The notes under the pieces: model-generated | Told to the model about the DNA's origin: nothing | Database searches by the model: none | What the model saw: only the letters and a program-made list of their open reading frames with translations | Part shown: positions 1 through 64,000 of the stretch, piece after piece | How the letters are laid out: every line of letters begins with the position of its first letter | How positions within the stretch are numbered: position 1 is the first letter of the stretch | Assembly (NCBI GenBank): GCA_014871385.1 | Contig: CM026423.1 | Span: 19,519,690 to 19,583,689 of the forward strand | Origin: Ceratodon purpureus | Taxonomy: Eukaryota > Streptophyta > Bryopsida > Pseudoditrichales > Ditrichaceae | DNA: 64,000 nt | Direction: 5' to 3' | Program-made: the position numbers and the translations under genes

Positions 1-2020
1 TGCAAGGCAAATCCGCAAGAGGACCAAAACCTTATCATGCTCATGAATGCAAATGAATCTCTTATTGAATGAGGATGCTCGAGAGTGGGTCGTTTTAAAG
101 AGGAAATTAGAGCTTCGGAAGGTGCGAAGAAAATTGGCGGACGAAGAGGATTTTGATATGGAGGATGGAGCACGAAGCGCTGTAGCAGGAGATCCAAGCA
201 AAGACAAAGCGCCGGGGGCAAGGCGTGATGAAGAGCTTGCGATCAGGAGCCGGGCGAGGGGAGCAACGACCATCATGACCGGGGTAGGGGCGGTGATCAA
301 AACGAGGTCGAGGCGGGTAGTTTGGCTAGGCTTAAGGCATAGGCGAGGAGACCTACACCCGCAAGCAAGGTCCATCAGACTTGAGGCAACCGGGAGGAGG
401 CTCCAAAGCAGGTGAGTCTCATACTCATCATCTCATGTTGCTCATCGATCAAGACACGTGGTTCAATGGTCACCTCTCTCCAGCACCTTGTCGATCATTC
501 TCTCTCCAACACCTTGTAATGCATGCAAGTAATCTCATGTTGTATTTGGAAGTCAGCATTGGAAAGAATATAACTTTCTTTTTATTTTTCAAAAGTGAAA
601 AACAGGAATCGGAAATTCATTCTCTATGGATATTAATCATCTTTACATTACCCAATTTGACACTTGTAAGAATATTACAACACTTCTTTCTCATGCTCAC
701 ATCATAAGTGCTTCACTTTTGTGTGCTTTGTAAGCTATAAAGGTTATGTAGCTAAAAGTACATTTGACCTTGTGCCATGAGTAATATGGATTGATTGAAT
801 CATCAAATGCTACAGAAGACATATAGAACTACCGTAAGGAAATCTTTAAGGTGAATCTATGAACTCTTTGATACAAGTTTAAACTTGACATTAGTATTGT
901 ATCATCCTTGCATACTTGTCGTCTTATGCAATGCTTTGAGCATTAAGCTTAGAGGTTCTGAATCTTCTATCTTAACCCTAGTGCTTGGAAAGGTTACTCT
1001 AAGTCCACAAAAATATAATTTGACATAATGAGAAGATCTTCAAGTTGATTTCTTTTGTGGCATTTGGAAGTTGGCATTACAGAGGCCTCAAACTCATCTT
1101 TGTTTTTTGATTGCAAAGACTTCATCTTATAGTAGAACATTATGTTAGGTCCTCTTCTCAATAGTGTTGGCAGTAGAGATGTTTGGTTCAATCAGTGATT
1201 TGGCGGCATTGGGTTTGCAAGAATAGATTTGACCTTGAATCCTTCTACTGTGGCCTCTAGTCTAGAATTCACGAGCTGTTTTTTTCGCCTACAATCATGA
1301 AAATGTTTCCTATTCTATGCAATTTTGTCATTGAAGCTGAAGGGGCTTAAGCATGGGCGCGGTAGAGACAGCCAATTAGTTCTGGAACATGCTTTCTTGC
1401 CCGATGCTCTGCAAAAGTTCAGATGGGCCCTTCAGTTTCATCAATCACCCGGAGATTTTTTTTTAATTGTTTTTTGGACAAATGGTATTTTTATTACCAA
1501 TGGAATAAAACAATCAAAAACAAAAGCACTCACTGAACCGAGTCAAGGCCGAGGGCCCCAACTGGCGAATGAAGAGTGTGAGAAACAACCCCTAAAACAA
1601 AAACCTCCGCGTCCGCTTGGAGATTTTAGAGGTTCTCAAATAAATATCTCAGTTCTGCAATCTCACACAAAAACAATATACAAAACTTTGTCAATAGAGT
1701 TAGAGGAATGTCAGTGATTAATGGTCAATTGCAAGTGTTTTAGATCAACGCACCTCGAAAGTTAGTAGCAAATCGTGTTGCTAATCTCATTTTTTCTAGT
1801 ACATTCTATCACCTTTGAGCTTCCATAGGTGCTCAATTAAATCTCTTCTCAAGCTAAAATGCTCATCTTGATTCTCTAGTTGTTTAGTTTAGCAAAAAGA
1901 TCTTAGAAGGATAGGCCTCTTCTAATTTGTACTTACTCTTGATTTTGTAATAAGGGCTCTAATCCTTCTTCTCCACTTTCATTCTCAATGATCATGTTGT
2001 GGAGTATAATGCATGCTTGC
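1..2020. other. intergenic stretch, no gene recognised
   Basis: I see no conserved protein or RNA. An open stretch at about 47-415 (+) encodes a charged, low-complexity peptide (Lys/Arg/Glu-rich) with no recognisable domain. Around 1456-1515 a T-rich run is followed by a motif resembling the T-tract plus AAATGGT...CCATTG pattern seen at 7608-7700 and 10141-10230, so it may be another old retroposon tail. Confidence 0.4.
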
Positions 2021-2379
2021 CATTAGGAGAAATATGGGGTCTGCAACGGGCCTTTGGTCGGAAGTCGTGCCTCAAAATTTGGCCATGCCCGTGCACTTTA
2101 CCTGCTGGCACCAATGGTGCCAGCAAGTCGCCCAATGGTGCCAGCAGGTTGCCAAATCGGCATTTGGGGGGTCCAGCCAATCGCTAGCAGCGAAGGCGTG
2201 TGCCACTGCTGTCACCCCATTGGACAGTAGCGGATTCTGTTGTCAGCGGGGCGAATTGTGTTGTCAGCGGGCAGGATATCCACCAATGAGATTACTAAGA
2301 GAGGCATGCGTGGGCAGCAGTTCACCTACCTTCGGGCTGTCTTACAAGACCCGTTGCAAACCCCATATTTCCCCTAATG
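2021..2379. mobile_element. miniature inverted-repeat element, probably Harbinger-related
   Basis: The segment begins with CATTAGGAGAAATATGGGG and ends with the inverse CCCCATATTTCCCCTAATG. The match continues inward (TCTGCAACGGG at the left, CCCGTTGCAAA at the right), giving inverted arms of roughly 30 bp. No long open frame lies inside. The interior carries short repeated words such as GGTGCCAGCA and TTGTCAGCGGG. It directly abuts the Harbinger transposase remnant on its right, so it may be the terminal part or a derivative of that element. A target duplication could not be defined because the outermost bases are themselves palindromic. Confidence 0.6.
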
Positions 2380-2965
2380 ACTATGTCTTGCATTGTGTTA
2401 GTGTCCCATTGTCTACAAGGATTTGCGAAGATCACAAATCTTGCTTCATGGACTCCAAAACATCTATATACATCTTTGCGCGCAGCTTCTTGCACCTTTG
2501 CATAGTGTGAGTTTTTTTCATCTTGGCAAGTGTGAATTGTTTGGACAAAGCAACTCCATAGAGGATAAATCTCATCAGTCAAGAGATAGTACCTAGGATA
2601 TTTTTTTCCATTGAACTCAAACTCAATTCCCTTTGAAGCCCCCTGCAACAAACCATCAAAAAAAGGAGGCCTATCCAACACATTCACATCAATGTTAGAT
2701 CCCTGTATTCCAAAAAATGCATGCCATATCTACAAATCTTGAATTGCAATGGCTTCAAGAATAATTGACCTCTGCTTATCCTTGTCTTGGATCAAAACCA
2801 TAAACGACATTCATAATCTTCATGAACAAGTCACGTTGCATTTAGTAACGCCATCGAAAAATTTCAGGACCAGAAACAGGCTTGTCTACAAAGTAGTCCT
2901 TAACCATTCTCTCATGCCCCGCTAGATGTGACCTATCAATGTTGAGACTTTTTCTTAGCCTTCAT
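2375..2965 (-). pseudogene. PIF/Harbinger transposase remnant (DDE_Tnp_4 / plant nuclease HARBI1 type)
   Basis: The minus strand encodes, in broken frames, blocks typical of plant Harbinger transposases. In order they are GHERMVKDYFVD, MQRDLFMKIMNVVYGFDPR, then ILEAIAIQDL-stop-IWHAFFGIQGS, NIDVNVLDRPPFF, YPRYYLLTDEIYPLWSCFV and ARKDVYRCFGVHEARF. These correspond to the N-terminal helical part and the C-terminal half of the catalytic domain. About 110 residues that normally lie between them, including an essential acidic residue, are missing. A stop replaces the Trp of the conserved DLWIWHAFFG block, a second stop and a frame shift lie upstream, and the C-terminus is cut off where the inverted repeat at 2021-2379 begins. 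The copy cannot encode an active enzyme. Domestication is unlikely given the stops. Confidence 0.8.
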
Positions 2966-3385
2966 CCACCACCTCCATTCCTCTCAACCTCTTGACTTTG
3001 CATATTCAACCCTAAAATGAAACCTTGAAGCACTATATCATCTTCTTGGTCATCCTTCCAAAAATCCCTCCTTTGTTTCGATAACCTCTTTCTTCACTCA
3101 GACACTATGATAGGAATAGAAGAGGGGAAAAAATACAGAAAATAATAATTACAAGAAACCTTCTAGAGCGCCCAATCTAGCGATGTGCAAAAAAAGGGAA
3201 GATCAACCCAGATGGGAGAGAGGAAGTTGCAGGTTCTACAAAGTTGTAGATTCTAGAAACTTGCAATCTGGCGTGGCAGGGCTTCTATTGGTGGGGCAGG
3301 ATCGCATGAGGAAGGGTTGGCCCTGTTATGGCCCCTTCCTACCACTAGCACATGCTAGAGCAAGTCAGACAACTGGTTGTGATGG

Positions 3386-3648
3386 GAGCACACTAACTAA
3401 TATCCATCGAACTTCCGGAGAACCCTTTTTTAGCATGTAGAATATTGTTCATGTTCTATATGTAGAACCCTGAAATCACAAATGCAAGGTTCTAGTCTTT
3501 TTTTAGACATTTTTTTTTCAAATTCGGGTTCTTCAGCCCAAATTTAGTTAGGAAATCCCTCCCGCGGACCGTGGGACCAATAACCTAGAAGTTGGGAGGT
3601 TCTGCATAGGCCCACTCGGAGAGTTCGATGGATATTAGTTAGTGTACC
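3386..3648. repeat. inverted repeat, arms about 35 bp
   Basis: CACTAACTAATATCCATCGA at about 3391-3410 recurs inverted at about 3624-3643 (TCGATGGATATTAGTTAGTG). The arms extend a little further on both sides (ACTTCCGGAG versus CTCGGAGAGT). The roughly 190-bp spacer has no gene. The arrangement is that of a non-autonomous DNA element or its remnant. Confidence 0.55.
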
Positions 3649-3683
3649 GTGTAGTGATGCTCTTACAAATAACTCTACTAATT

Positions 3684-3833
3684 CTGCCCCTAGATGAAAG
3701 AAGGAACCAAGTCTAAAAGTAGCCCTCAACATTTCTTAGCTCAATTTGAATATTTGGCAAATTTCTTTTTCATTGATGAAAGGTGTGTTGAAGGCTATTT
3801 TTAGACTTGGTTCTTTCTTCACCTAGGGGCAAT
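3684..3833. repeat. compact hairpin, arms about 48 bp
   Basis: The left arm (3684-3731) reads CTGCCCCTAGATGAAAGAAG and onward. The right arm (3786-3833) is its near-perfect inverse, ending in GAAGAAAGAACC-type sequence on the opposite strand. By eye only about five mismatches occur over 48 bp, with a loop of about 54 nt. If transcribed, the RNA would fold into a stem the size of a plant miRNA precursor. A small foldback transposon is equally likely. Confidence 0.6.
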
Positions 3834-5712
3834 AATTCTATGATATTCTACGGGTGCATAATTATATATTAAATAAAAGTTTGAATATTTAAATAATTAC
3901 ATTTTGTTCTTTTTAATTTCATTTTTGAAACAAAAAACAAAAGAAGAGTAAACAAAACATGTGAACTTGGATGTTGTCTGAATGATGGAGCAGTGACAGC
4001 AGTCCAAACTGTTTGATTGATGTAGAATGTCAATAAATTCAGTCTTCATGATGTCCAGAAGTCAACAATGCTCTTTACTCTACCCAAGGGAGATCCACTG
4101 TTTAAGCAAGAATAACCTTTTCTTTGTTATCTTGGACACAAACAAAACATTGCCAACATGTCATTGCCTAGTCTAAAGACAATCTGCTCAAGAGCAGTTT
4201 GAAAAGCAGTTGATGCTCTGTAAACCACTTCTCATCAAAGCTTCCACGGAAAAATCTAGTTTGTAATTATTAAGCAGTGAAATTGTCAACAGAGTACCCC
4301 CAAAAAAAATTCCCAGAACAATGTTTAAGTTGAGGTCTTCATGTGAATTATTTCCAGAAAGTGAAAAATTGAAACGAATGGACGATCACTTCATTGAAAA
4401 AATGATCATTTCTTATTGCTATAGGGCCTCGCCCCTTTGTTTCCAAAAAATAACTGAGTTTAGTGAACATGCGCCTTTGGGAGGAAAATTATCTTCCATT
4501 TTTATAGAAGATATAGAGGATTGAGAAAGGGGCATCTCAAGATAATTGAATCCCAAGAGTCTAGCTAAACTCTTCTTCGTATTTATGTCATTATCACTAC
4601 TCCAATTGAGGAAGAACCAATTTGTGATAAAACAAGTGGTAAGAATCAAAAGCTCCCAATAACATGTGCTCAACAATAAAACAAAAAAAATAAAAAATCA
4701 AAGGATCAAAAATAAAAAATAAAAACTTTTGAAAACTTTTACTTCATTATAATGTTAGTCTTACATTGTTGTGTTCATTGTTGTGTTCATTTGGGGGATG
4801 AATGCAAAGAGAAATAGAGCATTTACAAAATTAGGGTTTCAAATGAGAACAAGTAATGTCTACTTTATATATTTGACAACCAGTTTAGTGTTACAATAAT
4901 ATAATGCATAAACTACCAACTAATTTAATAACCCTACCAATGGATTTGAGCATTTTATCTTTATTTTTGTTTTGTAAGAAAATGAGCAATGGACATTTTT
5001 GTTGAAAATTTGATATCGATTCTCCAATCATATGAAGCATTATCCTATAATATTGTAGTAAACACTTGGTTTTATTATGGAATAAACCGTCTAGGGGATG
5101 ACTTGGAAGGTATAAAGATATACACTTTCCAATGACAAATTTGTCCAAGTTACTTACTTGGAATTCTTGGCTCCAGTTCATTGCAATTTGTTTGCAAGTT
5201 CATCTTCTCTTTAGAATATTATATTATATGCAAATGATGGTGCACAAGTCCCCTTCAAATTTTTAATTCCAACTGTTCAAGCAAAATCTTTAGTCCTTGA
5301 ACTGCCACGTGTGTGGAAAAAGTTGCATTTTTGAACATTCGGTTGTATTATCTATCTGTTGAAAGCATTTCATAAGGAACATAGCTCGTAGACATATTGA
5401 CATGTGGTGGTGAAGTGTTCTTGACTTGTTAAGATGTCAAAGTAATGAAAGATGAGGAGTTTGCCAGCAGGGCATTGACAGATGGTTTTGTCTTCTTACA
5501 TTTATATGGTTGAATTGATCCTATGCATAAAATTATTGAGAAAATTCAACATCATCTACAAGAACATTTTATTGCAGTTTTTGGAATATGTCACCATTCC
5601 CTCACTGTAAGAGATGCTTGTTGTCAAAAGAAGGGACATCAATTCATTCACTATAATTCATTAAAAGAAGTTAAAACAATTCTTTTAGCAAAATCTAATG
5701 GAACAATGAAGT
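3834..5712. other. AT-rich intergenic stretch
   Basis: No conserved coding region or RNA gene was recognised on either strand. Open frames are short and compositionally like the surrounding non-coding DNA. Confidence 0.4.
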
Positions 5713-6560
5713 TTAACCCCTAAAGGACAATAGTCCTAGAATGGGCTTTTTTGAAACTTGGGCATGTACCTACCGTTGCAATTTGAATCGTGATTTTCTG
5801 AAATTTTAAATGGAGGTGTGCCGTTCCGAGAGCTCCGCGTGCATATTTTTATTTTTCAATTCCGACATCGGGATCAAAAGTTATGAAGGTTTAACTGTCA
5901 AAAGCTGCTCGTTGGGCAGCTGCTGAAATTTTCTAAGCCACTGTGAATGCAGCAAATTCTGCCCAAAACTGCCCAAATCTGCCCAAAGATGAAACTTCGA
6001 AATTCCACCAAAAATTGAGATTTTGATATTTTTCAAAATTAAAAATTTCTATTTATAGAAAGGCTGTAGAGCATGTTTCCACGGTTCGGATTTTCAATCC
6101 AAGAATTTTTCATATGCTATTTTTATTGTCAAAAAACGGCCTTTGTATGTGAATTTCAGCATACCCCCTAGCGGAAAGTGATTTTTTTGGAAACCTTCCA
6201 CAACTTTTTTGAATATGATATTTTTTGGACATGTACCTAACTCAATTAGAAACAATAATATGGAGAGATTCATTCCATATGTACTTTTAAAAATGGTTTT
6301 TTGGGCCTTCAAAACTCTGCAGTCCCCTTTCTTTGCACGGAAAAAAAAACTTGTTTTCTACTTTGGACGTTATGATCTTGCAATGGGTGAAGAATAAGTG
6401 TGTGAGATTTGGTGGACATGTAGACATAGAAGTTAGCTTCAAGATCTTACGGTTAGATGTACTAAAAAAGACCCGAAGTTTGCAAAATCCACCTTGCTTT
6501 GAAGAGGGGCTATTTTGAGGCAGTTTTGATGAAAAATACCCTCAGAACTTTAGGGGTTAA
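5713..6560. mobile_element. family A non-autonomous DNA element, copy 1
   Basis: The element proper (5717-6556, 840 bp) starts CCCCTAAAG and ends CTTTAGGGG. It is flanked on each side by TTAA, consistent with a 4-bp target duplication. It has no meaningful open frame. The interior has short iterations of CTGCCCAAA at about 5950-5990. Three further copies are recognisable at 11201-12356, 28466-29325 (opposite orientation) and 40813-41735. TTAA duplications occur in piggyBac, Kolobok and Sola2 elements. The CCC start suits piggyBac, but no transposase is present to decide. Confidence 0.8.
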
Positions 6561-8488
6561 ATTTCTTGATAAAATAGAGATATTTAGTTAGTACAATAAA
6601 TATGAAGCTTGGTTATTTTTTCGTGAAATCTGCACTTGTCTTTCACCTTATAGCATTGTAGATCAAAGGGAACATCTTAACAAAATAGCGGAACTTTGTG
6701 CTAAGAGGGGTTTTGGTAAATATTCCACTTTTTGGTCTTCAATAAGAACCACTATTGCCATGCTCTAATAAGTGAGACTCTGATTAGTCGTCTAAGCTAG
6801 GTGTGGCAAATAGGATGCAAGAATCACATGGTGAAGGGCAAAATTGTTGCAAAATGGAGTATAAAACAAATATATATATCCTTTTATATCCTTGTTTTTT
6901 TTCATTTTTTGATTGAATTGATTTTTTTGAATTTCATAAGTCTAGGGTTTTGGTATAAAAGGCCACTTTGCGTGCAAGTTCACCATAGTCCACAACCTAC
7001 TCCAACCATGGTTAAAAGAGTGCAAAATTGAAACAATCATAAAATACTCAAAACCTATTGAAATCAAACAAAAAAATATCACTCTTATAGCCACGTGAGT
7101 AATCATATCATTTTCAAAGAACTAAAGATTACGCCATTTGATTAATATTGAAGAAGGTTTAAACTTATATAGGCAAAAAATAAAAGTCTATATTGATCAT
7201 CATCTTTGAAAATTTGAATGACCATAAACAAATCACATTGTACGAATTGATTTTAACATAGAACCATGAGACTATTACCATGTCACTAATATTGTGGGAG
7301 GTATTAGCCTTTAAAAATCAAATGTTAAATTGTAGTTGTCTTAATCAAAGACTGCTGAAATTTGGCTTGTGTTGTATGCATCTTATATTGTTGGACAAGA
7401 TTTTCCAATAAATTCAAGATCAAATTGCTAACTACAAGTAGTGAATGAAATATGAATGATTAAAGCTCATGATCGAGAATTTGAGTTGATAGGGGAATTC
7501 AAATAAGTTCTTTTGTAAGGCTCCTACAACTGTCTTCTACAACAAAAGCAGAGGTTTGATTTAGATACGCTCATGGATGAGATGTTGTAGTTCTTCTTTT
7601 CCTTTTTTTTTTCTTTTTTTTAAACTCTTTTTTTTTTTTTTTTTTTTTGAGTCAAATGGTGAACTTCCATTGAAATGAAGAAAAATACACCTCCTTTTTT
7701 CTTTTTACACAACAAACCAACTTTGTAGATTGATGCAAAGGAGAACAAGAATTCCAAGCAGGGTGTCCTATCAGTCAGAGGAGTTGTAGGTTTGTTTCAC
7801 AGGTTCCATGCAACTCCCATTTCACAACTAAATCATTGAGATAACGTCCAATGATGGATCTATTCAAACAACTGTAAAGACCCTCCACTGCACAGGAGCT
7901 GCCTTCTCAGAAATTAAAATTGCACACAGTAATCAAAAGATGCTCACCAGGAATCACACAAATGTATCTGTTGGAACTTGCATTGGAAGCTCAATTTCCA
8001 AATGCTTGTAGTTGTTTGATAAGTACGGTTTGATGAGAGCATGAGAGGCTACAGTCACAGCATCGCAGATGAGATCATGAGAGGCTGGTGGAGGAAAGTT
8101 AGGAATAAGAATGTTTTCCCTTCCCTGTCATTGTTCTAAAGTTGCCGCTCATTGTGATCCTACCCAGTCCAGTCACAATTCCCCATGGACATCCTCCATC
8201 ACAGGGCTAAGGTAGTACCGATAGAATAAGGAGTTTTGAGCAATTTGAACTATCATTTTCTCAGGGAATTATTACAAGTACGTAGACAAATTGAAAACAG
8301 AATGATAGAAGTTGTTTTCATAATTTTCTGATGAAAATACAATTTCCTAGAAATATTTTAGCTGAAAAGTTTGTCCACCCCATTTCTTGTCTTGTAGACT
8401 TCATAAAGTCTGCTACTGGCATATACCCAAAACCGATATAAGATCTCAAAGCTTGTGAGGTGCATCAACGCTTCTCAAGGCTTGTCAA
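6561..8488. other. intergenic stretch with a poly(T) tract
   Basis: No gene recognised. Apart from the retroposon-like tail at 7608-7700 the stretch is AT-rich with short random frames. Confidence 0.4.
7608..7700 (-). repeat. retroposon-like 3' tail (minus strand)
   Basis: A long T run is followed by GAGTCAAATGGTGAACTTCC and ATTGAAATGAAGAAAAATACACC. The same order (T run, GAGTCAAATGGTGAA, CCATTG, AATGAA, AATACACC) recurs at 10141-10230 and in looser form near 1456. Read on the minus strand this is a conserved sequence ending in poly(A), as expected for truncated LINE or SINE insertions. No reverse-transcriptase coding remnant was seen nearby. Confidence 0.45.
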
Positions 8489-9444
8489 AGTATACCGTAC
8501 TTTAGGGTCAGCTTCGTCAGAAAATAATTCCAAAAATAGATGTCGGAAATTTTAGGAAATTATTGGCATTTTTTGTCGAATCTAATATCAATTACTTTTC
8601 AAAATTGCCGGAATATAAAGAAATTTCACTTCACACTAGACATTTACTGATATTTGAAGCATGTGTTAGTTTTAAAGGAGAGAATGTGCTCCTTTTGTAA
8701 TCAAGCTCACACACATTAGTTTACAAAGAATATGGGTTAAGAAGTAGCAAGAGTCTAGGTGAGGCTTTTCAAATGTGTTGTATAGAGATTTTCGGAGTCA
8801 AATTGAGCATAGAAGATGAAGTTTTATAGAATTGTGATTAACTAACAAAAGTTGATAAATCAATTCTTCTTCCAGCTCCAACAAATTTTGTTTTGAAATA
8901 AGTCTTTATGCAAAAGATATGAACAAATCATTGCAGCCTTGTAAAGATTTAAAAAGATAGAATGGGTTTAAAACAGTTTTTCAGAGGTCATTTGTGCATA
9001 GAAGATTAACTTTTTGGAAATTTTTTTGGTCTAAGAAAAGTTTATAAATCAAGTAATCTTTCACCTCCAACAAATTTTATGTCATTTGAAGACTATATGC
9101 AAAAGTTATGTGTGTTATAAAAAAGAAGACTAACTAAGTGCTTCACCTCAAAGTTCACATTTCCCATATGGATTGTTGGACGCAACTCCAATCTACTTGC
9201 ATAAAGCAAAGAGCATTCTCCACTCCTAGCCATATCTATCTTGTCTTCTAATGCAATAAGGATGTGGAGGATTAATATTTTAGAATAAAATCTAAATAAG
9301 GCATTTAGATGAATATTTAAGAAATTAAAAAAGAAAATGTCGAAATTGAGAATATACCTTTTTTAGGTGTCGGACATCAAAACTTGAAATTAATTAATTA
9401 TTCGACCGAGGGGTGATGAAGCTGACCCTAAAGTACGGTATACT
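8489..9444. mobile_element. non-autonomous inverted-repeat element, about 0.95 kb
   Basis: The left end AGTATACCGTACTTTAGG followed by GTCAGCTTCGTCA is repeated inverted at the right end (TGATGAAGCTGACCC then TAAAGTACGGTATACT). That gives terminal repeats of about 31 bp with one mismatch. There is no long frame. The interior contains two similar blocks about 190 bp apart, each with a CTCCAACAAATTTT core followed by ATGCAAAAG. If the outer TA pairs are target duplications the element would be 8493-9440, as for mariner-type elements, but the palindromic ends leave this open. Confidence 0.75.
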
Positions 9445-10970
9445 AACTGTACCCAAAATCAAGGATCTTGATTCCTGTGGTTGTGGGGGGGTCTCGGTTT
9501 ATGGTATTACTACCTTAATAAGATCAGTGAGAGCATGTTTCCATCAGAATGTGAATCCCGGATGAGATGAGGGTGAAATCTGGAAGCTATAAAAGAATAA
9601 ACAGCCGCTATTCACTCTTGTCCCATTCAACTATAAACACCACTAATTGTCTTTGTAAGATGTATATCAAGTTCCATTCTCCTTTTGCGCAGAGAGGAAG
9701 ATGTACATCAGTCACAATAAAAGTAAGGTAGACTAACTTAAAACTGATCACTTAAGGATTTTAGCATATGTGTTTGAGGTATATAATTTGAAGAGGGTTT
9801 TTCATGTGTACAAACATAAGGTTCTTCTTGAATCAAAAATTTCCAGAACTCTATTTCCAATGTTCAAAATAATTTTAATTATTTGAAGTGAAAAGTTGAA
9901 ATCATCATGGTGGACATATGGACTAATGTAAAATCGGCCACCACGACACCAAAACTTGATCATGGTACTGCAATCAAAATATTTCCATTCAATTTCCTTT
10001 TTACCAACCATGCATAGTATTCTCTACTAAATCTCTTTAGATTTTGAATTTGAAACTTCTCTAAAATGGAGAAGTCTACATATCCGTTATAGGTGGCTTA
10101 TTTGGTATGGATTTGTTTACCTTATGAGCTAATTTTATAGATTTTTTTTTTTTTTTTTTTTTATTTATTTATTTTTGAGTCAAATGGTGAAATCCATTGT
10201 AAATGAAAAGAATACACCGTCGCAAAACCGAGCAAGGACGTACCTGGCTATAGAATTTGTTTTCAATCCAAGACTTCAAGGAAACTTATTGTTGATTGAT
10301 GTGAACCGGCCCTTAAAAATGAAATGAATAGCATCATACCAATGGTTTGTAGCTTTTAGATGGATATAGACTTAGGGTCACTTTATATTACATAACTTGA
10401 TAAAATTACCATGAAGATTTTTTTTTAATGCATTTCCACCTCTTTGGGTCCATGGTTTTGTGTTCAAAGAGCCTCTTTATGCATTTCCACCTCTTTGGAT
10501 CCATGGTATTGTGTTCAATAACTCTTTATTCTAGTTTTTAAAAACACAAACAATAAAATTTTATACATATATTACAGACGAAATGCCAAGCAGGCAAAGC
10601 CCCCTGGTCAAAACAGAGAAGATAACTCTCTGTTTAGGTTGTTACAGAATCTATAGCACACAAAGCAAATTTGTAGATAGATAAAACAATACACGTGGAC
10701 GAGGCAAATTATTCAAAGTGGCAATCTTAACTGACTCAAGCTTGGGTAAAGGATGTACCCAAGAAGATCCAGGTCAATCTGAAGATACTACTCCAGCCTT
10801 GCAACCACTCAGATACTGATACTAAAAGAATATCCACCATCCTTCACTATGTATTCTAGAGGTACAAATGTGGGTGAATATTCTTTGTTTCAATCATTTT
10901 CAGATTCTAATTATCTTTTGGGAAACGGGCTCAAAATCCCATTGCTGAACATTGTGCACTTCACATTATG
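9445..10970. other. intergenic stretch
   Basis: No gene recognised. The stretch contains the poly(T)-headed repeat at 10141-10230 and a short tandem duplication at 10429-10530 (unit about 51 bp, core GCATTTCCACCTCTTTGG). Confidence 0.4.
10141..10230 (-). repeat. retroposon-like 3' tail (minus strand), second copy
   Basis: A 24-nt T run, ATTTATTTATTTT and then GAGTCAAATGGTGAAATCC match the sequence at 7608-7700. On the minus strand this reads as an element end followed by a TAAA-rich and poly(A) tail. Confidence 0.45.
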
Positions 10971-12393
10971 TACCTTACGTCAATAGCAGGTTTGTTCACA
11001 AAGAGTTCTAAAAAAGAAAACAAAAATATGGAAATTATTAAGGATGGAGAAACAAAAAAATGATAAATTATTATATATATTTTAATCCATTTAAGGCCAT
11101 TTTTAGTCATTTTTTGAAGAAAAGAATATAAACAAGAAAAAAAAATTAAAAAATTTGGGAGACAAACCTTATTTTTCAAAAAAATGAGATATTTGTTTAA
11201 CCCAAAGGGACAATTTGGCAAAATGGGGCTTTTTTGGAGTTTGGGCATGTAACTGCAAATGCAATTTGAACTCAGATTTTATGAAAGTTTTAATGAAAGT
11301 AGGCCTTGGTGAGAGCTTCGTGTTGGTATTTTTTATTCTAAATTCCGATGTCGGAATCAAAAGTTATTCACCTCTGAACCTCAAAAGCTCCTCCAAGGGC
11401 AGGTTTGCAAAGTAAGTTAGCCAATGAGATTGACAGTGAATGCAGCAAATTCTACCCAAAACTGCCCAAAACTGCCCCAAATTACCAAAATCTGCCCAAA
11501 GACAAAACTTTGAAATTCCACCAAAAATTGAGATTTCGATATTTCTCGAAGAAAAAAAAAAAATCTATGTATAGAGAAGGCAGTAGAGCATGTTTCCACC
11601 GTTCGGATTCCTAATCCAATTTTTTTTCATATGCTATTTTTATCGTCAAAAACGGCCTTTGTTTGTGAATTTCAGTATACCCCTAGCGAAATATGATTTT
11701 TTTGGCAACCTTCCACAACTTTTTTGAATATGATATTTTTTGGACATATACCTAAGGTACAAACACCTATAACCGACAACTTAAAGCATTTCAGCATATC
11801 AAAGCTTGGATTATCGACAAGGAGATAATTTTGGTTCATAGGAAAATAAGATTCATGAAGAATGAGCATTTTTCCATGAATTATCTCCCAATATAGAAAT
11901 TTGTACAATTTTTCAAAGTGAAAAGTACTTCCGAACCAATAACCAATATATACAAATGAGCTACATCTGTTCTTTCATAATCTAGGAATTAGAATATATC
12001 GGCTCTTGGTCATCTGTTGACTATGGGTGTCTCAACCTTAACTCACTAAGGAACAAGAATATGGAGAGACTCATTCCATATCTACTTTTAAAAATGGTTT
12101 TTTGGCCCTTCAAAGCTCTGCTGCTGCCTTTTGGCGCAGGAAAAAAAACTTGTTTTTCAACTTTGAACGTTACAATCTTGCAATTGGTGAGGAATGAGTG
12201 TGTGAGATTTGGTGGACATGTAGACATAGAAGTTAGCAACAAGATCTTACAGTTAGACGTACTAATTAAGACCCCAGTTTTGCAAAATCCACCTTGCTTT
12301 GAAGAGGGGCTGTTTTGAGGCAGTTTTGATGAAAAATACCCTCACAACTTTAGGGGTTAAGGATGAACAAACCTGCTATTGACGCAGAAGGTA
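10971..12393. mobile_element. family C element carrying a nested family A element
   Basis: The left end TACCTTACGTCAATAGCAGG, continuing TTTGTTCA, is inverted at the right end (TGAACAAACCTGCTATTGAC, then GCAGAAGGTA). A 21-bp core matches perfectly. The consensus (TACCGTAACATCATAGCAGG) is shared with elements at 40689-41870, 42232-42495 and 43487-43685. There is no transposase. The stretch just left of the nested element (GAGACAAACCTTATTTTTC) matches the sequence near the right end of the 41-kb copy, showing where the pre-insertion element continued. Confidence 0.75.
11197..12360. mobile_element. family A element, copy 2, nested
   Basis: TTAA at 11197-11200 and 12357-12360 flanks a 1156-bp element. 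The left terminus is slightly decayed (CCCAAAGGG) and the right terminus is CTTTAGGGG. Compared with copy 1, the interior carries an extra block of roughly 290 bp at about 11757-12040, a further nested insertion. It is inserted within the family C element at 10971-12393. Confidence 0.8.
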
Positions 12394-12802
12394 GTGCAGT
12401 TTTAAAACTAATATGGATAGCCCACTCAAATTTACAGCAAGCACCAGTGTTTCAGATTTTCAGTGGGTATTTCATTTCAAGCACCTATGAGTTGCCAAGT
12501 GATTGCTTGTGATTTTTGGTTAGTGTAGAGATTTTAAGTCTGGACCGCGCTGTATAAAGTGAACACTGTGGTCATATCCTGACTCTTCATCCAGTCTGCT
12601 TCAACAAACAAGTTTGTAACTTTGCAACTAAACTCAGAATTTCAGCGCCTGATATTTTGGAAGTGAGAGCTGTGCAAAATGTAGATGTTAGCTAAGGATT
12701 GAGTCCAGACTACGGTAGTGAATACTTTCAGACAAGCTCTTGAGGGGACCACAAGTTGTCCAGAGGACCAGAGTATAAAACAGCACTTCTGTTGCATTTT
12801 GG
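12394..12802. other. intergenic stretch
   Basis: No gene or RNA recognised. Confidence 0.4.
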
Positions 12803-13092
12803 CAGGACATCCCCAGGCTGGGACTTACCAAGTGCTATGAGCGTTTTTCGGAGGGGCAGGGTTGATGAGCCCTTAGTTTTTGGTTTTTTATTTTAAAATT
12901 CCCAAGGGTATCCTTCTAGAGTAATTTGGGGCCGCAGGCATCATTTTTGAATTCAAAATTACCAGAAATGGTCTCGGGGGGTCCAAATTGAAAATTTCAG
13001 GGTTTTGGAAGAAAAAAGCCAACCAATGGGAGTGGCTCCTAAAAACGCTCGTAGCACTAGGTAAGTCCCAGCCTCGAGGACGTCCTGTCCAC
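12803..13092. mobile_element. foldback element with about 54-bp inverted arms
   Basis: CAGGACATCCCCAGGCTGGG followed by ACTTACCAAGTGCTATGAGC at the left is repeated inverted at 13039-13092 (GCTCGTAGCACTAGGTAAGT, CCCAGCCTCGAGGACGTCCT). The interior of about 185 bp is non-coding. Structure and size fit a miniature inverted-repeat or foldback transposon. The flanking duplication is unclear. Confidence 0.65.
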
Positions 13093-14366
13093 GCCCTTCT
13101 GTTGTACGGTACATTTGTAGCATTTTCAATGGGTGACTAAGGTAGTTACAACTTACGGGGTAACATGAGCAATATCTCTTAGCATACTGTGCTCTCGTTT
13201 GAATGGAAAGAGCACATGACAACAGTTTGCTGTAGTGATCTACAGCTAGGCCACAGGTTTGACCACTAAGGTAGGACCTTCAATAATAGTTAGTTTTTGC
13301 AGCCAAGTATGAATACTAGGTTATTAATTTTCTTGTAGAAATGTAATTAGGAATGTAGAATGCGACGTTTGTATCAACGTGATTAGCATGAAATGGATTG
13401 TTTCTTCCACAATGATTATTCAAAGCTCTCTTCCACCCCTTGATTCTGTCTAGGTGGATATGTAGAAAAGAAATATAAAAGACTCCCTCTCTAAATTTAG
13501 AATTAAAATCAATACAGATTAGAAGGTATGAAAACTAAAAGAACGAGTTTTTTGCAACCCTTCATAAAGTTGAAATTTCAATTGTTTTTAATTTAAGAAA
13601 AATATAGCTTTGTATTGTCAATTAAGAAAATTTGTATTGTGATAGGTAAATGAGTTTAGAATTCCCCCAAAAAAATCAAAAAAAGAAGCCTCAATACTCA
13701 CTTTTTGAAAAAACTATAAGGTGCATAAAAGTGTAAAATGATAATAATACCTAAATCTCTAATTATGTTAACATAAAATACAACAATGTTAATTTCAATG
13801 GTGGAAATGCTATTGCAACCTTTTCCTAAGATTGTAGTAGTAACTTTATTGCTAAATCAAAGTATTTTGTCTTTAAAACATTAACATTTTTAACATTGAT
13901 GACTATATTTTTTTCCAAATCACTGCTTCTATGATGATTTTGAATGACAAACCATAAAATCTAAAAATGATTTTTAAATATGTTAAAGATGATAACAATT
14001 TAGTTATTAGAGTGAGTTAAAACAATGAGATTTAATAGATGGAAGGAAAAAGAATTAGCATGTATAGAGTGTTATGTTAGAGACAATATGAAACCTTTAA
14101 CATAGAACTTTGTAATATTTATAAAAAAATCCAAATGAATAAATTCAATACTTTTTAATAGATTCACTAAATAATTTAAATTATTAGATGATTCTAATAG
14201 ATATAAGAAATTGTTCTTATATATTATTCATTTAGTATCAGATATCTCTAATTTGAATACAACTTTTTGTGGACTAATATACACTTTGTTTGATGGAATC
14301 TCCTTTGACAAGGATTGATCCCTTGTTATGTTATGTAAAAATATATGTAACTTCATCATTGAAGGC
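13093..14366. other. AT-rich intergenic stretch
   Basis: No gene recognised. Very AT-rich, with no inverted-repeat boundaries that I could find. Confidence 0.4.
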
Positions 14367-14600
14367 ACCATGGCTGTGATGTAGTGGTTTGAGTCATGGC
14401 ACACCATAGAGGTAGTTGTGAATTCAAATCCCAATGCCAATGTAGTGCCTACTACCATAGTCCACCCAACTATAGTGGGATCTTGAGACCTCGTTGTCTT
14501 CAAGGCACTTAGTGTAGAAAAGTGTTTAGCTTCGAAAGCGAAAGCGGGGAGTAGCTCTAGATTCATTATCCTTTGTCCAGTGGCCATTGGATTAATGATA
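14367..14600 (+). repeat. tRNA-like head, possible SINE
   Basis: The first 78 bp resemble a decayed tRNA. GGCACCATGGCTGTGATG is followed by TAGTGGTTTGAGTCATGGC (A-box-like, as in tRNA D arms), then GTGAATTCAAATCCC (B-box-like, compare GGTTCGAATCCC) and AATGCCA, which can pair with the initial GGCA. The sequence runs on without a tRNA 3' end into about 150 bp of unrelated DNA, the arrangement of a tRNA-derived SINE. A tRNA pseudogene is the alternative. No poly(A) tail or target duplication was identified. Confidence 0.4.
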
Positions 14601-16505
14601 GAATAAACAATACTATTCACGTCGACTCTCGACACTATTCATGTTGGCTCCTTTGGGGTCAGAGTTTTTCTTCTTCTGTAACTTCATCACCGTATAAAGG
14701 CAAGCACATGGTAAAGTTCCTTTGCAACAAAAAGATACACTCTTCATTTTTACTGTATGTTACTATTTGTTCACAAGATTTTAATTATAATTATGCATTG
14801 AATTTTTTGATAGTAGTACAGCATTGTAACCATTTGCTTGTACCTTTCACCTATTTATCACCATTTTTTTTTATTTTTTATTTTTTTTGAAGACACGTAA
14901 CAATTTATCACCATTTCTACTGAGTAAATTTCATCTTCCACCAAATCATATTCAATAATAATCATAAAATATAAATTTCCAAATCCTACGACCCAATTCA
15001 GCAACTTCCCGCCATAATGAACCAACAAAGTTTGACATACTCAATTTGGGCAAACACTGAATCTTCTTAGAGTTCGTTTTGAATATTCCATTTCATATAT
15101 ATATATATACAATATTCTACAAATACTATTTTAAAAATTAATTTCCAACCCTCCACCACTTCCTAGAACTTGCCAATGCTACAGCACCCTATGCAACCAA
15201 GGAACACTACATCCACTTGTTCCACCTACCACATGGGAAGTTGAGACCACCACAAATTTGAAGGAGCCACAAAACCTGTGTGGCAGCCAACTCAACTCTC
15301 GCAATGGCCCTCAATTCCCAGCCCAATGAAAACTGAGCCCAATTCTCCATTTGCCGAGTCAGTGAACTTGAAGAAAAATCTACAAAAAGGAATAGAATAT
15401 TGGATTCCAGTTGGCTACATAGATCCTATTTGGAACTTAATTAGCCCAATCAGTCTACGTGGATCCTGAATAGATGTCATTGGCTGAAACCCCTCCAATC
15501 AGTCCACGTGGACCATATGGGTCCCTTCAGGGCAACAGAATATTCCGAATACATGATGCAGTTGGATGGAATCATAAAAGAGCATATTTGGGACCCCTCA
15601 GTTTCTTTTACGTCAATTTTGTGAGTCATGTATTGTCGTGTGAAGAGGTATTCATATATACCCAAGTGACAAAGGGAAGGGGAAAATGTATTTTTGTTTA
15701 TTAAGAATTCATTTTTGATGTTGGTGTAGAAATTAAATACTAAATAGTTATAATGTTGTCATTGAAATTTAGGATTCTAATAAGACATCAATGATTTAAT
15801 TTGAAACTTGTACGTAAAATTATACAATTACGAGGATTTCATCTAATTTATCAATGTAAACTTGGAAAAATAATGATTTTTTGTTTACAACATGCAATTC
15901 TATTGTGTTAGCAATGCAATGATTGTAGTGGTTCCAACTTATATATTGATAAATGTAACAAATGTTCTTACTTGTTTATATCCTCAAATTAGTTGAATTA
16001 TAAATATGAATATTTCAAACATTCATAGAAACCTTGTATTAATTAAATTTAATTATTTTTGATTCATTTTCCTAATTAAATTTATTTATTTTTGATTCAT
16101 TTTCCTATTTTCATTCCAAGACGGAGAGGCCATAATGCGAAACACTCTACACCAGTACCGCCTGTGTACAACTTTTTCTTTTTGTATATTTTGTGATCCA
16201 ATAGTATTTATACACCTAAAACAACTTTATAAACTTTGTTATTGCTTCATCATTACTTCAAATTTAACTATGAAACCCTAAATCATCAAGAATAAAAAGG
16301 AAAAACCAACAAGCCGCATTAGGAAAACATCAAAAAATATCCAAAAAATATTCAATTTAAAAAAAAATAAAAAAATTACAAAAAACAAAACCAATAGTAA
16401 AAGAGAGATGAACTAAAAACATAAGCAAAATATAGAAACAAGGAATATAATCAAAAATTGAAACGAAAACAGTAACAAAGGAAAAAAGAAGGAAGGGAAA
16501 GAAAC
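14601..16505. other. intergenic stretch
   Basis: No gene recognised. A short tandem duplication lies at about 16042-16108 (unit TTTTTGATTCATTTTCCTA preceded by AATTAAATTTA). Confidence 0.4.
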
Positions 16506-16718
16506 ATGACAAAGAAAGATGAAAGTAGAAAGAAAAAAGAAGAGAGAAGGAAGAAGAGAGAAGAAAGAAGGAAGAGAGAAGAAAGAAGGAAGAAGGAAGA
16601 AAGAAGGAAGAAGGAAGAAGAAAGAAGAGAGAAGAAAGAAGGAAGAAGGGAGAAGGAAGAAGAAAGAAGAGAGAAGAAAGAAGAAAGAAGAGAGAAGGAA
16701 GAAGGAAGAAGACAAAGA
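16506..16718 (+). repeat. polypurine GAA/GGAA tract, about 210 nt
   Basis: The plus strand is almost pure purine, built from GAAGAAAGAAGGAAGAAGGA-like units with irregular order. All its long open frames are low-complexity artefacts of the repeat. Such mirror-symmetric purine runs can form triplex DNA and can bind GA-repeat factors. It lies 2.2 kb upstream of the permease start, at the edge of its GC-richer upstream region. Confidence 0.8.
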
Positions 16719-18723
16719 AACAGAAGAGGAAGCTGGAAGCCCAAGGAAGGAGAATATTACCTTCTCGAGGCGAACCTGAAGGGAAGATTCCCAGAATCAA
16801 AGCCCATGGGGAGTCACTACTGGCCACGAAGATGCGCCATCCACCAGATCCACAATCAAAGAAGCTCCGAAAATTCCACGCCAATTCAATGATCATCGAG
16901 TCATTGATTCATTGCTCATTCACTCCAGTCTCGGAACCTGCCGCGCTGGTCCCGCACTGTAGCAAGCTGTGCACATCACGCAGACGAAGCGGCAACGTAG
17001 CAGGTGTCGGAGAGATCCCCGGGAATATCCGCACCCCGCTCCAGCATATGCCAAGGAGCAGCCCTGCAGATCCTCCGGCATATCCCCAAATCCCCTTCGC
17101 CAAACCCATGCGCACCGCAGCCTCGCAAGCAAGCTTGCAGCTTCTGCAATCCTCCAACACTTGTCGGCGTGGTCAACATCGCAGCTCAGTCACGGGTATT
17201 ACTGATTATCAGCCCACCCACACGCCACCACCATGCCTGCACTATTTCCACCTTTCATCCTTTTACTTTAAACCCGAGCCTGCCGTAACTCCTCCGCTTG
17301 CTTGGATAAGTTTGTCCCCAATTTGGCGGGTTTCCCACCGCTAGCTGCGTCCACTTTGCTGCCGTCACGCGACGAAACAGTGCCGAGCTCCAACCGAACA
17401 TCGTCACGGAATGTAATCATTTCATGCATCACGGGTTCTTCGTACAATTGTCATCTCTGTTTCCTTACACGGCTTGTGGGAGAATTTCGTGTGAGTTACA
17501 GGTATGGAATATTTTCCAATGAATCTTGTACAGTTTGAAATTTCTTTAATAGTTTTTACTCGGTTCTGGTCTTTCAAGGTGAAGTTCTGGTTCGGGTAGA
17601 AAGTGGGTTGGGTTCGTGGTGGAAATAATTCTTTGGTGGAAAAGTAGCATGAGATCATTACCACGAAGCTCGAAAGTTTCAGACAATTTTTATAATTGTT
17701 TCATTGGTGTTACTTTTCCAGGTTTACTAGGTTTTTTTCCCCCAGTTGGGTGATTGCGTTGCAGGGTTAAAAGATGGAGTTTTAGGGGTGGTAACTGAAA
17801 CCCGAGTTTGGAGTTGGGAGCAAGTTGGGAGTTTTGGTGAGGGTTGAGAGGATTTTTCGAGGTTTTGCGAGATTTTTGAGCTGCTAATTCGGGTGATTTT
17901 GTGAGGGATGGGGAGAAGCCAGGGGTGAAGGCTCGCCGTGCCCACGAGGTGGCCCTTGCCTGCGGCTGTCCAACTTGACGGCTGTCTATTTGTGTTTTTT
18001 CACGTTTTGACGAAGCCTACTCCTGGGCACAGTAACAACGTTTTGAACCCGTGGCGTCTTCCGTACTCTGCAGTTGTGGTCCATCCCCTGGTTGTTTCAA
18101 GTGTTTGTTTTTTACGAACAAGTGTTCGTTTCCTCTGCCTGCGAAAGTGAACAGTGAAGGAATCTCGGTAACTATACCACGGTTGGAACTTGGGTGGAAG
18201 TTTGAGCGATGAGCGCTGGAGCAGTCAAGGCCGATGTCCGACGTAGCAATAGAAATTCTTACGCTGCGCGTCATTAGCACTGTACTGCCATCAATCGCCA
18301 CTTAGTGATAAAGCTAGTGAGCCTGCCAGTGTTTCTCATCAAATTTTGCTGTTAGTTGTTCAGTTGCAGCGCATTGGAGTCGTCCTTTCTGAGAGTTGCT
18401 TCTAGTATCGGTGCCACACAAGGCTGTAGTTCGAGGATTTCACCCTGCATTACCACTTCTCAATCTCTCTTCCTGCAGACAACTTCTAGTGCAAATTCTG
18501 TCTTTAGAACTTTTCAATTTCCCCGTCGGTTGGAAGTACGTTTGTCGGAGGTTGCAGACATTGGGTGAGGCTTAATCTTCTGTATTGCATGGGAAGTTTA
18601 GCATTGGTGACGATGAGGGAGGGTGTTTGAGAGCACCTCAACTGAAGGTTGCGGTTGTAGATTGTACATAGAAGAGAGGGTTGCTTAGAGATTTCCAGAA
18701 GAGTTAGTCGAGCAGCCGAAGAG
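16719..18723 (+). promoter_or_regulatory. upstream and 5' leader region of the permease gene
   Basis: Base composition changes here from AT-rich to GC-richer, marking a genic island. No conserved protein is encoded in any frame. The stretch probably contains the promoter, a long 5' untranslated leader and perhaps a leader intron (for example CAG/GTATGG near 17500), but I cannot place the transcription start. Several upstream ATGs with short frames precede the coding start, for example at about 18590-18640. Confidence 0.4.
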
Positions 18724-20903
18724 ATGGAGGAACACGGACAGAGTATTCGTAGTCCTCCGCCTGGGATTGCTCTCCTGCGGAAGCTGAGGGGAGGGAAGGA
18801 TTTCTCCTACTCGACATACCGATTTTCGGTGTTGGCGATCACATTCATCGCCTACGCCTTCTTCCACATGTCGCGCAAGCCGCCCAGCATCGTGAAGAGC
18901 GTGCTAGACCCAGAGGGCTCGGTGATCTCGACGTTAGGATCTCACCACTACTTGCTTCCGGAGTCAATCACACCCTCGTTCGAGAAATTGTTCCACAATG
19001 GCTCAGCAGGAGGCTACGCCGCGGGGAACAAGATCAAGGAAGGTGGGTGGGCGCCCTTCGATGGCAAGACAGGGAAGAAGAGGCTGGGTGAGATTGACGT
19101 TGCGTTTCTCGCCTCGTATGCGTTCGGCATGTACTTCGCAGGGCACTTGGGTGACCGCCTGGACTTGCGCAAGTTCTTGTCCATGGGCATGGTCGGCAGT
19201 GGCTTCTTCGTGTGCTTGTTTGGCTTGGGGCGTTACTGGAACATCCATCGGTTGGAGTATTTCTTACTGGTGCAAATGGCGGCCGGGCTATTCCAGTCCA
19301 CCGGATGGCCCTCCGTGGTTACCATCGTGGGTCACTGGTTCGGGAAGAAAAAGCGAGGTCTGATCATGGGCATCTGGAACGCACACACCTCCATTGGCAA
19401 CATCCTCGGATCCTTGATTGCTGCCGCTGTGCTCAAGTATGGATGGGGCTGGTCTTTCGTCATCCCGGGCGCCATTTTGGCCGCAGGTGGTCTCTTGGTG
19501 TGGGGCTTCCTTGCTGTTGACCCTCACGACGTGGGCCTGCTATCGCCGAGTGAGATTGAAGCTGCAGAAGGTGAGAGAAAATTTCCTACCCTATGGTAAA
19601 TTATGGATGCATTTCCTCCCTTCAATTTTTAGTACGATTGGAGTTTCTTTCTGCATGGGTGTTGAATGGACTCTGTGTGGTGATGCAGCCGATGAAGCAT
19701 CTTCTCAAGGAGCAGAAAATGGGGAACCTCAGTCGGAGCAGACAGGGTTGCTGGCAGAAGAGGATAAGAGTTTGAGTAACAAGGAGGTGGATTTGGAGTC
19801 TCAGGAGCAGAAGGTTCCGGAACTGGGAAGGAATGACCCTGCTGTGGGATTCCTGGAGGCATGGCGAATTCCCGGCGTTGCCACTTTCGCCTTGTGTTTG
19901 TTCTTCTCCAAGCTTGTGGCGTATACTTTCCTTTACTGGCTCCCATTTTACATCAGACAAACACGTAAGTTTCACATCTTACTTCGTGACCTACATCAGT
20001 TCCCTTCTGCAGCTTGTTTGTAGTGTAAGAATTTCATGCACAATTTTTTAACAAGTTTTTTTGGTTTGTTTTGACAGCCATTGCAGGGGAGATCTTAGAT
20101 GAGCAAACCGCAGGGCAATTGTCTACTTTGTTCGATGTTGGGGGTGTGGTTGGAGGAATCTTGGCCGGTCACCTCTCAGACAAGATGAATGCAAGAGCTA
20201 TCACAGCTGCTGGATTTATGTACTGTGCAATTCCTGCGCTCTTCCTCTACAGGACCTATGGCAGCGTTTCCTTGCCTGTCAATATCGCTCTGATGATGCT
20301 CGCTGGGATGTTGATCAATGGCCCTTACGCTCTCATCACGACCGCCGTTTCTGCCGATCTTGGGACGCACAGCTCATTGAAAGGAAATGGGAGAGCGTTG
20401 GCCACTGTCACAGCTATCATCGACGGAACCGGGTCTTTGGGGGCAGCAATTGGGCCTTTGCTTACAGGATTCCTTTCCGGCCAAGGATGGGGCGCAGTCT
20501 TCATCATGCTCATGATGGCTGCTCTGTTTGCTGGCCTGCTCTTGACGAAGCTGGTCGTTGCCGAGGTCGTCGAGAAGCTTGTTAAATACCAACGACTTCA
20601 GAATCTCTCCGACTCTGCACGCGCCGAATTGACTGGTAAATTTTTCCACCCAAACTCTTTCGGATAATTAATTAGGTTTTTCTGAAGCCATGTCTTCATG
20701 ATCCTCTGTTTGCACATTCCATGTGACGTTGAAGGTTATTCAGTGGAATGAAGATCCAGCAGATGGTTTTCATGTTGCTCTTATCTGCTGGATTAATCTT
20801 TCTGTCAAAGTACCATGATATGACATCATGCCTAGATGAATCTTAAACTTACAGTTGTTGATTGTTTGTACCAGATTTGTTGCTAGGAGGGGGAAGGAAA
20901 TGA
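18724..20903 (+). CDS. glycerol-3-phosphate permease, MFS organophosphate:phosphate antiporter family
   Basis: Four exons are supported by canonical splice sites and continuous frame: 18724-19570, 19689-19964, 20078-20635 and 20875-20903, giving 569 residues. The first ATG (CCGAAGAGATGGAGG) precedes a short cytosolic N-terminus, and about twelve hydrophobic segments follow. Family hallmarks include [55 protein letters not shown] (the MFS loop 2-3 motif), [19 protein letters not shown] and [20 protein letters not shown]. The central loop, mostly in exon 2, is acidic and poorly conserved. Plant homologues (the G3Pp family) are membrane proteins thought to exchange glycerol-3-phosphate for phosphate, and several are induced by phosphate starvation. 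Whether this copy acts at the plasma membrane or a plastid cannot be read from sequence. The last exon adds only nine codons. Confidence in the family is high; the exact substrate is inferred. Confidence 0.93.
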
Positions 20904-23900
20904 GGGGAAGATGAAATTACTGGCCTCTGGAATCAAGAGCCTCGCAAGTTGGCGATGATAATTCTCCAGTCCCAGATCATGTATATATTCGACGCTTTTC
21001 TACAACGTCATGTGCCTATGGCACACTGTCTCCATCGGATGAGAAGGACCTTTCCCCGAAACCTGATTTCGGGGTTGTATCGTTGATTTTGGACACTATA
21101 TATCCACGCTCGATCAATCTGTTGCAGAGTTGTGATGGACATATATACACCGCCTTGCCCTGTCCTGAACTCAATCCTGAGTTGCAAGAAGGTTGTCATG
21201 GCTATTTCATGGATGCCCGTGACTCGAAATGGCGCATCCTTTTTGGAATAAGTTGCTGTGAGGACGGTGCATTGGCTAGTTGTTCGGAGATGCTTCATTG
21301 CAGAAGAATTATGGGCTCTAGACAGACTGATCGAGCTGAGCATCTCTCGCTCTTGATGAAGATAGATTTTAGTCGCCTATCCAAGAGAGGGGGAGCCTTC
21401 ACACACGATGGAATAATTCGTTTAAGCGGCTAGCTCCATTTAAGTTAAAACATGGTCGCTACATTGAGTTCCCAAGTTTGGGTCAAGGAAATGCTTGACC
21501 CAGTCTTTGTACAGATTCTACCATCATTATTCTCTCCTTAACATGGATTGGAATAATAAACGCCGGGATTTCACCCATACTTGGTTGTATGTCTACCTTC
21601 TACCTCTTCGTTCAGCTGTTGTGAAATGTTGAAGACAGGCGAAACCAACCATCTTCATACACCTATTGTCCTGGCTCATGGCATAGTGTTTTGTCTGTCA
21701 GTGTCCATGTGAGTCCATCTCTGAGAGTTCTGTTGAGAAAGTGACTACGCTATCTTTTTCTTGACGGTGCTAATTGTGATTGTCCACAGGAGATACTTAC
21801 ATGTTCTGCCTTGCAGTGAGAGTCTGGTAGTGTCAGGCAAACTCTAACAGACTCCACCAGCATTGAAGGAATGTCTAATGTGCCTGTAACATCGTCTAGA
21901 AAACAAGTTTTTCGTGTGCTGGGATACGTAGTTTGAAGTGAAATCGAGGTTCAGTGTGCCAGCCTAAGCAACGAAGAGATTGTTTCCAGCTTGTGAGAAG
22001 GCAGAAAAGGTTTAGGATTTCGGGCTCTTGGAGCTTGCGGACTATCTTCGATGTGCGCTTCCAGAATTACAATTTGCTTGTGTTGAGTCCAAACTGCAAG
22101 ACATTTCGTATCTGTAATTCATGGATCATTCAATGAAGTTTCTTGCATCTTACTCCACCTTACAATTTAAATACTCTTTTGTGCAATTTTTGAAGTGATT
22201 GTCTGCAGTGAAAAACGACAAATTCGGGGAGGAACATCGGGCGGCGAGGTAGTTACACATGTGACTCTGCTCTTGAAAGTTGAATGGTACACTGGACCAG
22301 AATGTGTAGTATCTCGTAGAAATGTAGCTTTTTCAGGCTTGAATGGAGGTGTTTATTGAGTGAATAACTTGACATGGTGTAAGACAAACAGGTCGCTGCT
22401 TGCATGTGTCAAGACTCGAGTCAAGTCGTACGCAAGGACTCTCTGTGAGTTCACAAGCATTATCAGTTCACAATATCCACTTTTCTTGCTGTTTTTAATT
22501 GTCAATCTTTATCTGATATGCTTATGATGCCCACTCCACACTCAGGTGGATTGTGATTGAAAAATGGGCAAGAGTACTGCACAGAAAACTTGTTTGGGCA
22601 CATTCTGCAAGGTGGTACTACTTCAAAGGAACTACCCTTGAATGTAGAGCCCTTTTGTCTGTGAGGATGAGGATCTAGACTTTTCAATCTTAAGAAACTA
22701 AAGAATACTCTTAGTGCACTCATATTCTGTGTATGGAACTATGAAGATATTGATCATCTATTTTGTTTCTAGTACCTCGCTACATTGTATTTCGTAGGAG
22801 TAACGGCAGCTGTTGCAGTAACCGCGGCTGAAGCATCGCCTACGATAGTACCTGAGGATGGCAATACATTAGAATGGATGTGCACCTCTGATAAGAAAGG
22901 GAATATCCTAGTCTTAGTAAAATGTGATGCACATCCACTTATCTAAAATGTGTTGAATCATAAGAAAAAACTGAGTTCTTCCAGTTTGATTAGGACATTG
23001 TAGCACCTCTTTCATGTGAGGCAGGACTAGACACATGAGTTAATCACCTTTTGTGGTTATGGGATCTATGCAAGCATCCCTCGCAGGAGTAGAATCTTGT
23101 CAGCTTACTTGAACATCTGGTAGCTACTAACTTAAGAGCAATTTTACGTAAGTTGCTAAAAAAGAGAGGAAAAAAAAACTATGGTCCTTTCAAGAGGTTG
23201 GCATGAATTCAGTGTGTATTAGTCAAGTACCTTGTATCAATGTCTACATTCCACCTTGCACAATAATGTTGAAGCTTAGGTAGGTGCACAATTCAGCATC
23301 CAAGCAAGCTCCAGCTTGTGCAATAAGGAAGCTCTTGGATGGATGAATCGGTGGCACTCGGATCAGAAGCCACAAACAGGCTCCACCATTCCAGTATCAA
23401 ACTCATCTGAATCTTGCGCTTTCCCATTCCTGTGTGCAACCCAAGGGCTTCTGCCACAAAATTTCACAAAATTGCCTTTGATTTTAAGAAAGACAAAAGG
23501 GTTGTATGCTAACCCGAAAAAAGATTGAGCGTATTTGGCAAAACTTATGTGATTATGTGCTTTTCACAGCTCCAGTGAAATTTATTCTGAAAAGAAGACA
23601 TGAATTGCAATAATTGGAAATTATATATTGATGAAAAGTTTAAATTGCAAATTTGGTACTTGTCTGAATTAAGTGATGTACTTTTGAAATTACCAAAATT
23701 CAATTTTTATTTTAATACTCTAAATATTTTTTCTAGTTGGTTAAAAATAAAAGTTGCATCTTACAAAGAAGCATGTGAAATATGAACTTTGCGACACAAT
23801 CAACTTCCTAAAATGTTGCAGCACAATAGCTGTTTCATGCAGAACAGTTCTCAAGAAAAGAAATTTAGATATATTATAAAATTTTGAGATTGATAAAAGA

Positions 23901-26822
23901 AAAATAGGAAACAAACGTTTTAGTGATATTAGGCTATTTCGAAGCCATTTCAAAGTATTTTATGTAATTTTTGAAAAAAATAATCCAATAATTTATTTTT
24001 TTAAAGTGATGAAATTTATTTTTCTAAAAAATTGATATTCATTTGGAGGTGCATGAATCAGCTATCCTTTCACGGTAATATTTTTTCTAATACTACAAAC
24101 ACGTTGGTTAATTATTTTTGTTTTCATATGATTGAAATTTGGCAGTATTGATCTCTTTTTGGAATAATTCAATCCATATATTTGCACACTCTCATTTCTT
24201 TATTTTCTTTATTTTTAATAAATTAGATTTTTTATTTATTTTTCATTTCATTACTAAAAAATATTGGAAAAAGTGCTGTAGATTGTTTTGATCTTCAAGG
24301 GACTTTAGGAATTAAAACCCAATATCTAATAGTGAAACCTAAGGGATTTTTTATGCTTTTAGTTTTTTTAGTTGTCAAAAAGTATGCTATAGAAGCTATA
24401 ACTTCTAAAGGACAATTGTCTTTGAATTAACTTTTGAACGTGATTTTTGAAATATTTTAAAAAATGTAAAGAATTGCAAGAACTTTGTAGAAATATGAAT
24501 TTTATTACACTAAACATTGGAAAAAATAATTATGGTGCCCAAAGTTGTTTTTTTAATTCATTGAACAATTCCAAAATTTATGTTAACTACTAAACCATCT
24601 TAGGGATTTTCTTAAACAAGTAACTAGCATAATATTTTTTCGCAGTAAAAATTATCAAAAGTTTGTCACTTTAATAAGAAATGTCTTTGACAAGTAAAAA
24701 AAAATGGCTTTGAGTACCATATATAAATGTTTTTCTATTGTTCAGTATAAAAAATTTATTTTCCCACAAAGCTCTTGCTGTTTCCTAAGTCTACTTATTT
24801 CTTTTTTTGTCTGTGTGGAAAATTCACATGCCAAAAATAGGCATTATGAGAACATGCCTAAAATCCAAATATTCCATCAAAATAGTTCAAGAAATTGTAG
24901 GGGTTAAATTTCAATGACCTTAGTCAGTTCAACTATAATATGGTATTGAAAAATTGCTACGTATACGTTTGTATCCCAAGAATAATAAAATAATATTAAA
25001 AAAAATCTATGTAACTAAGTTCTTCCAAGTTCCTAAGTATTGCCATATCTCCAAGCCACTTTGCCTTATGTCAACCATAGAATCCCAAATGCAGTTTCAA
25101 ATCCTTTCAATTGACCATCTCTCTGAGGTTAACAGTTCCTTTCAAAGCAGATTTTAGGAAGCCCCAACCAGTGATGTGGGGCATGTATAACAACCAAGGC
25201 CAGATACACCAACTACTAAGGGTATTTGTCATAAACATTAGAAAACTGGGTAATATATGTGGGCATTACCCTGGTATTTCATAGATATCACCATAGCATC
25301 CACCTGGTTACGTATATCAATACCCAACTGATATAATATTTCCATGTTCACATCTACACAACACTGCTCTCAACAAGTCCGTAATTTATCTCCTCAGTAG
25401 CACGAACAGGCTCATACAAGAAGTGTGTCTCCAATTTGTTGCCTAGTGATTACAAAGAGGACAAAGCTAAGTTTTCAGTATTGATGTCCCAGAGAACTAT
25501 TTTTTTATGTTATTTATTTGCTGTGTCTGCTTTCTTTTATCCAACCAAATGTGAAACCTTAGTTTGTGCTAGGTGATCACCTTCTTATGGGGTCAGAGTA
25601 TGGTACTTTGAGTACAGTACCAGGTTCCATGATTTGGCACTTCTTCTACACACTGATTCTGCCGTTCTCTTCTCTTTCAGAGAGGTGCAGATCTTTGCTG
25701 ATTATGTTGGTTTGCCATTGTCTTTCAGATGGATAAATCAGCCCTTTGTAATAACTTCTGCACAATTTCAGGATGTGTCATGACATGATCATTCGCTGTT
25801 ATCACATTCAATTTCTGTATCTTACTGGGCACAATCTAGGACTCAATGCTCCAATCAGCTTAGTCATACATTTTGAATTATGAAAACAGTGAGGTCAAAG
25901 CTGCAGAGACACGAATTTCATCTCAGTTTCCTGACTTCTGGCTCACTAAATTGCAGGAAGGGGGGCTGATTTTGGGGCAGTTTACACCATGTACCAAGAG
26001 CCCTGACCAAGGAAAACGGATTAATCCCATGGTCACACTTCGTTGTCAAAGTTCATGGTCACACTTCCATAGTCACATTTCACAAAAATGTAATTTTCAA
26101 AGCTCTTGGGCCTCTCACTAAGTGTAAATCAAACTTAGACTGGGAGGAATAATTATGTACTAAAAAATAGGTGTGCTGATTTTTAAATGATTGCATAGTA
26201 ATGGCAGTTGTAGAACATTGACCCCTTCAAAAAATTTAAAGAACATTTGTTGCCTATGATCTCCTCGTTTTGCAATGAGAGAACCATTTTTGCCTCTCTC
26301 ATCACAAAATCCGAGGGGGCCTTCAACATTATCCACTAGTCATGTTTTTAGGCCTTTTGAGGACCTGAACTCCTTTCGTCATTTTCCTTTTTTCCTTCTA
26401 GTGCAAATCCAAGTCGTCCTAGGACGAGTTCAAGGAGCCAATCATAGATTTTATACCTCCATAAAAACAACTCTTTGTCCATGGTGTAAATTGCCCCTCA
26501 ATACCAATTTTTAGTTCATATTCTCAATTTTATATTTGAAGAAGATTAAAAAGCTACATTTCGTTATAAACCCCTAAAATTTCATGACAATTTCTTACAA
26601 AAAAACACCTCCAAAATTGTCATTTCCAATATAAAGTGAAAAATAAAAAGCAAAGTTACTTCTTTGCCTATCTAATTATTGATTCTTGTCCTAGACTACA
26701 AGAATTTGATTATATGTTTATTTATGAATCTTTATTTATGAAACAAAATACTAGAGGAATTTAAGTAATATTTTAAAATTAGTTTTGAACCAGCTGTAAA
26801 GGATCAGCCCAAAACTTGACTG
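20904..26822. other. permease 3' region and long intergenic stretch
   Basis: The first several hundred bases are probably the 3' untranslated region; an AATAAA lies at about 21554. Beyond that I recognise no conserved coding sequence. A 10-nt inverted pair (TGGATGTGCA and TGCACATCCA, about 22874-22942) is too weak to call an RNA. From about 23.6 kb the DNA becomes strongly AT-rich. Confidence 0.4.
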
Positions 26823-26847
26823 CTTGTGGTGTCAGGAATGTTATCTT

Positions 26848-26881
26848 GTGAGCGGTGAGCAGTGAGCAGTGAGCGGTGAGC
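26848..26881. repeat. left subterminal heptamer array
   Basis: Five consecutive GTGAGCG or GTGAGCA units (the last one incomplete). The same 34-bp array occurs inverted at 31929-31962 at the other end of the element, and again at 59224-59257 in the second copy. Arrays of short subterminal repeats are typical transposase-binding sites. Confidence 0.85.
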
Positions 26882-27719
26882 ACTAAATGTATAAATTTTT
26901 GACTATTTATTTGAATATTTTGAGATGATTTTGCATGACATGGCATATATGGAACCTATGACCGTGGAAGGTGGTTAAGTGTTTTTTCCAAAGATAATGG
27001 CTTCTAAATTGATCAATGTAGAAATTTACACCCTATTCATATCCAAGTGAATTGTGATTTTTTTAACATATATTTTAGCAATTCCACGTCATCAAGAAGA
27101 AGGAAAAAAAAGAATAAAACTTATTAAATGAAAAAATAAAACCACCCCCCCGGCCCCCCTTCCGAAACAGTCAGACAATTGATCAGAAACTGATCAGAAA
27201 TTGCAGGCTAAGAAAGCCCTTCCTTCATTGTACATCGACTCCCGGCCCCATGCCCCCTACCGACCCGCGCCCCCGATCCCATCCCTTGTTCATCCATTTT
27301 TCATCAAGTATCATCCAATTTTTGGATGACTGTTTTTTAAGAACCAGAAATTATTAACTGCGAGTTGATAACTCCTAAAATAATTTGTATTTTTGAAAAC
27401 CGACTTCGGATTTGGGTTTGTAGAGGGGGTATTTACGAAACGGAGAAGGAAAAAAAGGTTGAGAAAAGTTTTGAGAAAATCACATTTTAATGTGGATGCC
27501 TTCAAACTTTAACCAAGGGAAATTCAACTTAAGAATGAATTCGTCCGAGCTCTATGATTTAGTCATGCATGTAGTCAATGTTAAAATGTAGGGCCGCTAA
27601 AGAATTTAAATAGGAGTAAGGTAAAACGAGGTTACGGCAAAATATAAAATCTAAAGCCAAACTTAATATCTGATATATAAGTAGGGAAAACATAGCACTA
27701 TAAAGTACCTATGCAATGA

Positions 27720-29413
27720 TTAAGTAGACATATCGTCATCGCCACATGTACCAATCCAACCATGAGAAGAATCACTATCACTAGATAAAACCACTCTAGC
27801 AACTTTTGCAGCTATATCAAGATAAATCTCAGCGTCACGAAAAATACTCTCTCTACCAGATGAAATACATGGAGAAGGAGCAGCTACATAAACTTGAACC
27901 TGCATCTCAGCATAATGAGGAAGCTCAAGAGTTCTAATTGGACTTCTTATCTTGCTAAGATGGCGCGAGATAATAGATCCACCAATGTGATTGTTCATCC
28001 TTTTTCCCCACCGACTGCACATAAAAGACTAGAGAAACTATGGCAGCAGGCATGCTAGTCTCTAAAGGAGAAATGCCAACATGAGACATCAACTTCTCTG
28101 GTCCTTCCTTTAAAACAAGTTTTGCCAACTCCCTATTCCTTGTTGCAACTTCCTTCTTGAGCTTGACCTCTTGCTCCTTCTCATTCTTCTTGTCCTCCTT
28201 CTCCTTCATCCTTGCCTCAGCCTCAGCCTCAGCCTTCTTTTCTCCCAGCTTTTTCCTTTGCCTCTCAGAAAGAGATGCATCATGACCAACCTCCTAGGCA
28301 TCCTCCTCCAAATTCACCGTATTCTCATCCACAAGCTGCATCATTAAATTCTCACAACTTGCATTAAGAACTACCTCCTCCCCGGAACAAATATCATTCT
28401 CCTTGACTTCAAGGTCCCAAGGACACAAAAGGATGTGAGGAGCTCCAAAATGGCTTCTATCATAACCCCTAAAGTTCTGAGGGTATTTTTCATCAAAACT
28501 GCCTCAAAACAGCCCCTCTTCAAAGCAAGGTGGATTTTGCAAACTTAGGGTCTTTTTTAGTACACCTAACCGTAAGATCTTGTAGCTAACTTCTATGTCT
28601 ACATGTCCACCAAATCTCACACACTTATTCCTCACCCATTGCAAGATCGTAACGTTCAAAGTAGAAAAACAAGTTTTTTTTCCTGCAAAGAAAGGGGACA
28701 GCAGAGTTTTGAAGGCCCAGAAAACCATTTTTTAAAGTAGATATGGAATGAATCTCTCCATATTATTGTTCCTAATTGAGTTAGGTACATGTCTCAAAAA
28801 TATCATATTCAAAAAAGTTGTGGAAGGTTTCCAAAAAAATCATTTTCCGCTAGGGGGTATGCTGAAATTCACGTACAAAGGCCGTTTTTTGACAATAAAA
28901 ATAGCATATGAAAAATTCTTGGATTGAAAATCCGAACAGTGGAAACATGCTCTACTGCCTTTTCTATAAATAGAAATTTTTATTTTTGAAAAATATCAAA
29001 ATCTCGATTTTTGGTGGAATTTCAAAGTTTCATCTTTGGGCAGATTTTGGCAGATTTGGGCAGTTTTGGGCAGTTTTGGGCAGAATTTGCTGCATTCACA
29101 GTGGCTTAGAAAATTTCAGCAGCTGCCCAACAAGCAGCTTTTGACAGTTAAACCTTCATAACTTTTGATCCTGATGTCAGAATTGAAAAATAAAAATATG
29201 CACACAGAGCTCTCAGAACGGCACACCTCCATTTAAAATTTCAGAAAATCACGATTCAAATTGCAACTGTAGGTACATGCCCAAGTTTCAAAAAAGCCCA
29301 TTCTAGGACTATTGTCTTTTAGGAGATAATCTGTAAATAGGCATTCATTGCTAGAGACATCCACCAACTTCTTGAAACGCTACGGAATATATTTTTTCTC
29401 AATGGCACCCTTG
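27720..29413 (-). pseudogene. deleted and decayed copy of the methyltransferase-like transposon gene
   Basis: Read on the minus strand, this retains part of the N-terminal region (KGAIEKKYIP, a stop, then RFKKLVDVSSNECLFTDY, 29330-29413), the Lys/Glu-rich coiled coil and LKEGPEKLMSHVGIS (about 28070-28240). It also retains the last exon (27720 to about 28015; IIGGSIISRHLSKIR-like, ELPHYAEMQ, EIYLDIAAKVARVVLSSDS). Everything between, that is the whole methyltransferase domain and the penultimate exon, is missing. The deletion joins exon 2 just after the codons for AAIV to the end of the last intron, whose TGTGCAG acceptor survives. A family A element (28466-29325) interrupts the reading frame, and the 5' side stops at about 29413 against hairpin-associated repeats. 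The copy cannot make a functional protein. Confidence 0.85.
28462..29329. mobile_element. family A element, copy 3, inserted in the transposon gene
   Basis: It runs opposite to copies 1 and 2 and spans 28466-29325 (860 bp). The left terminus is CCCCTAAAG and the right terminus is decayed (CTTTTAGGAG). ATAA flanks both sides. The intact paralogous gene at about 61957-61985 reads CTCTGATAATCTGTAAA with a single ATAA at the same place, so it serves as the empty site and shows a target duplication of 3-4 bp. Confidence 0.88.
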
Positions 29414-29538
29414 ACATGAAAGCCCTCGACAAGAGCTTTCCAAAAACATACAACAAGCCATATTTCCAAGAAAAAAATAAAATCTCATCATTTTCCATGC
29501 GAGTTGTCAAAAAAAGCGTCAAAATCCCACCCACCCGA

Positions 29539-29564
29539 GGGTTGTCTCGGATCTGAGACAACCC
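29539..29564. repeat. perfect short palindrome
   Basis: GGGTTGTCTCGG followed by ATCTGAGACAACCC forms a nearly perfect 26-bp palindrome just outside the large hairpin. It shares the TCGGAT centre with the recurrent CCTCGGATCCGAGG motif. Confidence 0.75.
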
Positions 29565-29638
29565 CTTTGGTCCAAACTTTTACCCACTTCATATGCTCTA
29601 CCATGAAAAATATTGCACAAAGACACCATTAGAAATTT

Positions 29639-30598
29639 CTCAACTATGCTGATATTCTGACAATGCTGTTTTGAAATCTTCAAATTGGCACTACACATGG
29701 AGATTTTCTCCAAATCTTTGATGTAATACATCATTGGAAAGCCCTCGACGAGAGCTTTCCAAAAACATACAACAAGCCATATTTCAAAAAACAAAACAAA
29801 ATCTCGTCATTTTCCAAGCGAGTTGTCAAAAAAAGTGAATACAAGTGGCACCCCCAATCCATCCCTCGGATCCGAGGGGTGCCCCCAAGCTCTGACTTTC
29901 ACTCGCTTTTTTGCTCCATGTGGGCTCAAGCTCAATGTTGGAGGCTCAAATTTATCTGCTTTTCAAAAAAAAGTGAATGCAAGTGGCACTACCAATCCAT
30001 CCCTCGGATCCAAGGGGTGCCTCGGCCAAGTATTTTTTTTTTCTTTTTTGAGTTCTTGGTTACGATTCTCACTCACTGCTTGAAGTTAAAAAACAGAATA
30101 TGTGTGAGATTCTACCCTCGGATCGGAGGCAACAAAATCAAAGTAGTTAACTCCAAACAGAACGTTAGAATCGTAACCAGGCACTCAAAAAAAGCAAAAA
30201 AAAATATTCGGCCGAGGCACCCTCCGATCCGAGGGATGGATTGGTAGTGCCACTTGCATTCACTTTTTTTTGAAAAGCAGATAAATTTGAGCCTCCAACA
30301 TTGAGCTTGAGCCCACATGGAGCAAAAAAGCGAGTGAAAGTCAGAGCTTGGGGGCACCCCTCGGATCCGAGGGATGGATTGGGGGTGCCACTTGCATTCA
30401 CTTTTTTTGACAACTCGCTTGGAAAATGACGAGATTTTGTTTTGTTTTTTGAAATATGGCTTGTTGTATGTTTTTGGAAAGCTCTTGTCGAGGGCTTTCC
30501 AACGATGTATTACATCAAAGATTTGGAGAAAATCTCCATGTGTAGTGCCAATTTGAAGATTTCAAAACAACATTGTCAGAATATCAGTATAGTTGAGA
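29639..30598. repeat. long hairpin: inverted arms of about 430 bp
   Basis: The left arm (about 29639-30070) and right arm (about 30166-30598) are inverted copies that look more than 90% identical by eye, separated by a spacer of about 100 bp. Each arm carries the words AAAAACATACAACAAGCC, CACTACACATGGAGATTTTC and two palindrome-bearing blocks (CTCGGATCCGAG or one-base variants). A direct repeat of the AAAACATACAACAAGCC region also lies at 29420-29470. The hairpin consists of sequence resembling the region upstream of the methyltransferase-like gene, not of its coding part. Confidence 0.88.
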
Positions 30599-31928
30599 TA
30601 CCTTTTAGTTTTTTGTTGAATAATTTTAAAAAGTTAATACATTATGGATCCCTTTAAGGTGTGAAGGCCACATTTATCTTTTCTAACTTTCAAGAACTTT
30701 TATGTGTTTTAATCACTTTCAAGTTGGATGCCTAATTTTACTTATCTCAGAATTCAATAAACATGTGATTGTTAAATCTCTTTTGGATTCCTACGTCACT
30801 TTGTTTGCTTTGAATGTATTTTTCATTGGAAATACACATACTTTTCTGGATCTTTGAGATTCAAGAGTTCCATGAAGTAGTTTAATTTTGAGTTTTATTT
30901 GATAGACGCTATGGAAAATTACCATATCATTTGTTTTGGGAAATAATACTTGTCACACGTTTTTGGAAATCTTTCTTTAGGCGTTTACTATCAAAATATC
31001 TTAATAAATATCTGAAGAAAATTTCATGTGTAGTCTCTATACCATAGCCTAAATATCAATACATTTTTTGGAATTTTAGAGATTTCATGCTTGATCATTT
31101 GGTTTTTTTTTAAATTTTTGCAATGATATCATAGATCCTTGGAAAGATAGGATGATAAAAGTACTGCAAACATGTTTACAAGATTTTCTGATATCCCTAA
31201 AAGATGGATTACAAAGTGGATACTTTCATCGACTTAGTTTCAACAAGGTTATGCGTTTTTTAGAACTTATTACACTTGATAGATTCCTTTGGAAGTTTCT
31301 TTGGATCTAATTGCAATTGCTAAAGAAGTTTACTTTGTGACTCATATTTTCAGCTAACGGTTTTAATTTAAATTCATGCTTAGTTTCTGTTTGAACTTAC
31401 CTTCTATAAATAAAGATCATATCTACTAAGTCCCTTCAATTATACAATATTTTAAAGTAAATCGTAAAAAAGGTATATTTAAAAACAAAAATTGTAATTT
31501 TGATACCAAATGTAATCGACTGTTGGATCTACCTTTCAATGTTATATCTTTTTGGAATTTTATTTTCAAAAGTGGATGTGAAAGAATACTCTCTTTGTGA
31601 ATCCAAAAAGGCCTTGCGTAAGAGTTTTTTTCCCACCTTGTTTGGGTTTTTTATCCCATTTCTTTTTTTGTGATAAATTTAGAATTTTTTTTCCTTTTTT
31701 CCTTTTTGGGGATTTGTTTAAATTCTTCCAATTTTTTTTTTCCTTTTTTGGTTTCTTTTTAAAAAAAATCAAATTTATTAACTTTCCACGGTAATAGGTG
31801 TCATTTATTATTTAATCATGTCTTCGAAGAAAGAGTTTTAAGATTATGGTTTTTGATAGAATTGGGTGAAAAGATTTAATTTTTGTAAAAAAAATTCAAA
31901 CTTTTTTTGGAAAAAAATGAAATTTTGT

Positions 31929-31962
31929 GCTCACCGCTCACCGCTCACTGCTCACCGCTCAC
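31929..31962. repeat. right subterminal heptamer array
   Basis: The inverse of the array at 26848-26881: GCTCACC and GCTCACT units, five in all. It lies 15 bp inside the right end of the element. Confidence 0.85.
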
Positions 31963-31987
31963 AAGATAGCGTCGCTGCTTGTGGTGT

Positions 31988-33420
31988 GAAATTTTTATAC
32001 TTCAAATATTTTAGATTCTTTATTTTTTTTAAAAAGAGTGTTTAATGTTAGTGTGGCAATTCTTACTTGAAGAAGAAGTGTTGGCATGTTCAAAAAAAAA
32101 ATTCATGCAAGTGATAGAGTTTCAAGAGGTTGTATTTATTAAACAAGGTACCAAAACACACTTCTTCATTTTCTTATTAGGCTTGAAAAAAAATTATTTT
32201 GGTACTTCTCTAATAAGTTTAGAAAACTTTGACCTCCTAAGAGTGAGATTTTTGTACTATCTGATAACGTTTTTTTTGATAATTTCAAAGAATATCATCT
32301 TTGTTACTTTTGTACAAAATCTCAAAGACATTAGAGGTTTGTTCAACTTCTGAAATTCTAAGGAGTATTGGACAAAATATAGATTGGACAAAATATAGAT
32401 GTGTTACAATATGTGCCTTCCATATGTTTGATGAAGTTTGGTTCCATAGAAAAAATGTAGAACATTGTCTCTTCCAATTAGATTTTTCATTCATGGAAAA
32501 ATCATAGGCTCCATCTAAGGTAGAGGGCCAAATTCCCAAGCAGGTTGTTTCTCCGGCCCCTACTCTTGGGGTGGGTTGATCAGATCTTGACTACACAAAA
32601 TTGTAAAAACGAATAGGGTCTCTTGAGGTTGGTTTTTGGTGCAAAAATGATGAAAAGACATGTTCTCGTGAGTGGAATTAGGGAGTGAAGTAGTTGCAAT
32701 TAATTCTTTGTATTTTCAAGAAATTGCCTATATCGGGGGCTGATTTTGCAATAAAGAAGGTTTTATATTATACATCAAAATGGGCGGTTTAGTGTGATGA
32801 CTTGATCATAATTACATTCCTTTGGGAACAATTCAGCATATAAGTATGGTGATTTTTGAGAGCAAAGGAGGAGGTTTGAAAGGAGGGTTTAGGAGAGACT
32901 TCAAGGTGTTTAGAGGGAGAATAGTGGGGCACCAATGGAGGGAATGAGGCAGCACAATGAGAGAGTTGTGGAGAGGCATGACATTGTTGAAGAAACTCAA
33001 AGTGAGGGATCACAACAAGGAGGTCACTTAGAGTTTGACTATGGTCAAAGTTTAAAAAGATAGCTTGGAATTTGATGACTACATAGCTTAATTTGAGCAT
33101 GAGGGGGGGGGGGGGGGGGGGGGTGGGGGGGGGGAGTAGATATAGAAGTTCAATGCCTACCTTGCATGTCAACTATGTAGAAAGTGAAATTCAACATGCA
33201 CCATATAGAAGCTTTATAGAAGGGAGTGAGGGGAGAGGAGATATGGTTTAAGAAGTTCTACATCGATAAGGGGGTAGTCGAACTCATAACCATACTGTAG
33301 AAGTGGGGAGGATGAAGGTAAATTTAATGGTGGGAACTTAGGAGGTGAAGAAGATGTCCCAAGCAGGTAAAAGGAGCTCTGTAGCATACCAAGCAAGACT
33401 ATATTTAGCAAAATAAGGAA
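31988..33420. other. intergenic stretch with a poly(G) run
   Basis: No gene recognised. Low-level coding-like composition at 32850-33060 does not resolve to a known domain and could be the decayed upstream part of the transposon whose transposase follows. Confidence 0.4.
33103..33134. repeat. poly(G) run (21 G, T, 10 G)
   Basis: G occupies 33103-33123 and 33125-33134 on the plus strand. Such runs are rare in plant DNA and form quadruplexes. The exact length may be inaccurate because sequencing is unreliable here. Confidence 0.8.
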
Positions 33421-34500
33421 CTTGACACATGCACAACTTAGGTTAGGACTTGATGCAATTACAGATGATGGCACGAAGATCAAGACTACATCTAAGACCT
33501 TTGGCATTCCAACAATTTCTCTTAGAGACCATTTTTATGGGATTGTACTTGGAAGAAAGAGAGTGCCTCCATAGTGCTGAAAGAGGATTAGGAAAAAAAG
33601 TTGGTTGATTATCATTTTAAAATGCACGATTTGGGTCCTCCTTTAATTTCAATGCAACTGAAGTTAAAGGTAGCCTAAGCTACATAGATTAGGGTATCAC
33701 CATGGAGTGACATAGGGTTGCCAAGAAAATCATGGTTAAAGGCATTCAAACAACAACATTTAGAATTGTTTGGTAGGAAGATTCAGCCCTTGGAGTTAAG
33801 TAGAGCTAAGGAATTATGTCCATCTAGTGTAGCCACAGTATATTGCAATCTAAAGGACGTGTATGGTACCTTCAATTATCCTCCATCCTATATCTAGAAC
33901 GATGAAGAGAGTGGTGTACAGGCTAGGGAAAGTGGAGGTGCCACTGTTCTTACCAATGTTGGGTCAAAGTATGTACTAACCATTGACCCTGATAAGAGAA
34001 AACACTTATCAGTATAATCATGCATCAATGCAGAAGCAAGTGAATTCCAAATTTTTACTTTCTAAAAAGGACTTCCTTCCTAAAAGATTATGTGTAGCAA
34101 ATGTGACGCATATGCAGTAGTGGCTATGCAAATCCAATGCATAGATGACAAAATGGCTATTCTAATCATCGATCTCACATTTCATAGGAACTTTGAAGAA
34201 AGCAACATGAATTAGTAAAGAAAATAGACACTTATTCATGCTAGATGGTCACAATTACCATTTTACTCTAGAGGTGGTCATTTAGGCGATGAATTCATGA
34301 TTAGATATAATTTCTCTCCCTTCCCATACCTCCCATGCACTTCAGCCCTTCGACGTTTCTTGCTTTTAACCATTAAAATCAATTAGGCAACTAAGCTACT
34401 CTTAGATTCTACTCAACAAAGAGAAGGTGGAAAAATATGTTCTCTGTAAGGAGACACTACAAGCACCAATGACGCCTCTCGGAGTTGTTGCTCCCTAGCA
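33421..34500 (+). pseudogene. pogo/CENP-B-type (Tc1-mariner superfamily) transposase relic
   Basis: Pieces in three frames follow the order of pogo-like transposases. A pipsqueak-type helix-turn-helix comes first (TSKTFGIPTISLRDHF, then GRKRVPP), followed by KKLVDYHFKMHDLGPPL and the catalytic DDE_1 domain with YVLTIDPDKRKHLSV, SCINAEASEFQIF, ENRHLFMLDGHNYHFTLEVV (second catalytic Asp retained) and LDIISLPSHTSHALQPFDVS, the family signature. Many in-frame stops (for example after LSV and after TLEVVI) and at least two frame shifts show it is dead. Terminal repeats were not found. Poly(G) runs lie about 300 bp on either side. Confidence 0.85.
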
Positions 34501-34798
34501 GCTCGGCACTCCCGCATGAGCTCTCGACCTAGCAAAGGCTGCCTCCTGCCAAACCTCGTTGCGCCAATGACCTACACCATACCTTCAGATTCCTCCCCGA
34601 CGCATGCCGCAACTCAGACTCACACTTACATGGCGTGTTCGTCCTTGAGCACCACAAGAAGATCAACTTTGACATTCTTTCGATCAGTGGCGCCCACTGC
34701 CGCACCATGCTCTCCTCGCCTTCTATCCCCTAAAACCACAGAGGGAGAGAGCTCTAATGGATGCGAGGCAGATTTGAGGACGTCAACACAAAAGAAGA

Positions 34799-34800
<2 letters not shown>

Positions 34801-34830
<30 letters not shown>
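34801..34830. repeat. poly(G) run of 30
   Basis: Thirty uninterrupted G on the plus strand, preceded by purine-rich AAAAGAAGAGA. Neighbouring frames rich in Gly or Pro are artefacts of it. Confidence 0.8.
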
Positions 34831-34833
<3 letters not shown>

Positions 34834-37599
34834 GCGCAAGCAAGGGCTCATAACGATGGCCACATTTGGCAGAAGGGACGTGGACAAGAGTAGAAGGCGC
34901 ATATAAGAGAGCACATGATCGGGGTGGGTTAAGAACACTCAGCAGTGGGTGCCAAGGCGAGAGCTTGATCCGGTATCTCTGGAAATTCAAACCCGGGATC
35001 ACGACTATGGCCATACAATGGCGGGAAGCTTGCAGCTCGGGGTCGCCATTAGGCTCCCCTTGATGTGGGTATGCAGCCTGCGGCAGCCAAGGGTGAGCAC
35101 TTGACCTTATACGCATACACTGGACGTGGTCCCTCAACCCAGAATCCACTCAATGGAGATGGGTCCTCTTGGCCACGTTGTGGGCCATTCGCCACACTCA
35201 TTTTTCCACCAACTGTGGTCTATGTGAGACCCTTGTCATCTCACCTTTTTGATATTCTGCACATAGTTAGTGGCATCCAATATTTCTAGATAACACCCAC
35301 TCTATGCACTATAGTAGGCCACTCTACGGGCTTCTCTTTAGAAAATTACAAGAAATTATAGACTGCTCTAAAAAATTTGTTGTTTTCGAGGATGGCCTTG
35401 TAGGAACTTTGCAAGGCTCCTAAAATTAACAAACTATTTGTCAAGCACTTTATACTATCTAAATGTGAAATTTAGTGGGGAATGCAATCCACTACCTTAA
35501 CTTTTCTATGGTGTAAATTGAAAAGCTATCTACTACTAATGAAAATTCTCCATTTCTTTGGGCTACAAAAGCAATTATTAATTTTTGGTGTAATCTGGCC
35601 CTAATATAAGTAAAATCACTTGCACTTTCTAAAGTGAAATTGGTGCACTGTTGCACTGGTCACTCTATATACACTCATGATTGGTAAAGTACATGATTGG
35701 GTAAGTATTCATCATTTCTTTGCAATGATATTACTAAAGACATGGGGTGAAAACTTTGGCTACCAATACATGGCCAGAAGATGTCAATCACTCAGCACAT
35801 GCTACAACGCTAATGCAAAAAATACATTCAATTCCACTGTCAGCAACTAAGTGCATGACTGCAATCTGCAGTGTACGTAGATCCTTCCACTACATTTATA
35901 AGACTTGAATTATGCAGAACTGCAGCTTTTTTTTGTCACTCAGAATTGCCTCACAATTTAGCATGGCATGATAGCAGGTTTCTGGCAATGCTAGTTGTGC
36001 GTGCACTGTATTCAGTGAAGAGGTCAGACCTTTAGGCAATGGAATGAGATACTACTGGTGATAAGAATCATGAATTGCTTTTTGCATACACCAAATTATT
36101 GATGATCTAGAGATAAGGCCGTGACTATACATTACATGCAGAGCCTGCTAGGCACGGGATGGAGAAGATGCTAGATAAAGACATTGTGCATGGGATGTAG
36201 CATTCCCTATATGATAAACAATGATTTTCAAATGGACAAAGTCTACATTTCCACAACTGTAGGAAGCTTGCTATATTTCTTATTCTTAAGAGGCCTACAA
36301 CCTCCCTGAAATATCACTCAAAAGTGATACTCATGTTCATATTTGTATATGTTCATGTTCATGAATTTGGTGTGTCTATTTAAGTTGTCATGTTGCAAGC
36401 ATAGTAAAAACTTAAAAGTATGTGAAATTCTGTTGTTTAACAGTTTGATAAAAAATTCGACAGTCCTTGTTTAAAAACCTGAACATGTTTATCTCAATCT
36501 CCAAATGTGAATCTGCTTCTCCAAATCATACTTGTCTAATAGGCTTTTAAATCAAGAACACACCTGAAAAGCAAATGAATCTTCTGCAGCTTTTTTCCCA
36601 AAGACTTTCTTGGATAGAGAACTCCCTCGTGGGTGTCTGAAGTAGGAGTCGATGTGTGCCCTCTGCTTCAATGCCTAGTGTTCTCTGTAACACCCAAGAA
36701 TTGACAAGGGCAGCACAAATGCAAGAATTTCAAAACTTGATATGAATCCGCTCGGATGAGAATCCATAAAAACCCCACTCTCACAATTCAGTGTCAATCA
36801 GGTTCTCCAGCTAAGTACTTCCGATTTGCTCATCATATCAGAGCTCAGAGTCTGCTGACAGTATTGCTTCTCATCTTAAGTTACACTCTCACAGTCGGTT
36901 CTTCCGAGGTTTTCCCAGGAACCTCGACGCATGTCAGTACTTATCAGTAATAGAAAGTTGGTTACCTCATTCTGCTGGGGACGCACCGCGCTATCATATG
37001 CTTAACAAAATGCATTTGCCAACTAATTGATTGCAAAGAGAATCCATGTTATATTACAACCAGAGAATTTATATGACCCTAATTAATTCTACAGGGTAGA
37101 GATCGTAATACCCGTTGATTGCTCGTGATGGCCATGAGATGGAAATCTGCAAGACTTATGTCAGGATATTCGTTAGTGTTCGCATTTGCCAATACATGGC
37201 CCCATATTTCCTTCTGGGAATTTAGGTTAGAACTTAATCTAATTAGATTAGGAACAAAACCTTGGTAACCATAACTGAGATTACAACGTAAATTTGGTTA
37301 CATCAAAGTGTGAGATTTTCAGATAGCACTCAGCTATCCTTGTACCACCCTTGTAAATTTTCACTTATTCTATACAAAGAATGAGCTTCTCTAAAATGAC
37401 GTTGCATGTGCAGCGTTAATGATGAGCTAGAATGATAATTGCTGACTCAAAACCAGTACGTCTACGGACTCGCTAGATGAGTCACTGCGACACTGCAATG
37501 AATGAGACAGATGTGTTGAGGGCGCCGCTTGTCGACTGAATAATGCTGTACGGGAATGCATAGAGCCTGTAAAGTGTGCACGTCCTCTAAAGCGATTAA
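34831..37599. other. intergenic stretch and 3' flank of the reductase gene
   Basis: No gene recognised. Around 34500-35200 the composition is GC-richer than its surroundings, but no conserved protein appears in any frame. Confidence 0.4.
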
Positions 37600-39342
37600 T
37601 CAGCTGCCATGGTTATGCTTGCGGTAAATCCTCCTCAGACTCCAATAAATTTCAGCCTGTGAAAAGTAGCTGATAATCCTCAAAGGGCCAGCGCAAACGG
37701 CCTCAAACAGGTTCCACATGAAAGAATCAGATGGCGCAAATCCACGAGTGAGAATGACAAGTATTGGACCCAACCCAAGCGTGGTCGTGATCAAGAATGT
37801 GCCTTTCTTGATGCCAGCAATCGAGATGTTTGCGACTGCCTCTGAGGATTGAGCGTACTTTCTATTGTAAAAAGAGGCCACTCTCATCCCTGCTGTCAGC
37901 TCCTCCTCATTGTCCACTGAAAATGTCCCACAACTAAATGTTATAGCTTCAGTCAAATTGGCCTTCTTCAATAGATCAGAACTGCAGTTGCTTAACCTCT
38001 CACTCAACGCCAGCAACTGTAGTCAGAAAACAGAATGCCGATTAAAAAACAGTTGGTTTATATGCTCACTCACCGTCATCCAGCAATGCCGTTTCGACAA
38101 ACCCCGGGCACACCAGATTCACACGCATGTTGTAGGGAATAAGCTCTAGTCGCAAACTCTCGGCTATGCCTTTAATGGCATACTTGGTTCCCGTATACAC
38201 TCCATTTCCGTACAACCAACACTGCAAAAATTCGAGAGTGGTCAAATCCTGGGAATCGTCGGCATCGAGCTGGAACAATAAAATATTCTACCAATTTATT
38301 CATCGAATCTACGCTGAACAGAACAAGTCGGCAGTAGATCAGTGCCTACTAGAAAACTTCCTCTATCAATTCGAAATCTAAATTTGCTGCTCGGCAGCTC
38401 GAGTAAGAATTCCCTGAGAACACTTCATACGCCGTCGGCTTAGATTTGAAATACTTTTCAGTATACACATAATGATCAGTCTCGTCCTCTTAACCAAAAA
38501 TGCTTAAAACGTGCATTGCATAGACCAATTACTTGCATATGACGAACGGTGTGCTCCTGCACGATATTATCAGCAATGTGGGGGTAACACCAACAATTTC
38601 TTACCAGAGACGCCAGGCTGCCGATGAACACGATAGATACAGGGTGGTCCCGACTTCGCAGCTTGAGCTGAGGAAGCACAGCGTGCAAGGGGTAAAGTGA
38701 GCCGAGCACATTGGTCTGAACGACGGTGTTAATATCGTCAACGGAAAATTCTTCCATAAAACCACTCCTTGTAACTCCTGCATTGTTGATCAATATATCG
38801 ATAGGCCTCCAGTCATACGATTCCTTCACTGCTGTAGATATGGCTTTGTAATTTCCTACATCTGCAGCCTAATTACTCACACCACAGGCATCGTCAGGAA
38901 ATCAGCATTTGATGCTTTGATCAAGAATAAAATTGTCAACTAGTTTTTGTAAGTTGGAGAATTAGCGTCAGATTCTGGAGTTGTACAATTGCAACAAACT
39001 CATTGTTTAGCCACCTCACGAGCAAAACGTTCAAGCAAATACTCGGGTGGAAGCGTTTATATTATGTACCTTCACAAGCAGGCGGTCCGCGGGACAATCC
39101 AGTTCCTTCAACAAAGACTTCGCAACTTGAAGCATTTTCTCACCATTTCTTGCAACAAGAGTAAGGTATGCACCTTCGCGAAGCGCTTGCTTGGCGATCG
39201 CTAAGCCAATGCCACAAGAGGCGCCAGTTAAGAATATATGCTTTCCCCGCAGGTTATCCATAAACTTTTTCTTCGGCCACAATGCTGCAAGTAACAATGC
39301 TGCTACAACGCCAATGGCGATCCATGGAAAAGGAAAAGCCAT
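37600..39342 (-). CDS. TSC10: 3-ketodihydrosphingosine (3-dehydrosphinganine) reductase, TSC10/KDSR type
   Basis: A short-chain dehydrogenase that reduces 3-ketosphinganine to sphinganine with NADPH, the second step of sphingolipid synthesis at the endoplasmic reticulum. Exons (minus): 39070-39342, 38605-38868, 38074-38221 (or to 38070), and about 38016-37600. The ATG at 39342 begins a hydrophobic anchor (residues 4-22). The cofactor motif TGASCGIG is at 39-46, NNAG at 119-122, catalytic Ser in GSLASL, and Tyr188 and Lys192 in YTGTK. The C-terminus has KKGTFLITTTLGLGPILVIL and a final membrane-associated segment as in plant TSC10. Oddity: joining the strongest sites of intron 3 (GTGAGT at 38073, CAG at 38017) shifts the frame into a stop. 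A second donor (exon end 38070) with an acceptor after 38003 restores it. The gene is otherwise complete. Confidence 0.9.
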
Positions 39343-40688
39343 GATCCAACCCCGCACAGGCTACTTCCGAGCTAGGCGCTGTGTACAACAAGCGGTGGTC
39401 ACTCGTACACTTCTGGAGTGTTCAACTACTCTGCACGAAAGCAACGTCTGTAATAACTAAGTCATTATCAAACAGTCAGGAGATCACAGTTCCGTGTCGG
39501 TCTGCACAGGGAAGAAACTGCACACAGCTAATATGTCACGAGAGTCGCCCAACGCAAGCTCACTTCGAACGTCGGTGCTTCAAGGTTGTATTACTTGTAT
39601 CTCCGCCCGACAAAGAGATACTACTCCTAGGAACAGAGTTTCAGAACGTCTCTCACGTAACACAATGTGTCATAGAAGCTTCTCAAGAACGCAAGAAAAG
39701 CACATCGCTATTGTTTTCGCAAGGCGGTTGAATGTGAGGAGCGCACACTCTGAGACTACCGATTCAATTGCCAGAACTACTGCGATATATATCGTATCGG
39801 AAACCTTATATAGGATTCTCTACCTGAATCGACAAGGAAAGACCCACACCCGAACTATTTTGGCCGGCAATGCCCTTACCGCTCAACAACTCGTCAATAG
39901 CGCACGAATTTAAGGCTTCAACAGCACGACGCACAAGGACGAAAACCTTACATGTAATTTCACAGCGACCGCCAGCTACCGCGACCGCTCCAAGCCGCTC
40001 ATTCCGGAAAGCCTATCTCCCGCAATCTGCCATCGCGTAGAAATCGATAACCGTGCCTTAATTGCAGCACAGACAAAGTTCCTCAGCTTCGACGACGTGA
40101 AAGATTGCAGTAAAAGACGAGGAAGGTTTTGCTTCAGCTCACTTACTACACCGGAGGCAATAATTGACACCGTTGGCTTCATGTGCGCTTCACTCATGGC
40201 AAGTGACTTGAACTGTAGCAACAAGTGCTCTAGAGGTTACCGATCGGTGCCACACTTAACGCAGTTCACACGCAAATCATCTCCGCAGCCCGTACTGCTC
40301 ATCACGAACATGGCGCTCATCAACCGCAACATGGATGCGACGTTCCTGCAATTTAACGACGTACCGGACATGATGGCTGTCGCTAAGTGCGCTTAAGTTA
40401 AAACCTAACCATAATTCCAGATTATGATTGTCTAACGCCGGCCTGACAAACCGTGTTCCGTTCCGGACACTCGACATGCATGCGCTTGATTCGTGCAACT
40501 CAGTCAGAGCCTCCTCCGATCCCCACAGCCAGCGCAGCCTGACCGTAGCTGTACCTCATCTCCGCAAAATGCAGACTTAAGCTCCTCCGTGTGGCTCTGC
40601 AAACCTTGGAAAAAAACCACCTGCCGTAAACTCACACCTTAGCAATTTCCACTGAAATATTGCTGCCTGTAAACTGGAGAAGCCATGG
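39343..40688 (-). promoter_or_regulatory. upstream region of the reductase gene
   Basis: GC content stays raised for about 1.3 kb upstream of the start codon, suggesting promoter and leader. No protein family is recognisable in the open frames on either strand, and none has coding-like continuity. A divergent non-coding transcript is possible but not shown by the sequence. Confidence 0.35.
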
Positions 40689-41870
40689 TACGTACCATTG
40701 CAGGTTCGCCCAGAACTAACTCAATACACAAAAAACATACGAATTAGAAATTTATGAAGACAAAAAAACAAAAATAGAAGAATTTTTTTTTTGGCATTTC
40801 TAATTCATTTAACCCCTAAAGGTTTTGGAAATCCAAAATGGCTCTTGGCTGTTTTGGGCAGCCTAGATGAAGGGGTTAAAAGTAATATTTTTGCCTAAGA
40901 ATTTTACTGGATGCTCCTTATACGGCAAAGTGTATGTGGTAAAAATTTCAAAGCCAAATTTCACTTTTAGAACCTTCATCTAGAGATTTTAGGTTTCAAG
41001 TCCAAAACGGGCAGTTTAAAATTACGTTTTTTTAGATTTTCTTTTTGGGAAATGTGTTCATATCCAATTCACTACTCAAAATCTAAAGTGGCCTAAGTCA
41101 AAAAGCTTACCAATTTTACAAGGGCAGCCTCCAAAAATCATAGAAACAACCTTCACGGTTTTTGGTAATTTTACAATTTTTTCTTTCAAAATTTGTCAAA
41201 ATTTGAGATTTAGGAATTTTTCAAAAAAAAAATTTCGATAATTCAAAAACTCATGGATGTAACTTTCAACCGTTCACTTTTTGAAAAAACCAAAAGCATT
41301 TCACGTCATTTAAGTTTTACCATATTGTTGTTTTTGTACCTTCTTGTGGAAAATAATTTGCATGAAGGCCAAATAAGTGTAATGAGACTCTAAAATTTTG
41401 CATGGAGGTGCCCAACTTAGTTAGCTATAGTGAAAAAAATATGAGCAAAATGTTCGAGGTAACAATAATCAAGTCTCCCTTGGCACCATTTAGAGTATGC
41501 CTTTTGCGCAAGCCAAAAAAAAACAGTAAACTTTTAACGTTATAATCTCACAAATGGTAAAGATCCAACCGTTGAAATTTGACATGGTATTAGTGCAGGT
41601 AGTTAGGTTTAAGATCTTACGGTTAGATGTATCCAAAAATTAAAAAATTAAGAATCATACTTCACCTTCTACAAGGTTGTCAAAAATCACAGTTTTTGGT
41701 TTTGGAGGTCCAAAAACGGCTTGAACCTTTAGGGGTTAAGGTCATTCTTACTGATTTTTTTTGGTTAAAAACAAAAATTGAGAAACTCACATTTTAAGAG
41801 ACAAATCTTATTTTTTCAAAAAATAAAATAATTTTTTGCCAAGTGGCACACCTGCTATGGTGTCACGGTA
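40689..41870. mobile_element. family C element with a nested family A element
   Basis: The left end TACGTACCATTGCAGGTTCG and the right end, read inverted, TACCGTGACACCATAGCAGG match the family C consensus. The family A element at 40813-41735 splits it. The interior to the right of the nested copy (GAGACAAATCTTATTTTTTC) matches the family C copy at 11 kb. Confidence 0.65.
40809..41739. mobile_element. family A element, copy 4 (divergent)
   Basis: It spans 40813-41735 with termini CCCCTAAAGGTT and AACCTTTAGGGG, flanked by TTAA on each side. The interior has diverged from copies 1-3 but shares words such as TTACGGTTAGATGTA and GGGCAG. No coding capacity. Confidence 0.78.
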
Positions 41871-42231
41871 TTCTTTTACTTGAACTTTTTAGTGAGTCAA
41901 GTTTTAAAATCCTTGAGGTTATATGTAAAGGTATCTAAAATTGAGGATTTTTTTTTTTTTTTTTGGGTTTAATTTTGAGTGTTTTTTTATGTAATGATGT
42001 GTTTCAAAAATTACTTTCAGAAAATCTACGTTGTATATGCTTTCTTTGTAAGTTCTATAAAATACCACAAAAGATATTATAAGAATTTACTAGGTGAAAA
42101 AAAATATGCTATGCTATTTCTTATTGAATAGTACTACATTTGTTTGTTCTAAATGTTTACAGTTTCAGTTTTTTACTTCTTCCAATTTTTTATTAGTGAA
42201 TTGAGTATATAATTTCTTGTTGCATTCAAAA
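41871..42231. other. AT-rich spacer between elements
   Basis: Nothing recognised; a run of 20 T lies at about 41950. Confidence 0.4.
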
Positions 42232-42495
42232 TACCATAACATCATAGCATTTTTGCCACCTAGTGCACAAATATTTTTTTGGGAAAAAATGAGGTTTTGC
42301 TCTCTATAAATGGAATTCTTAATTTTTATTTTTAAGCCAAAAAATCAATAGAAAAACCTCTATTGGATTAGAAATAACAAAGTATTACAAAAAGTAATTT
42401 ATTCTATTTGTATTTCTTAGTATTCATAATTTTTAATGTTTTTATTTTTTATTTTTAGAATTATTTTTATGCGAACCTGCTATGATACTACAATA
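42232..42495. mobile_element. family C miniature element, 264 bp
   Basis: The left end TACCATAACATCATAGCA and the right end inverted (TATTGTAGTATCATAGCAGG) agree with family C. The interior includes TTAGAAATAACAAAGTATTA, shared with the fragment at about 58770. Confidence 0.7.
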
Positions 42496-43486
42496 TATAT
42501 CCTGTTTGCACTGGAATGTTTAGGAATGGGCAAAATTATCTGCATGTCTATTGATTACAGATGACTACGAGGTACACCTACCAATACCAAGATGAGAAAG
42601 ACACACATTCTGAAGGCGTCTGATAAGTTTCATCATGAATTGGAATTATTGGGCAATTGATAAACCTACCTGCATCATACCTTGGAGCTTCATTTATGTT
42701 ACATAACTTACATGGCACTTTCTATGAGTTTCAAATAGAGTCCTCAGTTTCTCATGGAAGGTCAGACTCCAGACTTGGTTTTCTTTCTATTCAGGCTGGC
42801 TTCACATTACACTGTACAGGGAGAGAGGTAGCATAAGTATGTCAGTATTATTGCTGGACCATGCTTCTTGCCACATCATTTTGTGTTACCAAATCTATTT
42901 CCCCCTTATGTGAATACAAGAAGCGGCACTTACTGCTCACCAAAAAAAAAAAATGTACAAAGTGTTTGCAATGAAAAGAAGATAGACTTGTGCACCTTTT
43001 ATGCGGGTCGAAAGAGAACAAAACTATCTTGTTATGAAGCTTGTTTGGAGTCCTTTATTACAACATGAGTTACAAGTTCTCAAGCTTCCACAGTAGAGAT
43101 GAGTTGGTAGTGTTAGTCCACATGGTATGTAATTTCATTTACTAACAAATTTTGAAACTATTACCTTTCCTCCAATGTAAAGGTGTAAGAAACAATCCAC
43201 ATACCGTACTCAACAACCAATTACTATCATAGGCAACAATAGGCAAAAGTTGTGGAAGCTTGGAAATGCATTTATTACATGCCACATCATTTCAAGTTCG
43301 AAGAAAATATATGGTTTTGACAGGATAAGAATGCTTTGAAAGAGAACCTAGAGAAATTCCAATTTTCAAGGAAAACTGGACAAACTCCCTGGTATAAAAC
43401 TTATTACCACTCAATGAAATCAACAATTCCTTTTAATCCTTGAAGCATGACATGGAAACAGTACCTTGGGTGGTCAGTTTATGGAG
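42496..43486. other. intergenic stretch
   Basis: No gene recognised. Confidence 0.4.
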
Positions 43487-43685
43487 TACCGTAACATCAT
43501 AGCAGGTTCCCCACCTGGCTAGCGAATGTTTATTATTTTTGAAAAAAAAAGGTTCCCCTCTTAAAAATTGAATTTCACTAAAATTAATTTATTCCATTTT
43601 TATTTCTTGTCTTCATAATTTTCTATTTTTTACGTTTTTCAATTATAGAATTATTTTTAGACGAACCTGCTATGATACTACGGTA
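43487..43685. mobile_element. family C miniature element, 199 bp
   Basis: The cleanest copy. It starts TACCGTAACATCATAGCAGG and ends with the inverse of TACCGTAGTATCATAGCAGG, so the inverted repeats are about 24 bp long with two or three mismatches. It is non-coding and is probably a deletion derivative. Confidence 0.8.
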
Positions 43686-46600
43686 ACAATGGCAATAAGA
43701 GGCAATTACAACTCTCTAAACCAATTATCGTCAAGCACATGTACAATCTCTCCTGCAGCTGCCGCTCCCTCCAGTCTCCCCTGGTCAGGCTGCTGCATTC
43801 ACCACAGTTGCCAACTGTGACACCTGTGTTGGTTCCAGAGTACAATTTGTTTCTTCCCAGCCAAGTGGCTGAAGAGTTGTAAAGCTGCAAAGCCATGTTT
43901 TCACTTGACACTTAGTTCCTCAATGACTGCAGCCAAAGAAGCCTCGTGGTGAATACATGTTAGCACACCAATTCTCAAGATCAGTTTTATTTCAGAAAAA
44001 AATGATCCTCTAAGTTGCAAATGACCATGTCTGAAATAAACTAGATATTATGTTATTTCTCTTGAATTTTAAATTGAAAAAAGATCACTTGTAGGAATCA
44101 TGGTATGCAAATGCAATGGTATGTAACAATATCCATTAATATACATGTATGTGTATCAGGTATGTACTGAATTCTCAGAACATTGATTACATCCACATAC
44201 ATGGATGTGCAGCAGAGCGGTAATCACGTGGTCTTGAAGCGCAATTTTGGTTTCCAGCCAGTGTCCAGATTTAACTTATGTTTGTAGAGTGGACCAGTGC
44301 ACCTGGATCAGTGTAACTGGGGCTGCCACAATCTGATCCAAGAATCAATCACACATTCACCACAGGTCCACAGATTCAGTGGTGCCAAATTTCGGTTGTG
44401 AAGTTCAGAGTTTACAAACTGAAGTAGAGCTGAAAATGTGCGGTCCACTGACTCAATTGAAGGCTAGCTCCAGGTTCAAATATTATAAAATACTTGAAGT
44501 AAAGCTGAACAACTTCAGGAGAGCATTGTAAGCTTTAGTGAGGAAAGAGTGACAAAGCTTTCGGAATATTAATTGTGCCACATATTTGTGCAGAGAGCAC
44601 TCTTTCTGTGGTTGAATTGAACTGCCCTTTGAATTCTCAGTTAGGATTCTAGTTTCTCTAATTTAGATCTTATTCAGTAGGGATGAGGAGGTCATATAAT
44701 ATATATGTATGTCAGGACTCAGGTAGGTGAAGTTCACCACACCAAGACATGGTCATGAGTTGGGGCACGTTGGTTGGCACATGTTGACAAGAATACCATC
44801 AATCCTCTACAGATCAACCTGTGTAACAATCTGCCAGTGGAATGAATGCACCTACATGATCAACTCAAATTGTTGATAGTGTTACGCTAACAGGCTGAAA
44901 ACTAGCTCCAATTTTTTTTGGTATGGAAGCAGTCTTTACATTCTAGTAAGAGTGTAAATATTAACGCTTTAGGGTCCCAATCCATCACTGATCTCATAAA
45001 TGTGTTGTAAAATGTTTGATGATTCATAAAAATCGAGTGGATATACAAGCAATAGTTGTAAATCTCAATGTAGAGATCACATTTGTACGGTTGGATTTAT
45101 AAAAAAAAAGTCATTAATATTTTTAAATTAGTTTTGCAAGGTTTTCTTTTGAAATTCAATTAAAAATCCCAAGATAATAATTTTTTTCAAGAAAAAAATT
45201 ATTATGAATTTGGAATAACATGTACTATGTGATCATTGATGGTATAATTTCCATTGTTTAATTCCACTTATTTTGGAAAATCGTATTTAAGATCTCACTT
45301 TTCGAACTAAGGATGAAACTTGACATAAACCAATTCTATGGATTTTCAAAAAATCATAAGATCTTATCTTGAAGATCCACACCGTGCAAATGGTAGTCAA
45401 CTAACACAAGAATTTAAGAAAAAAATAAAAATGGATGAAAACCATCCAACACCATAGAAATCGGGTTGCTGAAAATCATCCAGCATCCAGAATCTAGACG
45501 CTAGAGCGTTCAAGGATTAAAGCATACCGTAATATGACTTAACCTTTAAGGATCTTTGTCTGAAGGTAGGACTATCCTTCTAGCTACCAATTTCTATCAT
45601 GAACATTCAAGACGACTCAAACCACGGAAATAGACTTTGACTTTAGATGCTCTATTTTGCTACTATAAATAATGTAAAATATGAATTTTAAACTTTTTTT
45701 AGCTAGATACACATGTTATCTACAAGCAATAATTTTATCAAAATTAATGGTTTCATTATGTAATTAATATAAAATTTTAAATCAAAACAAACAAAAAAAA
45801 TTCATATCAAATATAGCCTGTTAGACTAAAAAATTACCAAATATTTACCATGGATGTATATGACAACCAAGAATCTTATACTAGTTACCGTGCTCAAAAA
45901 TATGATGAAAAAACCTAAAACTGTAGAAAATTAAGTAGTAGCCACTGTTATACACCTTTGTTTTATGCCAGCTATAAATCACTCAATTTTAGGTATTTTT
46001 CAAAAAAATTAATTGGATTGGAAAATAGATTTTTCAAGCTACATTTTATTAGTTTACCTCAATTGCAAAAACGATCATTCCAATAGTCAAAATTGTATTT
46101 CAGCTGCATGTATTGAGGAATTTTTGAATACAAACATGGTATTGATGTTTTGGATTTTAAGGAAAGACCAAAATTCATGAAATTATTATTTTGAGAATTC
46201 ATTGATGAGATTAGATAGATTTCTCACAATTTTACAACATGAAAAAAATGGATGAAAATTTGTCATTTGGATGACAGTTATGGAACTTGGAAAAATGAGA
46301 TCGACCAGTTTTTGGTCGTTTAGGCGTTTAGGGGTTTAAAATAGCCAGGTGAAAGGTGATTTCTGCCTTAGCTTTGATGTGGTTCTACCTTAGAAGAAGT
46401 GGGTGACAGCAGTTAGGGAACCAGGTTTAGATATGAGACACTTGACATGAAGTTCAAGCACAGTTTGTTGTCCCCAAGTGAAGGAGTCAGTTAGCACACC
46501 CCTTCACATTAATGCTGTCTTATTATGTGGAAACTGAAAGAGGTAGACTACATTTTAAAGCTCGACACTTGTAGTCATCACATCACAAGTCATGTCTCAG

Positions 46601-48863
46601 CTTCATCTGAATGCATTGTCAGTGCATCAGCAAATATTTCGCTAAAGTTTTCAATGGTGGTCACATCAGTTGGTAGTATCCCTGCCTCAAATCCTTAAGT
46701 ACGACATGCACTATGCATCACCAATTGCATGTTGTCTTCCTAATTCAAGTATTCAGTGATGTCTTAGAGCTTGCAAAGTATTGATCAATGACACTGAACT
46801 CTTTTGGAGAAGAGACAAGTGACTCAGGACTTGTCATTCATGTTTTTGTAAGAGTGGTATGTCCTGTGCATTCAATGAGGTTACAAATTGTACATCAACT
46901 CAGTCATGGATTGTGAGTGATCCAGGGCCACCTGAAAATGCAGATGGGTGAGGGTTCACAAATGTGTTTTGAGATGCATGGTTTGGGCAACTATGGACAT
47001 TGGACACGTTGGCTGGCAGCTGACCTTCACAAGAGTAAGAAGTCCAGGACTTGCACCGCCCATTTTTCTGGTGACAGTGCACAGGATTACCAAGTCACAT
47101 ACAGGACTTGTACTCAGCATTTCCTGGTGCATTTTTATAGGTGCTGGACAGAGAGATTGATATTCTGCTCAAGAGATGACATGAGAGTCTCTTTGTCTGT
47201 CTATTTGAGTTGTCTTAACTCTTAACCCTGGTGGTGGGTCTCTTTGTTTTGTTCTTTTCTCGCTCCAAAGTTTTCATTGTTCCAAATTTCTGTTTTTTGA
47301 ACATACATGAGTATGTCAGAAGATGGCACAAAAACAGGAGTATATTCTTGAAAAGATTTTGAGCTATTAAAATCCTGATATGTCGAAGAGTGGCCTATTC
47401 ACTATTCACATATTGAAGTGGTTACCATCACCTCTACTGTGCATAAGTTAAGTGCAGGTGTCTGTTCTAACTTCTCAATCTGCTCATCTTGCTGGGGTTG
47501 AGCCTTCAATCATATTAATAATCGTTTCCTATATTGATGGAGTGCGTAGAACTACCCTGTCCAACTTTGTTGATCCCTTCCAGGCTTGCAGAGAAGTAAC
47601 AAAAGAGCACTGAAATCTTCAAAACTGTGTGAACAGATTCATCGAACTACAACTCTGAGTTTTTCAGTAGAGTCCCTAAAAATTCCTAATTTCAAGAACA
47701 TTGGTATCCTACACTCGTAATCAAAATGAATCATCAAATTTCAACGATTTCCTTGAATCAAACCTACTAATTGGAACACACTTGAACATATGACCATTGC
47801 AATTTGCATACACAAAGGAGTCCAGTGATAATAGTGAACAATTATACAATGAACACAAGTACATAATGAACACTACCGGTGTACAGTACACAACCACCGT
47901 CAACTTCAACAATCATATACAATCACTTGAACATGTTGTACTCAAACAATTAGTACATTGTACAAAATATGCATACATAACAGGGAAGCTTCAGAAACTG
48001 TTTCTTGCTCCCTATTAGTGTTCTACATCTCACGCTGTTGATACGGATAGCAAAAGATAATCCACTCATCAAAATGTTGATAGTTTTTGAAGCCACTACC
48101 TCATATCAACCAGATGCATTGTTACAAGCATATCTCTATCAACTCAGACCCCAAGAAATCAGTGCAAATGACCAAACTTCGCCGCAATGAAACTCCACCG
48201 AAGGCTCACCACCATCTTATTCCTCCTTCATCCTCACCTTCCAGCCCACCGCTCCACAAACCAGATAACCGCACGAGTATCACAGCCATATAAACTTGAC
48301 ATAAACCCTAGTATCATCTGACTATCTCCTGGTATCACCTGGGTATTAATTGAAAAGAGCATGTGTACTTGTCTGAAGCCTATGGAGATGGCTTTTCTAG
48401 ATGGAGACTAGAACAAGCCAACACTTGGAGGCCTTCTTCACTGAACCCAATTTGTCTCACTTCAAACTATGTGATAAGTTTTCATGTTGGAGATTTTGTT
48501 TGATGAAGAGTTGAATAGGATTTGTTTCAGTTTAAAGTGATATGGCTCTCTTTTGAGGAATTCATATTTGTTCCACTCTTTTGGAGCCTCGTTGGAGAAG
48601 AATTGTGTTGCATTTGGAGATGGAGATGGTGTTTCTGGATGAGGAGTAGGAGCAGCGAAGAAGGACGGTTTGCTAGACCTAATATTGGTCGCTTTGGATT
48701 TGGGTACTTCAGCTCCGGGAGGGATTTGTACTTGTTTGGAGCTTTGTTTTGGGGAGAATTCGGAGGAGTTTGAGGGATTTGAGGAGTTGGGTTTGAAGTG
48801 GGAGCAGGGGTTTGGGGGATTTTTGCTGTATGTGACATTGGGGAGGGGTTGGGTGCGGGAGAG
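43686..48863. other. long intergenic stretch and upstream region of the epoxide hydrolase
   Basis: No gene recognised. Words resembling family A termini occur at about 44960 (TTAACGCTTTAGGGTCCC) and 46325 (GGCGTTTAGGGGTTTAAA), with TACGGTTGGATTTATAAAA inside, so a heavily decayed relative may lie there. The last 400 bp become GC-rich and are probable promoter and leader of the downstream gene. Confidence 0.4.
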
Positions 48864-50195
48864 ATGGAGGTGCCAAGTGGGAAATTGCCGGACATCAGGC
48901 ACCGGATGGTGAAGGCGAATGGCATAAGTATGCACATTGTGGAGCAAGGCGAGGGGCCGACGGTGCTGCTGCTGCACGGGTTTCCGGAGTTTTGGTACTC
49001 ATGGCGGTTTCAGATTCCAGCGCTGGCGGAGGCGGGGTACCATGTGGTGGCGCCGGATCTGCGAGGCTACGGACAGACGGATGCGCCCAAGAGCTCGCAG
49101 CTGTACACTTCGTGCCATCTCGTGGGCGACTTGGTTGGCCTTCTGGACGCGCTGGAGGAGAAGCGAGTGTTCGTGGTGGGGCATGACTGGGGCGCCATGG
49201 TTGCGTGGGATCTCTGCCTCTTGCGCCCCGACTGCGTCAAGGCCGTGATCTGCTTGAGCGTCCCCTTCTTCCCCCGATCGCCCAAGGGCAGCTCCATCAA
49301 GGGCTACTACGAGACTCTTGGCGAAGGCTTTTACATGTGCAGGTGTGCATTTTCACTAACAGCCTTTAGGTTGTAAATTGAATGACAATGGATCTTGGCG
49401 AAGCTGTATTTGCATGTTGTTGTATGTCAACATGTAAGTTGGGTGATGGATAGTCGAATGATTTATGAGAAACTCTTTTATGATATTGTTTCATGGTTCG
49501 TGTACGTCATTGCACTGGCCTGTGAAGGGACTATTATCTACAGCTCGTTGATTGGAAATAAACTACTATCAATCGCTATGAACGTAAATACTTTTTAAGA
49601 TTTCCCTCGGAAATTCATATCTATTTCAGAAGTTCTAGGCAATTTTACCGTTGACAGTGCGAGTTCATCTGTTGATGTGTATAGATTCCAGAAATACGGT
49701 CGTGCGGAGAGGGACTTTGCTCGAATTGGGACCACTGCCACACTGTCCAAATTCCTTTTTCCGCCACGGACCAGCTTCATTGCTCCAAAGGACAAGGAGT
49801 TGATGGACTCAATTCCTATGCCGAAGAAATTGCCTCAGTGGATATCAGATGCAGATCTTCGGTATTATGCACAAACTTATGAAAAATCTGGGTGGACTGG
49901 CGCCTTGAACCTGTACAGAGCCATGGACAAGAGTTGGGAAATTAAGGCACCGTGGACTAGTGTTGGAGTGAAAACCCCGGCATTATTTATTGCAGGCGAC
50001 AAGGACATCGTGATGGGGTTTCCTGGGGTGAAGGCATATGTAGGTAGGAACTTCAAATCGTTTGTCCCCAATTTGAAGGAAATTGTGACGCTCAAGGGCG
50101 GTCACTTCATACAGCAAGAACAGCCAGAAAGGGTGAATGAGCTTCTTATTGGCTTCCTTAACGAGCAAACCCTCGCATCCAGCTCCAAATTGTAG
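48864..50195 (+). CDS. soluble epoxide hydrolase (alpha/beta hydrolase)
   Basis: Hydrolyses epoxides, in plants typically fatty-acid epoxides in cutin and oxylipin metabolism, to diols; a cytosolic enzyme. Two exons, 48864-49342 and 49685-50195, join in frame (CR/FQKYG) to give 329 residues, normal for plant sEH without an N-terminal phosphatase domain. ATG 48864 is the first in-frame ATG. Visible features: oxyanion-hole motif HGFPEFWYSWR, DLRGYGQTDAP, nucleophile Asp108 in VVGHDWGAM, cap-domain Tyr in NLYRAM, charge-relay Asp267 in AGDKDIVMG, and catalytic His300 in KGGHFIQQEQPE. All catalytic residues are present. Exon 1 is strikingly GC-rich and exon 2 much less so. No targeting signal is evident; the end SSSKL resembles a type 1 peroxisomal signal (SKL), so peroxisomal location is plausible. 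Confidence 0.93.
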
Positions 50196-51994
50196 AATCC
50201 ACCTGTCTAACATTTAAAAGAGACTATCACCTAAATGTATATTTGGCTCACTAGTAGCACCAGGCTTAGGTTCTCCTAAATTGGAAACCCACCGCTCGCC
50301 AGGAATTTATGACCTAGTCGAATTCGCCAATTGGTTTGCACTTTAGTATCCATGACTGAGACATACGAGGAGAAGATTTACCGGAAGTCTACTCTGATAC
50401 CATCAACGATCGGGTGAGGTTCAGCAAACGGCGTTAGGTGATCTGTATACAGCAGGCTGCTTGGCCTTCCCTCTGGGATGGACTAAGCTCTGCCTTAAGA
50501 TTTACAGGAAATATTAGATAGCCGCCACAATGAGGCCTGTAGTGCAGGCTGCTTGTCTCTCAGACTCTCTCCATGGGATGTTGGCAACATTTGTGCATTT
50601 GTAATTTCTCTACTTTCATGACTGGAACAGGGATTTTAGCTCACTGGTAGCACCAATTCCATATTTCAGTGAACTAATGCTACAATATGGATATCATACC
50701 TGTTGGCAGTTCTAGGGATTTGAAGGAATCATTTATCCTCAGTTTTCATAAAGTTCCTTCGCTCACGGCTGAAAGATGTTATTTGGTTATTGGAACTGGG
50801 ATAACAAAGGCGTGCTAGCTGTTTAACTGTTAAAGATACTTGAAGAAAAAGGACCCATGGCGCCGTGCATCAGAGAGTCAAATTCCCCTGCGTTACCAAG
50901 CCTCGTAACAAATGAATTTATCAAAAATCCTTGCATCATGCGCTTCTCCAACTTGTCAAAAGAGTTGCCACCGTGACCTGCAGATCACTTCTAAGTCCAG
51001 TCTTCCGCAAGTTGACAAGGTGCTTGCAAGCAGTGTCATATCTACGAAGGCATCATTCCACTTCAAATCGACAATGCAACCGTGCCGACATTGTTAGGAC
51101 GAAGAATTAGACGGAATAAGAAAGAACCATCTTTGTGTTGATCTCTTGAGCTCTGCAGATAGCTGACTGTTCAACTACTGAAAACGAAGCTTTTAGAATC
51201 ACCTTGAAACAAGAAAAGTCATACCACAAGACACAGTATAAACTCCATGTCAAGAAAAGTGACAAACGTTGCAGCACATGCATTCAGAAATCAAACAAGG
51301 AAAGTCTCCTAGTAATGCCAAAAACATATTAAAACAATTACCTGACCTAACAACCTAATTATGATAATGAAGTGACGAAAATTGAACCATGCAGTAGATC
51401 ACATCAGAAAGAGTAATCTCTGTATTGACAAATTAAATGTGACTACACAATCATGGGTGGCCTCAACTACAAAGACTCTTACGATGTACAGTACTTGGTT
51501 CAACATCCACCTAACGCCTTATGAGAAACTCTGCAGAGTTTTACGAGTAGAAAGCTGGACTCTCGTCACCTACATGAATCTCTACGTGCTAAGTTTAACC
51601 ATTTCGGAACCTTCTATCAATACAATGCAGCTTTCAGCATAATATGCCTTACAAGTTGCATACCTCGGCACCAAACACCAGACCATCAAGTGCCAAATGC
51701 CAGCGTATAGTTTGTTTCGTTGATTTGAAAACGAGATCAAACCTGAGAGACCTCGTCTTTCAATGAAATCCACAGAATCCAGAATTTCTTTCCGTCAAAC
51801 TTCCGAATTCAATGCTGATCGTGAGAGTTGATGTGGCAAAAATGTTGGCTCATTCTGTAAACAATAATTTTCACGATATCAATGCAGAAAGGATTCAATC
51901 ATTTCCAACTCTATTATCATTGCTTCGCATCGGCCTATTAAATCCTAAAAGAACAACGGTCGAGTTGCAATCATTTACCGATGGATAGAAGCTC
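50196..51994. other. convergent intergenic region between epoxide hydrolase and prefoldin genes
   Basis: The two genes point toward each other here, so the stretch holds both 3' untranslated regions and possibly spacer. No additional conserved coding sequence was recognised. Confidence 0.45.
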
Positions 51995-52417
51995 CTAAAC
52001 TAGAACGCCTTGAGCAGCGCTCTCCTTCGCAGTCTTCTCCGGCACAACGTCGTCACCTTTCCCTCGCACCTTGATCTTGTACTTAGCCTCAAACGCGGCA
52101 AACTCCTTGGTCTTCTTCTCCAGCGCTTCCGTGAGCCGGGTAATCACTTCTTGCAGCCCCTCCTTGTTGCGATTCACAGCAGGCAGAACCTCCCCCACTG
52201 TCCGCTCCACCAACACACCACCAATCATGCGGAAACACTTCCGCCCCGGGTCCAGCGGCTGGATGGCGTTGATCACCAACTGATGCTCATTGAGCTCCTG
52301 CTCCAGCTCATTAATCTTACTGTACAGCTGATTCAGCTCACTCCGCATAAAGTTCCACTTCCCCGCCACCGCTTGCTCGTTCATCATCTCCATCTTGTCA
52401 CCTCCACTCTCCGCCAT
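51995..52417 (-). CDS. PFD2: prefoldin subunit 2
   Basis: A beta-type subunit of the hexameric prefoldin cochaperone, which passes unfolded actin and tubulin to the cytosolic chaperonin CCT. The single-exon frame encodes 140 residues, close to the usual length of plant PFD2. Two coiled-coil helices (about residues 18-50 and 85-115) flank the beta-hairpin segment, which contains the diagnostic block QPLDPGRKCFRMIGGVLVER and the following TVGEVLPAV. The tail is charged (VRGKGDDVV) and short. The start ATG follows a GC-rich upstream segment. Nothing appears broken. Open frames on the opposite strand are shadows. Confidence 0.95.
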   Translation of the reverse strand: MAESGGDKMEMMNEQAVAGKWNFMRSELNQLYSKINELEQELNEHQLVINAIQPLDPGRKCFRMIGGVLVERTVGEVLPAVNRNKEGLQEVITRLTEALEKKTKEFAAFEAKYKIKVRGKGDDVVPEKTAKESAAQGVLV

Positions 52418-55400
52418 CGCGATCCACTTCCTGGGAATTCCAAAACCAAAACCAAAACCCTACCTCACCCTAATTTCCAAAACCCTCGAGAACTCCCGGA
52501 AAAATGGCACAATTGTTCCAATTTTTTCGCTGGAAGATACCAGAGTCGTCTACGGCTATGAAGTCGTCCCCGTGATCGAATTCTCGAAGAAAATAATTGC
52601 GCCCCGCAACCGGAAATGCGTGAAAGTGTGAGAATGCGAGGTTTAGGGTTTGATTCAAATGAAGACGATGGCGATTTTCTGGATGAATATCTGGACGAAA
52701 CTTCTGAAGAATGGATGATATCATCGTTTTCTCCCAAAACTCTTCATTTATTTGTTAAATGAGGCAAAACAGTATAGTATAATGAGTTTCTTCCTTTTTT
52801 TTTCATTTTAAATACTTGAAAGCAGCTCTGTATTTTTAATATTTGTTAAGGGAGAAAAAAGGGTTTTAATTCTTGGTATTTTATTGCAAATTCATTCATT
52901 CTCAAAGGAGTCTAGAATTGCTTTTAATTTAAATTGGAAATGGTATCATTTAAATTGCCCATAGGAACCTCCACAGTTGCAAACCATAATTGCTCATTGT
53001 AAAAATTGTGTACTTCAAGTATGCAAATACTTATTTTTTAACTTGGATATTTTCTATAATTTTATATTAAATAGATCATATAAATATCTGACCTTGTAAT
53101 ACATCTTTAAAGAATCTAAGGTTAGCTTTTAATTCCACCTAATTTGTGAACATTTCAAAAATCTCCTCTTCAACCTTTCATTTAATTATATTTTGATGAT
53201 TATGTGTATAATATGCAACTTCAATTTATAAGTTTGTTATAAAAACAACCACATTGCAAAGTTATTTTTAATGAGATCATAATCTCTAATCCTCAAAATT
53301 GAATGGACACAGAGGGATTTTTAGATGTATTGTCGTAGCACAATGGTAACATATTTAATTCATTAACCTAAATTACACGCAAAACATCAAAACCGCGCGA
53401 AGTTCATTTCGACGAAGAACCAACAGTTGTTTATATAATAGGATAAAGAGGAAATCTAAGATGCATACACAAACACACAAGAAAACATTCAAATTTAAGA
53501 TAACACTAGTTGGATTGAGGAATCCGGAATATTACTCATATCACGGAAATTATATTACAAAAGTTTCCACAAGTATAGTAGTGGAGTGAGGTACAAAGCG
53601 CAACACAAGATACTAACACGCTTCCACCCCAAAGTAGTAACAAAGTTAGATTCCACACCGTTGGTCTATTGTAGAACGGCTATGTACACTCTATTCTAAG
53701 ATCCTCTATTGCAGGTCATGATTCCCATGATGATGTTTCTAAAATAAAAATAGTGGATTCTAAAGTATACTTCCACTGTCCACCAGATCTTCGACCATTT
53801 CATAAAGACAATAATTCTAGAAATTTAGGCTAGAATGCTCAAAGAGACTTGATAGTTGTTAACCGGGATTCTGCATTCTAGATTGATATTTCAAGATTGT
53901 CTTCCTATTTTTGTTTCCTCCTCCTAACTATTACTCTCTTAGATTGATGTTATGATGGATGCAGACATCATTTAGAAAACTGGCTCATTTAGGTATTTGT
54001 TACATGCCATTCCCACCAAAGAGGGGAAAGATGGAGGAAGTTTTGGGCCTACAAAGCCAACCAAATCTAGTTTCTATATTGACACAGCTTCTACAATCCA
54101 ATACACAACAACCGAATCTTTCTTTGAGAAGGGTGGAAATGGAAAATTGAAATCCTTACTCTCACAATGAATAGTGTATGTTGTTCTATAGGTCACCTAT
54201 AGTACAATAAAAATTCCGCTTTAAATTTCCGGGACTGCAGATATATCACTCCTACAATCTACAATGGAAACTAGGTAACAGGTCGCGGCAGGTACATGAG
54301 CGTTTTAGACCAACTCTTACTATTGATAAGTGTGTCTACCCACATGTCATAGCATGCGGATTGCGGAAACCAAAACCCTCTACCTACTACTAACATGTCT
54401 ATTTAATACCACTCTACGTTGGTTCCTTAGTTCGAAAAGAGGTAATAGCAAGAGCCTACCGTGTGCGTAGGGACTACCCTCAACAACCCCCAAGGCGGTG
54501 TTTTTCCCTATTCCTCTTTCCATCATTTCCTCCTTTTAGCCCTTAATATTTCTCCACTCTCCAACCGGCTTAAATAGGGGCGCTTACACCACGTCCCTCA
54601 CGGACACGTGAACACCACACCTAGAAACAAGGACATGTACCCTCCACTTAAGAGTTTGCATAACACATTTAATTAACTTTGTATTATGTTACATATATTT
54701 TGATCCATAAATTTGGAATGGTCATGTGAAGCTACTAGGGTTGCTTAGGGGTTCAAATGACATGAATGGGCTCCTCTACCCTACACAGTGGCAGTGCGGG
54801 ACCGACAACAGTACGGCAGCTGCGCAGCGTAGATGATGTACCATTGTGCCTAGCTTATGACTGCTAACCACTATTGTCAGCTAGTTGAAGGTATATCAGC
54901 ATGGGATGCAAATTTCCACCATGAAATTGTCAGATTTCATCACCACCCATATCTGGATCTACACTGACAAGTTAGTGGAATGGGGCTCCTTCCCAAAGGA
55001 CTATCATATTTGTCACTAGCTCACCAAAGGAATTTGCTTGTCACAACCTTGATGCCCTGCCTCTGCTGTAGCAGCTTCAAACACATTCTTTTCTGATGAA
55101 CAAATTGAAAGTTATTCCGTGCCAGTTGAGTAATGTCACTGGTGGTTGCTTGTCTCTTTGATGATACCCTCGGCTCCACTCATGCAAGTTCCAAATCCAG
55201 TTTATGGAAGATGGATATCTGAAGCATGCAATAAAGATTATGAAACATTTGAGAACTTTCTCCTAAACAATTTAAGAATAACTCAACTCACATCCATGTT
55301 TAATAAGAAGATGTATTCAAAGGGAAAACAACCCATTTTGGTTCAATAATAGGATTAACAAGTTTACCATTAATGAATTAAATATTTTATTGGGTTTAGC

Positions 55401-57546
55401 AAAAGAAAGAATGTTTTAATATATGTTGAATCATAGTTTTTTTGGACACCATATCTTGAAGAGTGCACTTTTCACCAAAATATAATACCATGTGTGTTAG
55501 TAGCATCCCTTCAAAATCTTCTATGTAAAACTTATTTGGAAAATAAATAACAATATACAAATATTTCAGAAAGGAAAAAAAAGTTACAATATATATACAA
55601 AAATAAAATTTCTTCATATAAAAACATTAATTTAAGTGTACAAATATCTTGGAAGAATTCAATAAACCCCTACCTTTATGTTTAATTCAATATTTTTCAA
55701 CTTTTGTCTACAAAATCATTGAAGACTTTCTATCTTCAAAGTGCATCTCTTAGATATATTAAAGCTTATATAAGTTGAATTACACATGAATTGAATACAA
55801 TATTTGTCATAGAAGCTCATATAACTACTACTTTGAAGGCTTCCACTAAGGTAAAAAGGGATATTTCCGTGAGGAATCAATATCCGTGCCCTATGATTAC
55901 TCTAGAAAGCGACATACCGTCACCCAAATTCCATCATTAAGTTTTGACTTTTGGTTTTTTTCCAGGAGAACCTTGCACACTTGTAATGTCTTCATTGGGT
56001 TTCTACTAATGGCGGAATAGGAATACTCTACTCACTGTTATAGTGGTCTACAAGTTCTACTTTCAAAATTACCTAAAAAATTTAGTTATTTCTCAAAAAA
56101 ATATTTGAAAATTATATTTTAGAAGAAGACCCAAATTTCAAAGCAAGGTTTTTTTCTCAACAAATTCTACCTTGGAAAACATGCCCAGATGCTTAAACTC
56201 ACAGAAATACCCCTCTTTACCTTCAATGATCAAGAAGATCACATGTCCACCTGGAGGTAGCACGTTTTTGTTACCAATATAATTTCATCATATTTGATGG
56301 ATAGTCTAATGAAACAATTCAATTCAAGTGCTCAATCCAACAACTATCAAACTTTATTTGCATCCTACAAATCCATGAATTCTTTTTAGTTTTATTCTAT
56401 TTAGAGATATATGTATAAATTTCATACAACACCACAATACTAATACAAACATTGAAAACACTCCCCCAGATAGATGTACTTTAGTATGGTTTGTAATATG
56501 TAGAGCTCACTTCCACATTGAACCCTACTCCTGATAATCTGGCCTAGCACCCAGAATTGTGCTTTTGAAATAGTAGATCACATACATGTTTTGTTTCTTT
56601 TTCTTGTAATTACCTGTGGCCCATCTTTGAAATTTATTTCCCATACTGCTGAAGGACACTTATTACCCAACCACTCTGGCTGAAATAAAATGAGGATACT
56701 GATAGGACATCACGCCCCAGAGCACTCTCTTGAGTCTACAAAGAGCACAAATATGGCAGCAATTTGCAAGTTTCACGTGTGCTCCCACATTACATGAGAA
56801 CCACGGGCAACAAATTTGCATGAATCAATGATTTGCAACTCTAGCTGCTGCACTCTTGCGTCTAAAAGCTGAACCCCATACCTCTAGTTTCATCTAGCGA
56901 GCAGCAATGACAAGTGTACAAATTCATAGAGTTAATACCTCTAGCTCAACAGAAACTTATAAGTACTAGGGACATGATACAAGCGCGAGAAGGACTCAAC
57001 CTGATACAAGGGGCCCTGTGGGCTGCACTCCGCTGACCTGCCGCTATGGGCCAGGAGCGTAATGAATCAAATACCATATTCACTAGGTGGCGAAAGGGTA
57101 GGCATTCCATTAGCTAGCTCACAAAGAAGTGCAGCCAAGAGGTGCCTCGGAAAGAGCAACATAGGAGATCTTCAAATCTGAAAACCTGGCCTTTGTTTCC
57201 CCTGTACGATCAAAATCATGCTCGTGAGCTTCATTAACATATTTTGGGAGCTGGGACATATAGGTTGGCCATATCAGACAAGCTCAATTGCTCCTGAGTC
57301 CTGATTCTTCTGAGCCTTGATATGCAGGCTGATATGGTGTGTGAATTAGAGAATTTGGGATGGATCATTTTCCATGTGCTTTCGAAACTTGTGTACACCA
57401 AATTGTACGTCAAATACAAACACTTCACCCATACCATTCATTCAATGTCCGCACACGTTTCATTCCTATTGTTCATGTTGCGTACGATTGACATAGTCTT
57501 TGTGTAGGGTAGCATACTTGAATTTAAATGTTTTATATGCTCACTG
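52418..57546. other. prefoldin upstream region and long AT-rich intergenic stretch
   Basis: About 320 bp upstream of the prefoldin start are GC-richer and presumably contain its promoter and leader. Beyond, no gene, RNA or clear transposon boundary was recognised. Confidence 0.4.
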
Positions 57547-57639
57547 ATCAACCAAGGAATAAGTGAATTGAAGTTGTATCAACCAAGGAATAAGTGAATT
57601 GAAGTTGTATCAACCAAGGAATAAGTGAATTGAAGTTGT
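57547..57639. repeat. three tandem 31-bp repeats
   Basis: The unit ATCAACCAAGGAATAAGTGA plus ATTGAAGTTGT occurs three times without interruption and apparently without a mismatch, implying a recent origin. It is not in a gene. Confidence 0.9.
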
Positions 57640-58633
57640 AGTTGTGTCACACACATTCCATAATTTACACAGTGTGAAATTCATGAAATGAGAAACTTCC
57701 CAAGTAAGAATAATTATTCCAAACCTAAATTCTATTGCAGGAAAATTCTGATTTTGGACTTCTAAAGTTGTATAATACATTTCAAAATTGAGAATTTCCT
57801 CAACCAAGATTTCTAAGAAATTTGGCTAAGAATCAGAATTCATCCAACCAAGTTAAGTGTATTTCAAAGAATTCTTTGAATAGTAGATGAAAATTTGTTA
57901 GCAATTTTGGTAAGGATGAGCACATTCATGTGTGCACCTTAAACCTCCATCCAATGTTCAAGAACTTGATTTTCAAGACATTTTCCACTTTATTATAATA
58001 TTATTCTCAATATTCATAACATTAGCCTCTATTATGTATCAATATTTTCTTTTCAAAGCCATTGAAGCATGGGTTGGGGTTTTTAACTACTCCCTTGATA
58101 CTATCCATATTATACACACACATGTTGTTTTACATTTTACTTTTTTTTCTTTCCCCTTTCAAGATTATACTTTAGGTTTTTGGAGTGCGACTTAACCTGC
58201 ATATACACCCCCACTGCGACCACCAAACATAGCCAATCAAATCACATAAATAACAGCCGTATAAGCTCATACCTCAAAGAAGTGTTGGGCTATGATGGAT
58301 ACTGTGTGCGAAGACGCAAGTGGGCAGGGGCAAACCATGTGCAAGGACTGGCAAGACATGTGACCGCACACTTTGTCACAATGAACTTATGTGAAACTGG
58401 AGTCACAGCCACAGACAGAGCGTCCCAGCTCAAACCTCAACGGAGGCAGCAGCTGCAGACTGCAGTGGCTCTGTACACTACACTCACACCCAAGATGACC
58501 ACCTACCTGCAATATCATATGTGGGTGCCATCAGTCTCATCAACTGTAGCCGAGCTTTACATCATGTGTGCCATTGTGGCATCATAAGTAGAATGTTCTG
58601 ACAATTAACTGGGGGCTGTGCAGAATTTAGGAA
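57640..58633. other. intergenic stretch
   Basis: No gene recognised. Confidence 0.4.
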
Positions 58634-59150
58634 GGAACACCATAACAGGTTCGCCACCTGGCCAATGAACATTTCTTTATTTAAATAAAAACAAGGTTCG
58701 CTTTTCAAATTTTGAATTTGTTTGTTTTTTTTTTTCAGCAAAAAATTAATAAAAATGACCTCAAATTGACTTAGAAATAACAAAGTATTGTAAAACATTC
58801 CACCCACTCAATAAATATTAATAGGAATTTGTTGGAGGTATGCTGAAATTCAAAAACAAAGGCCGTTCTTTGATAGTAAAAAGGCATATGGAAAAATATT
58901 GGATTGAAAATCCGAACGGTGAAATCATGCCTTAAAATTTTATTTACATGTAAAATTAACAAAACTTGAAAAAAAGGTAAAATCTCAATTTTTGGTGAAT
59001 TTTTGTGATCTAATTTATTTTAGGCAGATTTTGAGCATACCCGTATACTGCAATTCTGGGCAAATTTCAGTATGCCCTAATAGTGTTTTCAAACTTTGAT
59101 TGTAAATATCTCCAAAAATATGAAGAATTTTGAAGCACGAAAGGTTTTGT
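58634..59150. mobile_element. fragments of family C and family A elements
   Basis: ACACCATAACAGGTTCGCCA at 58637 and TTAGAAATAACAAAGTATTG near 58772 match family C. From about 58838, GGTATGCTGAAATTC, AAAGGCCGTTCTTTGA and TTGGATTGAAAATCCGAACG match the interior of family A in the orientation of copy 3. Both lack proper ends. Confidence 0.6.
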
Positions 59151-59223
59151 AAGAAAAACATGATAATTGCCTATACAGTCTATACTATGCCAAAACTAGA
59201 GCGTCATCCAGGAATGCTATCTT

Positions 59224-59257
59224 GTGAGCGGTGAGCGGTGAGCAGTGAGCGGTGAGC
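59224..59257. repeat. heptamer array of the second transposon copy
   Basis: Five GTGAGCR units, as at 26848-26881, differing only in which units carry G or A at the last position. Confidence 0.85.
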
Positions 59258-60003
59258 ACTAAATTTTCAATTTTTTGACTATTTATTTGATATTTTGAAA
59301 TGATTTTGTATGACATGGCATATAGGGGACCTATGACCGTGGAAGGTGTTTTAGGGTACATTCCTAAAAGAATGGCTTCTAAATTGATAAATGTAGAAAT
59401 TTACACCCAATTCATATCCGTATAAATTGTGATTATTTTTTCATATATCCTATCAATTTCACGGTATGAAGACGAAGAGGAAAAAATAAAAAAAAAGGAA
59501 AAAAAGAAAAGAGGAAAAAATCAATAAATGAAAGAAAGAAAAAAGATTAAAAATAAATAATGAAAAGGAATGTAGGAAAAAAAATTTAAAAATGAAGGAA
59601 AATAAGAAGAAAAGAAAGAAAAATAAAGAAAACAACGAAAGAAGAAAAACATTGGAAAAATTAAAAAATTAAAATTAAAATAAAAGATAAAACATAAAAA
59701 GGAATTAATAGGGGTATTTGCATAATAGGGAAGGGAAAAATACATGAGAAAGGTTTTAAGAAAACCACATTTTATTGTGATGTCTTCAAACTGTAATCAA
59801 GGAATGTTCAACTTCTGAAAAAATAAGTACCATCTTTATAATTCAATCATGTACGAAGTGAATGTAAAATATATGGCCGGTAAAGAAATTCACACAGAAG
59901 TAGAGTAAAGTGAGGTTAAGGCAAAATATAAAATCCAAAGCCAAAGCTATCATATAATATATAAGTAGGGAAAACATAACAATATAGAGTAAATACGCAA
60001 TGA

Positions 60004-62665
60004 TCAAGTAGACATCTCGTCATCACTACCAGTACCAATCCAACCATCATAAGAATCGCTATCACTAGATAATACCACTCTGGCAACTTCTGCAGCTATG
60101 TCAAGATAAATCTCAGCATCACGACAAATGCTATCTCTGTCAGATGAAATAGATGGAGAAGGAGCAGCTAAATAAGCTTGAGCCTGCATCTCTGCATAAT
60201 GAGGAAGCTCTAAAGGTCTAAGTAGACTCCTTATCTTGCTAAGATGGCGCGAGATAATAGAGCCACCAATGTCATTCTTCAACGCTTTCTTCCGACTGCA
60301 CATGACAATTTCACAAGTTAATAAATACTGAGCTAAATTTTATTTAAATAATAAACAAGTGACCAATGAATGTAAAGACTTACTTACAAGAACGCTTGGG
60401 GGCAGTCTTCCTCTCAGGCTCATCGTCTGACTCAACCGAACGTTTCTTCCTCGGTGAAGGCACAGGAATTGGAGTGGACTCAACCTCCTCCGTGCTTGGA
60501 AGAAGAGGAAACAACACTTGATTGTACAAGGTGGTGTCTGACTCAAAGCCTATGACATGACGCCGGAGACTCTTGGATGCTCGAATGGAGGCACCTGCAC
60601 AGAAAATAGAGCTCCAAAACATAAGTAAAAATTATAAAATGAAATACAGAATATTTTCAAACAAAAAACAAAAAACAAATTAATACCTGTAGAAGCTGTG
60701 AGATCCATGACAATGTCATTCTCAACCGTGCACAAATCAATTAGAGCCTGCAAGAGGTTAGAAGTCTTCTCCCGTGCTCCTCTGAATGGCTCACCAGTCT
60801 CTGAATTAAATGTGAGAGAATCTGCAGTAATCAAATTAGTGCAATGTCCATCAGTGGAGAGCTTGATGCCTAGGGCTCCAAGCTCAGCCCTATCATGAAA
60901 CTGGAACTTAGACCTTGGAACACCCTCCTCCACATTCTCCATCTTGATGAAGCACTTGACCATGAAAGTCTTGTGCTGGCGTGGATAACGGTCTGGAATA
61001 GTCAATGGCAGGCCATTGATTGCAAACCACTTGGCCTCCTCCTGAAAGTTAGCCCACTCTGCCCAGGAAATAAGCTCATTCGAAATGAACTTTGAATCAG
61101 GATAAAAAACAATCAAAGCTCCATCATCCTGTAGAAACTGCATAGCAAATTCAAAATGGGCCTTAATCCATGAAGACTCCATTTTTTTCCCTGCTGGAAT
61201 CCTGGGGTGCTTGTTCCAGGAGGGAATCTCACCATCTTGTCCTAAACCTGGAACTGGTAAATCCTCTGGAACATCAAAAATGATGAGGTCCACAGCAGCC
61301 TCAGCCTCCTCACCCCCAAAATTCCTATCCTTGCTACCGAGATTCCCCTTGACCCAATGCTTGATCTTGCTCCAAATCTCAGGCTCATCCCCCTCCGATA
61401 AAGAAGTAAACAAATCCAAAATGCCCATAGGGCAATCATTGATGATCTCAACACTAGTGTCTACCTCATCCAACTGCGAGCATGGAATGGTGTAGATAGT
61501 CTGAGAAGGCATGGGGGTAGAAAAAAGAGGCACCTGAGTAGTTACAGGAACTATGGCAGCTTGCATGCTACTGCCTGAAGGAGAGATGCCAACATGAGAC
61601 ATCAACTTCTCTGGCCCTTCCTTCAAAACTAACTTGGCCAATTCTCTGTTCCTTGCTGCCACTTCCTTCTTGAGCTTAGCTTCCTGCTCCTTCTCCTTCT
61701 TCTTGTCTTCCTTCTCCTTCATCTTAGCCTCTGTCTTTGCCCTCCTCTCAGCCACCTTCTTCTTCTGTTTATCAGAAAGAGATGCATCATCACCAACCTG
61801 CGAGGTATCCTCCTCCAAACCCACCATGTTCTCATCCCCAAGCTGCTTCATCAAATTCTCACAACTTGCCTTAAGACCTCTCTCTTCCCCTGGGCATTGA
61901 TCATTCTCCTTGAGCTCAAGATACCAAGGACACTGAAGGAGATGAGGAGCTCCAAAATGCCTCCTCTGATAATCTGTAAAAATGCACTCACTGCTAGAGA
62001 CATCAACCCACTTCTTAAACCTCTGAGGAATATCCTTTTTGTCAATGGCACCCTTTACAACCAACTCCCTCCAGAAATACCTCAAGATAGCCCGCTTCAT
62101 TGCATTCTCAGCACCAGCTTGGTGGAGAAATGGCTCTTTCTTGGTAAAGGTACCAGCCTTAGGGAAAAAAGGCTTAAAGGCCCTGCCCCACAAAGTGATG
62201 GAATGAGCCTCAATCCATGAGCCAATATCATCTACAGGATTAGGTAAATCCTCTGTCCTCAAAACTATCATGTCCTCCTCTACAATCTTGTTATAACGAA
62301 TGACTGCCTCCTCCTCTAGCTGCAAATACAATCAATTAAAAAACACATAAGAATACATGACCAATTTCATGATGAAGAGTTATGTTAAACTGCAATAAGC
62401 AACAACTGTGAAATGAAATGCAAAAGCTTAAGAATTAGAAACTTACCCCAGCCCAGAATGCAGCCTGATCAACCCAAGGGCGGAGAACTAAATCAGAAGC
62501 TGGATGTGGAGGAAAATTGTACTCCTGCCGACTCTCCTTGCTCATATTCCACCACTTCAACCACCTCTCTTTGTACTTGGGAGAAACCTTAGCACTTGAA
62601 AAAAGCTGCAACTTTTCAGCGGTCATCTCTGCCTTATTATAAAATATGTCAAAGTGCCGGATAAT
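60004..62665 (-). CDS. transposon-borne protein with beta-class DNA-methyltransferase-like domain (5' end not seen)
   Basis: Four exons on the minus strand join in frame with GT-AG sites: 62447-62665, 60687-62319, 60384-60594 and 60004-60295, giving 784 codons. An acceptor (TTTGCAG) precedes the first, so more exons may lie upstream; the earliest ATG inside is at 62626. Order of parts: an unrecognised N-terminal region with WLKWWNMSKESRQEYNFPP and RFKKWVDVSSSECIFTDY; a Lys/Glu-rich coiled coil (coded about 61627-61779); then a methyltransferase-like fold. Motif IV region is VDLIIFDVPEDLP (about 61261-61293), motif V-like FLQDDGALIVFYPDS, then KTSNLLQALIDL leading to motif I, DIVMDLTASTG, completed across the intron by ASIRASKSLRRHVIGFESD. 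This is the IV-to-I order of beta-class N6A/N4C enzymes. DVPE replaces DPPY, so activity is doubtful. The C-terminus carries basic and acidic stretches. Confidence 0.75.
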
Positions 62666-63033
62666 CTGCAAATAAGAAGTCAAGCATCATCTTAGAATAA
62701 GATCATAAAATCTCCAATGACCTTATAGAAATACAAGTTCAATTATAATGAACTTCACGTTCTGATTATAAGGGAGAGTGCACAAAGATACAAATCATTC
62801 TGGATATGCAAAGCTCATGACTGCTTACAGAAATTCAATACAGATTCCTCATAACACACTGTCCATTGATCACCTCTGATAAAAGTCAAGATTCACTGAA
62901 AGAACAATTTAAAATGAAGGCACCACAATATTAAAAACGAATAGGGACCAAACCTCGAACTCAGCTCCACATCAATAGCACGGACTGATTGAATCAAAGA
63001 CGCCAACCAAAGCCCACACAACAAAAATAATAA
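62666..63033 (-). other. upstream intron or leader of the transposon gene
   Basis: No convincing exon is visible. The acceptor at 62666-62672 implies that a donor lies further upstream. Confidence 0.35.
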
Positions 63034-64000
63034 AATACCGAAGCTCGAGCTGAGCTCATGAGCCAGAGCAGAGACTTCAGCAAAAAAAAAAACCAACACT
63101 GCTGTGCGGTAGAGCAACCGCATCAGCAAGAACCAAAGTGTTTTGCCCCGGCCGAGGCACCCCTCGGATCCGAGGCATGGTCTGGGGGTGACCTCGGCAC
63201 TCACTCAAAACTCCAACCAGCCACAAAAATGGTTGCCTCTCATACAGGCAACCACAAAATTAAAAAAAAAAGGAACCGCGAGAGAATCTACAGTTGATCC
63301 TCTCCTCGGATCCGAGGACACACAAGACAGTTACAGGGAAGATACCGAAGCTCGAGCTGAGCTCATGAGCCAGAGCAGAGACTTCAGCAACAAAAAAAAA
63401 CCAACACTGCTGTGCGGTATAGCAACCGCATCAGCAAGAACCAAAGTGTTTTGCCCCGGCCGAGGCACCCCTCGGATCCGAGGCATGGTCTGGGGGTGAC
63501 CTCGGCACTCACTCAAAACTCCAACCAGCCACAAAAATGGTTGCCTCTCATACAGGCAACCACAAAATTAAAAAAAAAAGGAACCGCGAGAGAATCTACA
63601 GTTGATCCTCTCCTCGGATCCGAGGACACACAAGACAGTTACAGGGAAGATACCGAAGCTCGAGCTGAGCTCATGAGCCAGAGCAGAGACTTCAGCAACA
63701 AAAAAAAACCAACACTGCTGTGCGGTATAGCAACCGCATCAGCAAGAACCAAAGTGTTTTGCCCCGGCCGAGGCACCCCTCGGATCCGAGGCATGGTCTG
63801 GGGGTGACCTCGGCACTCACTCAAAACTCCAACCAGCCACAAAAATGGTTGCCTCTCATACAGGCAACCACAAAATTAAAAAAAAAAGGAACCGCGAGAG
63901 AATCTACAGTTGATCCTCTCCTCGGATCCGAGGACACACAAGACAGTTACAGGGAAGATACCGAAGCTCGAGCTGAGCTCATGAGCCAGAGCAGAGACTT
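63034..64000. repeat. 308-bp tandem repeat array
   Basis: The unit beginning GATACCGAAGCTCGAGCTGA starts at 63034 (307 bp in the first copy), 63341, 63649 and 63957 and continues past the window. Copies are virtually identical, differing in A-run length and one or two bases. Each contains two CCTCGGATCCGAGG palindromes and the hairpin GGTTGCCTCTCATACAGGCA plus ACC. The array lies upstream of the methyltransferase-like gene. Open frames through it are repeat artefacts. Confidence 0.93.
63162..63175. promoter_or_regulatory. recurrent CCTCGGATCCGAGG palindrome (first of six in the array)
   Basis: Exact 14-bp palindromes occur at 63162, 63304, 63470, 63612, 63778 and 63920 (two per 308-bp unit), and at 29864 and 30358 in the other transposon copy, with one-base variants near 30001, 30115 and 30221. 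In most, GGCACCCC or ATCCC precedes and GATGG or CATGG with TTGGGGGTG follows. The restriction of a 14-mer to the two copies of one element points to a binding site. Confidence 0.7.

Follow-up and report, generated by a model that had tools for sequence, protein, structure and literature searches.

A two-gene DNA transposon family in the moss Ceratodon purpureus, with a putative Mutator-like transposase and a methyltransferase-derived protein that may dock on an intronic palindrome

Introduction

Mutator-like elements (MULEs) produce target site duplications (TSDs) of 8-11 bp, and SWIM occurs in many of their groups (PMC6446971). In Arabidopsis, VANDAL elements (Hiun) contain short motifs in tandem arrays, which are also found in an intron of the accessory gene and turn over between copies (PMC5735166). 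KDZ, IS3EU, hAT and other fungal transposons carry TET/JBP, thought to help them escape silencing (PMC12730594). Here we describe a moss transposon family that shares features with each of these systems and encodes a relative of DNA methyltransferases.

Results

Family, ends and target duplications

The initial annotation of the window (the whole stretch of 64,000 nucleotides analysed) had proposed a DNA transposon family, and the host assembly (362 Mb) bears this out through end matches, pairing and target duplications. The left-end 20-mer has 197 exact matches compared with 0 for the reversed control, and the right-end 20-mer has 326 with at most two mismatches, again against 0. One correction concerns the termini, which are unequal, CAGGAATG... 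on the left and CAGCGACG... on the right, with GTGAGCR heptamers next to both. For pairing, 100 listed left ends (of the 197) and 67 right ends listed for C1-C5 (of the 326) were compared, and 47 left ends had an inward partner within 45 kb, against 9 combinations in a wrong orientation. Together with the target duplications, this pairing speaks against the possibility that the two ends are unrelated in other copies. The suggested check for 10-bp duplications in further copies also came out positively: among the 23 copies with both flanks read, the TSD is perfect in 17, has one mismatch in two and shows no match in four.

Paralogous empty sites of copy 2 were found at no fewer than 38 genomic places, which match its joined flanks across the junction (40 of 1268 candidates scored; its two real flanks are counted apart from the 38), whereas a local search among the extracted element loci gave none. 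Full-length copies are about 13 kb long and encode two divergent (head-to-head) conserved genes, for a putative transposase of 1158 aa and a methyltransferase-like (MT-like) protein of 1119 aa. A listed MT-like exon lies within 40 kb of 65 of the 88 listed transposase loci (1 in the shifted control), and 62 of these 65 linked pairs are oriented head-to-head. With unequal inverted ends, heptamer arrays, 10-bp TSDs, empty sites and two selected genes, these elements form a two-gene cut-and-paste DNA transposon family.

Pairs of facing left ends 16-20 kb apart were considered as whole elements and rejected by flank comparison. In copy A the flank has been duplicated in inverted orientation together with the second left end; the true partner is a CAGCGACG end. 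CpG o/e, examined as a methylation trace, was similar in whole elements (0.44-0.63) and in the rest of the window (0.54).

The two copies in the window

Copy 1 (26833-31977) is a non-autonomous deletion derivative. Its paired ends, 10-bp duplication and inverted heptamer arrays had been recognised correctly: the terminal inverted repeats of 56 nt are 89% complementary, five GTGAGCR heptamers stand at each end, and the identical 10-mer CTTGTGGTGT is present on both sides. Copy 2 is a complete element of 13,577 bp with both genes intact, flanked on both sides by the TSD GAGCGTCATC; the element runs past the window edge and ends at C3:19592474 (window-equivalent 72,785). The claim that the two copies share the left end and the gene stands for the left 0.29 kb (85%) and for pieces of the gene, but the copy 1 gene consists of broken remnants only (27723-28473 and 29326-29445). 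The coordinates of all features are collected in Table 1.

Table 1. Features of the two copies within the window
Feature	Position	Strand	Basis
Copy 1 left target duplication CTTGTGGTGT	26823..26832	.	flank reading
Copy 1 left terminal inverted repeat, (GTGAGCR)5 at 26848-26882	26833..26888	+	repeat comparison
Copy 1 MT-like C-terminus remnant, residues 1022-1119, 77%	27723..28019	-	
Copy 1 MT-like exon 5 remnant, residues 522-671, 70%	28018..28473	-	
Nested unrelated repeat splitting the MT-like remnant	28463..29332	.	93% match to window 5710-6559
Copy 1 MT-like exon 5 remnant beyond the nested repeat, residues 490-525, 70%	29326..29445	-	
Copy 1 internal inverted repeat, arms 29638-30089 and 30147-30598, 94%	29638..30598	.	
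Copy 1 putative transposase C-terminus remnant, residues 1099-1157	31123..31289	+	
Copy 1 right terminal inverted repeat, heptamers at 31928-31962	31922..31977	-	
Copy 1 right target duplication	31978..31987	.	flank reading
Copy 2 left target duplication GAGCGTCATC	59199..59208	.	flank reading
Copy 2, in-window part; rest in locus L064	59209..64000	.	end pairing and TSD
MT-like exon 7, including stop	60004..60295	-	
MT-like exon 6, further part of the motif I region	60384..60594	-	
MT-like exon 5, from FDVPEDLP (motif IV position) to MDLTASTG (motif I)	60687..62319	-	
MT-like exon 4; exons 1-3 outside the window, in L064	62447..62665	-	
Intron tandem array, 308-bp unit; continues in L064 1-810	63035..64000	.	

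The putative transposase

No known transposase had been visible in either copy. This holds in that neither protein reaches the cut-off of a Pfam or NCBIfam transposase family, but longer copies do encode a candidate. The 1158-aa protein combines an N-terminal Cys/His cluster, D-65-D, C-x2-H, N-x2-E and a C-terminal SWIM-like tail (CxC-x19-CxH at 1091), and motif reading gives D522-65-D588-130-E719 as a candidate DDE triad. Its gene is under purifying selection (dN/dS of 0.11 and 0.09 for copy 2 versus copies A and B). The MT-like protein or an unseen partner had been suggested as a mobility factor; a second conserved protein was indeed found, and because it has a DDE-like triad and a SWIM-like tail, the MT-like protein need not be that factor.

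The whole protein has no Pfam match up to E=10, PF10551 included, and its segments gave rows for the Cys/His region only, all below cut-off (UPF0179 best at E 0.076; zf-Tnp_2 at E 0.25). NCBIfam likewise returned sub-cut-off rows only, and the transposase profile had no match in PDB. Against HMMs of six MULE loci of the host genome, hmmsearch scores were not above those of 999 shuffles, and hhalign gave probabilities of at most 0.2% with thin profiles (Neff ~1.1 for the transposase). The Pfam MULE family PF10551 itself matches at least 93 places in the host genome (150 of 384 candidates scored), none of which coincides with the 88 listed transposase loci when compared by eye. As for other groups, KDZ elements have a 7- or 8-bp TSD and a KDZ transposase and hAT elements a 5-8-bp TSD and a hAT transposase, compared with a TSD of 10 bp and a 1158-aa protein that falls in no Pfam family. 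The reverse transcriptase and tyrosine recombinase of DIRS are absent from the Pfam scan of the two copy 2 genes, and TSDs are present.

Since Pfam, NCBIfam, PDB, hhalign and the own-genome MULE HMMs gave no significant match, the DDE and MULE assignments are based on motifs. The catalytic triad of MULEs follows the order D-D-CxxH-NxxE, which is also visible in the MULE frames of the host genome. We infer that the 1158-aa protein acts as a DDE-type transposase on the heptamer-bearing ends, which it would recognise; its most likely home would be a very divergent Mutator-like lineage, favoured because of the motif layout and the 10-bp duplication. It is possible, though not likely, that the transposase lies outside every known superfamily and founds a new one, in which long TSDs and a SWIM-like tail arose by convergence. 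The sub-cut-off results in the transposase families, the PF10551 places and the shuffle-level scores would all suit such a founder; the profiles compared are thin, however, and the MULE layout is seen in the 10-bp TSD and SWIM-like tail (PMC6446971), and in the order D-D-CxxH-NxxE as read from motifs. The comparisons revealed no standard transposase of a known superfamily, and the TSD and motif order resemble those of Mutator-like elements.

The methyltransferase-like protein

Judged by profile and motif order, the C-terminal domain of the 1119-aa protein is a relative of the beta-class N6/N4 DNA-methyltransferases, in agreement with the initial annotation of the conserved gene. PF01555 scores 29.3 bits on the whole protein (cut-off 26.7) and 37.3 bits on the isolated C-terminal domain, with matches in all three clades; the unspliced exon alone stays under the 26.7 cut-off at 14.1 and 15.8 bits. 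PDB matches are weak (DpnA, N4C methyltransferase, CcrM and MboIIA, E 0.005 to 0.75), and DpnA matches the MT-like profile with E 0.0015. The motifs follow the order IV...I, as in the beta class. Exon 5 had no relative in viral contigs, and 124 phage records gave only weak methyltransferase matches, all of them partial and short of 80% query coverage; among the ten listed, the best E was 8e-3.

A long N-terminal region precedes the methyltransferase domain. It contains FYVWDGNHRHIAW, which we take to resemble the ParB DG-x-HR motif; Pfam and the PDB profile gave no ParB match for this region, and the likeness is kept as a lead only.

The canonical catalytic motif IV reads (D/N/S)-P-P-(Y/F/W). 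In representatives of all three clades this position is DVPE, aligned to DPPY of CcrM, with the aspartate and second proline retained; copy A has YVPE and copy B DVPQ. The motif-I region (FxGxG position) reads TASTG or NASTR. Activity as an N6-adenine or N4-cytosine methyltransferase, with which the protein would label the palindrome described below (GGATCC/GATC core) epigenetically, would agree with the beta-class fold and motif order, with the two retained residues and with a core containing GATC and GGATCC, which are typical modification sites. We nevertheless hold it to be quite improbable, given the loss of DPPY in three clades and the altered motif-I region.

The MT-like gene is under purifying selection (dN/dS of 0.17 and 0.15 for copy 2 versus copies A and B; up to 0.67 in pairwise comparisons of decayed copies) and diverges faster than the transposase gene. 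The clade-3 MT domain is 63% identical to that of copy 2, and the transposase segment shows 84-85% identity between copy 2 and two copies linked to clade 3. The gene also seems to have been exchanged between lineages, as the clade-2 MT adjoins a 94%-identical transposase. The linkage to 65 of 88 transposase loci and the sustained selection could reflect a direct role in transposition, such as that of a subunit for end binding or targeting, but a separate transposase candidate exists and faster divergence with apparent swapping is expected of a regulator, which leaves such a subunit little probability.

Palindromes in intron arrays

Introns of the MT-like gene contain tandem arrays with a 12-bp palindrome, CTCGGATCCGAG. 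It occurs 1882 times in the host genome versus 8 for its reversed control, and 22 elements hold 87 perfect sites, 20 with one mismatch and six with two (0, 0 and 1 in the reversed control); such counts are inflated and not independent, because the sites of any one array arose by copying. The palindrome is present in all six arrays compared, the units of which differ between lineages. The clade-3 intron, of which a 4-kb piece holds the exact palindrome 12 times, has another unit of 159 bp with only 21 bp in common with the copy-2 unit, and all 15 best pairwise matches among the six arrays contain GGATCC. Six TCGGATCCGA palindrome cores lie in 63164-63931 of the copy 2 array, and sites at 29866 and 30361 fall inside the internal inverted repeat of copy 1. 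The exact 10-bp core is absent from three of the 22 elements (L049, L059 and a 1.8-kb copy). Among the first 50 listed palindromes, 39 are found no more than 16 kb inward from a listed end, in windows that cover at most 2.4% of the stretch holding these 50, and the other 11 lie outside.

Units within one copy are 99% identical, and the arrays might be mere structural by-products of tandem duplication, without any binding protein. This is unlikely, as one palindrome is common to arrays of different units in different lineages and its sites, perfect or with mismatches, outnumber those of the control. The palindrome may rather be a docking site of the methyltransferase-derived protein.

Discussion

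Proposed mechanism

On balance we lean towards an undescribed lineage of Mutator-like cut-and-paste transposons, with a methyltransferase-derived protein that binds the palindrome and counters silencing, like VANC; the superfamily, the binding and the anti-silencing role are what we infer. The 1158-aa protein would be the DDE-type transposase and recognise the heptamer-bearing ends. The 1119-aa protein would descend from a beta-class N6/N4 methyltransferase, having given up the canonical DPPY of the catalytic motif, and would have been retained as a sequence-specific DNA-binding factor, with CTCGGATCCGAG in the fast-turning tandem arrays of its own intron as its putative target. Once bound, it would sustain expression of the element or keep silencing marks off it, in the way that VANC acts for VANDAL elements. 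We consider it rather unlikely that a new superfamily of cut-and-paste transposons with 10-bp TSDs uses a repurposed methyltransferase, docked on the 12-bp intronic palindrome, as a self-specific anti-silencing or chromatin system that arose independently of VANC.

The palindrome arrays and the methyltransferase-derived protein suggest a way for the element to protect itself from silencing. If the palindrome is a docking site of that protein, plant transposons would have a second sequence-specific system against silencing, built independently and here in a bryophyte. How transposons evade silencing without harm to the host could then be tested on a single protein and a single 12-bp site, and the protein would provide a compact reader of palindromes derived from a methyltransferase. 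The putative transposase is a candidate lineage missed by current profile libraries, and such elements may stay unclassified in plant genomes.

Comparison with known systems

The moss element resembles MULEs in its 10-bp TSD (8-11 bp in MULEs, PMC6446971), inverted ends and extra antisense gene (often present in MULEs) and, by motif reading, in its SWIM-like tail and D-D-CxxH-NxxE order. It differs in lacking PF10551, in its short 56-bp unequal ends with heptamer arrays and in a second protein of methyltransferase derivation.

With VANDAL/VANC it shares an accessory gene that evolves faster than the transposase and copy-variable tandem arrays of a short motif, including those in the accessory intron (PMC5735166). 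In contrast, its accessory protein is a methyltransferase relative and not DUF1985/DUF287, neither of which Pfam lists for the 1119-aa protein, where PF01555 alone passes the cut-off. The moss family also keeps one palindrome across lineages, whereas the VANDAL motifs change.

Like the TET/JBP-carrying fungal elements (PMC12730594), it is a DNA transposon with an acquired DNA-modification enzyme. The enzyme here is a methyltransferase relative, however, the element matches no transposase family, and its TSD is 10 bp compared with 6-8 bp for KDZ, IS3EU and hAT. The beta-class N6/N4 methyltransferases CcrM, DpnA and MboIIA share with the moss protein the domain, by sequence profile, and the motif order IV...I; the moss protein is set apart by DVPE in place of DPPY, by its long N-terminal region and by being encoded in a eukaryotic transposon.

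Structure and genomic copies of the element

The initial annotation had proposed a transposon with paired ends, a 10-bp target duplication and inverted heptamer arrays, and copy 1 proved to be a real element with all of these features: its ends form an inverted repeat of 56 nt with 89% complementarity, an identical 10-mer lies on each flank, and GTGAGCR occurs five times at the left end and five times at the right end. In the host assembly (362.5 Mb, 151 contigs), the left-end 20-mer had 197 exact matches compared to none for the reversed sequence, and the right-end 20-mer CAGCGACGCTATCTTGTGAG had 326 matches at up to two mismatches (control, 0). Of the 197 left ends, 100 were listed and combined with the 67 right ends listed for those five contigs; this gave 47 inward pairs spaced by 1.8 to 35.8 kb, and nine wrong-orientation combinations lay less than 45 kb apart. 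Flanks were examined on both sides for 22 of the 47 pairs and for one copy with slightly different ends (23 in total): the 10-bp duplication is perfect in 17, has one mismatch in two and does not match in four, including one with a flank repeat apparently offset by one base.

Copy 1 is a deleted derivative. It retains a nested-repeat-split remnant of the methyltransferase-like (MT-like) gene, which is named for its N6/N4 DNA-methyltransferase-related C-terminal domain, as well as a C-terminal remnant of the putative transposase. A palindrome-bearing inverted repeat was also noted within copy 1, with related sequence in two short relatives (L055 and L052). The 0.87-kb nested repeat belongs to a separate repeat family with a length of at least about 0.9 kb, and copy 2 is located beside or inside a relative of this family.

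Copy 2, the complete one of the two elements, extends beyond the window and has the same target duplication at both flanks. When these flanks were joined into a 303-bp query, the best 40 of 1268 candidates comprised the two real flanks and at least 38 element-free places crossing the junction with 77-83% identity. The insertion of copy 2 therefore took place in a copy of another repeat, and the element-free places represent paralogous empty sites. Around copy A, a further genomic copy, an inverted duplication comprises the left end together with the MT-like gene and the flank; it reflects either a genuine rearrangement or an assembly error.

Coordinates of the elements and associated features (window positions unless a contig or locus is named; L064 is the locus of copy 2)
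Feature	Location	Length	Target duplication	Remark
Copy 1	26833-31977		CTTGTGGTGT	
Nested repeat in copy 1	28463-29332	0.87 kb		splits MT-like remnant
Other members of the nested-repeat family	5710-6559, 11226-12359, 58834-59002			
Inverted repeat in copy 1	29638-30598	452 nt		94%
Transposase C-terminus remnant, copy 1	31123-31289			near right end
Copy 2	59209 to C3:19592474	13,577 bp	GAGCGTCATC	
Transposase candidate exons, copy 2	L064 4627-6732, 6835-8205			
MT-like N-terminal region	L064:1487-2080 (-)			
MT-like exon 5, copy 2	60687-62319			clade 1
Inverted duplication around copy A	G000:C1:23784400-23804900			L009-L011
Clade-3 element	C8:13126738-13140018	13,281 bp	AGACCATAGG	
Long open frames	18661-20664, 48783-50192, 51998-52459			

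The long open frames listed above have the appearance of ordinary host genes; read by eye, their translations resemble a membrane transporter, an alpha/beta hydrolase and a prefoldin-like protein.

Transposase candidate

The transposase candidate gene of complete copies has two exons, is directed toward the right end and encodes 1158 aa in copy 2. Residues 256-383 are rich in Cys and His, and motif reading gives a D-65-D-130-E spacing in which C-x2-H follows the second D and N-x2-E marks the third position, as well as a C-terminal CxC-x19-CxH. The whole protein had no Pfam match up to E = 10, while its segments gave matches from the Cys/His region only, all under the cut-off (UPF0179, E = 0.076; IBR, 0.22; zf-Tnp_2, 0.25). 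Two NCBIfam matches were both far under the cut-off, and the alignment profile found no chain in PDB.

The Pfam MULE model PF10551 matches at least 93 places in the host genome (among the best 150 of 384 candidates scored). A comparison by eye revealed no overlap between these 93 listed places and the 88 listed transposase loci. The candidate did not rank above 999 shuffles against HMMs of six MULE loci from the same genome, and hhalign probabilities against these own-genome MULEs were at most 0.2%. A 486-aa transposase segment gave 89 matches at no fewer than 88 loci (best 88 of 2486 candidates scored), the full-length ones being 84-100% identical; by our count, 55 of the 89 listed matches contain no internal stop.

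The element family is depleted on contig C6, a putative sex chromosome of 110.5 Mb that makes up 30% of the assembly. Among the best candidates listed, six transposase loci (of 88) and five MT-like exons (of 80) are on C6, as compared to 60 of 93 PF10551 MULE places (transposase versus MULE, Fisher p = 5e-17, with contigs counted by hand).

Methyltransferase-like gene

The METHYLTRANSFERASE-like (MT-like) gene of copy 2 is directed toward the left end and comprises seven exons with GT/AG splice sites and an open frame of 1119 aa, the exon borders being inferred and the real 5' end possibly lying further upstream. The spliced protein passes the Pfam N6_N4_Mtase cut-off of 26.7 bits (29.3 bits; domain alone, 37.3), and the match recurs in all three representatives of the MT-like gene lineages (clades 1-3); the exon taken alone, unspliced, stays under the cut-off at 14.1 and 15.8 bits. 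Weak PDB matches (E = 0.005 to 0.75) include DpnA, N4-cytosine methyltransferase, CcrM and MboIIA, followed by unrelated complex I chains, and the three-clade profile matches DpnA at E = 0.0015.

In the alignment with CcrM, motif IV lies ahead of motif I, which is the beta-class order, and DVPE faces DPPY of CcrM. DVPE is identical in the three clade representatives, two of which are 63-66% identical to copy 2 across the domain, and thus the replacement looks like a fixed change rather than decay. Individual copies do have altered forms (YVPE in copy A, DVPQ in copy B), and clade 2 has NASTR at the position of TASTG in the other clades. A conserved FYVWDGNHRHIAW stretch in the N-terminal region resembles a ParB-type motif; this region has no ParB match in Pfam or PDB. 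The observed/expected CpG ratio of clade-1 exon 5 is 0.13 in copy 2 and 0.14-0.22 in three other copies, in contrast to 0.51-0.56 in clades 2 and 3 and 0.62-0.73 in the transposase.

Selection, linkage and possible exchange

Codon comparisons indicate that both genes are maintained: the MT-like gene of copy 2 has a dN/dS of 0.170 versus copy A and 0.154 versus copy B, and the corresponding transposase values are 0.112 and 0.086. All remaining MT-like copies in the comparison contain at least one stop as well as frameshifts relative to copy 2, some of which may reflect the way true indels were aligned. Among pairs of decayed copies, dN/dS reaches 0.67. A listed MT-like exon (80 listed) lies less than 40 kb away at 65 of the 88 listed transposase loci, compared to one after a 1-Mb shift, and 62 of these 65 are arranged head-to-head; one of the 89 transposase matches, the second piece of one locus, was left out.

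Judged from these alignments, the MT-like gene diverges faster than the transposase. In two clade-3-linked copies, the transposase segment is 84-85% identical to copy 2, and the clade-3 MT domain is 63% identical. Clade-2 MT-like genes are 97-98% identical to L061, which is itself 64% identical to copy 2, and the transposases next to them are similar to the copy-2 transposase (e.g. C5:19676857, 94%), suggesting that the left half of the element has been exchanged between lineages.

Palindrome arrays

In copy 2, the MT-like intron that separates exons 3 and 4 contains a tandem array whose 308-bp unit has two TCGGATCCGA cores. Altogether 89 cores were counted in 22 elements, with at least one in 19 of them and a chance expectation below 0.01 per element; all eight cores in the window are inside copy 1 or copy 2. 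The genome contains 1882 occurrences of the palindrome CTCGGATCCGAG, which is built around this core, compared to 8 of the control sequence. Of the 50 sites that head the list, 39 fall within the 16 kb on the inner side of a listed end and 11 fall outside; such 16-kb windows cover at most 2.4% of the stretch holding the 50 sites.

In a 4-kb piece of the clade-3 element, a distinct 159-bp unit is repeated 10.3 times; the piece contains 12 exact palindromes, and forms with one or two mismatches are absent from it. The 159-bp unit and the unit of copy 2 have only 21 bp in common, around the palindrome. Across six arrays, GGATCC is present in all 15 best pairwise matches and CTCGGATCCGAG in every array. 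Since arrays of different units retain the same site, a function of the site is the best explanation.

Proposed mechanism and relation to known systems

MULEs have been described as having target duplications of 8-11 bp and, in many cases, SWIM fingers and a second ORF (PMC6446971); TET/JBP dioxygenases are reported in fungal DNA transposons and SET histone methyltransferases in some Phytophthora MuDR families (PMC12730594). Among the titles listed in searches of the open-licence PMC literature (3-20 per search), none concerned a DNA transposon carrying a gene that resembles N6/N4 methyltransferases. On the basis of these known cases and this negative result, we judge the element to be a previously undescribed form of a familiar type, with a fair chance that it constitutes a new superfamily.

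In the proposed mechanism, the 1158-aa protein would cut and paste the element via its heptamer-bearing ends. The MT-derived protein, with its canonical catalytic motif lost, would read the palindrome and so keep the promoter region, namely the interval between the two divergent genes together with the intron array, open or hypomethylated. For this putative palindrome binding and anti-silencing role, the closest functional model is VANDAL21 of Arabidopsis with its accessory anti-silencing protein VANC21. In that system (PMC5735166), noncoding regions carry a short motif to which VANC21 binds; arrays of this motif, including those in VANC21 introns, undergo turnover as tandem repeats, and the VANA transposase is much more conserved than VANC. 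Unlike in VANDAL21, the site of the moss element is constant among the lineages compared.
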